Source: Bacteroidales bacterium (GTDB lineage: Bacteria > Bacteroidota > Bacteroidia > Bacteroidales > UBA3824). From it: a DNA stretch of 63,383 bases. Positions 1 through 63,383 of the stretch are shown one piece after another; positions within the stretch are counted from its first letter, which is position 1; each line of letters starts with the position of its first letter. Below the pieces are notes generated by a model. The model did not search any database. It had not been told where the DNA came from and saw only the letters and a program-made list of their open reading frames with translations. The stretch lies in the NCBI GenBank assembly GCA_024413595.1, contig JAKSUC010000015.1, forward strand, positions 1 to 63,383, read 5' to 3'. Made by a program: the position numbers and the translations under genes.

Positions 1-1
1 T

Positions 2-103
2 AGTGGAAGTAGTCACAGCAGTTCTGGATCTAGTCATTCTGGTTCTAGCCATAGTGGAAGTAGTCACAGCAGTTCTGGATCTAGTCATTCTGGTTCTAGC
101 CAT
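2..103 (+). repeat. two perfect 51-bp tandem repeats in coding sequence
   Basis: Bases 2-52 and 53-103 are identical, each 17 codons long, so the repeat unit keeps the reading frame. Identity at silent positions shows a very recent duplication. More copies probably lie upstream of the window. Confidence 0.9.
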
Positions 104-115
104 AGTCATAGATAA
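2..115 (+). CDS. C-terminal end of a Ser/Gly/His-rich repeat protein (partial)
   Basis: The frame beginning at base 2 is open to a TAA at 113-115 and encodes only serine, glycine and histidine apart from a final arginine, in motifs such as GSSHSGSSHS. The gene starts outside the window, so length, signal peptide and other domains are unknown. A bidirectional hairpin terminator follows directly, which supports this being a real gene end. Low-complexity Ser/Gly/His tails occur on surface and metal-binding proteins, but nothing here decides a function; I do not recognise the family. Confidence 0.55.
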   Translation, partial: SGSSHSSSGSSHSGSSHSGSSHSSSGSSHSGSSHSHR

Positions 116-138
116 TAATTTAAATTCTATTATAATAA

Positions 139-169
139 AAAACCTCAGTTTAAAAACTGAGGTTTTTTA
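139..169. terminator. bidirectional terminator between converging genes
   Basis: AACCTCAGTTT and its complement (141-163) form a stem with a short A loop, flanked by an A-run on the left and a T-run on the right, so it can end transcripts from both sides: the Ser/Gly/His gene (+) and the barrel protein (-). Confidence 0.85.
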
Positions 170-175
170 TTATTT

Positions 176-2482
176 TTAAAATCTATCTTTTTCATCTTGT
201 CCCGCACCAGTTCCTTGATAAACAGATTTTTTAGCATTAAAAATATATCTAAAAGTAAGAGTTAATTCACGATCATCGTATTTTCTAATATAATCAGAAT
301 ATCCAGTTTGAGAATATGATATAAATGAATTAATCGTTTTATCAAATATATCAAAAACACCTAATTCAACATAAAAAGCATTTTTACAAAAACTTTTGCT
401 AAAATAAATAGATGTTACTATATAATCTTTATTATAATATTCAGTATCGTTATGTCCTTTAGAATTATATTCAAAATCTAAGTCTATAGAAAAATCATGA
501 TTTAAACTAAAATTATTATTTAATGTAATCATATAAAAAGGTTTATTTAAATCAATTAATTTATTATCAGACATTAAACTATAATTTTGTCTAGATAAAT
601 GAAAAACAAAAGAAGGATTATAACATCCAAATTCAGGAGAAGCAGAAAATAATATTTTAAAATATTTCATTTTTTCATTTTCTGGTTTCCAAATAGTAAT
701 TTCAGGATTTTCTGTATCAACTTTTGTTAAATAATTAATATAATCGTCAACATCTTTATATGCAGTTTCTAATTCTAAAAAATCGTACGAAAAAATAAAA
801 CTTAATTCTTTTATTTTTGACGGTTTCAATTTAGAATTTCCAACTTCATAATAATACCTATTAATATAATTGATCATACTCGACAAATTACTATAAGTAG
901 GACGTTTTGTTTTTTCAATATAAGATATCAACATTTGACATTTATCAAAATTTGCTGATAATTTTATTGATGGGAAATAATTGTTATAAACTTTACTAGT
1001 TGATTTATCAATTTTTTCAAAATCATAATATTTATAATTTGTATATTCATAACGAAAACCAACATCTATTCCCCAATTATTTAATAAAGGATGTTTATAT
1101 TGCGTAAAATATGATAAACTATATTGTTTTTCTGTCGAATTTATAGTTGGAATAATTGAAGTATTGCAACTTAAATAATCATCATTTCTTTTTGTAAATA
1201 TATCTTCTGTTCCCAAAAAAAATTCTCCTTTCCATAAACTATGATTTAATACTAACTTAGAGGCTATCATATCAGTATTAAAATTATTATAATTTAAAAT
1301 TCTTCTAGACTCATAATTTAAACTGCTATCAAAATTATTAAATTCTATATTATTTGATTTTTTAACATAATCAGTATTAAAATTAATCTTAAGTTTTTTA
1401 AAAACTCCTCTATAATATATATTTACTAAATGATAATTTGAATTCAAATATTTATTATTATTATCAGAAAATAAAAAATCATATTTTTCTGAATTTTTAT
1501 AGACATCTTCATGATTAATTATTTTATCATCGTCTTTACAATAAACATCAGACAAATATTTAACTCCTAACGAATGTTTATTATTAATTTGATAATTTAA
1601 GCCAAATGTTAATTGAATTTTAGACGCCTCATAATTACTTGTATCATTTTGAATATGTAACCAATTATAATTACTATTATTAACAACCGACGACTCAAAT
1701 TTATTTTCTTCATTATTATCAAAAAAATAAAAAGAAGAAAATACATCCAATTTTTTATGACGATAATTTAAATCTATTTTGTGATTTTGATCTAAATTTA
1801 TACCTCTATTTAATTCGGATTGTGCATTAATACCAAAACCTTCGCCTTCAGGCTTTTTTGTAGTAATTAATATAACAGAATAAACGTCTGCTCCATATTG
1901 AACTCCAGGATTTGTTATAACAGATATGTTTTTGATATTATTAGGAGAAATTCGTTCTATTTCAGTGTTGTCTAATACTTTTATACCATTAATATATATT
2001 TCAGGAGTTCCTTTTCCAAAAACTTCAAAACCATCTTGAGTTTTACGAACTCCGGGCAATTTTCCTAACAATCGTTGAGTGGTTCCAACTTTTGATAATA
2101 CACTATTTTCTATTTCAATAACCAACCCTCCATCTTTGATACGTGTTTGTGGCAAGTCGGCAGAAACATTTACTTCACTAAGTTCATGAATATCTGCTAA
2201 TAATATTATTGTATATTTATCTTTATTATTAACTTCTATTTTTTCTAAATATCCTATTGAAGAGATTTTTATATATTTTGCATCTTCCGAATTTTTTATA
2301 GTAAAAATTCCATCTATATCAGAAATTGTTCCTCTGACAAAAGAACTATCTTGATTTAACAATATAATATTGGCAAAAGGTATTGGTTCTGAATTTTGAT
2401 TATATACTACTCCTGATATATTTTGGGCTTTACAAATATAACACAATAAACACAATAATAAAGTAAAATAAATGTGTTTCAT
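176..2482 (-). CDS. outer membrane beta-barrel protein with carboxypeptidase-regulatory N-terminus (TonB receptor-like)
   Basis: 768 aa. A signal peptide (residues 1-20, ending CKAQ) is followed by a carboxypeptidase-D regulatory-like Ig fold (about 21-100: ISGVVYNQNSEPIPFANI), then a plug-like segment (about 105-210: LLGKLPGVRKTQDGFEVFGK, YINGIKV, VITNPGVQYGADVYSVILITTK) and a long beta-rich barrel to the C-terminus. This is the Bacteroidota outer-membrane beta-barrel family related to SusC/TonB-dependent receptors, but there is no SusD partner beside it, so a substrate cannot be named. Its own promoter lies at 2518-2547 and it shares the downstream terminator with the gene to its left, so it is probably monocistronic. 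Confidence 0.85.
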   Translation of the reverse strand: MKHIYFTLLLCLLCYICKAQNISGVVYNQNSEPIPFANIILLNQDSSFVRGTISDIDGIFTIKNSEDAKYIKISSIGYLEKIEVNNKDKYTIILLADIHELSEVNVSADLPQTRIKDGGLVIEIENSVLSKVGTTQRLLGKLPGVRKTQDGFEVFGKGTPEIYINGIKVLDNTEIERISPNNIKNISVITNPGVQYGADVYSVILITTKKPEGEGFGINAQSELNRGINLDQNHKIDLNYRHKKLDVFSSFYFFDNNEENKFESSVVNNSNYNWLHIQNDTSNYEASKIQLTFGLNYQINNKHSLGVKYLSDVYCKDDDKIINHEDVYKNSEKYDFLFSDNNNKYLNSNYHLVNIYYRGVFKKLKINFNTDYVKKSNNIEFNNFDSSLNYESRRILNYNNFNTDMIASKLVLNHSLWKGEFFLGTEDIFTKRNDDYLSCNTSIIPTINSTEKQYSLSYFTQYKHPLLNNWGIDVGFRYEYTNYKYYDFEKIDKSTSKVYNNYFPSIKLSANFDKCQMLISYIEKTKRPTYSNLSSMINYINRYYYEVGNSKLKPSKIKELSFIFSYDFLELETAYKDVDDYINYLTKVDTENPEITIWKPENEKMKYFKILFSASPEFGCYNPSFVFHLSRQNYSLMSDNKLIDLNKPFYMITLNNNFSLNHDFSIDLDFEYNSKGHNDTEYYNKDYIVTSIYFSKSFCKNAFYVELGVFDIFDKTINSFISYSQTGYSDYIRKYDDRELTLTFRYIFNAKKSVYQGTGAGQDEKDRF

Positions 2483-2517
2483 AATAAGTAATTTAGTATT
2501 AGCAGATAATTAATATG

Positions 2518-2547
2518 CAAATATAAAAAAAAATTGCAATAATACAA
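2518..2547 (-). promoter_or_regulatory. promoter of the 176-2482 barrel gene
   Basis: On the minus strand TTG (2547-2545), exactly 19 bp, then TATATTTG (2525-2518), a full match to the Bacteroidota housekeeping promoter. It stands about 36 bp before the ATG. Confidence 0.75.
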
Positions 2548-2592
2548 TAGCTAAAGCTAAAAAGTAACAAACTAATATATTTTTGAAACACA

Positions 2593-2626
2593 CAAAAAAA
2601 AAGTCTGCCCAAAAGGGACAGACTTT
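2593..2626 (-). terminator. terminator after the M56/BlaI operon
   Basis: On the minus strand AAAGTCTGTCCC, a TTTT loop and GGGCAGAC are followed by a long T-run. It stands just beyond the stop of the M56 gene. Confidence 0.85.
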
Positions 2627-2647
2627 ACACCAATACTATATTTGTTT

Positions 2648-3919
2648 TTAGTCAGTTAATTGAAAATTAAACGGAATTTGCATAGTAACTCTAACAACTT
2701 TACCACTTTGTTTTCCAGGTTTCCAAGTTGGCATTTTTAACACACAGTCAATGGCTGATTTGTCGAGTAATTCAAATCCTGAACTTTTTATAATGGTTGG
2801 TTCTATTACCTTACCATTTTCGTCAATTATAAATTTAACAAAACATTTTCCTGTTTGTTTTTTATCTTTAGCTTCTTGTGGATAAACAATATTATCTTGC
2901 ATCCATTTAAATAGTGCCTCCTCTCCATCTGGAAAAACAGGCATTTCTTCACAAATAACAAATGGTTCATAATCGTTTTTTGAATTATTTTCTGTAACTT
3001 TGCATTTTTCAACAATATTGTTTTCAGAAGAAGTGGTTTCAGAATTTAATTCTAAATCACTATTGCAATTAGAAAAGGCTACAACAAAAATTGAGGCTAC
3101 GATAATTGGAAAGAATACCTTGACTCTCGCCAATTTTGAAGATTTTTTACAAGACATCATTTTAAATCTATTTTTTAAATTGTTGTTTTTTAGGCCATTG
3201 GCTACAGAACACCACTTCCCGCCAGTGGCTTTTTCTATTAATAATATTTTATATTGTTTGGTATTGATGCCAGTTTTTAATACTTCGTCATCTGCTTGAT
3301 ATTCATGTATTTCACACAATAATGTTTTAAACATCCAAATTATTGGATTATACCATTGAATACAACATAATATATTCATAAATATCAAATCTATAGAATG
3401 ATGTTTTTTGATATGGGCTAATTCATGAACTAATATATCTGATTTATTTTTCTGATAATCGTTGTTACTTATAAATATATATTTTATCCAACTAAATGGT
3501 GATTTAAGGTTATCGTCAAATATAATTTTTATATCGTTGTCTAAATCTAATACTTTACCTTTATGAATTTTTATTAATACTTGTATTATTGAAATTAATG
3601 TTTTAAGAAAAAATACTGCTATACCACTTATTATTACTATGTATATCAACGTATTCCAATTAAAAGTGTCGTGATTGTGATTTGGATTTATTACTACTTG
3701 TTCTAATTTGTATATTTTTTCTGTTAGTTCTATATTATTATCTTGATAAATTAATGCTCTAAAATTTGCAAATGGTATTATAAATGCCAATACAACAGAT
3801 AATAAAATTGTTATTCTATTTATTATATGAAATGTATCTTTACTCATAAATATTTTAAAAATTACATAAAACATTATAAGTAGAATTGACACTCTTAGAT
3901 TATATAATAAAAAATCCAT
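2648..3919 (-). CDS. BlaR1-like M56 family membrane metallopeptidase with C-terminal TonB domain
   Basis: 423 aa. Several membrane segments (about 5-22, 35-52, 90-112, 268-282) surround a gluzincin zinc site HELAH (165-169) with a likely third ligand in HEYQAD (about 205-210), the signature of M56/BlaR1 sensor proteases. After the last membrane segment a linker leads to a TonB C-terminal-like domain (about 330-423: YPQEAKDKKQTGKCFVKFII, KMPTWKPGK, PFNFQL). It follows the BlaI-type repressor by 5 bp, so the pair is probably an envelope-stress or antibiotic-sensing switch in which the protease inactivates the repressor. The classical penicillin-sensor domain of BlaR1 is absent; the TonB domain takes its place, as in other Bacteroidota M56 proteins. 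The signal sensed is unknown. Confidence 0.88.
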   Translation of the reverse strand: MDFLLYNLRVSILLIMFYVIFKIFMSKDTFHIINRITILLSVVLAFIIPFANFRALIYQDNNIELTEKIYKLEQVVINPNHNHDTFNWNTLIYIVIISGIAVFFLKTLISIIQVLIKIHKGKVLDLDNDIKIIFDDNLKSPFSWIKYIFISNNDYQKNKSDILVHELAHIKKHHSIDLIFMNILCCIQWYNPIIWMFKTLLCEIHEYQADDEVLKTGINTKQYKILLIEKATGGKWCSVANGLKNNNLKNRFKMMSCKKSSKLARVKVFFPIIVASIFVVAFSNCNSDLELNSETTSSENNIVEKCKVTENNSKNDYEPFVICEEMPVFPDGEEALFKWMQDNIVYPQEAKDKKQTGKCFVKFIIDENGKVIEPTIIKSSGFELLDKSAIDCVLKMPTWKPGKQSGKVVRVTMQIPFNFQLTD

Positions 3920-3924
3920 AATCT

Positions 3925-4287
3925 TTAATTTTTATCGTTTTCTATATCATTTAATAAATCTTTTAAATCCTCTGGTGAAATTTCTTCATCACTTACCAAG
4001 GCTGATACTGCATTTTTATATGAATTTCCAAAAAATTTATTTATAACATCTTTTAAAAATATATGTCCAAATTCTTTTTTGTCAACTGTTGCAAAATATT
4101 GATGTGTATTTCCATAAACTTTATGATTTACATATCCTTTGGTTTCTAGAATTCGAACCATTGTTGATACTGTATTAAAATGCGGTTTGGGTTCTGGGTA
4201 TAAATCCAATATTTCTTTTACAAACAGAGGTCCTTTGTCCCAAAAAAATTCCATTATTTCTTCTTCTTTCTTGGTTAACTTTTCCAT
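3925..4287 (-). CDS. BlaI/MecI/CopY-family transcriptional repressor
   Basis: 120 aa, the usual length for the family. The N-terminal winged helix is recognisable (MEKLTKKEEEIMEFFWDKGP ... HFNTVSTMVRILETKGYV) and the C-terminal half is the dimerisation region with the typical spaced acidic end. It is the first gene of an operon with the M56 protease. Family knowledge says the dimer represses its own operon and is cleaved or released when the protease is activated. An inverted repeat just upstream (4354-4367) is the best operator candidate. Confidence 0.9.
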   Translation of the reverse strand: MEKLTKKEEEIMEFFWDKGPLFVKEILDLYPEPKPHFNTVSTMVRILETKGYVNHKVYGNTHQYFATVDKKEFGHIFLKDVINKFFGNSYKNAVSALVSDEEISPEDLKDLLNDIENDKN

Positions 4288-4315
4288 TGTGATGGTGTTT
4301 TATTTATTTACAATG

Positions 4316-4367
4316 CAAATATATAAAATATTTTTATTTCAAACTATTTTTTTTAGTTAAATAACTA
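4316..4367 (-). promoter_or_regulatory. promoter and candidate BlaI operator
   Basis: On the minus strand a TATATTTG -7 element lies at 4323-4316, about 29 bp before the repressor ATG; a TTG-like -33 is only about 16 bp away, so it is imperfect. Further upstream TAGTTAAATAACTA (4354-4367) is an inverted repeat with 6-bp arms, set between T- and A-runs. Its use as operator is inference. Confidence 0.45.
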
Positions 4368-4418
4368 AAAAAAATAATTATTCTTGTTAAATATTTAATT
4401 TACAAGTTATTATAATAC

Positions 4419-4461
4419 AAAAAAAATCCCCAGAAAATTTATTTTTCTGAGGATTTTTTTA
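4419..4461 (-). terminator. terminator after the Sel1-repeat gene
   Basis: On the minus strand AAATCCTCAGAAAA, an AT loop and TTTTCTGGGGATT form a long stem followed by T8. It lies 15 bp past the Sel1 gene stop. Confidence 0.85.
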
Positions 4462-4476
4462 TTAATTATTAATATT

Positions 4477-5574
4477 TTATTTCTGATTTAAAAAGTCTAT
4501 TGCAAGTTGACTTCCATTTTGAGCTGCTAGATTAATCCAATAACGAGCTAAAATTTCATCTACTTGTGTTCCATATCCATTTAAATAGCAAATTCCTAAA
4601 TTATATTGTCCATCAGCATATCCTTGAACAGCTGATATTTTAAAATAATTAAATGCTGTACTATAATTTTGTTCACATCCATAACCCATGGCATAACACA
4701 TTCCTAAATAAGCTTGTGCATTTGGATTTCCTTGTTTATCTGCAAGATTAAACCATTCTATAGCTTTTGTATAATCTTGTGGAAAATAGTCTCCATTATA
4801 ATATCCCATTCCCATATAAAATTGTGCTAATGCTAATCCTTTATCTGCTGATTGTTGCATATAATCAAAACCTATTTTTAGGTCTTTTTCAACACCATAA
4901 CCATTTAAATAAGCATATCCTAATGAATAAAGAGACTCTTCACCTCCTTTTTCTACAGATTTTTTATGATATTGAATTGCTAATTCATAATTTGGTTCTG
5001 AACAATATCCATCACTATAATATCTACCTAAAAAATTATTGATTGTTGCACTATTTGGATCTATTTTATATGCTTGTTGTATATAATTAAAAGCTTTTTC
5101 ACAATCTTGTTGACCTGTATGACCGTAATAAAAAGTAATTGCTGCTCCAATAAATCCACGAGGATCTGTGTTTTTACTCATTGATTGTTCAAAGTATTGA
5201 AGTGCAAGGTTGTTATCTGGAGCTTCTAATCCAATTCCATAACTTGCTACAGCTCCTTTTGTATAATAAGCAGAGTCGAAATCTGCTTTATATGCAGTTT
5301 CTAATAAATCAAGTGCTTTAGGATAATCTAGCTCTACCCCATCTCCATTTAAATAACAAAGTGATAGATAATAACTAGCACGAGGATAATTCATTTGTTC
5401 TGCTTTTGAAAAACATTCAAATGCTTTTGAATTGTCTTGGGTTTTTCCTTTTCCAAAATAATATTGGGTTCCCAAATCGGTTAAAGCTTTTGGGTCTTTC
5501 ATTTTGCTAATATTCTGACCATTAACAGAAATAAAGCAAAATACTACTAAAAATAATACTACTAATTTTTTCAT
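4477..5574 (-). CDS. secreted Sel1-repeat (tetratricopeptide-like) protein
   Basis: 365 aa from the ATG at 5574; this start was chosen because it opens a clean signal peptide (MKKLVVLFLVVFCFISVNGQ), while the longer frame only adds nine lysine-rich residues. The mature protein is a run of about nine Sel1-like helical repeats of roughly 36 residues, with the hallmark pattern A..LG..Y..G.G...D...A..........G (for example YLGMCYAMGYGCEQNYSTAF). Such solenoids bind other proteins; the partner is unknown. It has its own terminator, and a possible promoter overlaps the groEL terminator region, so it is likely a single-gene unit. Confidence 0.88.
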   Translation of the reverse strand: MKKLVVLFLVVFCFISVNGQNISKMKDPKALTDLGTQYYFGKGKTQDNSKAFECFSKAEQMNYPRASYYLSLCYLNGDGVELDYPKALDLLETAYKADFDSAYYTKGAVASYGIGLEAPDNNLALQYFEQSMSKNTDPRGFIGAAITFYYGHTGQQDCEKAFNYIQQAYKIDPNSATINNFLGRYYSDGYCSEPNYELAIQYHKKSVEKGGEESLYSLGYAYLNGYGVEKDLKIGFDYMQQSADKGLALAQFYMGMGYYNGDYFPQDYTKAIEWFNLADKQGNPNAQAYLGMCYAMGYGCEQNYSTAFNYFKISAVQGYADGQYNLGICYLNGYGTQVDEILARYWINLAAQNGSQLAIDFLNQK

Positions 5575-5598
5575 TGTTACTTTATTTTTTAATTTTTT

Positions 5599-5606
5599 CA
5601 AAATTA
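5599..5606 (-). promoter_or_regulatory. -7 element for the Sel1-repeat gene
   Basis: The minus strand reads TAATTTTG, matching TAnnTTTG, 24 bp before the ATG at 5574. No convincing TTG stands 19-21 bp upstream, where the T-run of the groEL terminator lies. Confidence 0.4.
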
Positions 5607-5622
5607 GATATTTTTAGTTAAT

Positions 5623-5656
5623 AAAAAAAAGCCCGACGATAAAAAATCGCCGAGCC
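5623..5656 (-). terminator. groESL operon terminator
   Basis: The minus strand reads GCTCGGCGAT, loop, ATCGTCGGGC and T8: a 10-bp stem with two G-T pairs and a strong T-run, 31 bp past the groEL stop. Confidence 0.9.
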
Positions 5657-5687
5657 AATTAAAATAATAACTATGCTAAATCAAATT

Positions 5688-7331
<1,644 letters not shown>

Positions 7332-7359
7332 CTAAAACATGTTTTTAATAATTATATAA

Positions 7360-7635
7360 TTAGATAATAGCTAAAACGTCAGATTGGTTCATAATTAAGT
7401 AATCTTCACCGTCAATTTCGATTGAAGTTCCTGCATATTTACCATACAAAACTATGTCTCCTGCTTTTAGTTCCATAGCTTCGTCTTTTGTGCCGTTTCC
7501 AACAGCTACTATTTCGCCACGCTGTGGTTTTTCTTTTGCTGAATCAGGAATATAAATACCTGATTTTGTTTTTGTTTCAGCTTCTTGCACTTTTACTACT
7601 ACTCTTGTGCCTAAGGGTTTAATGTTCAATGCCAT
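7360..7635 (-). CDS. groES: co-chaperonin GroES (10 kDa)
   Basis: 91 aa, normal size. Recognised by [13 protein letters not shown] at the N-terminus, the mobile loop segment ([19 protein letters not shown]) that docks on GroEL, and the conserved [10 protein letters not shown] and [12 protein letters not shown] core. First gene of the groESL operon; the 342-bp region upstream is shared with the divergent ddh gene. Confidence 0.98.
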
Positions 7636-7977
7636 TTTATATAAGTTTTAAGAGTTTTTTATTCTTTTTTAAATCCACGTATCCCATTTTCACATTTTGT
7701 GCCAAATAAAATATGACACTTTTTTCGGAATTTATGGCAGATATTTTACTTATTTTGGCAGAAACAATATGTCATATTTTTATTTTAAATAATATGTATC
7801 AATTGTTTAACAAATGTCATAGTGTCATAAAAAAATGAAATTGATTTTTTCAATTCCGTATTTTTCGTAATATTATAGTCAAATAATAACAATGATAATA
7901 AATTTTCATAATTTTACAATGTCGGCAAATTTATTTTGTCCGAAAGGTTAGTTTCTAACAATTAAAGATTTACAGAA
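7636..7977. promoter_or_regulatory. divergent control region between groES and ddh
   Basis: 342 bp without a gene. It should contain the groESL promoter (leftward) and the ddh promoter (rightward), but no complete TTG-N19-TAnnTTTG was found. It has a cluster of TGTCAT words: inverted as ATGACAC at 7713-7719, within AATATGTCATATT (an ATATG/CATAT palindrome) near 7767-7779, and twice in tandem at about 7815-7828. No CIRCE element is visible. The TGTCAT cluster may be operators; this is inference. Confidence 0.4.
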
Positions 7978-8883
7978 ATGGAAAAGTTAAAAATTGCAGT
8001 TGTAGGATACGGCAATATTGGTCGTTATTCAATTCAAGCAGTAAAAGCTGCGCAAGATATGGAACTTGTTGGCGTGGTTAGAAGAAAAGAATCATTAGGA
8101 AAAAAAGATCCTTTTCTTGAAGGTATTAAAGTTGTGGCAAATATTGAAGAACTTGGCAAAGTTGACGCAGCTATTTTGGCATTACCATCGCGTGAAATTC
8201 CAAACACTGCAAAATCTCTTATAGAAAAAGGTATCTGTACTGTTGATAGTTTTGATATTCACGGTCAAGATATTCTTAATCTTTATAAATCATTAGACGA
8301 AGCTGGTAAAAAACACAATGCTTCTGCCATTATTTCTGCAGGTTGGGATCCTGGTACAGACTCTGTTATTCGTACTTTATTAATGGCTATGGCACCTAAA
8401 GGTTTAACTTACACAAATTTTGGTCCTGGCATGAGTATGGGACACTCTGTTGTGGCTCGTTCTAAAAAAGGCGTTAAAGATGCTCTTTCAATGACTATTC
8501 CGCTTGGAACTGGGGTTCACAGAAGAGATGTTTATGTTGAACTTGAAGAGGGTGCTGATTTTTCTGATGTTGAAAAAGCAATCAAAACAGACTCTTATTT
8601 TAGTCACGATGATACACATGTTCACGCTGTTAAATGTGTTAATGATTTACGTGATATGGGACATGGTGTATTATTAGAACGTAAAGGTGTGAGCGGTGAA
8701 ACTCAAAATCAACGTTTCCAATTTACAATGCAAATCAACAATCCTGCATTAACAGGTCAAGTGCTTTGTTCTTGTGCTCGTGCGGTGGTAAAACAACGTC
8801 CTGGTTGTTACACTTTACCTCAAATTGCTCCTTTTGATTTAGTTGGTGAAAATATTGAAGATTTTATACTTCATACTGTATAA
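7978..8883 (+). CDS. ddh: meso-diaminopimelate D-dehydrogenase
   Basis: 301 aa. It makes meso-diaminopimelate for lysine and peptidoglycan in one NADPH-dependent step from tetrahydrodipicolinate and ammonia. The N-terminal Rossmann loop VVGYGNIGR is at residues 9-17; family segments seen include the SREIPNTAKSLIEKGICTVD stretch, SAGWDPGTDSVIR and GPGMSMGHSVVAR. Single gene ending in its own terminator. The dehydrogenase route is an alternative to the DapL/DapF pathways; which of those the genome also has cannot be seen here. Confidence 0.93.
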   Translation: MEKLKIAVVGYGNIGRYSIQAVKAAQDMELVGVVRRKESLGKKDPFLEGIKVVANIEELGKVDAAILALPSREIPNTAKSLIEKGICTVDSFDIHGQDILNLYKSLDEAGKKHNASAIISAGWDPGTDSVIRTLLMAMAPKGLTYTNFGPGMSMGHSVVARSKKGVKDALSMTIPLGTGVHRRDVYVELEEGADFSDVEKAIKTDSYFSHDDTHVHAVKCVNDLRDMGHGVLLERKGVSGETQNQRFQFTMQINNPALTGQVLCSCARAVVKQRPGCYTLPQIAPFDLVGENIEDFILHTV

Positions 8884-8887
8884 TAAA

Positions 8888-8919
8888 AAAAAATCGGAGT
8901 TCTTAACTCCGATTTTTTT
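8888..8919. terminator. bidirectional terminator between ddh and the propeller gene
   Basis: ATCGGAGTT and AACTCCGAT form a 9-bp stem around CTT with A8 on the left and T7 on the right (8888-8919), serving the two converging genes. Confidence 0.9.
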
Positions 8920-10084
8920 AATCTTGAATATCTTTTAATTTATATAAAACTATTACTGGATTGTCGTTTGACGTTATTGTTTTAATAAAATCTGCGTCAG
9001 TTTTAGTAACAATTCCTATATTGTCAAATGTTTCTTGAAAACGTTGACTTGGAATAACTTCTGGATGAAATACTCTTACAAAATAATTATTATAAGAACC
9101 TGCATAATCGCCACATCCTAATAATACTTCGGGTAATGTAAAATTAATTTTTAAACCACTACGATATTTTTTTGTAGTTTTATTATAATAAATGTTGTAA
9201 AACGACATATCTCCTTTATCTACTCTATAATATTGATAATTATCTGTTTCTGTATAATTTCCAGTAAATGCGTATTGATCTTCTTTAAAATTTTCTTCAA
9301 AGGTTTTTATATCTACAATAGCATCTGGTACAAAATTATTATTTCCCAAATTCAATTTATATTTTACTACTATTGAAGAATCTTGATACGCAAAAATCAT
9401 ATTATTGAATGGTTGTATTATATTAATCGAACCATCGCTACCTAATGCAAAATTATTATACGACAAATAATCTATTAAATCTTTATTTATAAAAGATGTA
9501 TTTTTAACATTGGTTAATGAATCAAGACATATAATTGATAGTTTATGTTCTTCATTTTGACTTGGCAATTGAGAACATAAATAATCATCGTTATATGAAA
9601 TAATATTTTGAATTATAAATGGTATATAATATTCATCTATAAAAGTTCCATCTGGAGTATATTTTTTTATAAAATTGGTTTGATTTACAACTAATTGATT
9701 TGCTTTTTTATTAAAAGTTATATCAGTTACAATATTTATTTCTCCAGGACCATTACCTTTTGTAAGTCGTTTAACAAATTTTCCTTCTTTTGTGAATATT
9801 ATTACACTTCCATTTTGATAATTGTCATGAACATAAATGTATTCATCACTAAAAACTACGTGATTAATTTTACCTATTAAAGAAGAATCTGTATTTTCAA
9901 GTTTAATTATTTTTATTTCTTCTAATATATCATTTACAACAAATTCTTCTTGAGAAAAGGCTGAAGATAAATCTATATTTATTACATTTTCATCTTCATA
10001 AACTTGTACTATGTTGCTATTAGTTAATCTACTACAAGAACAGAACAAAGCAACAAATAATAAAAAGAAAATAAGTTTTTTCAT
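8918..10084 (-). CDS. 6-bladed beta-propeller lipoprotein
   Basis: 388 aa from the ATG at 10084 (a TTG two codons earlier is the alternative). A lipoprotein signal peptide with lipobox LFCSC (MKKLIFFLLFVALFCSC) is followed by the characteristic opening of the Bacteroidota 6-bladed propeller family: ILEEIKIIKLENTDSSLIG, then repeated strands such as DEYIYVHD and FTKEGKFVKRLTKGNGPGE. No catalytic motif is seen; these propellers are thought to bind ligands or peptides. The gene lies downstream of a small NVEALA-like peptide gene in the same direction, an arrangement seen repeatedly in this phylum, so it may bind or process that peptide; this last step is inference. A strong hairpin terminator between the two genes suggests partly separate transcription. 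Confidence 0.85.
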   Translation of the reverse strand: MKKLIFFLLFVALFCSCSRLTNSNIVQVYEDENVINIDLSSAFSQEEFVVNDILEEIKIIKLENTDSSLIGKINHVVFSDEYIYVHDNYQNGSVIIFTKEGKFVKRLTKGNGPGEINIVTDITFNKKANQLVVNQTNFIKKYTPDGTFIDEYYIPFIIQNIISYNDDYLCSQLPSQNEEHKLSIICLDSLTNVKNTSFINKDLIDYLSYNNFALGSDGSINIIQPFNNMIFAYQDSSIVVKYKLNLGNNNFVPDAIVDIKTFEENFKEDQYAFTGNYTETDNYQYYRVDKGDMSFYNIYYNKTTKKYRSGLKINFTLPEVLLGCGDYAGSYNNYFVRVFHPEVIPSQRFQETFDNIGIVTKTDADFIKTITSNDNPVIVLYKLKDIQD

Positions 10085-10096
10085 ACTCAAATACTT

Positions 10097-10142
10097 AAAA
10101 AAAATCTATTGTTGAATTTTATTACAAAAATTCAACAATAGA
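10097..10142 (-). terminator. terminator between the peptide gene and the propeller gene
   Basis: TCTATTGTTGAATTTT and its complement form a 16-bp stem (10104-10142) followed on the minus strand by T8. It can end the peptide-gene transcript or attenuate read-through into the propeller gene. Confidence 0.85.
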
Positions 10143-10148
10143 CTAATA

Positions 10149-10526
10149 TTAAAAGTTCTCAGTACTTTGTGCACCTGCTAAACAAACATTTGCAGTTGAT
10201 GATACACAAACTTTAGTTTTATAACCATGTTGTTTTCCATCAGAGCCAACGTATGTATTGCTATTTCCTTCAACCCAATTTCCTGTTTGTTGTTGCTGTT
10301 GTTGCTGTTGTTGTTCTCTTTTTTCTGCTTGATCACGTTGATCTGCATAAATTGTATATGCAACTCCGGCAACTGTAATAATTTCTACTACTATTGGCCA
10401 ACCTTGTGCTTCTAAATCAGCAAGATTTAATTGACTTTGTTTGGCATCATTACTTTTTCCAATAAACATATTGGTTCCAGCTAATAACATTAATGCTGAT
10501 AATGCTAAAATTTTAATTCTCTTCAT
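10149..10526 (-). CDS. small NVEALA-like secreted peptide precursor with poly-Gln tract
   Basis: 125 aa from the ATG at 10526 (a TTG start would add four residues). The N-terminus is basic and hydrophobic (MKRIKILALSALMLLAGTNMF), then LNLADLEAQGW, which resembles the 'LANVEALA' leader signature of the NVEALA family, then a second hydrophobic stretch, a run of nine glutamines encoded by CAA/CAG, and a C-terminus with two cysteines (VCVSSTANVCLAG) that could form a disulfide. Family membership is a judgement from the leader-like motif, size and neighbour; the exact NVEALA letters are not present. The Gln run is a microsatellite that could vary in length. Confidence 0.55.
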   Translation of the reverse strand: MKRIKILALSALMLLAGTNMFIGKSNDAKQSQLNLADLEAQGWPIVVEIITVAGVAYTIYADQRDQAEKREQQQQQQQQQTGNWVEGNSNTYVGSDGKQHGYKTKVCVSSTANVCLAGAQSTENF

Positions 10527-10784
10527 TTTTTTTATCAAATTATTGGTTAATAAATAAAATTATAAACATGCAAACTTGAGCCAATAGCATTATAGGATTT
10601 GAGAAAAATGTTTGAAAAATTTATTTCTTTGTAGCACTACAAAATTGTTAACATTTTTTTATTTCACAAAATTTATTTTATTATTTTTTAACCTTAAATT
10701 TAATAAAAGAAATAATAATATTTTAAATATCAGTTATTTATATTTTTTATCAAGAAAAAAACTTAACATTGCAAAAAGATATTT

Positions 10785-11732
10785 TTATAAAATAGCATTT
10801 TCATTTAAATATTTTTCAGCGTCTAAAGCAGCTTTACAACCAGAACCTGCAGCTACAATAGCTTGTCGATAAATTGAATCTGCGCAATCACCACATGCAA
10901 ATACTCCTGCAATATTGGTTTTGGTAGAATTTTTTTCTGTTACGATATATCCTAATTTGTCTGTTTTGATTTGAGAAGCAAAAATCTCTGTTTGTGGCTG
11001 ACGTCCTATTGCAACAAAATATCCAGTTACTTTTAAATTTTTAGAAATTTCATCAGTTGTTCCTAATTTATATTTTAATGTTACACCTTCAACACCATTT
11101 TCACCATAAATATCTGTAACTACATGTTCATAAAGTACTTCTATATTTTTAGCTTCAGACAAACGTTTTTGCAAAATGTCTGACGCTCTTAAATAATTTT
11201 TACGAACTGCCAAATATACTTTATTGCATATATTACTAAGATACAATGCGTCAGAAACTGCAGTATCTCCTCCCCCAACTACAATTACATCTTGTTTTTT
11301 ATAAAAAAAGCCATCACAAACAGCACAAGCAGAAACACCAGAGCCTAAATATTTTTTTTCTGACTCAAGTCCAAGATATTTTGCACTTGCTCCTGTTGCA
11401 AGTATCACACTATCAGCTTTATAAATATTTTTATCGTCGGTTTCGATAATAAATGGTTTTTCAGAAAAATCAGTTTTTATTACAGTTCCACTAATTATTT
11501 GAGTTCCAAATTTTTCTGCCTGATTTTTCATTAAATCAGTTAAATCATAACCAGAAATTGCATTGGGAAATCCTGGATAATTTTCAATTTCATTAGTGGT
11601 AGTTAGCTGACCACCTTCTAATGGACCAGAAATAATAATTGGTTTTAAACCAGCTCTACTTGCATATATTCCAGCAGTATAACCAGCAGGTCCAGAACCT
11701 ATTATTAAACATTTTGTATGTGTTGTTGTCAT
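10785..11732 (-). CDS. trxB: thioredoxin reductase (NADPH)
   Basis: 315 aa. Transfers electrons from NADPH through FAD to thioredoxin in the cytoplasm. Seen: FAD-binding GSGPAG (12-17), GGQLTTTNEIENYPGFP typical of the bacterial low-molecular-weight type, the redox-active CAVC (136-139) followed by DGFF, the NADPH-binding GGGDTA (153-158), and the C-terminal FAD segment AGVFACGDCAD. Single gene, with about 250 bp of AT-rich DNA on each side. Confidence 0.96.
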   Translation of the reverse strand: MTTTHTKCLIIGSGPAGYTAGIYASRAGLKPIIISGPLEGGQLTTTNEIENYPGFPNAISGYDLTDLMKNQAEKFGTQIISGTVIKTDFSEKPFIIETDDKNIYKADSVILATGASAKYLGLESEKKYLGSGVSACAVCDGFFYKKQDVIVVGGGDTAVSDALYLSNICNKVYLAVRKNYLRASDILQKRLSEAKNIEVLYEHVVTDIYGENGVEGVTLKYKLGTTDEISKNLKVTGYFVAIGRQPQTEIFASQIKTDKLGYIVTEKNSTKTNIAGVFACGDCADSIYRQAIVAAGSGCKAALDAEKYLNENAIL

Positions 11733-11948
11733 AATTTTTATTTTGAGGTAAAAATAATAAAAAAAGAGAATAAAATAAATTGATTTAATCTATTATCACA
11801 TAAATTTTATTTATACTTAAAAATTTATACATTAAAATTATTTGTTACAAAATAATTTTTTTTGAGATTAATCAATAACATTTTCACATATTCTACATAC
11901 TCAAAACACTCAAATATTCTCATTTAATTAAATAGTAACTCTATTTTT

Positions 11949-11979
11949 TTTGAAAAGTCTTTTTACTTACCTAAATTTG
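11949..11979 (+). promoter_or_regulatory. purL promoter
   Basis: TTTG (11949-11952), then 19 bp, then TAAATTTG (11972-11979), matching the Bacteroidota consensus fully. Predicted start of transcription is about 40 bp before the ATG. The rest of 11733-11948 is AT-rich with no gene seen. Confidence 0.75.
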
Positions 11980-12025
11980 CAAAAATAGTAAAAACACAAG
12001 AGTACACATTATATAAAAATAGATT

Positions 12026-15000
12026 ATGTTAATTTTCTATCAATCATCAAATGCTGAAATTTACGCTGTTAAATTTAAGCAAGCTCCAGCTAAAAACGAT
12101 GCCAAAAAGTTAACTTGGCTTTTTGGCAATGCAAAACATTTAGATCAAAACAGAATTGCAGGCACTTTTATAGGTCCACGCAAAGAAATGATCACTCCTT
12201 GGAGTACAAATGCAGTTGAAATTACTCAAAACATGGGTATTACAGGAATAGAACGAATTGAAAAATTTATTCCTACCAAAGAAGCAAATCCTCAATTTGA
12301 CAAAATGCTTCAACGTGTTTATAAAGATTTAGACGAAAATGTCTTTACAATATCAAAACAGCCAGATCCTGTTGTTTATATTGAAGATATGCGTGCATAT
12401 AACCAAAAAGAAGGTCTTGCTCTAAGCGAACAAGAAATCAACTATTTGGAAAATCTTAGCAAAAGTCTTGGTCGTAAACTTACTGATAGCGAAGTTTTTG
12501 GTTTTTCACAAGTAAATAGTGAACATTGTCGTCACAAAATTTTTGGAGGTACATTTGTTATTGATGGTAAAGAAAAAGACAAATCTCTTTTCCAATTAAT
12601 TAAAGAAACTTCAAAACAAAATCCTCGTGGTCTTGTTTCTGCATATAAAGATAATGTTGCATTTTTAGAAGGTCATAAAGCAGAACAATTTGCTCCTGAA
12701 AATCCAGAAACTGCTTCTGAATTTGAAATTAAAGATATCGACACTGTAATTTCAATGAAAGCAGAAACTCACAATTTTCCAACCACAGTAGAACCTTTTA
12801 ACGGTGCTGCAACTGGTTCTGGAGGTGAAATTCGTGACCGTATGGCTGGTGGAAAAGGTAGTTTCCCTATTGCAGGAACTGCAGTTTACATGACTTCTTA
12901 TCCTCGTATTCAAGAAGAAGCTGAAAATCAAAAACCTTTGGCTGACACAAAAGGTCGTGAATGGGAAAAATCTGTTCCTGAACGTAAATGGCTATACCAA
13001 ACACCATTAGAAATTTTGATTAAAGCTTCAAACGGTGCAAGTGATTTTGGAAACAAATTTGGACAACCTTTAATTGTTGGTAGTTTATTGACTTTTGAAC
13101 ATTTTGAAGGTGACGAAAAATATGGTTTCGACAAAGTTATTATGCAAGCAGGTGGCGTTGGTTACGGTCGTAAACAAGATTGTCAAAAAGATACTCCAGA
13201 CTCAAATCTACCTATTGTAGTTCTTGGTGGTGACAACTACAGAATTGGAATGGGTGGTGGTGCTGTTTCTTCTGTTGCCACTGGTCAATACAAAAATGAT
13301 ATTGAACTTAATGCTGTTCAGCGTAGTAATCCAGAAATGCAAAAACGTGTTTACAATGCAATTCGTGCAGTGAGCGAAATGGATGAAAATCCTATCGTTT
13401 CAGTTCACGATCACGGTGCTGGTGGACATTTAAATTGTCTTTCTGAATTGGTTGAAGAAACTGGTGGTCTTATCGAAATTGAAAAACTTCCAGTTGGAGA
13501 CCCTACCCTTTCAAGTAAAGAAATTATTGGTAACGAATCTCAAGAACGTATGGGATTGGTTATTAACGACAAATATGTTGACAAACTTAAAAAAATTGCA
13601 GATCGTGAACGTGCTCCAATGTACGTGGTAGGAAAAACTACCGACGATATGATTTTTAAATTTACAAATCCCGACGGTTCTACACCTATTAATTTACGTC
13701 TTGAAGATTTCTTTGGAAAACCACCAAAGACTATTATGAACGACGTTACTGTTGACAAAAAATTTGCTAAAGTTAAATATTCTAACGAAAAATTCTCTGA
13801 ATATTTATTAGAAGTTCTTCAAATAGAAGGCGTTGCATGTAAAGATTGGTTAACCAACAAAGTTGACCGTTCGGTAACAGGTAAAATTGCTCGTCAACAA
13901 TGTACAGGAGCTATTCAATTGCCATTAGCCGATTTAGGTGCTGTCGCAATCGACTATACAGGAACTCGTGGTATTGCCACTGCTCTTGGACATGCACCTG
14001 CTATTGCTCTTATTAATCCTCAAGCTGGTTCTAGAATGGCAATTGCAGAATCTCTTACAAATATTGTTTGGGCGCCTCTTGAAAAAGGTATCGATAGTAT
14101 TTCTTTAAGTGCTAACTGGATGTGGCCTTGCAAAAACAAAGGTGAAGATGCTAGACTTTATTCTGCTGTTGAAGCTGCTTCTAAATTTGCTATTGATTTA
14201 GGAATCAACATTCCAACAGGAAAAGACTCATTATCAATGACTCAAAAATATCCTGATGGTTCTAAAGTAATGGCTCCAGGAACTGTTATTATCACTTCGG
14301 CTGGTGAAGTTTCTGATATAAAGAAAATTGTTTCTCCTGATTTAAAACCAGTTGACAATTCTCACATTATTTATGTTGATTTTTCTAAATGTGCATTTAA
14401 TCTTGGTGGTAGTAGTTTTGCTCAAGTTGTTAATTCTTTAGGTGAAACTTGTCCTGATATTGCTGACACAAAATATTTTAGAAACGCATTTAACGCTGTT
14501 CAAAAATTAGTTGAAAAAGGATTAATTTTGGCAGGTCACGATATTTCAGCAGGTGGTATTATTACAACTTTGGCTGAAATGTGTTTCTCAACAGTTAGTG
14601 GAGGTTTAGACATCGACCTTGCTTTTGCTGAACGCTACGATTTATGTACAACTTTATTTAGCGAAAATGCTGGTGTTATTTTCCAAACTGAAAAACTTGA
14701 TGAAGTAAGTGCAATTTTGAAAAATGCAGGTGTTGAATATGTAATTATTGGTAAAACTATTTCATCTCGCAATCTTAAAATTACTCATCACGGCAAAAAT
14801 CAAAGTCTTGACATTGATAATTTACGTAACATTTGGTACAAAACATCTTACCTTCTTGACTCAAAACAAACAGAAAAAAGTTGTGCCGAAAGTCGTTACA
14901 AAAACTACAGTGTTCAACCTCTTGAATTTAAATTTACAAAATCATTTGACGGTTCATTTAAACAATATGGAATTAATCCAAAACGTAGAACAAAAACTGG

Positions 15001-15754
15001 CATAAAGGCAGCAATCATACGTGAAAAAGGTATCAATGGCGACCGTGAAATGGCTTACACAATGTATCTTGCAGGATTTGACGTAAAAGACGTTCACATG
15101 ACCGACCTTGCTTCTGGACGCGAAACTCTCGAAGATGTAAACTTTATTGTTTATTGTGGAGGTTTCTCAAATTCAGACGTTTTAGGTTCTGCTAAAGGTT
15201 GGGCTGGTGCTTTTAAATTCAACGAAAAAGCAAAAACGGCTCTTGAAAACTTCTATAAACGTAGCGATACTTTAAGTTTAGGCGTTTGTAATGGGTGTCA
15301 ACTTATGAACGAACTTGAATTAGTTTATCCAGAAAAAGCTAATCATCCAAAACTACGTCACAACAATTCAGGTAAATTTGAATCTGAATTTATTACAGTT
15401 GATATTCTTGAAAACGAATCTGTAATGTTAAAATCATTAGCAGGAAGCAAATTAGGTGTTTGGGTTGCTCACGGTGAAGGACGTTTTGAATTGACAGAAG
15501 CAGAAAATCAATACAACATTCCAATGAAATATTCTTATGGTGAATATCCAGGAAATCCAAATGGTTCTGATTATAATGCAGCAGCTGTTGTTTCAAAAGA
15601 TGGACGTCATCTTTCAATGATGCCTCACCCAGAACGTGCTATTTTCTCTTGGCAATGGGCTAATTACCCATTTGATAGAAAAAATGACGAAGTTTCGCCT
15701 TGGTTAGAAGCTTTTGTTAATGCAAGAAAATGGATTGAAAACAAAAAGAAATAG
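12026..15754 (+). CDS. purL: phosphoribosylformylglycinamidine synthase, long fused form
   Basis: 1242 aa, the length of the large single-chain PurL. It converts FGAR, glutamine and ATP to FGAM in purine synthesis. The FGAM synthetase part is seen in SEHCRHKIFGG, AETHNFPTTVEPFNGAATGSG-like and GKDSLSMTQKY segments, and the C-terminal glutamine amidotransferase in GVCNGCQLMNEL (nucleophile Cys about 1091) and MPHPERAIFSW (His about 1201, Glu about 1203). The protein needs no separate PurS or PurQ. Monocistronic: its own promoter upstream and a terminator just after. Confidence 0.97.
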   Translation: MLIFYQSSNAEIYAVKFKQAPAKNDAKKLTWLFGNAKHLDQNRIAGTFIGPRKEMITPWSTNAVEITQNMGITGIERIEKFIPTKEANPQFDKMLQRVYKDLDENVFTISKQPDPVVYIEDMRAYNQKEGLALSEQEINYLENLSKSLGRKLTDSEVFGFSQVNSEHCRHKIFGGTFVIDGKEKDKSLFQLIKETSKQNPRGLVSAYKDNVAFLEGHKAEQFAPENPETASEFEIKDIDTVISMKAETHNFPTTVEPFNGAATGSGGEIRDRMAGGKGSFPIAGTAVYMTSYPRIQEEAENQKPLADTKGREWEKSVPERKWLYQTPLEILIKASNGASDFGNKFGQPLIVGSLLTFEHFEGDEKYGFDKVIMQAGGVGYGRKQDCQKDTPDSNLPIVVLGGDNYRIGMGGGAVSSVATGQYKNDIELNAVQRSNPEMQKRVYNAIRAVSEMDENPIVSVHDHGAGGHLNCLSELVEETGGLIEIEKLPVGDPTLSSKEIIGNESQERMGLVINDKYVDKLKKIADRERAPMYVVGKTTDDMIFKFTNPDGSTPINLRLEDFFGKPPKTIMNDVTVDKKFAKVKYSNEKFSEYLLEVLQIEGVACKDWLTNKVDRSVTGKIARQQCTGAIQLPLADLGAVAIDYTGTRGIATALGHAPAIALINPQAGSRMAIAESLTNIVWAPLEKGIDSISLSANWMWPCKNKGEDARLYSAVEAASKFAIDLGINIPTGKDSLSMTQKYPDGSKVMAPGTVIITSAGEVSDIKKIVSPDLKPVDNSHIIYVDFSKCAFNLGGSSFAQVVNSLGETCPDIADTKYFRNAFNAVQKLVEKGLILAGHDISAGGIITTLAEMCFSTVSGGLDIDLAFAERYDLCTTLFSENAGVIFQTEKLDEVSAILKNAGVEYVIIGKTISSRNLKITHHGKNQSLDIDNLRNIWYKTSYLLDSKQTEKSCAESRYKNYSVQPLEFKFTKSFDGSFKQYGINPKRRTKTGIKAAIIREKGINGDREMAYTMYLAGFDVKDVHMTDLASGRETLEDVNFIVYCGGFSNSDVLGSAKGWAGAFKFNEKAKTALENFYKRSDTLSLGVCNGCQLMNELELVYPEKANHPKLRHNNSGKFESEFITVDILENESVMLKSLAGSKLGVWVAHGEGRFELTEAENQYNIPMKYSYGEYPGNPNGSDYNAAAVVSKDGRHLSMMPHPERAIFSWQWANYPFDRKNDEVSPWLEAFVNARKWIENKKK

Positions 15755-15774
15755 TTGTTATTTCTGATAATATT

Positions 15775-15811
15775 AATGGCGGGAAAATTAATTTTCCGCC
15801 ATTTTTTTAAT
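15775..15811 (+). terminator. purL terminator
   Basis: AATGGCGG, a near-palindromic AAAATTAATTTT centre and CCGCCATT followed by T7, starting about 20 bp after the purL stop. Confidence 0.9.
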
Positions 15812-15875
15812 TACATTTTTTTCAAATTCCTACTCAAAACGCAACTAAATTAATACTAATCATAAACACATTATC

Positions 15876-16895
15876 ATGAAATTTTTCTTAAACGCTCGCC
15901 AAGGCAGAAATCATTGGTTACTTTATTTGGCTTTAATTTGTATAGGATATACTGTTGCACAAATTCCTTCACTACTAATTATTCCTATAATTGCTCTAAA
16001 AATCAAAAATCACGAATTAGATATTGAAGCTTTAAATCCAAACACCTCAGACTTTTTATCAAGACTGACTAAAATTACAGAAACTATTTTTTCTGATATT
16101 CCTGGATTTTCAATTTTAATGCTATGTTTTGTTGCATGGTTTTTAACTACATTTTTATTATTTAAACCTTTGCATAAACGCGATAAATATTCGTTGATTT
16201 CTGGAGAAAATAAATTTAGGAAAAATCTTTTTTTATGGAGTTTGTTATTAAATGGAGTTATAATCATATTAACAACTATTCCTATTTTCATTTCAAATAA
16301 TTGTACATTTCAATTTGATGGATATAAATATATTTTATTTTTTACACTCTGTTTAATACTTGTTCCATTTCAAACAGGTTGTGAAGAATTAATTTTTCGA
16401 GGATATTTAATGCAAGGATTTGCTATGGCTACAAAAAGCAAAATTTGGGCTTTAGTAATTACTTCTGTAATATTCGGTTTACTACATTGCGCAAATATGG
16501 AAGTTTTGCAAAATGGATTTTTTAAATCTATGCCAGTATACATTTTAATAGGTGGTATGCTTGGCTTTTTTGCAATAATCAGCGATGGACTCGAATTTTC
16601 ATTTGGTTTTCATTTTATTAATAACTTTTTGTTGTTTACAATTTTTGGAACCGAAGGTTCAACTGGAAATCTTAAAGACGTACATACTCTATTGACAACA
16701 CAAGCTCAACCTATTTCTTGGGAAAATTATGTATATCCAATTATAACTACAATAATTCTATATTTCATTTTCCGCAAAAAGTTTAATTGGAATATCAAAA
16801 AAGCATTTTCTAATGAAGATTTAAAATGTGAATTACCCTCTGAAAACATTGTTTCTTCAGAATGTGCTTCTTCAACAGAAAACATTCAACAATAA
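15876..16895 (+). CDS. CPBP family intramembrane glutamic endopeptidase (Abi/CAAX-like)
   Basis: 339 aa with about eight hydrophobic segments. The family motifs are present in order: CEELIFRG (EE at 170-171, R at 175), FGLLHCAN (His about 204) and FGFHFINN (His about 245). These residues form the active site of type II CAAX prenyl-protease-like enzymes; in bacteria the substrates are mostly unknown, with roles in signalling or protection from bacteriocins. The next gene starts inside its stop codon (TAATG), so the two are translationally coupled. Confidence 0.9.
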   Translation: MKFFLNARQGRNHWLLYLALICIGYTVAQIPSLLIIPIIALKIKNHELDIEALNPNTSDFLSRLTKITETIFSDIPGFSILMLCFVAWFLTTFLLFKPLHKRDKYSLISGENKFRKNLFLWSLLLNGVIIILTTIPIFISNNCTFQFDGYKYILFFTLCLILVPFQTGCEELIFRGYLMQGFAMATKSKIWALVITSVIFGLLHCANMEVLQNGFFKSMPVYILIGGMLGFFAIISDGLEFSFGFHFINNFLLFTIFGTEGSTGNLKDVHTLLTTQAQPISWENYVYPIITTIILYFIFRKKFNWNIKKAFSNEDLKCELPSENIVSSECASSTENIQQ

Positions 16896-17860
16896 TGAAA
16901 ACTTTTATTTATATCATATTTTTTACACTAATATCAATAAATTGTTTTTCACAAAATATTGATATTAGTGGTTTTGTTAATGATAATATCAACAAAATTT
17001 ATCTTCAAAAACAAGATGGAATTTCAGAACCAGACTCTTGTATAATTTCCCAAGATAAAAAATTTAAATTTTCGGTAAATTGTAATAAATACGAATATTT
17101 TCGTTTGTATTCAAATTGGCAAAAATCTTTATTACTAATAGTTTCTCAAGACGATAATATTGTTATAAATTTTGACAATACAAATCCTCAAAATTCTATT
17201 GTAAAAGGATCACCAAAAACTGAATACTACATAAAAATTAATAAAACAATTTCTGATTTATACTCTAAATATTCAACAAACACCAACGAATTTCATCAAC
17301 ATCTTAATAAATCTTTATCCAAAATAATTAAAAAAAACGCATCACAACCTGCAAATCTATTATTAACAACTATTCTTGATATAAATTCAGATTTTCAGCT
17401 ATTTGAACTTATTGCACAAAATGCAGATACAAACACAAATCCAATGGCGAAAGATTTACAAAATAGAGTTATAAGTTATAAAAAAACATTACTCAACCAA
17501 CCTTTCCCTGAAATAAAAGCACCAGACACGTTAGGAAATATAATCAGCACAAAATCAATAAATAAAGATACAAATTTGGTAATATTTTGGGCAGGATGCA
17601 ATCAAGAAAGCGTAAAATATATGTTGAAAATCAAAGAAAAATATAACAACAATTCAAACATTGACATTTACGCATATTCATTTGATGGCAATAGAGATAT
17701 TTGGCAAAAAGCAATAAAACAAATTGACATAAAAGCAATTCACGTTTCAAACCTAAAATATTTTGACACGCCAGAAGCAAAACTATTTTACATAACCTCG
17801 TTACCTGTTATTTTTTGGATTGATAAAGATGGGAAAATATTGAAAAAAGAAAAGTTTTAA
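16895..17860 (+). CDS. secreted DUF4369/thioredoxin-like protein lacking the CxxC pair
   Basis: 321 aa from the ATG at 16895, which shares its A with the stop of the CPBP gene. Signal peptide (MKTFIYIIFFTLISINCFSQ), then a beta-rich DUF4369-like domain (ISGFVNDNINKIYLQ, LLIVSQDDNIVINFD) and a C-terminal thioredoxin-like fold (FPEIKAPDTLGN, LVIFWAGC at about 227-235, and SLPVIFWIDKDGKILKKE). Normal relatives have WCxxC; here the site reads WAGC, so only one cysteine remains. The cis-Pro after the 'SLP' segment is kept. The protein may be a structural or single-Cys variant of the TlpA/ResA type rather than a disulfide reductase. It ends soon after the last strand, without the usual C-terminal helix. 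Confidence 0.75.
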   Translation: MKTFIYIIFFTLISINCFSQNIDISGFVNDNINKIYLQKQDGISEPDSCIISQDKKFKFSVNCNKYEYFRLYSNWQKSLLLIVSQDDNIVINFDNTNPQNSIVKGSPKTEYYIKINKTISDLYSKYSTNTNEFHQHLNKSLSKIIKKNASQPANLLLTTILDINSDFQLFELIAQNADTNTNPMAKDLQNRVISYKKTLLNQPFPEIKAPDTLGNIISTKSINKDTNLVIFWAGCNQESVKYMLKIKEKYNNNSNIDIYAYSFDGNRDIWQKAIKQIDIKAIHVSNLKYFDTPEAKLFYITSLPVIFWIDKDGKILKKEKF

Positions 17861-17970
17861 TTTGTCAATAAAAAAAAATATGAAATAATGATTGATTTAT
17901 AGTAGATAAAAAAAAGCAAATAAAAAGTATTATTGTTCAAAAAATATTTTTGGACAATTACAATATTACA

Positions 17971-18010
17971 AAAAAAGCTACCTCTTAACTGAGATAGCCT
18001 TAATTTTTTT
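17971..18010 (+). terminator. hairpin after the CPBP/thioredoxin-like operon
   Basis: GCTACCTC-TTAACT-GAGATAGC forms a stem with one C-A mismatch (17977-17998), followed by a T-rich run at 18001-18012. It lies 115 bp past the last stop. Confidence 0.55.
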
Positions 18011-18034
18011 ATTTTTGAGTCGAAAAAAAAGTTT

Positions 18035-18053
18035 TCTCGGACAACAATAATTT
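18035..18053 (+). repeat. dispersed element core TCTCGGACAACAATA (copy 1)
   Basis: The 15-bp core followed by ATTT occurs here, again at 29264-29282 in the same orientation, and inverted at 63328-63345. Both same-direction copies follow a hairpin and an AT stretch. Function unknown. Confidence 0.5.
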
Positions 18054-18098
18054 TTTTTATATTTTGATTGTTCTTTGATGTATTCAATAAAATCTGTT

Positions 18099-18388
18099 AT
18101 TTTTTTTCAGGAGTTTTAATTATATCATTTATATCATAAAAATCACCCGTAGAGATTAATTTATCATTTTGGTCTAAAAACCTATTTTTTATTTCTCGTA
18201 TTTTCCTGTTAATCTCGGACGCATTTTTTAAACCTTTTACGATTTCTTTTTTTGTGTCAAAATTTTGTGGAAATACACTATGTTGATTCTAAATGTCGTT
18301 TTCTTTTAAAAAATACAGCCACATAAATAAGACAAGTACCATTTTTTTTCTGTTTCCCTAAAATTGTTTTAATTCTTAATATTGCCAT
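18099..18388 (-). pseudogene. frameshifted N-terminal fragment of a tyrosine site-specific integrase
   Basis: On the minus strand an ATG at 18388 opens MAILRIKTILGKQKKNGTCL followed by IYVAVFFKRKRHLEST, then a stop. Shifting frame near 18285-18290 continues the same domain: VFPQNFDTKKEIVKGLKNAS, EINRKIREIKNRFLD, then ends at TAA (18099). This is the arm-DNA-binding N-terminal domain of Bacteroidota phage/conjugative-element integrases (short beta strands with the Lys-rich IYVxxxxKRKRxxxST pattern, then the NxKxxEIKxxFLD helix). The SAM-like core-binding and catalytic domains (R-H-R-Y) are absent. It sits 200 bp downstream of a tRNA-Pro, a classic integration target, so it is probably the scar of a lost element. 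Confidence 0.7.
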
Positions 18389-18526
18389 TTTTTTAATTTA
18401 AATGATTAATAAAAAAAATTGTGCAACAATTATGATACACAATTGTGATACATTTTTAGGCAAAATTATTATGAAAAGTATATAAAAAAGGGAAAAAACA
18501 CTACATATATATAGGGTGAGATATAC

Positions 18527-18568
18527 AAAAAAGTCGGTTATTTGTAGTAACTTACAAAAAACCGACTT
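18527..18568 (-). terminator. tRNA-Pro terminator
   Basis: AAGTCGGTT and AACCGACTT arms plus inner TTTGTA/TACAAA form a long stem; the minus-strand transcript then has T6. It is 20 bp downstream of the tRNA. Confidence 0.8.
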
Positions 18569-18587
18569 ACTATTACATTTTACCCCG

Positions 18588-18661
18588 TCGGAGTGATGAG
18601 ACTCGAACTCATGACCACTTGCACCCCATGCAAGTACGCTAGCCAACTGCGCTACACCCCG
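18588..18661 (-). tRNA. tRNA-Pro (anticodon GGG)
   Basis: 74 nt on the minus strand. Acceptor CGGGGTG pairs with CACTCCG (one G-U), D-arm GCGC...GCGT region, anticodon stem CTTGC/GCAAG with loop ATGGGGT giving anticodon GGG, T-arm ATGAG-TTCGAGT-CTCAT and discriminator A. CCA is not encoded. Its promoter and terminator are both visible. Confidence 0.95.
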
Positions 18662-18678
18662 TTAGTTTTATTTTGATG

Positions 18679-18708
18679 CAAAGTTAACGAGTTTTATGAA
18701 ATTTGCAA
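18679..18708 (-). promoter_or_regulatory. tRNA-Pro promoter
   Basis: On the minus strand TTG (18708-18706), exactly 19 bp, TAACTTTG (18686-18679). It ends 18 bp before the tRNA. Confidence 0.8.
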
Positions 18709-18765
18709 AATTATTTTTGATTATTGATTTTTATTAAAATGAAAACTTTCTATCAACTTGTTATA

Positions 18766-20358
18766 CTAATTTACTAATTCCATTTCTTGAGAATATACAG
18801 ATGAAGTAATTCTTGATGAAGCAATTGCAATGGCTAATGATTGTGCAACACGTTCCATAAATTCAATTTCATAGTCTTCAAAAACATGTGTTGATGCTAA
18901 TTCAAGTATTCCTAAAACTTTTTCATCCATAATCAATGGTAATAATAGTAAATTTTTAGGACTTGAAGTACCTAATCCAGAATGAATTTCTATGTATTTT
19001 TTAGGTAATTTGGTCATATTGATTTTTTCTTTTTCAAGATAACATTGACCTACTAAACCTTCTCCTGGATAAACTCTGTGCTGAACAAATTTTGCTTTTT
19101 GATATGCAATTGTTGCTACTTGTTCTAGATAAATATCATCTTTGTCTCTGTCGTTTAAAACAAAAATTCCACCAATTTGAGCGTCAATATATTCTGCTAA
19201 TTTCTTTAAAACTTTAGAAACCATAGAACCATTTGCATCGTCACCCATACGAATAATATCACCTAAAACCGCAATGGCTTCAGCAGCCCATTGACGACGT
19301 TTATTTTCTTCTTTTCTGCGTTCTTCTTCTTCTTGAGCTTTTCTTAATGAATCGCGCATCTCAAGAAGAGAGTTTCCTAAATTATCTTTTGAACTTAGTA
19401 GTTTAAATTGGCTATCAAGGTTACCCATCCCAATTTGTTTTGCGAATCCTGCATACGAAGCAAATCCTTCAATCAAAGCATCTAGTGATTTTTTCATCTG
19501 TCCAATTTCGTCATTACGTTCTAGAGCAAGTTTTTCAACAACCAGTCCTTGAGACATCTGATTTAATTGGTTTTCAATCATCTTGATAGGTTCTGTTACT
19601 GAATTACCGAAATAATACAATACAATTGTTGCAATCAAAATCAATATAACACCAATTATAATGGTAATTCTTACCAAGTTAGAAATACGAGTATTTAAAG
19701 CTACTGTTTTTTCAAGAACAAGTTCGTCGATATAATCTTCGTACACACCAGTTCCAATAACCCAACCTAATGGTTCATAAAGTTTAATAAATGCTATTTT
19801 ACTAATCCATTCACTAGTTTCTGGTTTGTAGAATTGGTATGTTAATATTCCTTCTCCATTGTTAGCTCTAATACAATCAGCATAAGCGTCATAAACGTTT
19901 TCGTCAGTATCTCCTACATAAAAGACGTGAGGATCACCTTCCAACTCAGGCATAGATGCGTGCATCACAACCACGTATGGAGGTTCATATTCATTAATCC
20001 ATAAATATCCATCAACGCCAAATCTTAAAACTCTAAGATTTTCAAGTGTGATTTTCAACATATTTATGGCAACCATTTTCACGTTTTCATCATCAAGGCT
20101 ATCTGTAATTTCAAATCCATATCTTTCTCTTACCCCCATATCACTACTATTACGATATGAATGGTCTATCATATCGTATGCTATGTTAACGATATCTTTG
20201 AGCTGCTTGGTTAATGTTTCAATTTGATCTTTCTTAAATTTTTGGATATCTTCCAAAGCATTAGCTTTGAATTTTGATATCGAATAAAATGCAATAAGAA
20301 CAATTGAAGTCAACACTGTAAAACTCGTAAATAATGGTAATTTAGTTTTTAACTTCAT
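18766..20358 (-). CDS. membrane sensor: Cache - HAMP - GAF protein without output domain
   Basis: 530 aa. A membrane segment at about 9-27, a periplasmic single-Cache domain (about 40-225; DGYLWINEYEPPYVVVMHAS, GWVIGTGVYEDYIDEL), a second membrane segment (about 230-250), a HAMP linker (VTEPIKMIENQLNQMSQG), a charged coiled-coil (EEEERRKEENKRRQ) and a GAF domain (about 360-520: GIFVLNDRDKDDIYLEQVAT, YPGEGLVGQC, LPLIMDEKVLGILEL). No histidine kinase, GGDEF, methyl-accepting or phosphatase domain follows. It could be a sensor that works by contact with a separate partner. Cache domains of this sequence type bind small organic acids, but the ligand is not known. Confidence 0.85.
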   Translation of the reverse strand: MKLKTKLPLFTSFTVLTSIVLIAFYSISKFKANALEDIQKFKKDQIETLTKQLKDIVNIAYDMIDHSYRNSSDMGVRERYGFEITDSLDDENVKMVAINMLKITLENLRVLRFGVDGYLWINEYEPPYVVVMHASMPELEGDPHVFYVGDTDENVYDAYADCIRANNGEGILTYQFYKPETSEWISKIAFIKLYEPLGWVIGTGVYEDYIDELVLEKTVALNTRISNLVRITIIIGVILILIATIVLYYFGNSVTEPIKMIENQLNQMSQGLVVEKLALERNDEIGQMKKSLDALIEGFASYAGFAKQIGMGNLDSQFKLLSSKDNLGNSLLEMRDSLRKAQEEEERRKEENKRRQWAAEAIAVLGDIIRMGDDANGSMVSKVLKKLAEYIDAQIGGIFVLNDRDKDDIYLEQVATIAYQKAKFVQHRVYPGEGLVGQCYLEKEKINMTKLPKKYIEIHSGLGTSSPKNLLLLPLIMDEKVLGILELASTHVFEDYEIEFMERVAQSLAIAIASSRITSSVYSQEMELVN

Positions 20359-20579
20359 AATATACTATCTACGAAAATTAATGCAATATAGTGTACCTTT
20401 TTGTAAAAAAGAAATAAATCTACACTTTTTTTTATATTTTTTCAAATTTTATACCGAATAGAGAATATTACAAAATATTATTTATTTTTTTTAGGAGATG
20501 TAATTATTTGTATAATAAACTTTTGATTCTTTACATAATAAAAAAAACTCTAAAAATTAAAAAAAACTCTAAAAAATAT

Positions 20580-20609
20580 TTGTGGATATAAAAATAATAT
20601 CTACCTTTG
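20580..20609 (+). promoter_or_regulatory. tRNA-Met promoter
   Basis: TTG (20580-20582), 19 bp, TACCTTTG (20602-20609), a perfect consensus about 48 bp before the tRNA. The upstream stretch has two copies of AAAAAAACTCTAAAAA, which may act as an AT-rich UP element. Confidence 0.8.
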
Positions 20610-20657
20610 CACCGTCTTAGAAAAAGGGATATTTCAAGGTCTAAGGCTATGCAAGAG

Positions 20658-20731
20658 GGCGAGATAGCTCAGCTGGTTAGAGCGTATGATTCATAATCAT
20701 AAGGTCCCCGGTTCAATCCCGGGTCTCGCTA
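20658..20731 (+). tRNA. tRNA-Met (anticodon CAT), elongator type
   Basis: 74 nt: acceptor GGCGAGA pairs with TCTCGCT (G-U first pair), D-arm GCTC/GAGC, anticodon stem TATGA/TCATA with loop TTCATAA, T-arm CCCGG-TTCAATC-CCGGG, discriminator A, CCA not encoded. The anticodon stem lacks the three G-C pairs of the initiator, so it is an elongator Met or possibly the tRNA-Ile whose CAT is modified to lysidine; the sequence alone does not separate these. Confidence 0.92.
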
Positions 20732-20742
20732 CAATAAATAAA

Positions 20743-20786
20743 AAAAGCTATAATTTCAAATAAATGTGGAAATTATAGCTTTTATT
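20743..20786 (+). terminator. tRNA-Met terminator
   Basis: AAGCTATAATTTC and its complement form a 13-bp stem followed by TTTTATTATTT, 12 bp after the tRNA. Confidence 0.8.
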
Positions 20787-21241
20787 ATTTATTTTTTACA
20801 AAGTAATTTCTTTTATTCTTTATTTTTAAACTTCTTATTCGTATTTTAAGGATATTATTATATTATATTTCATTTTTTCTTTTTTGATGCTTTTTTTATT
20901 ACATTTTGAATGTAATAGTTAAATTATATAGTGATTTTTACTAATATTATTTTATATTTATTATATTGTTTACTTATTATTAATTTTAGAATTATATTTT
21001 ACATTATTACGCTATAATATATCCTTTAAACTTCATAATTATTTTATTTTCCTGCTATAAAAATTCATGTTTTTTTTAATCATTAAAATTTAATCTTGGT
21101 AATTATATTTTATGAATTGAATTCTATCACTCTTGTATTAATATATAATTGTAACTATATTATTTTTTTGAAGGGAATATATTTTAATAAAAAAACTAAA
21201 GAAAAGAAAAAAGATATATTTTGTAAAATACAACAAATTCT
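20787..21241. other. AT-rich intergenic stretch with no recognisable gene
   Basis: About 455 bp of very AT-rich sequence dense in stop codons in all frames. I see no RNA gene, repeat family or gene remnant in it. Confidence 0.6.
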
Positions 21242-21267
21242 GCTCTTAGCAAAATCTGCTAAGAGCC
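21242..21267 (-). terminator. hairpin downstream of the PorP/SprF operon
   Basis: GCTCTTAGCA-AAATC-TGCTAAGAGC is a perfect 10-bp stem with a 5-nt loop. It stands 77 bp past the stop of the PorP gene. The T-run is weak on both sides, so it may be a terminator or an mRNA-end stabiliser. Confidence 0.6.
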
Positions 21268-21343
21268 AGTTTTAATAATAGTCATATGGAAATTTAATAA
21301 TATTCTTTTCAGAATTATAAAATTTTACTTAAACTAGAACATA

Positions 21344-22378
21344 CTATAATCTTGGACAAGAAATGGCGGTATGACGTTTTTTTGCTTTTGCTGCAGTTTT
21401 AAACTCATACATAACTGAAATTTCGTGAGCACCACCAGTAGTACTTAAAAGTTCGCCAATAGAAAAGTCATAGCTATATCCAATATGAAGATCAAAAATT
21501 TTGTATCCAATAAGAAGAATAATAGCGTCAAGGTTGCTATAGCTATCTTCTCTAACGGCAACGGGAATACCTCTAACCCACATACCTAAAGTAAATGGAT
21601 TTTTGTTCCAATAAGCACCAAGACTTAATTGGTCTGATAATTTAGAATATTCATAAAGAGCTGTAAATGAAACACTTTGCATATCATCTTTATTTCTACG
21701 ACCTGCTGAACGTGAAGGTCCTCCTACATATAATTTTGCACCTCCAAATGCTGAAACTTTGATGTCCTCACGATAAGAATCATCATTATATAATGAAGTT
21801 TTTGGTCTTAATAGATGGTCAACAGAAAAGCCTCCCCAATATTTATCACTATATCCTAAACATGAAACTTGCATATCAATATATGGTTTATTTGTTAGAG
21901 GTGCTGTTTCTGCAGTTAAACGGGTGATATCTCCATTTTCATCTATCATATCATTAAAAACAAGTTTTTCAAAATCGACACTTCTTTTATTATATTTAAA
22001 TGAAATTCCAGGACGAACTGTCCATTCTCTAGACACTTTTGTATACCAAGAATAACAAACATCTATAGTTGTTAATGCTAAATTACCATCTCCAGCTTCG
22101 TCTCTTAATGCCATTAAGCCAACTCCACTTTTGATTTTATCAAAATGTTGGTCATAACTAACTGCATATGTATTAAATGTTCCCGACTCAGGCCATTGAT
22201 TTCGATAGTTTACAACTAATCTACTAGCATCAATTGCTCCAGCATAAGATGGAGCTAAATAAAGTGGGCATGAATAAAACTGCGAAAACTGTATGATTTG
22301 AGCATCGCATTTTATAGCGGAAAAAATAAATAGTACCGCAACTAATTGTATTACAAAATATCTTTTCAAAGTATTCAT
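21344..22378 (-). CDS. PorP/SprF family type IX secretion system membrane protein (1)
   Basis: 344 aa from the ATG at 22378, which opens the signal peptide MNTLKRYFVIQLVAVLFIF; the longer frame only adds Asn/Lys-rich sequence. Family marks: QFSQFYSCPLYLAPSYAGA right after the signal, NYRNQWP, AVSYDQHFDKIKSGVGLMA, and the closing GGAHEISVMYEF strand. PorP/SprF are outer-membrane barrels associated with the type IX secretion machine and with delivery or attachment of gliding adhesins. It is the last gene of a leftward group with the two genes upstream (131-bp gap to the nearer). Confidence 0.88.
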   Translation of the reverse strand: MNTLKRYFVIQLVAVLFIFSAIKCDAQIIQFSQFYSCPLYLAPSYAGAIDASRLVVNYRNQWPESGTFNTYAVSYDQHFDKIKSGVGLMALRDEAGDGNLALTTIDVCYSWYTKVSREWTVRPGISFKYNKRSVDFEKLVFNDMIDENGDITRLTAETAPLTNKPYIDMQVSCLGYSDKYWGGFSVDHLLRPKTSLYNDDSYREDIKVSAFGGAKLYVGGPSRSAGRRNKDDMQSVSFTALYEYSKLSDQLSLGAYWNKNPFTLGMWVRGIPVAVREDSYSNLDAIILLIGYKIFDLHIGYSYDFSIGELLSTTGGAHEISVMYEFKTAAKAKKRHTAISCPRL

Positions 22379-22509
22379 GTTTTTATCAACCTTTTTGTAA
22401 AACGTAACCATTTTTTTATTATTATTTAAAATCAAAAAAATAGTAGTCAAATTTTGAAGCACAAGATATAAAATTATTTAACAAATACAATACCGATTCA
22501 GAATATAAT

Positions 22510-24393
22510 TTATTCGCAAATTTTAGGCATTTTTTTGCATATTGATTCTTGTAATGTTGCTAGTTCTGTTATTGCAATTTGTATCTGCTCTATTACATTC
22601 TCAATTTCAGATGTTTTTGTATCTTGAGTTTCAAATTTGATTAGTGATTGTAGTTTTTCTCTATTTTGTTGCATTTTTAAATATTCTTGATAAACAAATT
22701 CAACATCCATAGGCATTGATTCTTTATAATCGTTGTCAAAATGTTGTTTCATTATTTGCTCTTTTTGCAAAGTTGCAAATATACAATCTTTTGCTGTTGT
22801 TATTGTATTATTTAGTTTTTTTATTGCTAAAACTTTGTTTGAGTCTTCTAAGCGAATAAAATAGTCAGATATTGCAACATCTGCGTGTGTTTTACATGAT
22901 TTACAATATGTTGCATTGATTTCTGATTTTAATGTTTCGCAATATTCTGTTGATTCTGTTGAAGGTGTTAATTTATTCAACTTTTCAACTTTATTTGCAA
23001 AAAATTTGTTGTAATGTTGGTTCTCTATACGATTAATTAATTTATTTAGTTGTGTTACTCCTGTATCGTTTTGAGATGAAAAGTCTATTGAATGCAAGGT
23101 TTGCAATACTAATTCGTTTTGTTCTTGGGTTATATTATTAAAATTATATTCTGATAATAATTGTGTTATCTTTTTTATATTTTTTAGATTTTTATCTGCA
23201 TCTAAATATATTTCTGCTGTTCGCATTATTGATTCATAGGTTTGTTTAAATTCGTTTTGATAGATTGAATTGTTTATATATTCAGTTTGACAAGATTTAT
23301 TTATGTTTCTCAATGTTCTATAATCAACAAATATTTTTTGAAACATTTTTCTAAAATCATTGGTGGTTTGATTATTATAGTTTAGGGTGTAATTATTTAT
23401 ACTGTTTTTTAATGTTATAAATGCTTTTAAAAATTCGATAAGTTTTAATTCTTGTGTATAAATATCATTACTAATTAAATTAGAATTATAACTACGTTTT
23501 ATTTTTGCTAATCGTGTTTCTACATATTCTGATGTTATGTCATCACCGACTACTGGTTCTGATATATATTTTGATTTGTAATTTACTACAACAAAATATG
23601 GGTATTTACATTCTCCTATTAAATCTTGAATTTTTTTTCGATCAATTGTTGGTTCTTTTTCTGTATTAAAATATTGTTCAAATTTTTCAAAATTCATTTC
23701 AGAATGTCCTTGTTGTGATGGTATAAATGAATATACTGAAACTGAACATATTTTCTTATTAAAATCTCGTTCTTCGTAAAGCCTTATTGTTGAATTAAAA
23801 CGATATTCTTGATTATTGCTTTTTGCTTTTATTAACGCTCCTAATTCTCCTACAAGAGTTTTGGTTGCTCCTAATGGTGTTGTTAGGCTAGATATTTTGG
23901 TTAATTGTTCTGATACAAAATCATAGATTCTATTTATTTTATCTCCTGTTATTACATCAATATTTATTGAGGCATCAATTTTTCCTCCTGATAAAGTTGA
24001 TATTGGCAAATTATCTATCACATTTACGGCTTCATAGTTTTCAGATGTAAATGTTTTCATATCACCTAAAGTATTGTCAACATTGAAATTATATATTGGA
24101 TATGATAAATTTCCTAATGAAGTGCCATCTATATTTGTGGTTATTAAAATGTTTCTTACATCATCAAATTTCTTTTTCTTTTTTGGACTATAATATATCT
24201 CGTTTAATAAAGGTTGAAATTTTGTGGCATTAAATAAATATAAATCTGTTGATAAATATTGCCATTCACTATTAAAATCATATTCTATATTTTTTTTGAC
24301 TTCAGGATTTACAATTACCATATCTTGCGCTATTAATGTTGTTGAACAACATAACATTAATAAATATACTATAATATATTTTACTTTTTTCAT
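22510..24393 (-). CDS. unrecognised secreted protein, 627 aa
   Basis: I do not recognise this family. It has a signal peptide (MKKVKYIIVYLLMLCCSTTL, ending IAQ). An N-terminal beta-rich part (about 25-240, with LGNLSYPIYNFNVDNTLGDM and an SGGKIDASINIDV strand) is followed by a long Asn/Gln/Lys-rich, mostly helical part (about 270-600) with four cysteines in the last 140 residues (CETLKSEINATYCKSCKTH). It lies 10 bp downstream of the Lnb/DUF4105 gene and upstream of a PorP/SprF gene, so it may be a periplasmic part of envelope biogenesis or a type IX substrate; no C-terminal sorting domain is obvious. The function is open. Confidence 0.75.
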   Translation of the reverse strand: MKKVKYIIVYLLMLCCSTTLIAQDMVIVNPEVKKNIEYDFNSEWQYLSTDLYLFNATKFQPLLNEIYYSPKKKKKFDDVRNILITTNIDGTSLGNLSYPIYNFNVDNTLGDMKTFTSENYEAVNVIDNLPISTLSGGKIDASINIDVITGDKINRIYDFVSEQLTKISSLTTPLGATKTLVGELGALIKAKSNNQEYRFNSTIRLYEERDFNKKICSVSVYSFIPSQQGHSEMNFEKFEQYFNTEKEPTIDRKKIQDLIGECKYPYFVVVNYKSKYISEPVVGDDITSEYVETRLAKIKRSYNSNLISNDIYTQELKLIEFLKAFITLKNSINNYTLNYNNQTTNDFRKMFQKIFVDYRTLRNINKSCQTEYINNSIYQNEFKQTYESIMRTAEIYLDADKNLKNIKKITQLLSEYNFNNITQEQNELVLQTLHSIDFSSQNDTGVTQLNKLINRIENQHYNKFFANKVEKLNKLTPSTESTEYCETLKSEINATYCKSCKTHADVAISDYFIRLEDSNKVLAIKKLNNTITTAKDCIFATLQKEQIMKQHFDNDYKESMPMDVEFVYQEYLKMQQNREKLQSLIKFETQDTKTSEIENVIEQIQIAITELATLQESICKKMPKICE

Positions 24394-24403
24394 ATTTTTT
24401 TAA

Positions 24404-25576
24404 TTAATATCTTTTACAAAATCCAAGACGTGACAAACGTAATATTAATATGCACATTAATGGATAAAATCCTATATCAAATTGTTGTGGCAATAAAGCA
24501 CTAAATAATAAAACTATCAATGTTATAACGGCTGTTACTTTAAAATATTTAGTCCAAAATTGTGAATAATTTTTAATATTGAATGATGCTACAATGTGTA
24601 TTGGTATTGCCCAAAGAATATTCAAATTATTTACTGTTACAGTGTGTTCTGTTCCCACCCACATAAATACAAACAATATTCCAAACAATCCTACAATAAA
24701 TAATAATATTCGATCTATAATTGCATATAATTTACCACGTTTTATTTCATAAAATGTTATTAATGCTAAAAGAGAAAACATCATCCAAAATAATAACGAT
24801 GGTGATAAAAATGTAAAAAAGTCTGATTTGTCAACAGGTTGTTCAAATTCTAGAAGTGTATTTGTTTCTAACACTAATGGTTCTTCTATTCCGTTATGAG
24901 TTATTGTTGAATTGTTAAGTGTTGTAAAAACGTGTTCTGGTAAAAACATTGCTGTTCTACAATCTGCAATTTTATCTACAGGAAGCCCCATTAATAAATC
25001 TACCCCAAATCTAAACCAAGGCATTTCGGTTAGATGGGAATGTATCATATCTCTAAAACTTTCAGTATATTGCTCTTTTGAAAATTTTACATTTTCTTTA
25101 CATATTTTTTCAATTATGTCTCTAATTCTTGTTGCGCAATTATCTTCAAGAAAATTATATTTGTAATATTTGTTTTCTTCTAAACTATTCCATTCAAGAT
25201 ATTCAAACATTGATTGACGTTCTTGAGAAGTTAAATTCAAAACTTGTTCTTTTATTTCTCGTCCTGATCTGTCATATTCTATACAAAATCTAGAGTATGT
25301 GGCTTTTGAAACATGATAATTTAAAAATCCTCTAACAAATTTTATGTAAAAAGATTTTTGTTTATAATTAAAAGTTCCATAATTATATACATAATCAATA
25401 TTTCTACTTTCACTCACTACTCTAAATGCACAATGTCCAAATGCTGCATACATTTGATTTCCGTCAGCACATGTTAAGATACTTACTTTTATATCATTAT
25501 AATCTGTTGTATCTGTTTGACTAAACATTGACAACGGTAATAATAAAAATACAAATAATAATAATCGTTTTATCAT
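24404..25576 (-). CDS. Lnb N-terminal periplasmic domain (DUF4105) membrane protein
   Basis: 390 aa. Signal peptide (MIKRLLLFVFLLLPLSMFSQ), then the DUF4105 domain (about 25-240): VSILTCADGNQMYAAFGHCA with the conserved GHxA, DYVYNYGTFNY, NFLEDNCATRIRD with the N-C pair of a papain-like active site, and four or five membrane segments in the last 150 residues. Members of this family include the Bacteroides lipoprotein N-acyltransferase Lnb, which adds the third acyl chain to lipoproteins; I recall this from the literature and cannot show the reaction from the sequence. First gene of the leftward group that ends in PorP/SprF. Confidence 0.8.
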   Translation of the reverse strand: MIKRLLLFVFLLLPLSMFSQTDTTDYNDIKVSILTCADGNQMYAAFGHCAFRVVSESRNIDYVYNYGTFNYKQKSFYIKFVRGFLNYHVSKATYSRFCIEYDRSGREIKEQVLNLTSQERQSMFEYLEWNSLEENKYYKYNFLEDNCATRIRDIIEKICKENVKFSKEQYTESFRDMIHSHLTEMPWFRFGVDLLMGLPVDKIADCRTAMFLPEHVFTTLNNSTITHNGIEEPLVLETNTLLEFEQPVDKSDFFTFLSPSLLFWMMFSLLALITFYEIKRGKLYAIIDRILLFIVGLFGILFVFMWVGTEHTVTVNNLNILWAIPIHIVASFNIKNYSQFWTKYFKVTAVITLIVLLFSALLPQQFDIGFYPLMCILILRLSRLGFCKRY

Positions 25577-25610
25577 TTTTTATTATTGAATTTTTGAATA
25601 ATATTTCAAT

Positions 25611-25624
25611 GTGTAAATTTACAC
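25611..25624. promoter_or_regulatory. perfect 14-bp palindrome between divergent operons
   Basis: GTGTAAATTTACAC is its own reverse complement. It lies in the 186-bp gap between the leftward Lnb operon and the rightward FkbM-PorP-GldJ operon, 35 bp from the Lnb ATG. It is a good candidate operator for a dimeric regulator; the regulator is not known. Confidence 0.4.
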
Positions 25625-25762
25625 TTAAAATTATTAATCAACAAAAAAAAATAACTTCATGTTTAATTTTTTTAATAAAACACTTTTTTTTAGATAAAAA
25701 AACTACTTTTGCGTTTAAATACTATTTTTGATTTTAGTAAAAAAAACTTACATATAAAAAAA

Positions 25763-26455
25763 ATGAGCAAAATATCTCAATTTCTTAAACTAATAAAACT
25801 CCGCCTAACTGATGATGTAAAACATTTAAAAACATCAATAAAAACACCTAAAATTTGGTATGGAAACGAATATGCTGGTTTTTTTATTAATCCAAATCTT
25901 TTAAATCAAGACTCAATAGTTTATTCTTTTGGAATTGGTACAGATATTAGTTTTGACCAAGAAATCATTTCAAAACATAATGCTAAAGTTTTCGGATTTG
26001 ATCCAACTCCAAAATCTATCAATTGGATAAAACAACAAAATATCAATGATAATTTTTCGTTTTATGATTTTGGAATAAGTAATAAAACTGAAAAAGTTAA
26101 TTTTTTTTTACCTAAAAATTCCAACTATGTCTCTGGTAGTATGGTTCAACAATCAAATGTTAATACAGATAATTACGTTGAAGTAAACATGAAAACTCTT
26201 TCTGATATAATGAAAGAATTAAAACATACTCACATTGATGTTTTAAAAATTGATATTGAAGGTTCAGAATATGCTGTTATTGAAAATATTATAGAATCAA
26301 AAATTGATATAACACAATTATTAATTGAATTTCATGATAGACTATTTCCTACAAAAAGAGAGATGTCAAAAAAAGCTGTTGCTCAATTAACACAAGCAGG
26401 ATATAAAATATTTGGGATATCACATACTTTAGAAGAGGTATCTTTTATTAAATAA
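25763..26455 (+). CDS. FkbM family methyltransferase
   Basis: 230 aa from the ATG at 25763; the upstream in-frame TTG adds an unlikely 18 residues. The SAM-binding core is recognisable: SIVYSFGIGTDISFDQEI (motif I with GIG), VFGFDPTPKSINWI, FYDFGIS, VNMKTLSDIM and HIDVLKIDIEGSEYAVIENI, the family signature with the acidic pair. It methylates an unknown acceptor, often a sugar or lipid-linked glycan in relatives. It is 10 bp ahead of a PorP/SprF gene, in a rightward operon with GldJ. Confidence 0.87.
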   Translation: MSKISQFLKLIKLRLTDDVKHLKTSIKTPKIWYGNEYAGFFINPNLLNQDSIVYSFGIGTDISFDQEIISKHNAKVFGFDPTPKSINWIKQQNINDNFSFYDFGISNKTEKVNFFLPKNSNYVSGSMVQQSNVNTDNYVEVNMKTLSDIMKELKHTHIDVLKIDIEGSEYAVIENIIESKIDITQLLIEFHDRLFPTKREMSKKAVAQLTQAGYKIFGISHTLEEVSFIK

Positions 26456-26464
26456 AAACATAAA

Positions 26465-27430
26465 ATGAAAAAAATATATATATTTCTTGTAATAATATTA
26501 TCATCAATAACAACATATTCTCAAGAAATATATTTTTCGCAATATTATGCCGATAAATTATCAATTAACCCTGCTTTTTCAGGATTGAAAGAATGTAAAG
26601 AAATAAATCTTATCTTAAAACATCAATGGCCCAATATAGGAAATGGCTACAAAACATATTGTGCTTCATATATTCAAAATTTAAATAGATGTGGCATTGG
26701 ATTTAGAACTTACGGAACTTCAAGTGGAGAAACTTTTTACAACAATTATTTTGCAGTCTCATATTCTACAAAAGTGAAACTAACACGTAGATTTAGATGT
26801 TCTGCAGGAATAGAAATTTCTTATTTTAATCAAAAAATAAAGCAAAATAATCTTGTATATTACAGCATGATAGACCCATCAAATGGAAACATAAGTGGGC
26901 TCCAAGAATATACAGACATACCTACAAACAATCTTTTAGATTTATCTTTAGGATTAATGATTTTTGATAACAAAACAATAGCAAGTGTAGCTATTTATAA
27001 TATCGTAAATTTTGATATTTCAAATAATAATGATAGAGATAATAAAATAATATCAGCATTATTAAGTCACAAAATAAATATCCCACATTTAATAAAAAAT
27101 CAAAAATACGAAACATCATACCTAATACCAAGTATAATATATAGGCGACAATGCTCAACAAATACAATCCAAGCAGGAATCTATTTAGATAGCTATCCAT
27201 TAATTGCAGGAATAACATATCGAATAGAAAAAAATGAATATAAAGCTAGTGCAATAATTGCAAGTATTGGAATATCAGTAAAAAATATTCAAATAGGATA
27301 TGGACACGATTTTGAAATATCACCAATAATAAAAAAAACATACGGCACACACGAAATAGCCGTAAAATATAAATTAGGAAACAATAAAAAAAATGAGGGT
27401 CGACAAACAATATTATGTCCCGCTTTTTAG
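26465..27430 (+). CDS. PorP/SprF family type IX secretion system membrane protein (2)
   Basis: 321 aa. Signal peptide (MKKIYIFLVIILSSITTYSQ), then IYFSQYYADKLSINPAFSGL and KHQWPNIGNGYKTYCASYIQ, the same family pattern as the 21344-22378 protein, and a closing YGTHEIAVKYKLG strand. Both paralogues end with a short CP tail (TILCPAF here, AISCPRL there). It lies in an operon between the FkbM methyltransferase and GldJ (38-bp gap), supporting a role in gliding or type IX export. Confidence 0.88.
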   Translation: MKKIYIFLVIILSSITTYSQEIYFSQYYADKLSINPAFSGLKECKEINLILKHQWPNIGNGYKTYCASYIQNLNRCGIGFRTYGTSSGETFYNNYFAVSYSTKVKLTRRFRCSAGIEISYFNQKIKQNNLVYYSMIDPSNGNISGLQEYTDIPTNNLLDLSLGLMIFDNKTIASVAIYNIVNFDISNNNDRDNKIISALLSHKINIPHLIKNQKYETSYLIPSIIYRRQCSTNTIQAGIYLDSYPLIAGITYRIEKNEYKASAIIASIGISVKNIQIGYGHDFEISPIIKKTYGTHEIAVKYKLGNNKKNEGRQTILCPAF

Positions 27431-27468
27431 TTATATTTGTGAAATTTTGTTTAAAAACTAATAATAAT

Positions 27469-28995
27469 ATGAAAGTGCGATTGAAGATAATAATGCTAGT
27501 AAGTTTACTTGCAGGTGCTACATATTTCTCGTCATGTGGTCCCAAAGTAGCTTTACGAAGCGGTTCATCAGGCAAAACTGGATGGGCATACAACGACCAA
27601 AAAATGGGCGGATTTGAAGTTGCTGAATATGTTGAACAAGAAGCTGGACCAGGATTAGTGTTAATCGAAGGAGGAACATTTACAATGGGTAGCACAGAAG
27701 AAGACATTATGAGCGACTGGAATAGTATGAGAAAACGTGTAACTGTTTCTTCTTACTATATGGACGAGACTGAAGTAAGCAACGTAGACTATCGCGAATA
27801 CCTAAATTGGGTAAACAAAATATTTTACGATGAAAACCCAGAACTCTATAAAAAAGCTGTTCCTGATACAATGTGTTGGCGTAGACGTTTGGCATACAAT
27901 GAACCATACGTTGAATTTTATTTCCGTCATCCTGCTTACAATGATTACCCTGTTGTAGGTGTTAATTGGGAACAAGCTACAGACTATTGTATTTGGCGTA
28001 CCGACCGTGTTAACGAAAAAGCTCTTATCGATCACGGAATTCTTGAATATGATGCAGAGCAAAAAGGTTTTAATAACTTTAATACCGAGGCTTATATTGC
28101 AGGAAAATATATTGGTACAGTTAAAAACAACATTAAAAGTCCAAGTTCTCCAGACGGTGAACGTGCTGCAAAAATGGAAGATGGTATTATGTTGCCATCA
28201 TACCGTTTACCTACCGAAGCAGAATGGGAATATGCAGCATTAGCACTTATCGGAAACTCTTCTACATCTCCAGAACGTATTGTTAATCAGAGATTATATC
28301 CTTGGAATGGACACTATGTAAGAAACGACGAAAAAGCTAATCGTGGTTTATTTAGAGCAAATATGCAACGTGGACGAGGCGACTTGATGGGGGTTGCAGG
28401 TTATCTTAACGATAATGCAGCACCTACTGCTCCAGTTGATAGTTATTGGCCAAATGATTATGGTTTGTATTGTATGGCAGGAAACGTTAACGAATGGGTT
28501 CTTGATGTTTATCGTGCTAGTACAAATATTGACGTTGAAGAATTTAATCCTTTTAGAGGTAATGTTTTCCAAAAGAAGAAAGAAGTTGACGGAGAATATG
28601 TTCAAGACGAAGTTACTGGTCGTTTAGTTTACGAAAATGTTCCTGACGATAAAGATAGAAACAACTATCAAACAGCAGACAATATTAACTATAAAGATGG
28701 AGACCTTCGTTCTAGTAGTAAACAAGACGATTGGGCAGGTTCTATTTCTAGTGTTGATATTGGTTCTCAACGTATGTATAATAATAAAATTGACTCTACA
28801 GTTAATGGTATCACAGTTTCTTCTTTAGTTAATGACCGCGTTAGAGTTTATAAAGGAGGCGGCTGGAGAGATCGTGTTTATTGGATGGTTCCTGGTACTA
28901 GAAGATTTTTACAACAAGATAAATCTGCAGACGACTTAGGATTCCGATGTGCAATGATTCGCGTAGGAAGTCCTGCTGGTGTTGGTAGAAAATAA
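27469..28995 (+). CDS. gldJ: gliding motility lipoprotein GldJ (formylglycine-generating-enzyme fold)
   Basis: 508 aa from the ATG at 27469, which opens a lipoprotein signal with lipobox FSSC (MKVRLKIIMLVSLLAGATYF). The rest is a sulfatase-modifying-factor (FGE/SUMF1) domain: GPGLVLIEGGTFTMGS, YYMDETEVSNVDYREYL, HPAYNDYPVVGVNWEQATDY, RLPTEAEWEYAALA, MAGNVNEWVLDVYR and GFRCAMIRVGSP. The segments PDTMCWRRRLAYNEPYV and RTDRVNEKALIDHGIL with NFNTEAY match what I recall of GldJ rather than its paralogue GldK, and gldL/M/N do not follow, which also fits GldJ. It is needed for gliding and stabilises GldK in relatives. A terminator follows. Confidence 0.78.
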   Translation: MKVRLKIIMLVSLLAGATYFSSCGPKVALRSGSSGKTGWAYNDQKMGGFEVAEYVEQEAGPGLVLIEGGTFTMGSTEEDIMSDWNSMRKRVTVSSYYMDETEVSNVDYREYLNWVNKIFYDENPELYKKAVPDTMCWRRRLAYNEPYVEFYFRHPAYNDYPVVGVNWEQATDYCIWRTDRVNEKALIDHGILEYDAEQKGFNNFNTEAYIAGKYIGTVKNNIKSPSSPDGERAAKMEDGIMLPSYRLPTEAEWEYAALALIGNSSTSPERIVNQRLYPWNGHYVRNDEKANRGLFRANMQRGRGDLMGVAGYLNDNAAPTAPVDSYWPNDYGLYCMAGNVNEWVLDVYRASTNIDVEEFNPFRGNVFQKKKEVDGEYVQDEVTGRLVYENVPDDKDRNNYQTADNINYKDGDLRSSSKQDDWAGSISSVDIGSQRMYNNKIDSTVNGITVSSLVNDRVRVYKGGGWRDRVYWMVPGTRRFLQQDKSADDLGFRCAMIRVGSPAGVGRK

Positions 28996-29022
28996 TTTAT
29001 TATATATTATTTTATAACTATA

Positions 29023-29055
29023 AAAAAACCGGATTAATATAATCCGGTTTTTTTG
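29023..29055 (+). terminator. gldJ operon terminator
   Basis: AACCGGATT-AATAT-AATCCGGTT with A7 before and T7 after, 28 bp past the stop. Confidence 0.9.
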
Positions 29056-29210
29056 TATTGTTGTCTAAAATAAAAAATTATTGATATCCGAGATATTTTT
29101 TTTATTTCTTTTTATCTATCAAAATATAATATTTGATTTACTATTGTTTTTTCATGATTTTTTACTATATTTTTCTCATAATGTAATATTTTAAACAATA
29201 CTATATTACA

Positions 29211-29252
29211 AAAAATAGAGGCTATTCCAAATGTAATAGCCTCTATTTTTTA
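29211..29252 (-). terminator. terminator of the 29283-32384 barrel gene
   Basis: AAAATAGAGGCTATT and its complement form a 15-bp stem around CCAAATGT; on the minus strand it is followed by a T-rich run. It stands 32 bp beyond the stop. Confidence 0.8.
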
Positions 29253-29263
29253 CGTTTTTTATA

Positions 29264-29282
29264 TCTCGGACAACAATAATTT
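29264..29282 (+). repeat. dispersed element core TCTCGGACAACAATA (copy 2)
   Basis: Identical over 19 bp to 18035-18053 and inverted relative to 63328-63345. Here it touches the stop codon of the leftward barrel gene (29283-29285), between it and its terminator hairpin. Confidence 0.5.
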
Positions 29283-32200
29283 CTAATGCATTGGAGGTCT
29301 ACCACCAGGCATTCCTCCACCAGGGAAACCTCCTCCCCCATTTGGTCGCCCACCTTCTGGTCGTCCGCCTCCAGGAAAACTTCCTTCTGGTATTCTATCA
29401 TTTATTTGAGATTGATTTCCTTTATCTCCTTTATTTTTTGTAAATCGCCAAACAACGTGTAATAATGCGTATGATGGAATTACATTACTATAAGTTTCTG
29501 TATGTCCTTGTGCATTTACAGAATAACGGATATTGCTTAAATTGTGTAAAAGATCAAAGGCATCTAGCATAATAGTTACTTTCCCTTTACAAACGGCTTT
29601 GCTTACTCGTGCATTCCATACAAGTTCGTCGCTATTCATATCATTACCCGAATATCCTCGACGCGAATACATTGTTATATCTGTTGAAAATTGAAATCCG
29701 CCCCAAAGTTCTGCTTGCATTGAAGCTCCGTATCTATAATCATAAACATTCAACTCATTAAATCCTACGCGTTCTGAAGTTGATTTGCGATATGTTACGG
29801 TTGAATTTAATCCAAATTGTAATTTATCATTTGGTTTCCAATCGTAACGTAAAGAACCTTCGGTATTATGAGTACCCACTTCTGATAATTCTGGGGTATT
29901 TGATGTACTGCTTAAATCTACACTATGAGTAAAACCATATCTTGCATTAATATTAAAAACATTTCGTTGGTCTTTATCAACAGGAATTGAAGATCCAACA
30001 GATGTTTGAAGATTCCAATTTCCATCAACATTTTGAGGAGTTGATATTTTTACACCAGTTTGTGGATCGTAGATATATCCCATTGCAACATCATTATTTG
30101 ATGCAGAAAACGAAAAAGATGTATTTAATCCATATCTCTTTTTAAACATATCACGATAAAACATATTCACTCTATGCGACATTGAATTTTCAAGATTTGG
30201 ATTTCCATGAGTAATATTTAATGGGTTACTATTATCAATTAAATCAACCATCTGAGTTAATGTAGGTGCACTAAATGTTAGATTATATGAAATATTAAAC
30301 ATCTGTTGTTTTTGAAAATTGTTTTTCGAAAAACTAATACTTGGTTGTAAAAATGATGTTGTACGTGTTAACAAAGTGTCAATTCCACCTTTTCGATATG
30401 TAATTTCTTCACTTTTAATTGGAGTTGAAAGACGAAGATTTAAATTTGTAAATCCACCTCCTTCAGGTTTTCTAAGTTGTAAACTATATCCAATAGTAGG
30501 ATTAGTATTATTGTTAATTGTTCGAGTGTAAGAACTATTTGTATTATCCATAGTTGAGGCAAGTTCGCTAACAGATGGCAACATACCAAGTTCACGTTCA
30601 TTACTTCTCCAACCATCTAACAAATGAAGAAGATATAATGAACGATTAGATTCTCGGTTCATATAATTGTAGGTAACATTCATATTTACACTATGTTTCA
30701 TATCTTCGTCAATAGTATAATCAATACCAGCACCGGCTTGAACTTGATTTGAATTTTCAAAATTGTCGTTATATCTATTTAAATCTTGACTATTTTGTTG
30801 TGTGTTTTTAGGAAATTCTAGAAGATAATGATTATATGAAGGAGTTTCTTGATTATTATAACTATAACTAACATTTGCATTAAATCTAATTTTATCGTTA
30901 TATTGAGGAGAGGCGTTAAATCTTCCTGTTGCACTAACACTTTCGTCGTGTCCTTCACCATGTTGACGAGTTATACTACGGTTTACAGCATACATTTTTA
31001 ATAAATCGCCTGCTTGTGGATTAAGTAAACTATCAAGCCATTCTTTACCCCAATTTTCACGAACATCTGCATCAAGATTTGATGAAGCATCTGTTTGATT
31101 GTTTGAATATTTATGATAACTACCTCGAATATTTGCATCAGCAAAAACATTTTTTAAAGCATTCCAAACAGGTTTTGTTTTTTGATTAAAATTAAAACGA
31201 TGTTGCGTTTGAATACGTGTATCATAAGAAGTACGAAGATTATATGAACGGCTATATGTACTACTTGTACCGTTTATATCTTGCTGTCCATTTCCCCAGG
31301 TATTTGTTGTACTTTCGTTGTATGTAACACTTCCATTTCCATTATATCTAAATACATCTCCATCTGAATATTTATTTCCAGTGACACCAACTTTATAAGT
31401 ATCCATTAAACCAGTTGATTGCGATAGAGGCGTCCAACTTCCTTGTTCTCCAGGATCTCGATAATCATTTAAATTATTAAAATTGGCAAACATCGAAAGT
31501 CGTGACTTATCAGAAAATCTTGAGGCAAATAATCGTGCAAGAAATTTGTCTGGATTAAATTCATCAACATCATACATCGAAGCTCCAACACCACCTTCCA
31601 TATTAAAAATCCAACCTTTAGAATATTCTCGTTTCATCTTCACATTCATAACAGTTTCTTTTTCAACTGTATTTTCTAGTTTTGTTCCTGCATATTCACG
31701 TGGAGTTTGTTCGTATGTAGCAATGTTTTTAATCATGTATGCAGGAAGATTTTCAAGAAACAATTCTTTGTCAGAATCTAGTAATTCACGTCCATTAAGT
31801 TGAAGTTCGTCAACTTTTTTCCCATTAATATAAATTTCACCACCATCTTTCATTTCAACGCCAGGAAGTTTTTTAATAAGAGCATCAAGCATTGAACCTT
31901 GAGCCATTTGAAAAGCTGTTGCATCATAAACTAGTGTATCTCCATTAGTGAAAAATTTTAATCGTGTTGCAGTTATCGTTACCTCATCAAGCAAAACTTC
32001 ATCAAGTTTCTTTTCTTGTTGAAGATATGTAACAGGAAGATTTCTAAATTTTTCGTTTTTATGAAATTTGTCGATATTTAAGGGTACAAATTTGGTTTTA
32101 AAATCAGGCGACCAAATGCGAATTTGATAATTCCCAATTTTTGTAATCGTAAACGAAAACGAACTTTGGCGACGATTTCCCCAACCCCAAATACGAACGT

Positions 32201-32384
32201 CGGCAGTATCTATACTACGACCATCCTTGATTATTTCAACAAACATGGTATCAACTGCTTTTTGGGTTAAAAAGTCTTTAACTTCACCATTAATTTGAAG
32301 TTTTTGTTGCGTTGTATCTTGTTGAGCCCAAGACGATAACGTTAGGCATAAGGTTACAAGTAAAAGAAATATTTTTTTTCTCAT
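29283..32384 (-). CDS. large outer membrane beta-barrel protein (TonB-dependent receptor-like) with Gly/Pro-rich tail
   Basis: 1033 aa from the ATG at 32384 that opens the signal peptide MRKKIFLLLVTLCLTLSSWA. An N-terminal regulatory-like beta domain (INGEVKDFLTQKAVDTMFVE) is followed by a plug-like segment (LDEVLLDEVTITATRLKFFT, MLDALIKKLPGVEMKDGGEI, YINGKKVDELQLNGRELLD) and a barrel of about 750 residues. The last 40 residues are a low-complexity tail of Gly-Gly-Arg-Pro and GGGFPGG units. No SusD-like partner is adjacent. It differs from the 176-2482 barrel in length and tail. The tail might be a flexible surface or periplasmic segment; that is inference. The 289 bp before the gene hold no other gene. 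Confidence 0.85.
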   Translation of the reverse strand: MRKKIFLLLVTLCLTLSSWAQQDTTQQKLQINGEVKDFLTQKAVDTMFVEIIKDGRSIDTADVRIWGWGNRRQSSFSFTITKIGNYQIRIWSPDFKTKFVPLNIDKFHKNEKFRNLPVTYLQQEKKLDEVLLDEVTITATRLKFFTNGDTLVYDATAFQMAQGSMLDALIKKLPGVEMKDGGEIYINGKKVDELQLNGRELLDSDKELFLENLPAYMIKNIATYEQTPREYAGTKLENTVEKETVMNVKMKREYSKGWIFNMEGGVGASMYDVDEFNPDKFLARLFASRFSDKSRLSMFANFNNLNDYRDPGEQGSWTPLSQSTGLMDTYKVGVTGNKYSDGDVFRYNGNGSVTYNESTTNTWGNGQQDINGTSSTYSRSYNLRTSYDTRIQTQHRFNFNQKTKPVWNALKNVFADANIRGSYHKYSNNQTDASSNLDADVRENWGKEWLDSLLNPQAGDLLKMYAVNRSITRQHGEGHDESVSATGRFNASPQYNDKIRFNANVSYSYNNQETPSYNHYLLEFPKNTQQNSQDLNRYNDNFENSNQVQAGAGIDYTIDEDMKHSVNMNVTYNYMNRESNRSLYLLHLLDGWRSNERELGMLPSVSELASTMDNTNSSYTRTINNNTNPTIGYSLQLRKPEGGGFTNLNLRLSTPIKSEEITYRKGGIDTLLTRTTSFLQPSISFSKNNFQKQQMFNISYNLTFSAPTLTQMVDLIDNSNPLNITHGNPNLENSMSHRVNMFYRDMFKKRYGLNTSFSFSASNNDVAMGYIYDPQTGVKISTPQNVDGNWNLQTSVGSSIPVDKDQRNVFNINARYGFTHSVDLSSTSNTPELSEVGTHNTEGSLRYDWKPNDKLQFGLNSTVTYRKSTSERVGFNELNVYDYRYGASMQAELWGGFQFSTDITMYSRRGYSGNDMNSDELVWNARVSKAVCKGKVTIMLDAFDLLHNLSNIRYSVNAQGHTETYSNVIPSYALLHVVWRFTKNKGDKGNQSQINDRIPEGSFPGGGRPEGGRPNGGGGFPGGGMPGGRPPMH

Positions 32385-32624
32385 AATGATTTTAATATTC
32401 AATATTTTATTATTTTTTCTAATTTTATTGACTATGAAAATTGAATCATGTTTAATGTCAATAATTATTTTTTTATTTTTTTAACACAGAACATTATTTA
32501 ATAATGTGTTATTCAGTATAATAAGATATAAAATATGATTTTAGATTATATTACAAATAAAATTAAGAGTTAAAATCTACAAATATTTAACTTTACAAAA
32601 AATCACAATTTATAAAACAAAAAA

Positions 32625-32652
32625 AAACGGTTCTCATAATTTGAAAACCGTT
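32625..32652 (-). terminator. LRR-ispF operon terminator
   Basis: AACGGTT and AACCGTT arms around a 12-nt loop, followed on the minus strand by a long T-run (the A-run at about 32617-32625). It is 22 bp past the ispF stop. Confidence 0.7.
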
Positions 32653-32673
32653 ATATATATTATAATTAAAATT

Positions 32674-33153
32674 CTAATTTTTATAAATCAATACATTAGC
32701 GTAGGCTGCTATACCTTCTTCTCTACCAGTATAACCAAGTTTTTCGGTAGTGGTTGCTTTTATTGAAATATCATCAATATCAATTTTCATAACATTAGCC
32801 AATGTTTCTTGCATAGTTTGAATATAGTCTTTTACTTTCGGTTTTTGAAGACAAATAATAGAGTCTACATTAGATATTTCGTAACCTGCATTTCTGATTA
32901 TTTCACAAGTTTTGCTTAACAATATTTTAGAGTCAATACCTTTGAATTCGTCGCTTGTATCAGGAAAATGATATCCAATATCTCTTTTGTTGGCAGCACC
33001 CAAAAGAGCATCACATATTGCATGAATTAAACAATCTGCATCGCTATGACCTACAGCACCTTTTGTGTGATTTATTTTTATTCCTCCTAACCAAAATGGA
33101 ATTCCTTCTGCCAATTGGTGAACGTCAAATCCTAATCCTGTTCTTATTTTCAT
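32674..33153 (-). CDS. ispF: 2-C-methyl-D-erythritol 2,4-cyclodiphosphate synthase
   Basis: 159 aa, standard length. Fifth enzyme of the MEP isoprenoid pathway, forming the cyclic diphosphate with release of CMP. Metal ligands are in GFDVHQL (Asp10, His12) and GHSDADCLIHAICDALLGA; the C-terminal TTEKLGYTGREEGIAAYA carries the family signature. It follows the leucine-rich-repeat gene by 2 bp, so it is likely transcribed from that promoter. Confidence 0.97.
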   Translation of the reverse strand: MKIRTGLGFDVHQLAEGIPFWLGGIKINHTKGAVGHSDADCLIHAICDALLGAANKRDIGYHFPDTSDEFKGIDSKILLSKTCEIIRNAGYEISNVDSIICLQKPKVKDYIQTMQETLANVMKIDIDDISIKATTTEKLGYTGREEGIAAYANVLIYKN

Positions 33154-33155
33154 TA

Positions 33156-34541
33156 TTATAATTTTATTGATTGTAAATTTTGATTGTTTTTAATAGTTTC
33201 TATATCTTCAGGAGATATTCTATTATGTGATAAATCTATTATTAAATCAGATTTTATATTATATAATTCTGGTAATGTTTGAATTTGATTATTATTTAAT
33301 TTTATTTCTTTTATTGATGTTAAATTCAAAATATTTGTAGGAATTTCAGTTAATTTGTTATAAGAAAAATCAACGGTTTCTAGTTCGTAAAAATTTTCCA
33401 AATTAGGAATTTCTGAAATATTATTATGATTTGCAATTAATGATTGTAACCCAATACACATTTCAATTCCAATAGGTAACATTTCTAATTGATTGTTAGA
33501 TATATTTAATTCAGTAAGATTAATTAAAGTTTCAAAATCAGGCAATTCTGTAAAATTATTATTATCTAAACAAAGTTTAGATAAAAAATTAAGTTGAAAA
33601 AAATTGTCTGGCAACGATGATAAATTATTTTCGGAAACATCAAGTTCTTGAAGCATTTGTAAATCACAAATAGAAGATGGCAAACTTGAAATTTTGTTTT
33701 TATTAAGTTCAAGCATTTGTAAAAATTCCATTTCTCCTATTTTTTTAGGAACATTTGTAATGTTATTGTTCGAAAGATTTAAATAAGGCAGATGTTTTAA
33801 AGCACTGATACTTTCAGGAACCGACATTATTTTATTGTCGCGCAAATCACAAATCATCAATGCTTGAAGTTTGCTCATAGATTTAGGTACTGATTGTAAA
33901 TTGTTTGATGAAACATCTAAACTTTGAAGTTCCGACAAAGCTCCTATCGATTCTGGTATTTCTTGAATATTATTATTTGGCAAAGACAAATTGTTGAGTT
34001 TTGACATTTTACCAATATTTTTGGGAAGTCGTAATAAATTATTGTCTGCTAATACAAGATTTTGTAAATTTTCTAAACCACAAACTTCGTCAGGTAAAAA
34101 TTCGATTCTATTGTTTTCTAAATCAAGCATAATCAAATTTTTTAGAACTCCAATATCAGGTGGTAGTGTTGATAAGTGATTATTATTTAAAGCTATATAT
34201 TGAAGTTTGGTAAGATTTAAAATTTCACTAGGTATAACTTCAACTTTATTACTAGATAAATCAAGAACTTGCAAATTTAAAAAATGAAAAATTTCCATAG
34301 GAAAATCTTCAAGATTTGAGTTTGATAAGTTTAATTTTATCACTCTAAGAGGATTTGACATAGCCTCTTCTAATGTTTTAAATTCGTATGCGTCAGCTAA
34401 ATATTCATCGGCAAGCAATCCTTTTGAGTCTAAGTATTCAGGCAGTAGATTGCCATTTTCGTCAAACCAATTGTCGTTTTGTGCATTGACTTTAAATATT
34501 GTCAAACACAAAATAATAGAGAAAATAATTTTATTTTTCAT
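33156..34541 (-). CDS. secreted leucine-rich-repeat protein
   Basis: 461 aa. Signal peptide (MKNKIIFSIILCLTIFKVNA), a short cap (WFDENGNLLPEYLDSKGLLA), then about 16 repeats of 23 residues with the bacterial pattern LxxLxLxxNxIxxLPxxIxxL (for example LQYIALNNNHLSTLPPDIGV) to the end. Such solenoids bind proteins. No enzymatic domain or sorting signal is visible. It is the first gene of an operon with ispF; the link between the two functions is not obvious. Confidence 0.9.
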   Translation of the reverse strand: MKNKIIFSIILCLTIFKVNAQNDNWFDENGNLLPEYLDSKGLLADEYLADAYEFKTLEEAMSNPLRVIKLNLSNSNLEDFPMEIFHFLNLQVLDLSSNKVEVIPSEILNLTKLQYIALNNNHLSTLPPDIGVLKNLIMLDLENNRIEFLPDEVCGLENLQNLVLADNNLLRLPKNIGKMSKLNNLSLPNNNIQEIPESIGALSELQSLDVSSNNLQSVPKSMSKLQALMICDLRDNKIMSVPESISALKHLPYLNLSNNNITNVPKKIGEMEFLQMLELNKNKISSLPSSICDLQMLQELDVSENNLSSLPDNFFQLNFLSKLCLDNNNFTELPDFETLINLTELNISNNQLEMLPIGIEMCIGLQSLIANHNNISEIPNLENFYELETVDFSYNKLTEIPTNILNLTSIKEIKLNNNQIQTLPELYNIKSDLIIDLSHNRISPEDIETIKNNQNLQSIKL

Positions 34542-34567
34542 TTTATGTAATTATTGAATATCTATTG

Positions 34568-34575
34568 CAAAGATA
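34568..34575 (-). promoter_or_regulatory. -7 element for the LRR-ispF operon
   Basis: The minus strand reads TATCTTTG, the best form of the Bacteroidota -7 element, 27 bp before the ATG. No good TTG is seen at 18-21 bp upstream. Confidence 0.5.
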
Positions 34576-34773
34576 GTTTCATTCATCTATTTTTATCATT
34601 GCTATTTGTTAAATTTTCTAAAAAGAAATTTCTTAAATTGATGAATTTCTGAAAAAGTTGCAAATTAAGTTATTTTTTGATGAAAAATAAAATATTTATA
34701 ATTGAAGTTTAATTTGTTTAGATATTTGATTTTAGGTCGATTTATGCGCTGAGGTAGTAGCTTTTTTTTATAT

Positions 34774-35265
34774 TTATTTTGCAACTGCTGAATATGATAA
34801 TGGTTGTGTCATCCAATTTTCTATTGTAAGAATTTCTTCTTGATTTTTTTCTTGTTGAAACATCCAATCTTCTAATTCTAAGACGCTTTCTTCTTCAATA
34901 TTGATTTCAAGCATCCAATCTTCTATTTCTAAACATTCTTCTTTAACGTTTTCTGTTTCAAACATCCAATCTTCAATATTTACACTTTCTTCGCTTGTTT
35001 CAACGTTTGCAATCAACATCCAATCTTCAATATTTAAAGTAGATTCTGAATTTTCAACATTAGATTCAAACATCCAATTTTCAATAGTTAATTCATTGTC
35101 TGAATTTGCTGAAAAATCGGTTGGTTCAAACATCCAATCTTCAAGTTCTAATATTTCTTCTGTTTCTTCATAAATTGTTGTATCGTTAGGATTAACTGCT
35201 GATACTGATAATGTTGTTGACATTAAAACTACTGTAAAAATCTGAGCTAAAGTATTTGTTTTCAT
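34774..35265 (-). CDS. secreted repeat protein with seven [DN]WM motifs
   Basis: 163 aa. Signal peptide (MKTNTLAQIFTVVLMSTTLS, ending VSA), then seven copies of an 18-20-residue unit with core [IL]E[DN]WM: LEDWMFEP, IENWMFES, IEDWMLIA, IEDWMFET, IEDWMLEI, LEDWMFQQ and IENWMTQP. Between cores the sequence is Glu/Asn/Ser-rich and strongly acidic. The Trp-Met pair is invariant in all seven. I do not recognise a named family. The unit spacing and acidity suggest an extended or beta-stacked periplasmic or surface protein, perhaps binding metal or protein; this is inference. Single gene in the window; no clear terminator. Confidence 0.75.
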   Translation of the reverse strand: MKTNTLAQIFTVVLMSTTLSVSAVNPNDTTIYEETEEILELEDWMFEPTDFSANSDNELTIENWMFESNVENSESTLNIEDWMLIANVETSEESVNIEDWMFETENVKEECLEIEDWMLEINIEEESVLELEDWMFQQEKNQEEILTIENWMTQPLSYSAVAK

Positions 35266-35514
35266 GATGACTAAATTTTTTTAAATTATTAATTATGTTT
35301 ACGCTTAGGATATTGCACTCGGTGTGCCAAAAAGTTTAATAGCTTAATTATCAACAATATACAATTTAATTATAAAAAAAATATTGTAAAAAAAATTTAC
35401 AAACACGTAAATTATGTTTACAAAAACTGTTAAACAAAAAAAATACTTTACAACAATAAAAAAAATATTATTGCGTATATATTACACAAAGATAATAATT
35501 AAAATTTTAGAATT

Positions 35515-36339
35515 ATGATATTAGGCGCAATAATAGGAGATACAGTCGGTTCTGTTTATGAATTTAATAATATAAAAACAACAGAATTTGAATTATTTGG
35601 ACGAGGCTGTAACTACACCGACGATTCTGTTATGACCGTAGCCATTGCAAAATGGTTAATAGAAGATTCACAATATTCTATGGAAAAATTAGAAGATTGT
35701 ATGGTAGAAATAGCCAAACAATATCCATGTCCCAAAGGAGGCTATGGCGGAGGATTTAGAACATGGTTGTTTCAACCACAGAATTTAAGGAATTATGAAA
35801 ATTATCAATTGTCAAAAACAGGACGTCATCCATATGGATCATACGGAAATGGTTCTGCAATGCGAGTTTCGGCAGTTGGTTGGAAATTCAACACATTAGA
35901 AGAAACATTAAAAGTAGCTAAAATTTCATCAGAAATAACACATAATCATCCAGAAGGAATAAAAGGAGCACAAGCAACAGCATCAGCAATATTTCTTGCA
36001 CGAAATGGAAATTCAAAACAAGAAATAAAAGAATATATATCATCAACATTTGGCTACGATTTAAATCGCACATGCGATCAAATTCGTCCTACATACCAAT
36101 TTAACGAAACATGTCAAGAAACAGTCCCCGAAGCAATTATAGCCTTTATAGAAAGTACCGATTTTGAAAATGCAATACGTCTTGCTGTTTCGTTAGGTGG
36201 TGATTGTGATACGCTTACATGTATTACTGGAGCAATTGCAGAAGCATATTATCATGGTGTACCCAAAAATATTGAAACAAAAATGATTTCTATGTTGCCA
36301 AAAGAATTTGTTGAAATTTTAGGTAATTTTAATTGTTAG
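35515..36339 (+). CDS. ADP-ribosylglycohydrolase family protein
   Basis: 274 aa, a single-domain member of the DraG/ARH family that removes ADP-ribose from proteins or hydrolyses related ADP-ribosyl compounds using two Mg ions. Metal ligands are seen in YTDDSVMTVA (Thr35, Asp36, Asp37) and SLGGDCDTLTC (Asp230, Asp232, Thr233); GAIIGDTVGSVYEF is the usual start. The target in this organism is unknown; no ADP-ribosyltransferase is next to it. It converges with the LytTR gene on a shared terminator. Confidence 0.92.
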   Translation: MILGAIIGDTVGSVYEFNNIKTTEFELFGRGCNYTDDSVMTVAIAKWLIEDSQYSMEKLEDCMVEIAKQYPCPKGGYGGGFRTWLFQPQNLRNYENYQLSKTGRHPYGSYGNGSAMRVSAVGWKFNTLEETLKVAKISSEITHNHPEGIKGAQATASAIFLARNGNSKQEIKEYISSTFGYDLNRTCDQIRPTYQFNETCQETVPEAIIAFIESTDFENAIRLAVSLGGDCDTLTCITGAIAEAYYHGVPKNIETKMISMLPKEFVEILGNFNC

Positions 36340-36345
36340 TAACAA

Positions 36346-36386
36346 AGAATTAAGAGTTTGAGTATACTTAAACTCTTAATTTTTAA
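36346..36386. terminator. bidirectional terminator between converging genes
   Basis: AATTAAGAGTTT and AAACTCTTAATT (36348-36381) form a 12-bp stem around a 10-nt loop, with T's on the right and A/G on the left. Confidence 0.75.
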
Positions 36387-36395
36387 TAAAAAAAA

Positions 36396-37109
36396 CTACT
36401 TTCTAATTTTAGTAACAAATTTTTCAAAAAAATCATCACGAAAACTGTCACCTATAGCAATTTCGTAGTCGTTAATAAAAATATCATTATTGTCGAAAGC
36501 TGTAATTTTTTGAGTATTAATAATATAAGATTTATTAACTCTCATAAATAATTGTTGAGGCAACATTGAAACCATAGATTTTAGGGTATTGTGAGTGATA
36601 ATACGTTGGTCTGAAAGTTGAAGAACTACATAATCTTTAAGACCTTCCACAAAAAGAATATCAGAAAAATTAATTTTTAAATATTTACGTTCAGATTTAA
36701 CAAAAAAGAAGTCTGAATTTATTTGTTTAACATTTTCTTTTTCTTCTTGATTTAGAAGTAAATAATAAGATTCTGCTTTTTTAACAGCTTTTTTAAAACG
36801 CTCAATTTCTATAGGTTTTACAAGATAATCAATAGCATCAACCTCATAACTATCAATAGCATATTCAGAATATGCAGTAGTAAAAATAATTAAAGTTTGA
36901 TTCGAAATTGTTTTAGCAAATTCAATACCCGTTAAACCTGGCATATTAATATCCAAAAAAGCCAAATCTACTTGGTTTTTTGTCATAAATTTTTGAGCTT
37001 GAACAGCACTTGAAAAAGTACCAATTAAAGTAATTTCAGGAGTTAATTCCAAAAGATTTTCAACAGCTTCACGAGCCAATGGCTCGTCATCTACAATTAT
37101 ACAATTCAT
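36396..37109 (-). CDS. LytTR-family response regulator
   Basis: 237 aa from the ATG at 37109 (MNCIIVDDEPLAREAVENLL), the usual start of this family. Receiver domain: Asp7-Asp8, phospho-acceptor Asp53 in AFLDINMPGLTG, Lys about 103 in YLVKPIEIERF. C-terminal LytTR DNA-binding domain (about 135-237: FFVKSERKYLKINFSDILFV ... MRVNKSYIIN). These regulators usually pair with a LytS-type membrane kinase, which is not adjacent, so this is an orphan here. It lies next to the oldest end of the CRISPR array, with no sign that the two are linked. Confidence 0.93.
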   Translation of the reverse strand: MNCIIVDDEPLAREAVENLLELTPEITLIGTFSSAVQAQKFMTKNQVDLAFLDINMPGLTGIEFAKTISNQTLIIFTTAYSEYAIDSYEVDAIDYLVKPIEIERFKKAVKKAESYYLLLNQEEKENVKQINSDFFFVKSERKYLKINFSDILFVEGLKDYVVLQLSDQRIITHNTLKSMVSMLPQQLFMRVNKSYIINTQKITAFDNNDIFINDYEIAIGDSFRDDFFEKFVTKIRK

Positions 37110-37130
37110 TTTTATTGTTTTGTTAAAATA

Positions 37131-37162
37131 CAAAGGTATATCAAAAAAAATGAAACTTCCAA
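37131..37162 (-). promoter_or_regulatory. promoter of the LytTR regulator gene
   Basis: On the minus strand TTG (37162-37160), 21 bp, TACCTTTG (37138-37131), 21 bp before the ATG. Confidence 0.7.
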
Positions 37163-37348
37163 ATTGATATAAATTTATTTAAGAAAAGGAATATCTAGTA
37201 TTTTTAATTGTATAATTCATAAAATATTTGCAACTATGATAATCATCTAAACAAAATCTCTATAGAGATTAATTTATTTTAATCTTATAGTTCCATTATA
37301 AAAAGTCTATTAAAAGTTTTATACAAAATTAAAGAATAATATTTTTTT

Positions 37349-37710
37349 GTTCAAATTCCATTATGCTAGATTAAAAGTAAAAAAAAGTAAAATATTTATA
37401 AACTCTTGACTATGTTTCAATTCCATGAAGTACGATTAAAAGCCTTGAAATTGTTCTGTAATAACGGTAGCTGGATGAGTGTTTCAATTCCATAAAGTAC
37501 GATTAAAAGTCATTGTTCTTAATGTTTCTACGATTTGTTTTTTAGGATGAGTGTTTCAATTCCATAAAGTACGATTAAAAGAGCAAAGTAAATACATTGC
37601 ATTGTTACGCATTTCTTTGTTTCAATTTCATAAGGTACGATTAAAAGCTCCTTGTGCTTCAAAAGTACACTTGTCATAACTGTTTCAATTCCATAAGGTT
37701 CGATTAAAAG
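37349..37710 (-). repeat. ancestral, divergent repeats at the old end of the array
   Basis: Starts at 37349, 37414, 37481, 37553, 37619 and 37682. Plus-strand centres read ATTATGCTAG, ATGAAGTACG, ATAAAGTACG (twice), ATAAGGTACG and ATAAGGTTCG, before AAAAGGTTCA from 37748 on. From the second on, each change is kept in all younger repeats. Confidence 0.85.
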
Positions 37711-39302
37711 GTTTTAGAGAAAATTCCAGAGACTCAAGTTATAAAATGTTTCAATTCCAAAAGGTTCAATTAAAAGTTTGATTAAACTTTTTTACAAAAA
37801 AGTTTAGGCTGTTTCAATTCCAAAAGGTTCAATTAAAAGAATAAAAACTGAAGAATATAGAACTATAAATCAATATGTTTCAATTCCAAAAGGTTCAATT
37901 AAAAGTAAAGGAACTATTTCTTACAAAGACTATATTCAAAGGTTTCAATTCCAAAAGGTTCAATTAAAAGAAAATTAGGAAATGAACAAACATGGAACTT
38001 AACACAGTTTCAATTCCAAAAGGTTCAATTAAAAGGAAAATACAAAAGCAATTTGCTTAGGTGCATACATGTTTCAATTCCAAAAGGTTCAATTAAAAGG
38101 ATTACAATACTTTCTGACCAAGAATTTACTGATAAACAGTTTCAATTCCAAAAGGTTCAATTAAAAGATTTGCTAGTGATTTGATACAAACACTTAATTC
38201 TGAGTTTCAATTCCAAAAGGTTCAATTAAAAGATCCTAACTCACAGGGATTAATGTTCGGATATTGCTAGTTTCAATTCCAAAAGGTTCAATTAAAAGCA
38301 AATAGGAAAATACCTTTTTTTAAAGGTATATCAAGTTTCAATTCCAAAAGGTTCAATTAAAAGGTAATGTATATGTGTTTGTATTGGTTGTTATTGTGTT
38401 TCAATTCCAAAAGGTTCAATTAAAAGACAAAACAAGCAATTAGCCGATTCTATTCTGCAACGTTTCAATTCCAAAAGGTTCAATTAAAAGAAAAAACATC
38501 AACGAGAGATAAAAGATTATGCGTGTTTCAATTCCAAAAGGTTCAATTAAAAGAATTTGCAAGCGTTTTAAATGACGCTGTAAAAAAGTTTCAATTCCAA
38601 AAGGTTCAATTAAAAGAAAAGAGATTAATGCTGAAATTAATAATCAAGATAGTGTTTCAATTCCAAAAGGTTCAATTAAAAGAAAGTAGAAGGCGCACCT
38701 TCACCAAATTCTCTTCTGTTTCAATTCCAAAAGGTTCAATTAAAAGCTTTAGCAAAAGTCATAAGAGATAAAATGCGAGAATGTTTCAATTCCAAAAGGT
38801 TCAATTAAAAGAGAAGATTATTCTCAAAAAATGTTTAATAATGAATATGTTTCAATTCCAAAAGGTTCAATTAAAAGAAATAAAGGAGAACATACTGTAC
38901 AAAAATTTTATGATGTTTCAATTCCAAAAGGTTCAATTAAAAGAATGCCACAATCAGTAACATTACCTTCATCACTATAGTTTCAATTCCAAAAGGTTCA
39001 ATTAAAAGACAAATGAAGAAATTTATCAAATAGAAATTATAAGGTTTCAATTCCAAAAGGTTCAATTAAAAGTAATTTTGTCGTTGTTTGTTGGGATATT
39101 ATTTGCTAAGTTTCAATTCCAAAAGGTTCAATTAAAAGTAAGCAACTTAGATGAAGTTGAAACAAAGAAATCAAGTTTCAATTCCAAAAGGTTCAATTAA
39201 AAGAAAAATTATACTTATTCTCAAGATAAAGAGGGGAAAGTTTCAATTCCAAAAGGTTCAATTAAAAGAAAGTATGTCTCAAGATACTGCTGAAGAAATG
39301 AA

Positions 39303-42300
39303 GTTTCAATTCCAATAGGTTCAATTAAAAGTCTTATAAATGAAAAAGATAAACTCAGAAATCTAGTTTCAATTCCAATAGGTTCAATTAAAAGGTTTTT
39401 GTTCTTCTGTTATGTTTGAAAATTCTAGGTTTCAATTCCAATAGGTTCAATTAAAAGTCCCTAACATTTTTGTATCGTGGTGGTCTATAACGTTTCAATT
39501 CCAATAGGTTCAATTAAAAGGAAAAGTGTTCCTCCCCCCCTTTTATAAAAGTTTTTGAGTTTCAATTCCAATAGGTTCAATTAAAAGACAAATTACGATT
39601 TTGACCATGACCCTACAGACCAAGTTTCAATTCCAATAGGTTCAATTAAAAGGTTTAGATTACATATCCAATGCTCGTCGGTAAAACTGTTTCAATTCCA
39701 ATAGGTTCAATTAAAAGTTTGATTTTTTTTTTGTAAGGAAAATACAAATAATAGTTTCAATTCCAATAGGTTCAATTAAAAGTAACTCTATCGGGATAAC
39801 GTGATTTATCTTTAATTATGTTTCAATTCCAATAGGTTCAATTAAAAGTTATCAACAAATAAATAAAGAAAGTAAACCACTTTTGTTTCAATTCCAATAG
39901 GTTCAATTAAAAGTCGAAAACAAGGTGAGATGATTTCATCTTACTTGGTTTCAATTCCAATAGGTTCAATTAAAAGTCAGAAGGTAAACCGCTTTCAGAA
40001 TACCAATATTTGTTTCAATTCCAATAGGTTCAATTAAAAGACTTCTGCTTGGGACGCTATTGTAAAAGCTACAAAGTTTCAATTCCAATAGGTTCAATTA
40101 AAAGTATTATTATTATTATTATCTTTTATTTTTATATTTGTTTCAATTCCAATAGGTTCAATTAAAAGTCGAAAAAGAAGCTATCGATATTATTAATAGA
40201 TATAAGTTTCAATTCCAATAGGTTCAATTAAAAGGTAAAATGGGTGCTATCAGCCTTGTTTGGAACAAGTTTCAATTCCAATAGGTTCAATTAAAAGTTG
40301 AACAAGTTAACAACTTGTTACGTGATTCAGAGTTTCAATTCCAATAGGTTCAATTAAAAGAGTTTTAAAAATAAGTATAAAAAACATAGTATATGTAGTT
40401 TCAATTCCAATAGGTTCAATTAAAAGAAAACTGCATTATTTAATAATTGGCATTTATGCGACGTTTCAATTCCAATAGGTTCAATTAAAAGCTAGTATCA
40501 AAATTAACTTGAGGAGGTTCCCACGCGTTTCAATTCCAATAGGTTCAATTAAAAGCGAAGGCACATCGGATAAATTTTGACCGCTCTCTTGTTTCAATTC
40601 CAATAGGTTCAATTAAAAGTGGAAAGTATTTAGGTAATCTAATTAGAACTTACCTAAGTTTCAATTCCAATAGGTTCAATTAAAAGAATATTTTTTTTAA
40701 TTATTATTTATACTTAATTATAGTTTCAATTCCAATAGGTTCAATTAAAAGAATATCTTACATCTCAATATTGTCCAACTGGTATTGTTTCAATTCCAAT
40801 AGGTTCAATTAAAAGAATGAATAAAAATTTTGTTTGATTTTCGTAAATGCGTTTCAATTCCAATAGGTTCAATTAAAAGTTGCGTTACAACGTTGGTTTG
40901 AAAAAGTTCTTAGAACGTTTCAATTCCAATAGGTTCAATTAAAAGCGTCTAGTAACAAAAAGATGCACTGAATTGGTTTTGTTTCAATTCCAATAGGTTC
41001 AATTAAAAGTCTGAAGCCCTTTTAAATAATTGGCATTATTGCGATGTTTCAATTCCAATAGGTTCAATTAAAAGAATACAAGCTCCTCCCCTCTTTGTTT
41101 CTTGGATGTAGTTTCAATTCCAATCAGAAAACAGCCTTTTAGGTAAAAGAGCAGGTATTTGTTTCTTGGATGTAGTTTCAATTCCAATAGGTTCAATTAA
41201 AAGGGTAAATAAAAGTTTCTATATTCCAATTTGTGAAGTAGTTTCAATTCCAATAGGTTCAATTAAAAGTTATTTTGCGTTATTGATTTATAAAAATTTA
41301 ATCAGTTTCAATTCCAATAGGTTCAATTAAAAGGGTTTAATAAACTCAGTTCTTATCTTTCGTTTCAATTCCAATAGGTTCAATTAAAAGCCTCTTTCTT
41401 CATTTTGATTGCCGTTTGTTTAGAAGTTTCAATTCCAATAGGTTCAATTAAAAGTCAAATAAATGAAATATTGACACCGCTTTTTGATATGTTTCAATTC
41501 CAATAGGTTCAATTAAAAGTTATTTATACAAATGAAATTATACAAGAAACTACGTTTCAATTCCAATAGGTTCAATTAAAAGGTGTTCATTGTCAATTTA
41601 GAGATAAACTCAAGAATGTTTCAATTCCAATAGGTTCAATTAAAAGAAGAACCACTAGTATAAGCACCATTATTATAAACTCGGTTTCAATTCCAATAGG
41701 TTCAATTAAAAGTTCTAAATACACTCAAGAACACGAATGCGTGTATAAGTTTCAATTCCAATAGGTTCAATTAAAAGGCAATAACGTTTGCGAAGTTTTT
41801 TTGTAAGATAACGGTTTCAATTCCAATAGGTTCAATTAAAAGTAATTGCGCGCATTTTGATGAAAACGATGCACGTGAGTTTCAATTCCAATAGGTTCAA
41901 TTAAAAGATTCTTCCTATTCCTAGTGCACAAGATGCTAGTAAATAGTTTCAATTCCAATAGGTTCAATTAAAAGAGATCTCTACAATATTTGTTTGAGTG
42001 TTTTAAACGTTTCAATTCCAATAGGTTCAATTAAAAGCTTTTTGTTTAATTATTGAAGAAATCCAACTCCAAAGTTTCAATTCCAATAGGTTCAATTAAA
42101 AGAATAAAGCTAGAATATGGCAACAAAAAAACAGAAGTTTCAATTCCAATAGGTTCAATTAAAAGATTTCTTGACTAACAGAACCTTTTTCGTCGTCTTT
42201 GTTTCAATTCCAATAGGTTCAATTAAAAGACGCAACATACGAAAAGGAGAAGCTTCGCGCAAATGTTTCAATTCCAATAGGTTCAATTAAAAGTTTGTCG

Positions 42301-43974
42301 CTAAAATTTCAGACACTAACGATATAGTTGTTTCAATTCCAATAGGTTCAATTAAAAGTCTTTTTTGTGTCAAGCACTCCGTGCAATTATCACAGTTTCA
42401 ATTCCAATAGGTTCAATTAAAAGTCAACAAATTTCAGAAACCAAAAACTTTATTATAAGTTTCAATTCCAATAGGTTCAATTAAAAGATAGTATAATAAT
42501 AACAAAGAGATTTTTTGAAACTTGTTTCAATTCCAATAGGTTCAATTAAAAGCCTATTTTTTATTACGCTGTTTCAGTTTCTACCTTGTTTCAATTCCAA
42601 TAGGTTCAATTAAAAGTATTTAGATTACCCACTTCCCGAACTTGCTAATTTGTTTCAATTCCAATAGGTTCAATTAAAAGTGTCTAGAATCTTTTTTAAC
42701 TGCTTATCAATCATTGTTTCAATTCCAATAGGTTCAATTAAAAGCCTTTTCTGCATTATGTACTAATATAGTTATTGTTATGTTTCAATTCCAATAGGTT
42801 CAATTAAAAGCAAAATCATCACCATATGAATATAGTTTTTTATCGTTTCAATTCCAATAGGTTCAATTAAAAGTCTTCCTATTCCTAGTGCACAAGATGC
42901 TAGTAAATAGTTTCAATTCCAATAGGTTCAATTAAAAGATTACTTTTTCAATTCTTATGAATTACAATTTATGCTGTTTCAATTCCAATAGGTTCAATTA
43001 AAAGAAAGAAGTTAGTCCTAATGGCCATTTAGTTCTTGATAAGTTTCAATTCCAATAGGTTCAATTAAAAGTCCTAGATTACAATCCATCGTTTGACGAT
43101 GAACATGTTTCAATTCCAATAGGTTCAATTAAAAGCTGCTAATGCTTGTTGTTGTTGTAAAAAACCTAACTGGTTTCAATTCCAATAGGTTCAATTAAAA
43201 GAAGTAGTTGATTAAACTGCTCTTGTAAGGTTTGCAGTTTCAATTCCAATAGGTTCAATTAAAAGTCAACAACATTGCCAATTTTGTTGTTGGATAACGG
43301 TGTTTCAATTCCAATAGGTTCAATTAAAAGATTTTTGGGTTTTTAAAATGGTCTTGATAGATTTTTGTTTCAATTCCAATAGGTTCAATTAAAAGGCATC
43401 GCTTGCGGTTGTTAATGCAGAATTAGCTGGTTTCAATTCCAATAGGTTCAATTAAAAGTAAATTTTGGATTTGGGTGATTGGTCCAAATATTAGTGTTTC
43501 AATTCCAATAGGTTCAATTAAAAGGCTACTAGAGGTCGTGGCAAAAACGTTTCTGTTAGGTTTCAATTCCAATAGGTTCAATTAAAAGAAGCGTAAGAGC
43601 CGTTAGCTTGTAAAATTTTCTTGTTTCAATTCCAATAGGTTCAATTAAAAGAAAAGGAGGGTTGCAAAGAAAATTCACCCAAGAAAAGTTTCAATTCCAA
43701 TAGGTTCAATTAAAAGCGATGTGCCTTCGCATATTATACAATCATGGCTTAGGTTTCAATTCCAATAGGTTCAATTAAAAGTGCAATTAATCCAGGTGTT
43801 GGCACTTTAATTGGCGCGTTTCAATTCCAATAGGTTCAATTAAAAGTTCAGACGAACAATTAAAAAGTTATAGTAATGACGAGTTTCAATTCCAATAGGT
43901 TCAATTAAAAGCAATTATTATTATGGCAAAAGTAACATGTATGCCGTTTCAATTCCAATAGGTTCAATTAAAAG
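39303..43974 (-). repeat. block of about 72 variant repeats (CCAATAGG type)
   Basis: Every full repeat that I read between 39303 and 43974 carries T at the centre (CCAATAGG) in place of A (CCAAAAGG). The switch is sharp at both ends: 39240 is A-type and 39303 T-type; 43946 is T-type and 44010 A-type. Confidence 0.9.
41111..41174 (-). repeat. truncated repeat with partly duplicated spacer end
   Basis: The repeat stops after GTTTCAATTCCAAT (41111-41124). The 50 bp that follow (41125-41174) end with TGTTTCTTGGATGTA, identical to the last 15 bp of the preceding spacer (41096-41110). A normal repeat resumes at 41175. Confidence 0.85.
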
Positions 43975-46900
43975 CTTGCATTATCTTTGCGTTAACGCTG
44001 TTAAATTAAGTTTCAATTCCAAAAGGTTCAATTAAAAGTTTGCGGTCGTTTACTAATTGTTGTAACTCTTTGTTGTTTCAATTCCAAAAGGTTCAATTAA
44101 AAGGCGATATCTACTTCTAATTCAGAGTTTGAAACCACGTTTCAATTCCAAAAGGTTCAATTAAAAGATACTATCTAACGCAAATACATTAAAAAATCTA
44201 TTGTTTCAATTCCAAAAGGTTCAATTAAAAGAGATGCAATATGCTAATTTTTACTATTATCCAACTAGTTTCAATTCCAAAAGGTTCAATTAAAAGACTA
44301 TGTGCAGTCCCAAGCATTTTAGTATCATGAGTTTCAATTCCAAAAGGTTCAATTAAAAGTTGGAATTTCTGATGAAGCAACCCGTTGTAATAATTGTTTC
44401 AATTCCAAAAGGTTCAATTAAAAGTATGAGTTTGTAGGAACTTATAATCAGTCTGATTAGTTTCAATTCCAAAAGGTTCAATTAAAAGAGTATATGACTT
44501 ATCATTAGGTACAATATTATTATGTTTCAATTCCAAAAGGTTCAATTAAAAGCTAAAGCAACAGCTGATTTACAATTCATGAACAAAGTGTTTCAATTCC
44601 AAAAGGTTCAATTAAAAGAACAGAACTTTCAACATTAACGGTTGTAGTAACATTAGTTTCAATTCCAAAAGGTTCAATTAAAAGAGAAGCATTTTTCAAA
44701 CGTCTTAATGATGATGACCGTTTCAATTCCAAAAGGTTCAATTAAAAGTTATTCTCCTGAAACTATTAGCCCAACATTAACTACGTTTCAATTCCAAAAG
44801 GTTCAATTAAAAGTTTTGAAATTTCTGATGAAGCAAACCGTTGTAATAATTGTTTCAATTCCAAAAGGTTCAATTAAAAGTTGAAAGAAACGGTAATAAG
44901 ACAGCTACTAATCCAGTTTCAATTCCAAAAGGTTCAATTAAAAGCTGTAGGGTCTTCGCTACCTTCGTTTGTGTTTAATGTTTCAATTCCAAAAGGTTCA
45001 ATTAAAAGATAATGGCCAAGACGTTTCCGAATTCATCATTACAAGTTTCAATTCCAAAAGGTTCAATTAAAAGAAAATGCTTGGTTCTGCACATAGTCCT
45101 GTTAATATGTTTCAATTCCAAAAGGTTCAATTAAAAGATACTCAGAGCATTCAAAATTAAAGTGAATTATTTGTTTCAATTCCAAAAGGTTCAATTAAAA
45201 GCTACAAGAAATAATATCTGCAGATATTGTAAAAAAGTTTCAATTCCAAAAGGTTCAATTAAAAGTCTACCATCAAGAAAATAAACATTGAAAAAATCGA
45301 CGTTTCAATTCCAAAAGGTTCAATTAAAAGACAGAGGTTTTATGGATTACAAATCCGTAACATTCGTTTCAATTCCAAAAGGTTCAATTAAAAGAGTTCT
45401 GAAATAGTATCAGGAACTTCAACCTCATGTTTCAATTCCAAAAGGTTCAATTAAAAGATGGCATTTCGGTAAATGTCATTGTGGTGCTTCCTTGTTTCAA
45501 TTCCAAAAGGTTCAATTAAAAGTGAGTATCATTGAATAATATATTTTTATAATGATAGTTTCAATTCCAAAAGGTTCAATTAAAAGATTTGTTTTTCTTC
45601 GTCTTGTAGTTGCTTTAAATAGTTTCAATTCCAAAAGGTTCAATTAAAAGGACACAAGTATTTGGAATACAAATTTCGATTCGAGTTTCAATTCCAAAAG
45701 GTTCAATTAAAAGTTGCAATCGTATTGCTTTTTTAACTCTTCCCAACTGTTTCAATTCCAAAAGGTTCAATTAAAAGATTTGTTAAGCTATTTGATTATA
45801 TTCCTTATTATGGTTTCAATTCCAAAAGGTTCAATTAAAAGTTTAAACCGCCATTACTTATAGCATTTGTACGCTTCAGTTTCAATTCCAAAAGGTTCAA
45901 TTAAAAGCAACAAGCGTCTCCTATTTTTAGCCGTGTTAGTCGCTTGTTTCAATTCCAAAAGGTTCAATTAAAAGTTCACTCAACCAGTGCTTTGTCATGA
46001 ATTTGTCAATGTTTCAATTCCAAAAGGTTCAATTAAAAGATCAAACTGCTAAATCTTCTAGCAGTTTTGGAACGTTTCAATTCCAAAAGGTTCAATTAAA
46101 AGTTATTTAAATTTATTACCTACATTATGTAAAAAAACGTTTCAATTCCAAAAGGTTCAATTAAAAGGCTGATTTGAATAATCCTTAGAAATACCACTTT
46201 TGTTTCAATTCCAAAAGGTTCAATTAAAAGGAATTGACAATATTATTTTGTTTAACAATAGAAAAGTTTCAATTCCAAAAGGTTCAATTAAAAGACATTT
46301 ATCAAAATTAAATTTATAGTTTGTAAAGCGGTTTCAATTCCAAAAGGTTCAATTAAAAGGTTCTGTCATTAGTCCTGGTCTTGGTACTATTATGTTTCAA
46401 TTCCAAAAGGTTCAATTAAAAGTGCCTAATACTGCAATGCATCAACAAGCAATATAGTTTCAATTCCAAAAGGTTCAATTAAAAGGAATATCGTCAGGGT
46501 TATAAGTAAGCGTTAAAAAGGTTTCAATTCCAAAAGGTTCAATTAAAAGATTGGTTGATAGATAACACTTTGATAATCAAAATCGGTTTCAATTCCAAAA
46601 GGTTCAATTAAAAGAAACTATTTATTCACATTTTAAAGATGTTTTTCATTGTTTCAATTCCAAAAGGTTCAATTAAAAGCGTATATTTGTACAAACATTT
46701 AAAAATAACACATTAGTTTCAATTCCAAAAGGTTCAATTAAAAGAATTAGATATATAACCTTTAGCAAATGCGATGATGTTTCAATTCCAAAAGGTTCAA
46801 TTAAAAGTCATCAAAAATTTTTTTAAAGCCTTCGGCGACAGGAGTTTCAATTCCAAAAGGTTCAATTAAAAGCGCTTTGGTTACCAAGATTAGCTAATTC

Positions 46901-49900
46901 GGGAAGGTTTCAATTCCAAAAGGTTCAATTAAAAGGAATTGCAATACAATCAACGTTTCATTGATGACTAGTTTCAATTCCAAAAGGTTCAATTAAAAGT
47001 GATGCCACTTCGCGCGCCATGCCCTCTTCAAATACGTTTCAATTCCAAAAGGTTCAATTAAAAGATGAGCAATTGATTTCAATAATTCAGGTGTTAGCTC
47101 GTTTCAATTCCAAAAGGTTCAATTAAAAGCTATCAAAGCAAACGAAGCTTTATTAAACAACTGCGTTTCAATTCCAAAAGGTTCAATTAAAAGGTAATCC
47201 TAACACTGATCATTACAGAATACAATAGTTTCAATTCCAAAAGGTTCAATTAAAAGTTATACAACGAACAATCGTCTAATCGTCTCAACGTAGTTTCAAT
47301 TCCAAAAGGTTCAATTAAAAGTTATTCACGATTTTTTTAAATCTTCACTACTTCAGTTTCAATTCCAAAAGGTTCAATTAAAAGGTAATGCACGCCGCTA
47401 TCATTGTTGCAATCGTGGGTTTCAATTCCAAAAGGTTCAATTAAAAGTTTATTGCAGATTTTGTAACATTAACAGTGCTTTGTTTCAATTCCAAAAGGTT
47501 CAATTAAAAGTATAGGATTAACAGCAGGCAACGAAAACACAAACTTGTTTCAATTCCAAAAGGTTCAATTAAAAGAAAGTCTATAAGTCCACCAATAAAA
47601 GGAATGTCAGTGTTTCAATTCCAAAAGGTTCAATTAAAAGCGACAAATCGCAATTTATATACCCAAAAATTTGTTGTTTCAATTCCAAAAGGTTCAATTA
47701 AAAGACAACAATAGAATTTATTAATTATTACGAAAGCGAGTTTCAATTCCAAAAGGTTCAATTAAAAGTTAAAAGGTTCAATAAAAGTAAATGAATTTAC
47801 AACAGTTTCAATTCCAAAAGGTTCAATTAAAAGTTCTTAACAACTCATTTATTTCATTTAATAATTTGTTTCAATTCCAAAAGGTTCAATTAAAAGAAAC
47901 GGCAACTCAAGTGCAGATTCGTCAACAACAACGTTTCAATTCCAAAAGGTTCAATTAAAAGACGAAGCATACGCAAGAAGTGGCGAGACTATGTTGTTTC
48001 AATTCCAAAAGGTTCAATTAAAAGAACCCCGTGACGGTTTTAATCAGATCCAGTTTGCGGTTTCAATTCCAAAAGGTTCAATTAAAAGACTATACCGTCT
48101 GAGCCGTTTTGAAAGGTTGTTATCTTGTTTCAATTCCAAAAGGTTCAATTAAAAGATGTTTGTACTTTCTTTTTTATTGATAGGTATAAATAGTTTCAAT
48201 TCCAAAAGGTTCAATTAAAAGTGTCTGAAATTTTAGCGACAAAATTTAGTTGATAGTTTCAATTCCAAAAGGTTCAATTAAAAGCAACCCAAGTCCATGT
48301 TGTAACATCGTCTTTTTTGTTTCAATTCCAAAAGGTTCAATTAAAAGTTAGTGATAAAAATAAAGTAAATGCAAAATCTGTGTTTCAATTCCAAAAGGTT
48401 CAATTAAAAGAAAGAACGGATTTCTTTAATCCTATTAAATTTACGTTTCAATTCCAAAAGGTTCAATTAAAAGATGCTAAGCCCAACAATGCACAGATTG
48501 AAAGCTTATGTTTCAATTCCAAAAGGTTCAATTAAAAGGTTGCAATGAGAACGCCTTTCGTAACATAGAAATAGGTTTCAATTCCAAAAGGTTCAATTAA
48601 AAGTTTACCCTTACCATCAGCACAAGATGCAACTAAGTAGTTTCAATTCCAAAAGGTTCAATTAAAAGATTTCTTGACTAACTGAACCTTTTTCATTATC
48701 TTTGTTTCAATTCCAAAAGGTTCAATTAAAAGTTGCGGGGCTTGTTCATTTGCTTGAATAGCTGTTTGTTTCAATTCCAAAAGGTTCAATTAAAAGGGTT
48801 GTTTTTGAAGTGCGTTGAGATTTTAGACGTTGTTTCAATTCCAAAAGGTTCAATTAAAAGTTATAGTGAATTTAAGTATGTTCAAGATAGTGTTCAGTTT
48901 CAATTCCAAAAGGTTCAATTAAAAGTTTTAAATGTGTTACCGGCTTGTACTCTTTCACAAGCGTTTCAATTCCAAAAGGTTCAATTAAAAGGTAACTCTG
49001 AATATAAGAGCCAAGTTGATATTTTGTTTCAATTCCAAAAGGTTCAATTAAAAGCATTTAGTTTTCATGCTCCGGAACATGGATTTATTGTGTTTCAATT
49101 CCAAAAGGTTCAATTAAAAGAAAAGTTTCGGCTCGAACAAGTAACCCGAGAACTGTTTCAATTCCAAAAGGTTCAATTAAAAGCTAAGGATAAAATATCA
49201 AGTTCGGGCGCTGTTACGTTTCAATTCCAAAAGGTTCAATTAAAAGTTAAACACAGCTACAGCTCAGAAATTCGCTGAATTGTTTCAATTCCAAAAGGTT
49301 CAATTAAAAGGATCCAGTTTGCGTGGTTTAATATCTTTAAATTTTTGTTTCAATTCCAAAAGGTTCAATTAAAAGACGCAAAAAGCGCACATGGAGGGAT
49401 TCCAATAATGTTTCAATTCCAAAAGGTTCAATTAAAAGAAGTAGAAGGCACACCTTCAGCAAATTCTCTTCTGTTTCAATTCCAAAAGGTTCAATTAAAA
49501 GGAAATATATTTTCTCATAATTGTAATTTTCCGTTGTTTCAATTCCAAAAGGTTCAATTAAAAGGTTATGCTAGTATTAATTATGATACTACTATTTTAT
49601 TGTTTCAATTCCAAAAGGTTCAATTAAAAGAAATGTTTGTCTATCATTACCCTTTACAACAAGCGAGTTTCAATTCCAAAAGGTTCAATTAAAAGGGTTA
49701 GAAGTATTAAAAAACGTTAGAGAAGAATGGTTTCAATTCCAAAAGGTTCAATTAAAAGGGTTCGAAATTGTTTGTTTTAGAAAATGGAATTCCTTAGTTT
49801 CAATTCCAAAAGGTTCAATTAAAAGTACACAGCCAGTTTTGTGTCATGAGTTTGTAAATGTTTCAATTCCAAAAGGTTCAATTAAAAGATTACTGCCATA

Positions 49901-52900
49901 GGTGTCCATGAACTCAGTACCGTGTTTCAATTCCAAAAGGTTCAATTAAAAGTTAAAGATTTAGAAAGTACTTCTAACATTAATTCTGTTTCAATTCCAA
50001 AAGGTTCAATTAAAAGTCAAATTTAGAATGTTTCATTTTAGTATCGGAACTGTTTCAATTACAAAAGGTTCAATTAAAAGTATGAGGCTGTGTTTGATGT
50101 TACTACCGTTGAGGAGTTTCAATTCCAAAAGGTTCAATTAAAAGCAAAACTTGCCATTTAACGGTGAATATTCGAATAGTTTCAATTCCAAAAGGTTCAA
50201 TTAAAAGCTTTTTGTAAAAAGTTCCATCAAAAACTTTTATAAAGTTTCAATTCCAAAAGGTTCAATTAAAAGTTAATTGTGCAAAAAATAAAGGATAACT
50301 TACGTCGTTTCAATTCCAAAAGGTTCAATTAAAAGGCTGAAATTCAGAAATTGTTTTCAGAAGTCGATAAAAGTTTCAATTCCAAAAGGTTCAATTAAAA
50401 GAATAGTTGGGTTATTCCATTTTGTGCTACTCCTAAATCGTTTCAATTCCAAAAGGTTCAATTAAAAGTCAAAAATTGAAAAGTTCCACGCGTTGTGTTT
50501 CACAGTTTCAATTCCAAAAGGTTCAATTAAAAGCTGAAAAGTCTTCGCATCTTAAACAATATGATACAATGTTTCAATTCCAAAAGGTTCAATTAAAAGT
50601 AAGTAAGCGTAAAGAATATACTATCAAAACAACGGTTTCAATTCCAAAAGGTTCAATTAAAAGTCAACAAAAATGGATAAATCTAATCCATCTGGAACGT
50701 TTCAATTCCAAAAGGTTCAATTAAAAGTTTTTAAATTATAACAAAGTAATTTTTATTTTGCTGTTTCAATTCCAAAAGGTTCAATTAAAAGGAAGAGGGC
50801 ATGGCGCGCGAAGTGGCATCAACCAACTTGTTTCAATTCCAAAAGGTTCAATTAAAAGTTTGCAATAAATGCAAATCAACTTGATTACATTGCGTTTCAA
50901 TTCCAAAAGGTTCAATTAAAAGACTAATTTTATTTTTTAAGTCAACTGCTGTAATTGTTTCAATTCCAAAAGGTTCAATTAAAAGTTTGGAAGAGTTTTG
51001 TACTCAGCATTTGAACCACTGTTTCAATTCCAAAAGGTTCAATTAAAAGCCATACGTGCATAGAGCTTATCAACAAATTCTAAGTTTCAATTCCAAAAGG
51101 TTCAATTAAAAGACCCCCGTTTTACCCTCTGAAAGTCAATATGTTAAGTTTCAATTCCAAAAGGTTCAATTAAAAGGCTATTTCTGTTTCTACTTTGTTA
51201 TTTATAGATGTGTTTCAATTCCAAAAGGTTCAATTAAAAGCTTTTGCGAGTCCTGGAAAAATGCGCTAATTTCAGTTTCAATTCCAAAAGGTTCAATTAA
51301 AAGAATGGGTTAATTACTTGAATTTTAGGGTTTTTAAAAGTTTCAATTCCAAAAGGTTCAATTAAAAGACAATTTGCACCTTAATTAAAATCAACAAAAA
51401 AAATGTTTCAATTCCAAAAGGTTCAATTAAAAGGAGACCCGTCGGAGACACCTAAATAATCTCTTAGTCGTTTCAATTCCAAAAGGTTCAATTAAAAGGT
51501 ACAATACTTTTGTATATTTACTAACTTGTTCAGTTTCAATTCCAAAAGGTTCAATTAAAAGCTCCGAGAACTGCTCCGTTAAGTTCTTCGAAAAAGTTTC
51601 AATTCCAAAAGGTTCAATTAAAAGAGATATTCAGAGTACAAACAGATACCGGATAGATTGTTTCAATTCCAAAAGGTTCAATTAAAAGTCCGCCAGTTTC
51701 GTTCCAAAAATCTAAATTATCGGTTTCAATTCCAAAAGGTTCAATTAAAAGTTTATTATTGAATTATTTCAATAATAGTTGGCAATAGTTTCAATTCCAA
51801 AAGGTTCAATTAAAAGATATTTTAAGGCGGTTTTTTCGTGGTCATAATCTAGTTTCAATTCCAAAAGGTTCAATTAAAAGCTATCATATTCTTTAATAAA
51901 TTTTTTAAATATATGTTTCAATTCCAAAAGGTTCAATTAAAAGCTGAGTTAAGTAACTATTTACTTGATGAGCATTATGTGTTTCAATTCCAAAAGGTTC
52001 AATTAAAAGATACCAGAGCCAGAAAAAGAAACCCCAATTGATGAAAAGTTTCAATTCCAAAAGGTTCAATTAAAAGTATTTTCTTCATGTCTATATCGCT
52101 TTTCTGAGTGGTTTCAATTCCAAAAGGTTCAATTAAAAGTTGTAAATGTAATAGACCGTTATAATATGTAAAGTTGTTTCAATTCCAAAAGGTTCAATTA
52201 AAAGCCAAAACAGCCAAAAGCAACAGCAAGCGCGCAAACAGTTTCAATTCCAAAAGGTTCAATTAAAAGTCTATTGCTAATTTTGGCAAAGTTTGTCCAC
52301 ATGTGTTTCAATTCCAAAAGGTTCAATTAAAAGAAAAATGAGTTGAAAGAATTAAAACTTGACAGCATGTTTCAATTCCAAAAGGTTCAATTAAAAGTTA
52401 TTTGGCGTTTGACCTGTTAAACACCAAAAATGTTTCAATTCCAAAAGGTTCAATTAAAAGCGTTCTATTTTTTATCGTCTTTATATTGATTTTAAGTTTC
52501 AATTCCAAAAGGTTCAATTAAAAGGTGAAGGCACATCGCTAAGATTTTGACCGCTTTCTTGTTTCAATTCCAAAAGGTTCAATTAAAAGTATTATAAATG
52601 AACCTATTGGAAAATCTATAAAATTGTTTCAATTCCAAAAGGTTCAATTAAAAGAACTCAACCGATAGTTCTTTTTCATCTTCACCTTTGTTTCAATTCC
52701 AAAAGGTTCAATTAAAAGAACGTTTTTTTCAACTTTTTTAAATTCAGCAAATTGGTTTCAATTCCAAAAGGTTCAATTAAAAGGAAACTACTAAAATGCT
52801 TGAAGACTTGGTTCTAGAGTTTCAATTCCAAAAGGTTCAATTAAAAGAAGAATGAAAATCGATGTTTTAGGTAGTGATAGTTCGTTTCAATTCCAAAAGG

Positions 52901-54985
52901 TTCAATTAAAAGTTTTTGATGAAGCTGCCGAAGAAATTTTAGCTCAGTTTCAATTCCAAAAGGTTCAATTAAAAGACATCGCTCAAAGCACCTTTGTTTG
53001 TTGTTATCCCGTTTCAATTCCAAAAGGTTCAATTAAAAGTAAAAGTTTTTGGTGAAACTTTTTACAAAAAGTTTGTTTCAATTCCAAAAGGTTCAATTAA
53101 AAGAAAAAATAGAATTATCCCAACTTGGCAAAAAAATAGTTTCAATTCCAAAAGGTTCAATTAAAAGGAAATTGCTATAAATAACGGACTGTTTGGACGT
53201 TAGTTTCAATTCCAAAAGGTTCAATTAAAAGAGAAAAAAAAACAACCAAACAGCAAGAAAATAAGTTGTTTCAATTCCAAAAGGTTCAATTAAAAGAAAA
53301 AAATAGAGACACGTACAATTGAATCTATAGTTTCAATTCCAAAAGGTTCAATTAAAAGTGTACTTATTTTTGCGAAAACAATCAATTATATTTCACGTTT
53401 CAATTCCAAAAGGTTCAATTAAAAGTTATCGTAATTATGAAAATTTTACGAATTGGATTGAAGTTTCAATTCCAAAAGGTTCAATTAAAAGTGCTGTTAT
53501 TAGAACTCCCCGTATATGTAATTCGAGTTTCAATTCCAAAAGGTTCAATTAAAAGGAAACAGCGTAAAAAAAATAGGTGTCTATTTTTTTGTTTCAATTC
53601 CAAAAGGTTCAATTAAAAGCGCAATAACGTTTGCGAAGTTTTTTTGTAAGATAGCGGTTTCAATTCCAAAAGGTTCAATTAAAAGGGAAATGGTGGTATA
53701 CTTGACCTTACAACGGGAGAATTGTTTCAATTCCAAAAGGTTCAATTAAAAGAGGATTACTTCTCTAGTTGTATTCATGACCCTCTTGCGTTTCAATTCC
53801 AAAAGGTTCAATTAAAAGAATAATCCGTTATAATATGTAAAGTTTGGTAGATAGTTTCAATTCCAAAAGGTTCAATTAAAAGGATTAATAAATCCTTTTA
53901 TATTCCTGTTTGTGAAGTTGTTTCAATTCCAAAAGGTTCAATTAAAAGTGGTAATGTGGACGTTTTGTTTTATCTCCATACTCTCGTTTCAATTCCAAAA
54001 GGTTCAATTAAAAGTTTTGAAGACATTCTGGACATTTACCGCATCCGACGTTTCAATTCCAAAAGGTTCAATTAAAAGACAGCCAAGGTATTCACCGTCA
54101 ATTTACTCGCGAAAGTGTTTCAATTCCAAAAGGTTCAATTAAAAGTAAGCATAAGAACCGTTACTTTGTTTTATTTTTTTGTTTCAATTCCAAAAGGTTC
54201 AATTAAAAGAAAATACGCAAAACGCGTTTTGTTTTCTCTAGTATAGTTTCAATTCCAAAAGGTTCAATTAAAAGTAGATTTGTTATGCTTTCGCGATTAT
54301 CAACGAATAAGTTTCAATTCCAAAAGGTTCAATTAAAAGTGGAAAATGGGACTGGGACGAACTTGCTAATATTGTTTCAATTCCAAAAGGTTCAATTAAA
54401 AGAATAGTAAACTTTAACGTTGAAGGATTACATAATGTTTCAATTCCAAAAGGTTCAATTAAAAGTAATTTTTAATCGTATTGAATATTTCTTCCATATC
54501 TAGTTTCAATTCCAAAAGGTTCAATTAAAAGCATACCATACTTAGAAGCATCTTGTGCGGATGGGATGTTTCAATTCCAAAAGGTTCAATTAAAAGTAAG
54601 CATAAGAACCGTTACTTTGTTTTATTTTCTTGTTTCAATTCCAAAAGGTTCAATTAAAAGCGTCAAATTGTTTGATTTTCATACCAATATCAAAAAGGTT
54701 TCAATTCCAAAAGGTTCAATTAAAAGAAAGCGATAAATATAAAGACGTATTGAAAGAATTAGTTTCAATTCCAAAAGGTTCAATTAAAAGGGTCGAAAGG
54801 TAAATTATTATTGAACGTTTTATACGTTTCAATTCCAAAAGGTTCAATTAAAAGAGTTATTAACACTCTGATTACCGAGGTTTGAAAGCTCGTTTCAATT
54901 CCAAAAGGTTCAATTAAAAGTACTCCTGTACTTCCTAACGAAAGTCAGTACATTACGTTTCAATTCCAAAAGGTTCAATTAAAAG

Positions 54986-55150
54986 GGCAAAAATGCGAAA
55001 AAAATTATGCAGATTCTCAGAGAGTTGGCTCTTAAAATCTGCACAAATTTATATCATAAATCTGTCAATGCCAAATAATCCGAAAAGTTATTAGTTTCGA
55101 CAGATAAAAAAATTACACAATATGTCAAAGAACGTCTGAAATAAACTGAA
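54986..55150 (-). promoter_or_regulatory. CRISPR leader with promoter and hairpin
   Basis: 165 AT-rich bp between cas2 and the youngest repeat. On the minus strand TTG (55074-55072), 20 bp, TAAATTTG (55051-55044) is a good Bacteroidota promoter aimed at the array; transcription would start about 50 bp before the first repeat. Directly at that point GCAGATT (55009-55015) and AATCTGC (55036-55042) form a stem with an inner AGAG/CTCT pair. Leaders often carry protein-binding sites that guide spacer insertion; the hairpin might be that or a structured 5' end of the pre-crRNA. Confidence 0.7.
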
Positions 55151-55414
55151 CTATAAAAAGTTATCCAAATCGGCAGTCTGTTTACCTATCACTTCCTTGT
55201 CCAGCCATTTCTCACTTCTGTTCTTGAATATTATAATACTGTCAGTCTCCTTATCAATAAAATTGTCAGCCTCCAGAAGCATTTCCTTGAGCTTTACCTC
55301 ACTAATCTCGCCCTCAAAAACCGAGTTCTGAATCCAGTTGAGATACTTACGGCAAAGCTTCAGCATCTTGGCCACATTCTTCTCTTTGCAATCATAAACC
55401 AGAATCACATACAT
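55151..55414 (-). CDS. cas2: CRISPR-associated endoribonuclease-like Cas2
   Basis: 87 aa from the ATG at 55414 (MYVILVYDCKEKNVAKMLKL), the typical Cas2 opening with the conserved Asp after VY; a TTG three codons earlier would overlap cas1. The ferredoxin-like fold continues with YLNWIQNSVFEGEISEVKLK and SIIIFKNRSEKWLDKEVIGK. Cas2 dimers bridge two Cas1 dimers in the spacer-integration complex. Last gene of the cas operon; the array leader follows immediately. Confidence 0.95.
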   Translation of the reverse strand: MYVILVYDCKEKNVAKMLKLCRKYLNWIQNSVFEGEISEVKLKEMLLEADNFIDKETDSIIIFKNRSEKWLDKEVIGKQTADLDNFL

Positions 55415-55416
55415 AA

Positions 55417-56436
55417 CTACCAATACATTTTAAAGGGTTTATACTCTTCCATATCAAGCAAATGCTTGGCAAGTTTGTAGCACTCAAGTTTTATCAAGTG
55501 TCGGAAACTTACCTCACGCTTAAGACTCCTGTGCTTGAAAGTCTCGTTAAGCTTGTCGTCGAGAGCCTTCACAAAAGACTTCTTGCCTCGCTCGTTCAAC
55601 AGACAACTCGCAAGCTTATGGTCAAAATCAGATTTCTGAATCAGCCTCTTGTTGAGAACCATGAAAATCACCCTGTCAACAATCAGCGGCTTGAAAATCT
55701 CCGAGACATCAAGACTCAGAGAATATCTTCTCTCGCCAGGAGTATGAAGATAGCTGATAGTGGGATTCAACTGAGTCTGATGAATAGCCCTCAGACACTC
55801 CGTATAGCAAATCATATTGCCGAACGATATCAGAGCGTTGATCTCGTTGGCGGGAGGCTGCTTGCTTCGTCCGCCCATCTCGAAATCATTGATGATAATA
55901 TCGAAAGCCTCATAATAAGTCTGGCGGATATTGCCCTCAATGCCCATCACCTGATTCACGGTGTTGCATTTCTCCAGCTGATCACGGAAAGCCTTTATCT
56001 TATCAATTTGGACTGACAACTCTTTTCCCCTACGCTGATAATACTGCAAGTTGGTGAGCATATTGAACGAGGCGCCGTCTATGAATCTCCTGGCAATCTC
56101 CACACGTTTGGCCTTGCTCCTATAATGGTTGGTCTGCGTCAAGAGCATCCTTCCGCTCAGAAGCGAATCCCTCGACATGAAAGAGCCAGTATAGTTCTGG
56201 TAATAGTCGAAGAAATGAACCGAGATATTCTTCTGACCAAGGAAATTGAAAAGCGCGCTGTTTGCCCTCAGCGACCCGAAAACATAGAAATCGCCGATAT
56301 CCTCCACTGGAAGATACCTTGGCTGTCCATATTTCTGACACTCTCCGTTGCCGTCCTCCTCCACGGGAGTAAACTTCAGGGTGTTGTCCTTTCGCTCAAG
56401 CACTCCTGGATTGAATAGATAAAAAGTCTTTTTCAT
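55417..56436 (-). CDS. cas1: CRISPR-associated integrase Cas1 (type I-B)
   Basis: 339 aa. The integrase that inserts new spacers at the leader end. Metal-binding active-site residues are seen as Glu167 in MGIEGNIRQTYYEAF, His231 in SYLHTPGERRYSLSLD and Asp243 in the same stretch. The N-terminal beta domain (FYLFNPGVLERKDNTLKF, FYVFGSLRANSALFNFLGQK) is of the I-B kind. It starts just past the cas4 stop, behind the purine-rich GAGGAGGAG at the cas4 end, and is followed directly by cas2. Its G+C content is clearly higher than the neighbouring chromosome. Confidence 0.98.
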   Translation of the reverse strand: MKKTFYLFNPGVLERKDNTLKFTPVEEDGNGECQKYGQPRYLPVEDIGDFYVFGSLRANSALFNFLGQKNISVHFFDYYQNYTGSFMSRDSLLSGRMLLTQTNHYRSKAKRVEIARRFIDGASFNMLTNLQYYQRRGKELSVQIDKIKAFRDQLEKCNTVNQVMGIEGNIRQTYYEAFDIIINDFEMGGRSKQPPANEINALISFGNMICYTECLRAIHQTQLNPTISYLHTPGERRYSLSLDVSEIFKPLIVDRVIFMVLNKRLIQKSDFDHKLASCLLNERGKKSFVKALDDKLNETFKHRSLKREVSFRHLIKLECYKLAKHLLDMEEYKPFKMYW

Positions 56437-56439
56437 AAA

Positions 56440-56955
56440 TTACTCCTCCTCTACTTCGCCACAATAGCAGAAATCAAAATAGCTACAATTGCGGCAATAT
56501 TTCTTATCGACTTTTTCCGGGCATTGGTCCGAATCGATGATATTATCAATATCTTTCACGATTTCGGAAATGCGTTTTCTGTCGTTATCATCGAGCTCTA
56601 CTTGTTGAGTTTTCCTCAATGTTGGATATTCAAGGATACCAGTAACGCCTTCAATTCCATTCTGTTCAAAAGTATAGATATAGAACTTCAGCTGCCACTC
56701 ATGTGCCTCATCGAGTTTGTTGGATTTCTTAATCTCGTGAATCACCTTGTTTCTGGCATCATAGAAATCCACCTTTACGCCATCGATCTGAAACTCCTGA
56801 TACTTGTCGGATCTGTCGGAATATGATCCCTCATGTATCAGCTTGCCCTCCAGCACAAGGTCGGAGTTGTTCTCCATATTAATCCCACTCGCAAAAAGCC
56901 AGAGCTTCCGCTTGCAAACGTGGTAGTAGTTGAAATGTGTGCCTGTTACTTGCAT
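56440..56955 (-). CDS. cas4: CRISPR-associated exonuclease Cas4
   Basis: 171 aa from the ATG at 56955 (MQVTGTHFNYYHVCKRKLWL), the normal Cas4 start; an upstream TTG would add nine residues. RecB-family nuclease residues are visible: His41 in EGKLIHEGSY, Asp63 in VDFYD, Glu74 and Lys76 in HEIKKSNK. Four cysteines (Cys14 and Cys145, 154, 157 with 163 nearby in YCRNCSYFDFCYC) can hold the Fe-S cluster. Cas4 trims pre-spacers and checks the PAM, which fits the uniform PAM deduced from this array. Confidence 0.95.
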   Translation of the reverse strand: MQVTGTHFNYYHVCKRKLWLFASGINMENNSDLVLEGKLIHEGSYSDRSDKYQEFQIDGVKVDFYDARNKVIHEIKKSNKLDEAHEWQLKFYIYTFEQNGIEGVTGILEYPTLRKTQQVELDDNDRKRISEIVKDIDNIIDSDQCPEKVDKKYCRNCSYFDFCYCGEVEEE

Positions 56956-57012
56956 GGTGGTTATGGGGTTAGTGGAATACAAAAAAGAGTCAATAGTTTG
57001 ATAATAGTGTAA

Positions 57013-58086
57013 TTACTCACACTGATTCTCGTAATCAAAAGCCATCATAACATCAATGAGTTTCTTCTTGGCATTATTAATAGCCGAAGCTGACTCAGAC
57101 TCAGTCACAATGTAATTGGCACAAGCCAAAGTAATAAAGGTATCAGCACCTGCATTCTCATCAACGATAGGCTTGGCCTTAGGCTTGTCACCATCATCAA
57201 TAAGTTTTGCCCTGATAGCACCAGCCAATGTGTTTGCATTATCGCTGATTGCAATGGCAAGTGTTTCCATAAGGCTGAATGTGCGAGCCTGATTAGAGGT
57301 AACTCTCCACTCTATCAAAGCCTCAGCAAGGGCAGGTATAATCTTCTCCCTCTGCTCCTTGGGCATTACAAGGCACTCTCCAAATACATTCTTAGACAAA
57401 GTCCATCCTGCATTTTTCAGTTTCTCAATCATTTCGGTTGAAACCTCTGGTTCAAACTGCTGAGTAGTTACACAGAACAAGGTTCGCAAATCTATTGCCA
57501 CATCATATACGAACAAACCTGTAGTACGAGCCTGATCTGGAATCCAAGTACGACGAGACAAGGTTCTGTCATTATCCTGAAGGAACTGCTCAATCTCTTC
57601 CTCTGTCATCAACTTGTCGCTATCAGCCATTCTAACATTCACAGGATGCTGATTTGGTCGGTCGCTACGGTCAAAAGTGATATTTTCCTTGCTGATACCA
57701 CCAAGCAAAGGGTGGATAGGACGCATAGCCGAGATAGATAGTGGACTTCTGCGCTTCTTGGTTGGTCCATCACCAGCCCTCATCCAGCCACCAAGCAACT
57801 GGTCGATATAAGTAGGATCGCAAGGAGACCAAGGTTCTTTGTTCTCCAATTCCTTCTTTTTTGTAACATTGAAGTTGAAGGTAATAGGAGCCATCGGCAC
57901 ATTCAACTCATCACAAAGAGTCTGAAGAATTGAACGCTTTACCTGCTGACCGCTTGAAAATGCCATAGCCTTGTTGAACTGTGGATCATAATATGTCTTC
58001 TGACCGTCCTGTACACAGAAAACAGTCTGCTCCGCATGTTTGAGAGCTCTTAAGTAGATAAATGGATTATTCATAGTTTGTTTCAT
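57013..58086 (-). CDS. cas7: Cascade backbone protein Cas7 (Csp1-like)
   Basis: 357 aa. The crRNA-binding backbone subunit present in several copies in the effector. The N-terminus has the Cas7 signature AMAFSSGQQVKRSILQTL (about 41-58), followed by a long insertion rich in charged residues (RAGDGPTKKRRSPLSISAMR ... GISKENITFDRS) and GLFVYDVAIDLRTLF. Its start overlaps the cas8 stop (TAATG). The sequence seems to belong to the Porphyromonas-type Cas7 (Csp1) family, which I recall but could not search. Confidence 0.85.
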   Translation of the reverse strand: MKQTMNNPFIYLRALKHAEQTVFCVQDGQKTYYDPQFNKAMAFSSGQQVKRSILQTLCDELNVPMAPITFNFNVTKKKELENKEPWSPCDPTYIDQLLGGWMRAGDGPTKKRRSPLSISAMRPIHPLLGGISKENITFDRSDRPNQHPVNVRMADSDKLMTEEEIEQFLQDNDRTLSRRTWIPDQARTTGLFVYDVAIDLRTLFCVTTQQFEPEVSTEMIEKLKNAGWTLSKNVFGECLVMPKEQREKIIPALAEALIEWRVTSNQARTFSLMETLAIAISDNANTLAGAIRAKLIDDGDKPKAKPIVDENAGADTFITLACANYIVTESESASAINNAKKKLIDVMMAFDYENQCE

Positions 58087-59381
58087 TATTTAGATTTTAC
58101 ATTATTGATTGCTGCATAGTGAAGACGCAAGAGAGTTAGGAGATATGGAACATTGTCGGTAGGCATCTTGTTTACGATTCCTGCAAATTCCATAAACTTC
58201 TCAACTTCAGAAACCTCCGAAATTATTGAAGTAATATTCTCAACAAAATCTTTCTTGTTCTTGGAAGAGATAACAGACTCAGCTTTGCGTCTGTTGTCTG
58301 TTTTTCCTTTAGCACCCGATTTTGCATATTCTTCCATCAACATTGCAAAATCACGGGATAAATCCCATAACTGTTCATTGTTTAACATAGCTAATAACCA
58401 GATTTGATATGTTTGAAATTTTATTATTTGTTCTTCTTTATACTTTGGAATGTCGCCTTCATAGTATTCGCTCAAGCCTTTGGGCTCAAGAGCCTTTATA
58501 CCTATAACACCTTGTCGGCATGCTGTTCCCAAAGCCTCCTTGGTTGTCCATAAATCCTCAACCTGTTTAAAATTGCCACCAAACAACTTCTTGTAAAGTT
58601 GTGCAGGTTTTCTAATTTGCTCCAACACAAATGGTATAAAGCCGACGGTCGTATTAGTCTGTCCGAAATTATAAACATAGCCCATAGTCCTTGGAGAAGA
58701 AAACGTTCTACTGACTCCAATCAATACCTTTGTCCATGTTTGCATTTCAATAGAGGCTACTCCATCCTTAACATCAGACCATGGTCCAAAATTCTCCATA
58801 GGATTGTCCTCGTTGAAATCATAACCGTATTTATGAGCCAACCACTGAGCATTCCAGGTATTTACTTGATTACCTCTTAATTCCTTAAATGAATCAAGAA
58901 CTGTTCTATAGACCTTCCATCCATCAAAAATATCAAGAAGAATTACCTTGTCGAAAAACAAAATGGAATACCCTCCTTTAACTCCAACTCCCAGCCCAGA
59001 GCCATACCAAGACAAATAAACATCATCATCGGATACATCCATTTTGATATTAGTAACCTGCCCAGAAGTTGTCGCATATTCCTTCTCCTCTGATGCCGAA
59101 TAGCCTGGTGCTATACTGGCATCACGGAAACCACTTTCTATTTTTTTATGGATCTCATCCCGTTTCAACAAACGCTCTTCCTTGGTAAACTCACTAACAG
59201 GCTTGCTGTTTCCTTTTAGTTTCTGAACCAAAGGTGAATTCTGGACCCATTGAAAATACTTGCTGCTATCGAAAAACAAAGGGAAAAATACTTCATCAAA
59301 AAAAGTTTTGGGAGTATATTCCGTTTTGTATTTTTCATTATAGGCATCAAGAAATATCCTTCCAATATTTGTTGTTACCAT
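58086..59381 (-). CDS. cas8: probable large subunit Cas8 (Csp2-like) of the I-B effector
   Basis: 431 aa, no zinc finger or HD motif seen. Opens IGRIFLDAYNEKYKTEYTPK and continues with DVYLSWYGSGLGVGVKGGYS and YYEGDIPKYKEEQIIKFQTY. The call rests mainly on position: it is the only operon gene left to serve as large subunit (PAM recognition), directly upstream of and coupled to cas7 and 12 bp after cas3. I believe it corresponds to the Csp2 family of Porphyromonas-type systems; Cas8 proteins diverge strongly, so a profile search would be the test. Confidence 0.65.
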   Translation of the reverse strand: MVTTNIGRIFLDAYNEKYKTEYTPKTFFDEVFFPLFFDSSKYFQWVQNSPLVQKLKGNSKPVSEFTKEERLLKRDEIHKKIESGFRDASIAPGYSASEEKEYATTSGQVTNIKMDVSDDDVYLSWYGSGLGVGVKGGYSILFFDKVILLDIFDGWKVYRTVLDSFKELRGNQVNTWNAQWLAHKYGYDFNEDNPMENFGPWSDVKDGVASIEMQTWTKVLIGVSRTFSSPRTMGYVYNFGQTNTTVGFIPFVLEQIRKPAQLYKKLFGGNFKQVEDLWTTKEALGTACRQGVIGIKALEPKGLSEYYEGDIPKYKEEQIIKFQTYQIWLLAMLNNEQLWDLSRDFAMLMEEYAKSGAKGKTDNRRKAESVISSKNKKDFVENITSIISEVSEVEKFMEFAGIVNKMPTDNVPYLLTLLRLHYAAINNVKSK

Positions 59382-59393
59382 ATTATGTTGTTT

Positions 59394-61544
59394 TTAAAGA
59401 AATTCTGATAATTTATAATTACTTGGCTTGGTTTTGTCAATTAGCAATCCTAATTCAACATTGTAAGCCTCATCAGGTACTACAAACGGACGTGAACCTT
59501 TATCCAACTGCTCGAGATTATTAAATCCTATAGACTTGAAACTAACAGGTATTTCAAGCATTGAACTTTCTTGAACCTTACCAAGCAAATATTTTTCTTT
59601 GTCACTCTCTGTAATACAAACGGCAGAACTTATATCCAGCAAATCAAGCAATGCCGATTTCGCATTATGTCTAAGTTTCTTTATCTGCCATTTGCCTTCT
59701 TTGAACGCTATTCCTGAAAAATCAAGATTACGAACCTCAATATCAGGATAAACGAAATCAATCATTCCCTGAATTTCTGTTTCCTTCATAACATCACCGT
59801 CTGGTAAAACCTCAAATGTTCTGTCAAGAACCTCAAGGCTATACGGCAATGCGTCTCCTTTTTCTGAAGGTGGTTTCAATACGTAAATTGGTTTCAGGCT
59901 TCCAATTGTGCTTTCGGTTCGTTTCCTATTAATTCGTCCAAACCTTTGAATCAAAGCATCGATAGGAGCACATTCTGTCACCATCAAATCGAAACTGATA
60001 TCAAGACTTACCTCTACAACCTGAGTAGAAACAACAATGCATGCATTGTTCATCTCATTGAAAACATTCTTCAAATCAGACTCCTTGACAATTCTATCCT
60101 TACGTTTGAATCTGCTATGAATCAACATTTTGGGGATATCAGGATATTGACTCTCAATCATATCAAAGATTTCTTGAGAACGTTTTACTCTATTGCAGAC
60201 AATCAGAATCTTCTCGTTTCTTGATACTGATTCATCAATAATAGTCCACATATCATCAAAAGAATCACGCTTATGTATTGTATGCCTATTAAAGGTTTCT
60301 AGAGTTTCGTCAGGCAATGATACTTGATAGACTTTATCTTCGCCTCCCAAAATAGACAAAACCTTGGCATATAAACAACTTGGCATTGTAGCCGTTCCCA
60401 CATGAACCCTACATCCAATACTTACAAGAATCTCAATAATCTTCAAGACAATTGCCTGTATTGCATCAGAATAAGTATGAATCTCATCAAGAATCACATC
60501 GCAATTCTTCAAATCAACAATCATAGCCTCGTAGCCTTTTATAGCAAAAGCAATCGAGGCAATTTGATGAGGAGTCAATACCTTTACAGAAGCTCCAATA
60601 TGACGCTGTAGTATATGCTCCTCAACCTCCCCTACTTTATTGCCAAACACCTTCAGCATCGAGGCAGAATGTTGCAAGTGAACCTGAGAGGCAGTATTGC
60701 TCAAATCATTCTTTATCCTGTCATACATCGCATTGATAGAAGCCTGAAAAGGCAAAGTATAAAAAACTCTCCCCTGACATCTTCTAAGCAAAAAATCAGT
60801 CTTCCCTGCTCCTGTTGGTGCAGTTACAAGCGTATGCAACTTTGCATTGTCAGCCGTAATCAACGACAATGGATAAAGGTGATGCTGTCTGTTGTAGAAA
60901 GACAAATCAGGCCTTATGAATAGTTTATCCAATGATGAATCAGAAAGTTCCTCCAAAGAAGAAGCGTAATGATCAGCTGCCATCAACACGCCACGCCAGA
61001 TAGAACAATTGCTTTTTTGCTTTTTACAGTAATCAACAGCGTAATAATAATTGTCTTCTGCCTCTTCCAAAGAAATAGGGTTCGTCTCAATACCTAATTC
61101 TTCAAGAATTATGTAAGCGTTGGAACTCCACTCATTCCAGCCATTAGAATGAACCTCAAAACAATCATCGGTATTTTCATCCAAATCAAGGAGACCAAGT
61201 TCCCTTGCGTCTTTACTAATTGATTTATGATGAGCGGCTATCATCTCAATTACCATATCCCGCTCAGAAGCTTCTACAAGGGACAGAAAGAACAAAGAGG
61301 CAATCTCATGACGGAAATAGAAATTTGGGCTTCTTCTGAATCCATCTTTCAGTGTCTGTTGAAAATAAGGACTTGTCTTACCTATATCATGCAAAATAGC
61401 ACCCTTCCAGGCAATATTCTTGTCAAGTCCAAGATTTTCAGCAATAACTACCGCCACATTGGCTACACTTCTTAAATGATAAGCTAATGATATCTTGGAA
61501 AACGGAGTTTCCTTTTTGGCTAAAATATCGTCACAACTACTCAT
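59394..61544 (-). CDS. cas3: CRISPR-associated HD nuclease-helicase Cas3
   Basis: 716 aa from the ATG at 61544, which overlaps the cas5 end by 8 bp (ATGAGTAG); a start at 61565 is possible. N-terminal HD nuclease: His23, His52-Asp53 in AILHDIGKTSPYF, His79 in FRHEIASLF, the AAHHKS pair (about 105-106) and Asp191-His192. SF2 helicase: Walker A TAPTGAGKT (about 241-249), Walker B as DEIH (353-356) rather than DEVH, motif III GTATMPS, motif VI QRFGRINRKR. All catalytic motifs are intact. Cas3 is recruited to the R-loop and degrades the target DNA. Confidence 0.97.
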   Translation of the reverse strand: MSSCDDILAKKETPFSKISLAYHLRSVANVAVVIAENLGLDKNIAWKGAILHDIGKTSPYFQQTLKDGFRRSPNFYFRHEIASLFFLSLVEASERDMVIEMIAAHHKSISKDARELGLLDLDENTDDCFEVHSNGWNEWSSNAYIILEELGIETNPISLEEAEDNYYYAVDYCKKQKSNCSIWRGVLMAADHYASSLEELSDSSLDKLFIRPDLSFYNRQHHLYPLSLITADNAKLHTLVTAPTGAGKTDFLLRRCQGRVFYTLPFQASINAMYDRIKNDLSNTASQVHLQHSASMLKVFGNKVGEVEEHILQRHIGASVKVLTPHQIASIAFAIKGYEAMIVDLKNCDVILDEIHTYSDAIQAIVLKIIEILVSIGCRVHVGTATMPSCLYAKVLSILGGEDKVYQVSLPDETLETFNRHTIHKRDSFDDMWTIIDESVSRNEKILIVCNRVKRSQEIFDMIESQYPDIPKMLIHSRFKRKDRIVKESDLKNVFNEMNNACIVVSTQVVEVSLDISFDLMVTECAPIDALIQRFGRINRKRTESTIGSLKPIYVLKPPSEKGDALPYSLEVLDRTFEVLPDGDVMKETEIQGMIDFVYPDIEVRNLDFSGIAFKEGKWQIKKLRHNAKSALLDLLDISSAVCITESDKEKYLLGKVQESSMLEIPVSFKSIGFNNLEQLDKGSRPFVVPDEAYNVELGLLIDKTKPSNYKLSEFL

Positions 61545-62106
61545 TTTCGAGAATAGATTTACCATCAAACTCTATCCTGCCATACATTGGCTCGCTTTCA
61601 TTAAATCTATTATAGCCAACAAGGAACGAACTATCCGATTCTCCGAATCTCAATTCAAATCCTTTCAAGTCGTTGAATTCTTCATCAGTCATCTCTACAA
61701 CCAAAGGATCGGGCAACATCACATCCTCATTTCTACATAGACAAATATGCTGTTTAGAAGCCGACAAAGCCTCTTCCTCTTTTTCAAAAGCCAAAACCAA
61801 AACAGGATTCACCATTACATCCCTAACAAGAATTGACCTGAAACGTTCCATTGATTTAGACTTCTTGTTCCATCCTCGAGGTTGAGTTACTTCCTGCTGA
61901 GAACTCATAGAAGAATAAGACAACTTGTTCCTTTTGATCTTGAATATACCTTTCTCATTAAGAAGTTCAGGAAAAAGTTTCTTCTCAATACCTTCAACAA
62001 TAGAAGGTGTTAGGAATTGCTGGCTGAATGTCTGACTATCTCGAACCGCAGACCATGGTTTTATGAAGCCAAACTGTCCAGTATATTTTACAATATAATA
62101 TTTCAT
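61537..62106 (-). CDS. cas5: Cascade subunit Cas5 (type I-B)
   Basis: 189 aa from the ATG at 62106 (MKYYIVKYTGQFGFIKPWSA); this start follows a GGA-containing stretch and removes a 21-residue extension that would overlap cas6. Cas5 marks: FGFIKPWSAVRDSQTFSQQF, then LTPSIVEGIEKKLFPELLN, the RAMP-fold opening that caps the 5' handle of the crRNA. It lies between cas6 and cas3 rather than after cas7, the more usual I-B place. Probably the Cas5p branch of Porphyromonas-type systems. Confidence 0.85.
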   Translation of the reverse strand: MKYYIVKYTGQFGFIKPWSAVRDSQTFSQQFLTPSIVEGIEKKLFPELLNEKGIFKIKRNKLSYSSMSSQQEVTQPRGWNKKSKSMERFRSILVRDVMVNPVLVLAFEKEEEALSASKQHICLCRNEDVMLPDPLVVEMTDEEFNDLKGFELRFGESDSSFLVGYNRFNESEPMYGRIEFDGKSILENE

Positions 62107-62119
62107 AATACATCCTTTA

Positions 62120-62785
62120 TTAACAAATGGCACCAAGTCCAATACCAGTACTATTACCCAAACCGACATTCCAAATAAACTGCTTGGTATAATTTTGTCC
62201 TGAAATAATAACAGGACATACGCTTACTTTATTCTTAATACCGTTATAAGTAACCATTTTAATTTTCTTTCCTGAATAAGACGTGTCAAATCTTATATCC
62301 AATGATTCGTCTATTGGCAATCCTGCATTTTTCATTTTCGTGAAAATCGTTTCCTTTAGCAAATCAGAAACTTCGGAATCCTCATAAGTGTAGAACTTCA
62401 ATGTTCCATCAGGATTTTTTCTTTTTACAAAAACAGGACTGGCCAATCTAAACAATTCTCTTTCAGTTAAGTCTGGCGTAGCTTCAATTACAATATCGGT
62501 TGCTGTAATACCACAGAACATTTCAGGCATTTCTAATATAGAACCACAGACCGACTTAGCAACAAATTCATCATAGAAACTGATGAAAAAATAGCTTCCC
62601 TTAGGACAAGCAAGCGCATTGCCTCGTCTTTCAGTATTGTGCAAAAAAGAGAACGAATACAATGATAAATTATCATGCAAATCATTGTCTTTGCCAATCC
62701 ACTTATGTAGTGTTCCCACCATTTTTGATTGATAATCAAATGGTATAGGAACAGTATTAGGAGTAGTTTTTATTATTAGTCTCAT
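62120..62785 (-). CDS. cas6: CRISPR RNA endonuclease Cas6
   Basis: 221 aa with two RAMP folds. The catalytic His is likely His27 in VGTLHKWIGK. The C-terminal glycine-rich loop reads VGLGNSTGIGLGAIC, matching the Cas6 pattern. It cuts the pre-crRNA within the repeat, leaving the AUUGAAAC tag. First gene of the operon; the gap to cas5 is 13 bp. Confidence 0.93.
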   Translation of the reverse strand: MRLIIKTTPNTVPIPFDYQSKMVGTLHKWIGKDNDLHDNLSLYSFSFLHNTERRGNALACPKGSYFFISFYDEFVAKSVCGSILEMPEMFCGITATDIVIEATPDLTERELFRLASPVFVKRKNPDGTLKFYTYEDSEVSDLLKETIFTKMKNAGLPIDESLDIRFDTSYSGKKIKMVTYNGIKNKVSVCPVIISGQNYTKQFIWNVGLGNSTGIGLGAIC

Positions 62786-62967
62786 TTATTTAGTATTAAA
62801 AATTAGTTCTGCTAATATAATAACTATAGAAAAACAAACAAAGCATTTTTCGATAGTTTTTTTTTAATTGCAAAATAAAGTATATGAACATATCATTCCA
62901 TATTTGCAACACACACCTCTCACTCAGAAAAATGCTTTAATCTTTCGGATGCAAAATAAATACTCAA

Positions 62968-62998
62968 CTATGCAGCCTTTCTGCATAGATAATTTTTT
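62968..62998 (+). terminator. hairpin with T-run in the cas upstream region
   Basis: An 8-bp perfect stem with a 5-nt loop and T7 about 5 bp later. It points right, away from cas6, with no gene behind it. Confidence 0.5.
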
Positions 62999-63013
62999 TC
63001 AATCATTATAAGC

Positions 63014-63042
63014 CAAATATACAAAAATACTTTCAATAACAA
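63014..63042 (-). promoter_or_regulatory. candidate cas operon promoter
   Basis: On the minus strand TTG (63042-63040), 18 bp, TATATTTG (63021-63014). It is the only full match upstream of cas6, but it would leave a 5' leader of about 220 nt that crosses the 62968-62988 hairpin. Confidence 0.4.
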
Positions 63043-63327
63043 ATTATAAAATCACATACAAAAACCCCATGCTTGTTATGTTTTCAATCCTGTATTATAC
63101 ACAAAATTTAAATTTTAGTATTTGTGGTAAACTTAAAACGAAGTCTTGAAAAAAAATTATGCCAGATTGTATTAGTGTTCCACGTTTAATGGTCATAAAA
63201 TTTTAACGTGGCTCACCTTTGAATTCAAACCTAAATTTCGTTTTATAAACTTGTTACATAACTGACTATGAATATCTATTGCAACATATTGATATAACGA
63301 GATATACTCGTTTCGATTGATTTTTAT

Positions 63328-63345
63328 ATATTGTTGTCCGAGATA
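63328..63345 (-). repeat. dispersed element core TCTCGGACAACAATA (copy 3, inverted)
   Basis: Reverse complement of the core shared with 18035-18053 and 29264-29282. Sequence beyond it reaches the window edge without a gene. Confidence 0.5.
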
Positions 63346-63383
63346 ATTTCTAAAATCACAATACGACGGCTCTACAAATATCT

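Follow-up and report, generated by a model that had tools for sequence, protein, structure and literature searches.

A large type I-B CRISPR array from a Bacteroidales bacterium points to a probable 5'-CCN-3' PAM through overlapping spacers

The window, a 63,383-nucleotide stretch of Bacteroidales DNA, carries a minus-strand cas operon (55151-62785) that adjoins a large CRISPR array (Table 1). The gene order is cas6-cas5-cas3-cas8b-cas7-cas4-cas1-cas2, a complete type I-B set that comprises a Cas3 with both HD and helicase parts, a Cas8b, Cas5b, Cas7b and Cas6b proteins recognised by the PADLOC I-B models, and cas4, cas1b and cas2. The NCBIfam Cas7 subfamily score of Cas7b was below its cut-off, and profile searches gave no Pfam or NCBIfam match for Cas8b. 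Of the 5645 candidates from a protein search, 1862 qualified as Cas8b homologues (E ≤ 0.001); no PDB relative was found by sequence, and a fold match to the I-B Cascade was untrustworthy. The Cas8b of a genome of the same genus (G014, a Bacteroidales bacterium from yak rumen) is 55% identical, while 16 relatives from named genomes belong to Bacteroidales, Bacteroidia, Bacteroidetes or Prevotella (14), Cytophagales (one) and Chlorobiaceae (one).

The array has 272 gaps between repeats, one of which is a 100-nt stretch that holds a broken repeat. Two repeat variants, an AAAAGG form (194) and an AATAGG form (72), account for all but seven of the 273 repeats, and five degenerate repeats lie at the low-coordinate end (37349-37710). 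The complement of the repeat has ATTGAAAC at its 3' end, and ATTGAAAC is the usual ending of a crRNA handle. Because of this ending, because the array follows cas2 in the direction of the operon, and because the repeats at the low end are degenerate, the crRNAs are probably made from the minus strand. The newest spacers are probably those at high coordinates, on the leader side, and spacers were numbered onwards from S001, the newest. Every spacer named in an initial annotation of this DNA was present where that annotation had placed it.

Table 1. Coordinates of the cas genes, the array and the spacers discussed in the text. Flanks are read on the crRNA 5' side; "added" marks flank sites that the initial annotation did not list.
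Feature	Coordinates	Strand	Evidence or remark
Cas2	55151..55423	-	PF09827, 4e-21
Cas1b	55417..56436	-	TIGR03641, 447 bits against a cut-off of 304
Cas4b	56440..56982	-	PF01930; PADLOC Cas4b
Cas7b	57013..58086	-	PADLOC PDLC01493, 1e-185
Cas8b	58086..59381	-	PADLOC PDLC01511, 8e-165 over 1-427
Cas3b, HD nuclease and helicase	59394..61568	-	profile matches including PADLOC
Cas5b	61537..62169	-	PADLOC PDLC01480, 1e-85
Cas6b	62120..62785	-	TIGR01877 above cut-off; PADLOC
CRISPR array, 273 repeats of 29 nt	37349..54985	- (probable transcription strand)	
Putative leader	54986..55150	-	assigned by position alone, between cas2 and the newest repeat
S044	52140..52175	-	flank CCA from S018 (53819-53853), 24/26 overlap
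S239	39521..39558	-	flank CCA from S074, 17-nt exact
S074	50208..50243	-	flank CCT from S239, 17-nt exact
S108	48025..48059	-	flank CCA from S088 (49311-49346), 13-nt exact
S005	54661..54697	-	flank CCG from S210, 11-nt exact; added
S210	41455..41490	-	flank CCA from S005, 11-nt exact; added
S057	51304..51339	-	flank CCA from S181 (43331-43366), 17/18 overlap; added
S099	48604..48639	-	flank CCA from S007, 24/29
S007	54532..54567	-	flank CCC from S099, 24/29; added
S126	46873..46906	-	flank CCA from S192, 17/20
S192	42617..42651	-	flank CCA from S126, 17/20
S080	49826..49859	-	same start as S140 (45975-46010); 8 nt, 0 amino-acid differences
S038	52525..52560	-	same start as S223 (40556-40590); 6 nt, 0 amino-acid differences
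S006	54597..54631	-	begins at the same base as S013 (54146-54180), with a single synonymous change at position 3, and as S177 (43589-43622)
S021	53620..53656	-	begins at the same base as S205 (41778-41813), with a single synonymous change at position 3
S016	53949..53985	-	encodes EYGDKTKRPHY of the microvirus replication initiator (annotated in L034)

When two spacers derive from overlapping targets, one holds the flank of the other, and the initial annotation had deduced from ten such sites a PAM of 5'-CCN-3', mostly CCA, on the crRNA 5' side. Each ordered pair of spacers was slid ungapped on both strands, the bases before the overlapped spacer were read, and overlaps were scored as matches minus twice the mismatches, with a score of at least 11 taken as informative. 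The input consisted of 272 spacer sequences: 271 spacers and a single half of the 100-nt stretch with the broken repeat, the second half being dropped. This showed CC at positions -3/-2 on the crRNA 5' side in 11 of 14 informative flanks, against a background of 191 CC among 9348 spacer dinucleotides (2.04%; p ~9e-17). By score, CC was present in 7/7 flanks at 13 or more, 4/7 at 11 and 3/96 at 6-10, and by exact overlap in 5/5 at 11 nt or more and 1/18 at 8-9 nt. Informative overlaps numbered 14 in the real array, none with reversed partners and 0, 0, 1, 2, 0 and 1 in six shuffles, while exact overlaps of at least 11 nt numbered five in the real array and none in all seven controls. The 13-nt overlap of S108 with S088, which the initial annotation had suspected of being a coincidence, is therefore unlikely to be one.

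The three informative flanks that lacked CC all scored 11: AAC for 42553-42587, TAT for 54275-54310, and GGC for 50208-50243 read from a second partner, which contradicts the exact overlap of the same spacer, reading CCT. Neither of the two flanks at score 10 had CC; one was 39521-39558, read from a diverged partner (53040-53074) as TCA. Seven of the ten sites first listed were recovered at the informative threshold, all with CCN, but those at 41908, 42874 and 53040 fell below it. The flank of 41908-41945 and 42874-42909 read from 54532-54567 is indeed CCA, but the score is only 5 (21/29 matches); the match of 53040-53074 to 37777-37810 needs gaps in T/A runs, and its best ungapped score is 4, with CTA as the flank. 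The base at -1 in the 11 CC flanks was A in eight and T, C and G in one each. The preference for CCA is thus suggestive (p ~0.012 against an A background of 34.9%), and the third base of the motif is best regarded as free. On the 3' side, CC or GG stood in register in 0/7 exact overlaps of at least 13 nt, and only one of 22 flanks with a score of at least 10 began with CC, with no motif emerging there.

The 5'-CCN-3' motif on the crRNA 5' side was thus upheld, and given CC in 11 of 14 flanks the system very probably uses it as its PAM, with the Cas4-Cas1-Cas2 products predicted to cut new spacers there. Codon or composition bias in the source phages, such as conserved proline codons (CCN), might also place CC before spacers with no PAM at work; several overlaps are indeed coding, and one reading of 54532/48604 places the CCN on a conserved proline codon. 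This explanation is disfavoured and we give it almost no weight, as CC makes up just 2.0% of spacer dinucleotides, was found from flanks on both strands, is as scarce as 3/96 in chance-level overlaps and is matched by no motif on the 3' side, and as related spacers share a fixed start register.

That register was assessed in same-strand spacer pairs, with identity over at least 22 nt compared between offset 0 and 24 other offsets; nothing obliges spacers taken from related phages to begin at a common base. At 75% identity or more, 11 pairs were found at offset 0 and three across the 24 other offsets; at 70% or more, the numbers were 11 and 15. The eleven pairs include a trio (54597, 54146 and 43589), so nine sites are represented, and one pair (42874 and 41908) is identical over 36 nt. 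Near-duplicate spacers had been described as sharing exactly their CC-side end and varying only at the other. The common register at the CC-side end was borne out, and eight of the eleven pairs have far ends of unequal length (by up to 2 nt), but internal differences occur as well: position 3 is the sole difference in two pairs, and position 1 also differs in one pair. "Only" was therefore too strong. A fixed PAM-side cut combined with a ruler-like far cut would leave such shared starts and variable far ends.

Codon analysis of the nine non-redundant, non-identical same-start pairs, each in its best open frame, gave 40 nucleotide differences but only 7 amino-acid differences, where random placement expects 20.2. 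In 5000 simulations that placed the same changes randomly, the minimum was 13 amino-acid differences, and none was as low as 7. Since most differences between related spacers are synonymous, the same sites appear to have been recaptured as phages of the same families diverged; the DNA of an array has no cause to conserve codons, which argues for separate acquisitions. Duplication within the array followed by mutation would also produce same-start pairs, and the identical pair 42874/41908 could be an array duplication. The mostly synonymous divergence of the nine diverged pairs, in DNA that is not selected for codons, and the unequal lengths of most pairs make duplication a very unlikely origin for the set. 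Position 3 is inside the seed region, and both single changes there are synonymous; they fit escape followed by re-acquisition, although two cases prove nothing.

Searches of the genome itself, the genus, INPHARED, 87 microvirus genomes and, by patterns, IMG/VR revealed no exact protospacer. Within the genome, at E ≤ 10, nothing outside the array was convincing, the best match on another contig having an E-value of 0.017 (40 of 266 candidates scored). Among the 18 genomes of the genus, which also constitute the family, nine had matches at E ≤ 0.001, mostly to arrays with a similar repeat, and in two genomes these were only single short matches. Matches were obtained in 36 of 393 genomes of the order, a search that amounts to no test because scoring covered only two candidates in each genome and repeats take up much of the list. 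When the entire array, split into three, was compared with INPHARED phages at E ≤ 1, the best match was to a microvirus replication initiator, with an E-value of 0.01. IMG/VR was searched with seven degenerate patterns representing six spacer families, about 14 of the 271 spacers; one pattern matched four microviruses and six matched none, and for spacers outside these patterns the comparison was limited to the 87 microvirus genomes.

Microviridae peptides are encoded by some of the spacers. The peptide encoded by S016 scored 45.5 bits, with 87 matches in the frames of the 87 microvirus genomes, while the best shuffle reached 30.6 bits. The same protein, the replication initiator, is matched by spacer 46486 (FLTLTYNPD, 106 matches) and, most weakly, by spacer 54015 (CGKCPEC, 8 matches), which adjoins S016 in the array. 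Spacers 38491 (HQREIKD, 34 matches) and 54079 (QGIHRQFTR, 18 matches) match what we take to be VP2 and, presumably, the capsid protein, respectively; their scores are within the shuffle range, but their match counts far exceed the top matches of the shuffles (at most 9). The diverged microvirus homologues of these five spacers have not kept CC, which in the four tested was present at 1 of 53 sites: one of 31 sites homologous to S016 at 27/37 or better, and none of the weak sites for 46486 (9), 38491 (11) and 54079 (2). These homologues are uninformative for the PAM because the preceding codon varies. A profile for the microvirus capsid (PF02305) matched nothing in the 393 genomes of the order and 18 of the genus, where the control matched nowhere either, so that absence does not follow. 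Targeting of Microviridae by CRISPR systems of gut Bacteroides has been published (PMC8530359; PMC9367070).

We consider it somewhat more probable than otherwise that the array works as a chronological log: each encounter with a diverged relative from a small number of phage families, including the ssDNA microviruses, led to renewed capture of the same PAM-anchored sites. All the evidence comes from stored spacers and therefore speaks first of acquisition; each flank is that of an overlapping or related phage rather than of the protospacer to which the spacer corresponds. In the mechanism that we propose, Cas4 would set the PAM-side cut, the far end of the spacer would be cut by length, and Cas8b would read the CCN motif during interference. 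In the repeat, AAC stands opposite the motif position and would protect the array itself from attack. A tentative alternative, possible though not the one we expect, is that CC is an acquisition motif alone, selected by Cas4-Cas1-Cas2, with Cas8b interference following a looser rule such as YCN. The origin of the evidence in stored spacers suits this alternative, as does the TCA read from a diverged relative of one targeted site, and the Clostridioides difficile I-B system is described as acquiring from CCN while its interference tolerates YCN (PMC8406132). A motif confined to acquisition is strictly compatible with the CCN reading.

Same-genus and Cas8b-related arrays were pooled as a set of relatives. 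At a score of at least 12 they yielded four informative 5' flanks, with CC in one, and two of the three misses came from a genome without this Cas8b; the relatives' arrays hold too few overlaps to replicate the CC result. Searches of INPHARED with three further relatives' arrays, and with one more, gave no match, and those with another gave matches to repeat proteins that were taken as chance.

A candidate motif, the first need of engineers and of those who match phages to hosts, is now available for a Cas8b family that counts 1862 homologues in the protein search and has, by sequence, no relative of solved structure. More generally, a single large array with no known target can disclose its own PAM along with evolutionary constraint on unseen phages; if the array is indeed a chronological log, one contig yields both its PAM and a signal of purifying selection in phages that have not been sequenced.

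CCN is an ordinary PAM for type I-B and had already been inferred for an array of this type in Bacteroides fragilis, whose repeat (BfragL29) is identical at 24 of 29 positions to the commonest repeat here. Protospacers of the B. fragilis system are reported to have G as the second and third bases downstream, i.e. NGG, which is CCN on the crRNA side and matches the motif found here, with the repeat oriented alike; a Microviridae target is also reported, and the motif was obtained there from external protospacers with MEME, whereas ours came from overlapping spacers (PMC9367070). The C. difficile I-B system resembles ours in acquiring from CCN, with YCN given as its interference consensus (PMC8406132). 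According to the survey of Vink et al. (2021), CCA, CCN and CCT are among 11 I-B PAMs, tied to Moorella, Clostridium and Ureibacillus, while the Bacteroidota genus Petrimonas is assigned TTTA for I-B (PMC8482600). Logic and motif are both shared with loci C, D and E of Sulfolobus islandicus (Erdmann and Garrett 2012), where overlapping, near-identical spacers are described with a homogeneous end on the CCN side and a heterogeneous far end; those spacers were freshly acquired from one plasmid in culture, whereas the array described here is a natural one, of diverged sources, for which no target is known (PMC3468723).

The AATAGG form of the repeat recurs in 72 repeats of the main array in unbroken succession and is bordered on both its older and newer sides by AAAAGG repeats. 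The repeat at the leader end may have mutated and later reverted exactly, or the block may have been recombined. One repeat in the array is broken, with only GTTTCAATTCCAAT left, and is followed by approximately 50 nt whose final 17 nt duplicate the end of the previous spacer.

Features of the window and their coordinates
Feature	Coordinates	Strand	Description
ORF	34774-35265	minus	163 aa; internally repeated CATCCAATCTTC unit
AAAAGG repeats	37748-39268		older side
AATAGG block	39303-43974
Stretch with broken repeat	41075-41174
AAAAGG repeats	44010-54985		newer side

The 163-aa ORF had no Pfam match.

Several main-array spacers (53040-53074, 50208-50243 and 39521-39558) match an AT-rich element, AAAAGTTTTTGATGGAACTTTTTACAAAAAG, a 14-nt portion of which is also matched by a spacer from a different genome in the genus (L048). 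In IMG/VR, the element had no exact match. Two other Cas8b-related arrays, L052 and L060, contain related spacers that begin at the same base (27/35), and the motif underlying these is presumably the microvirus VP2 AAGLNP.

The genome from which the window comes carries a second CRISPR array (L050; contig C68, about 32535-37570), comprising 70 repeats of 37 nt each, GTCTTAATCCTTGTTTTAATGGAATTTACTTTCTGAG; a published Bacteroides fragilis III-B repeat begins GTCTTAATCCTT.
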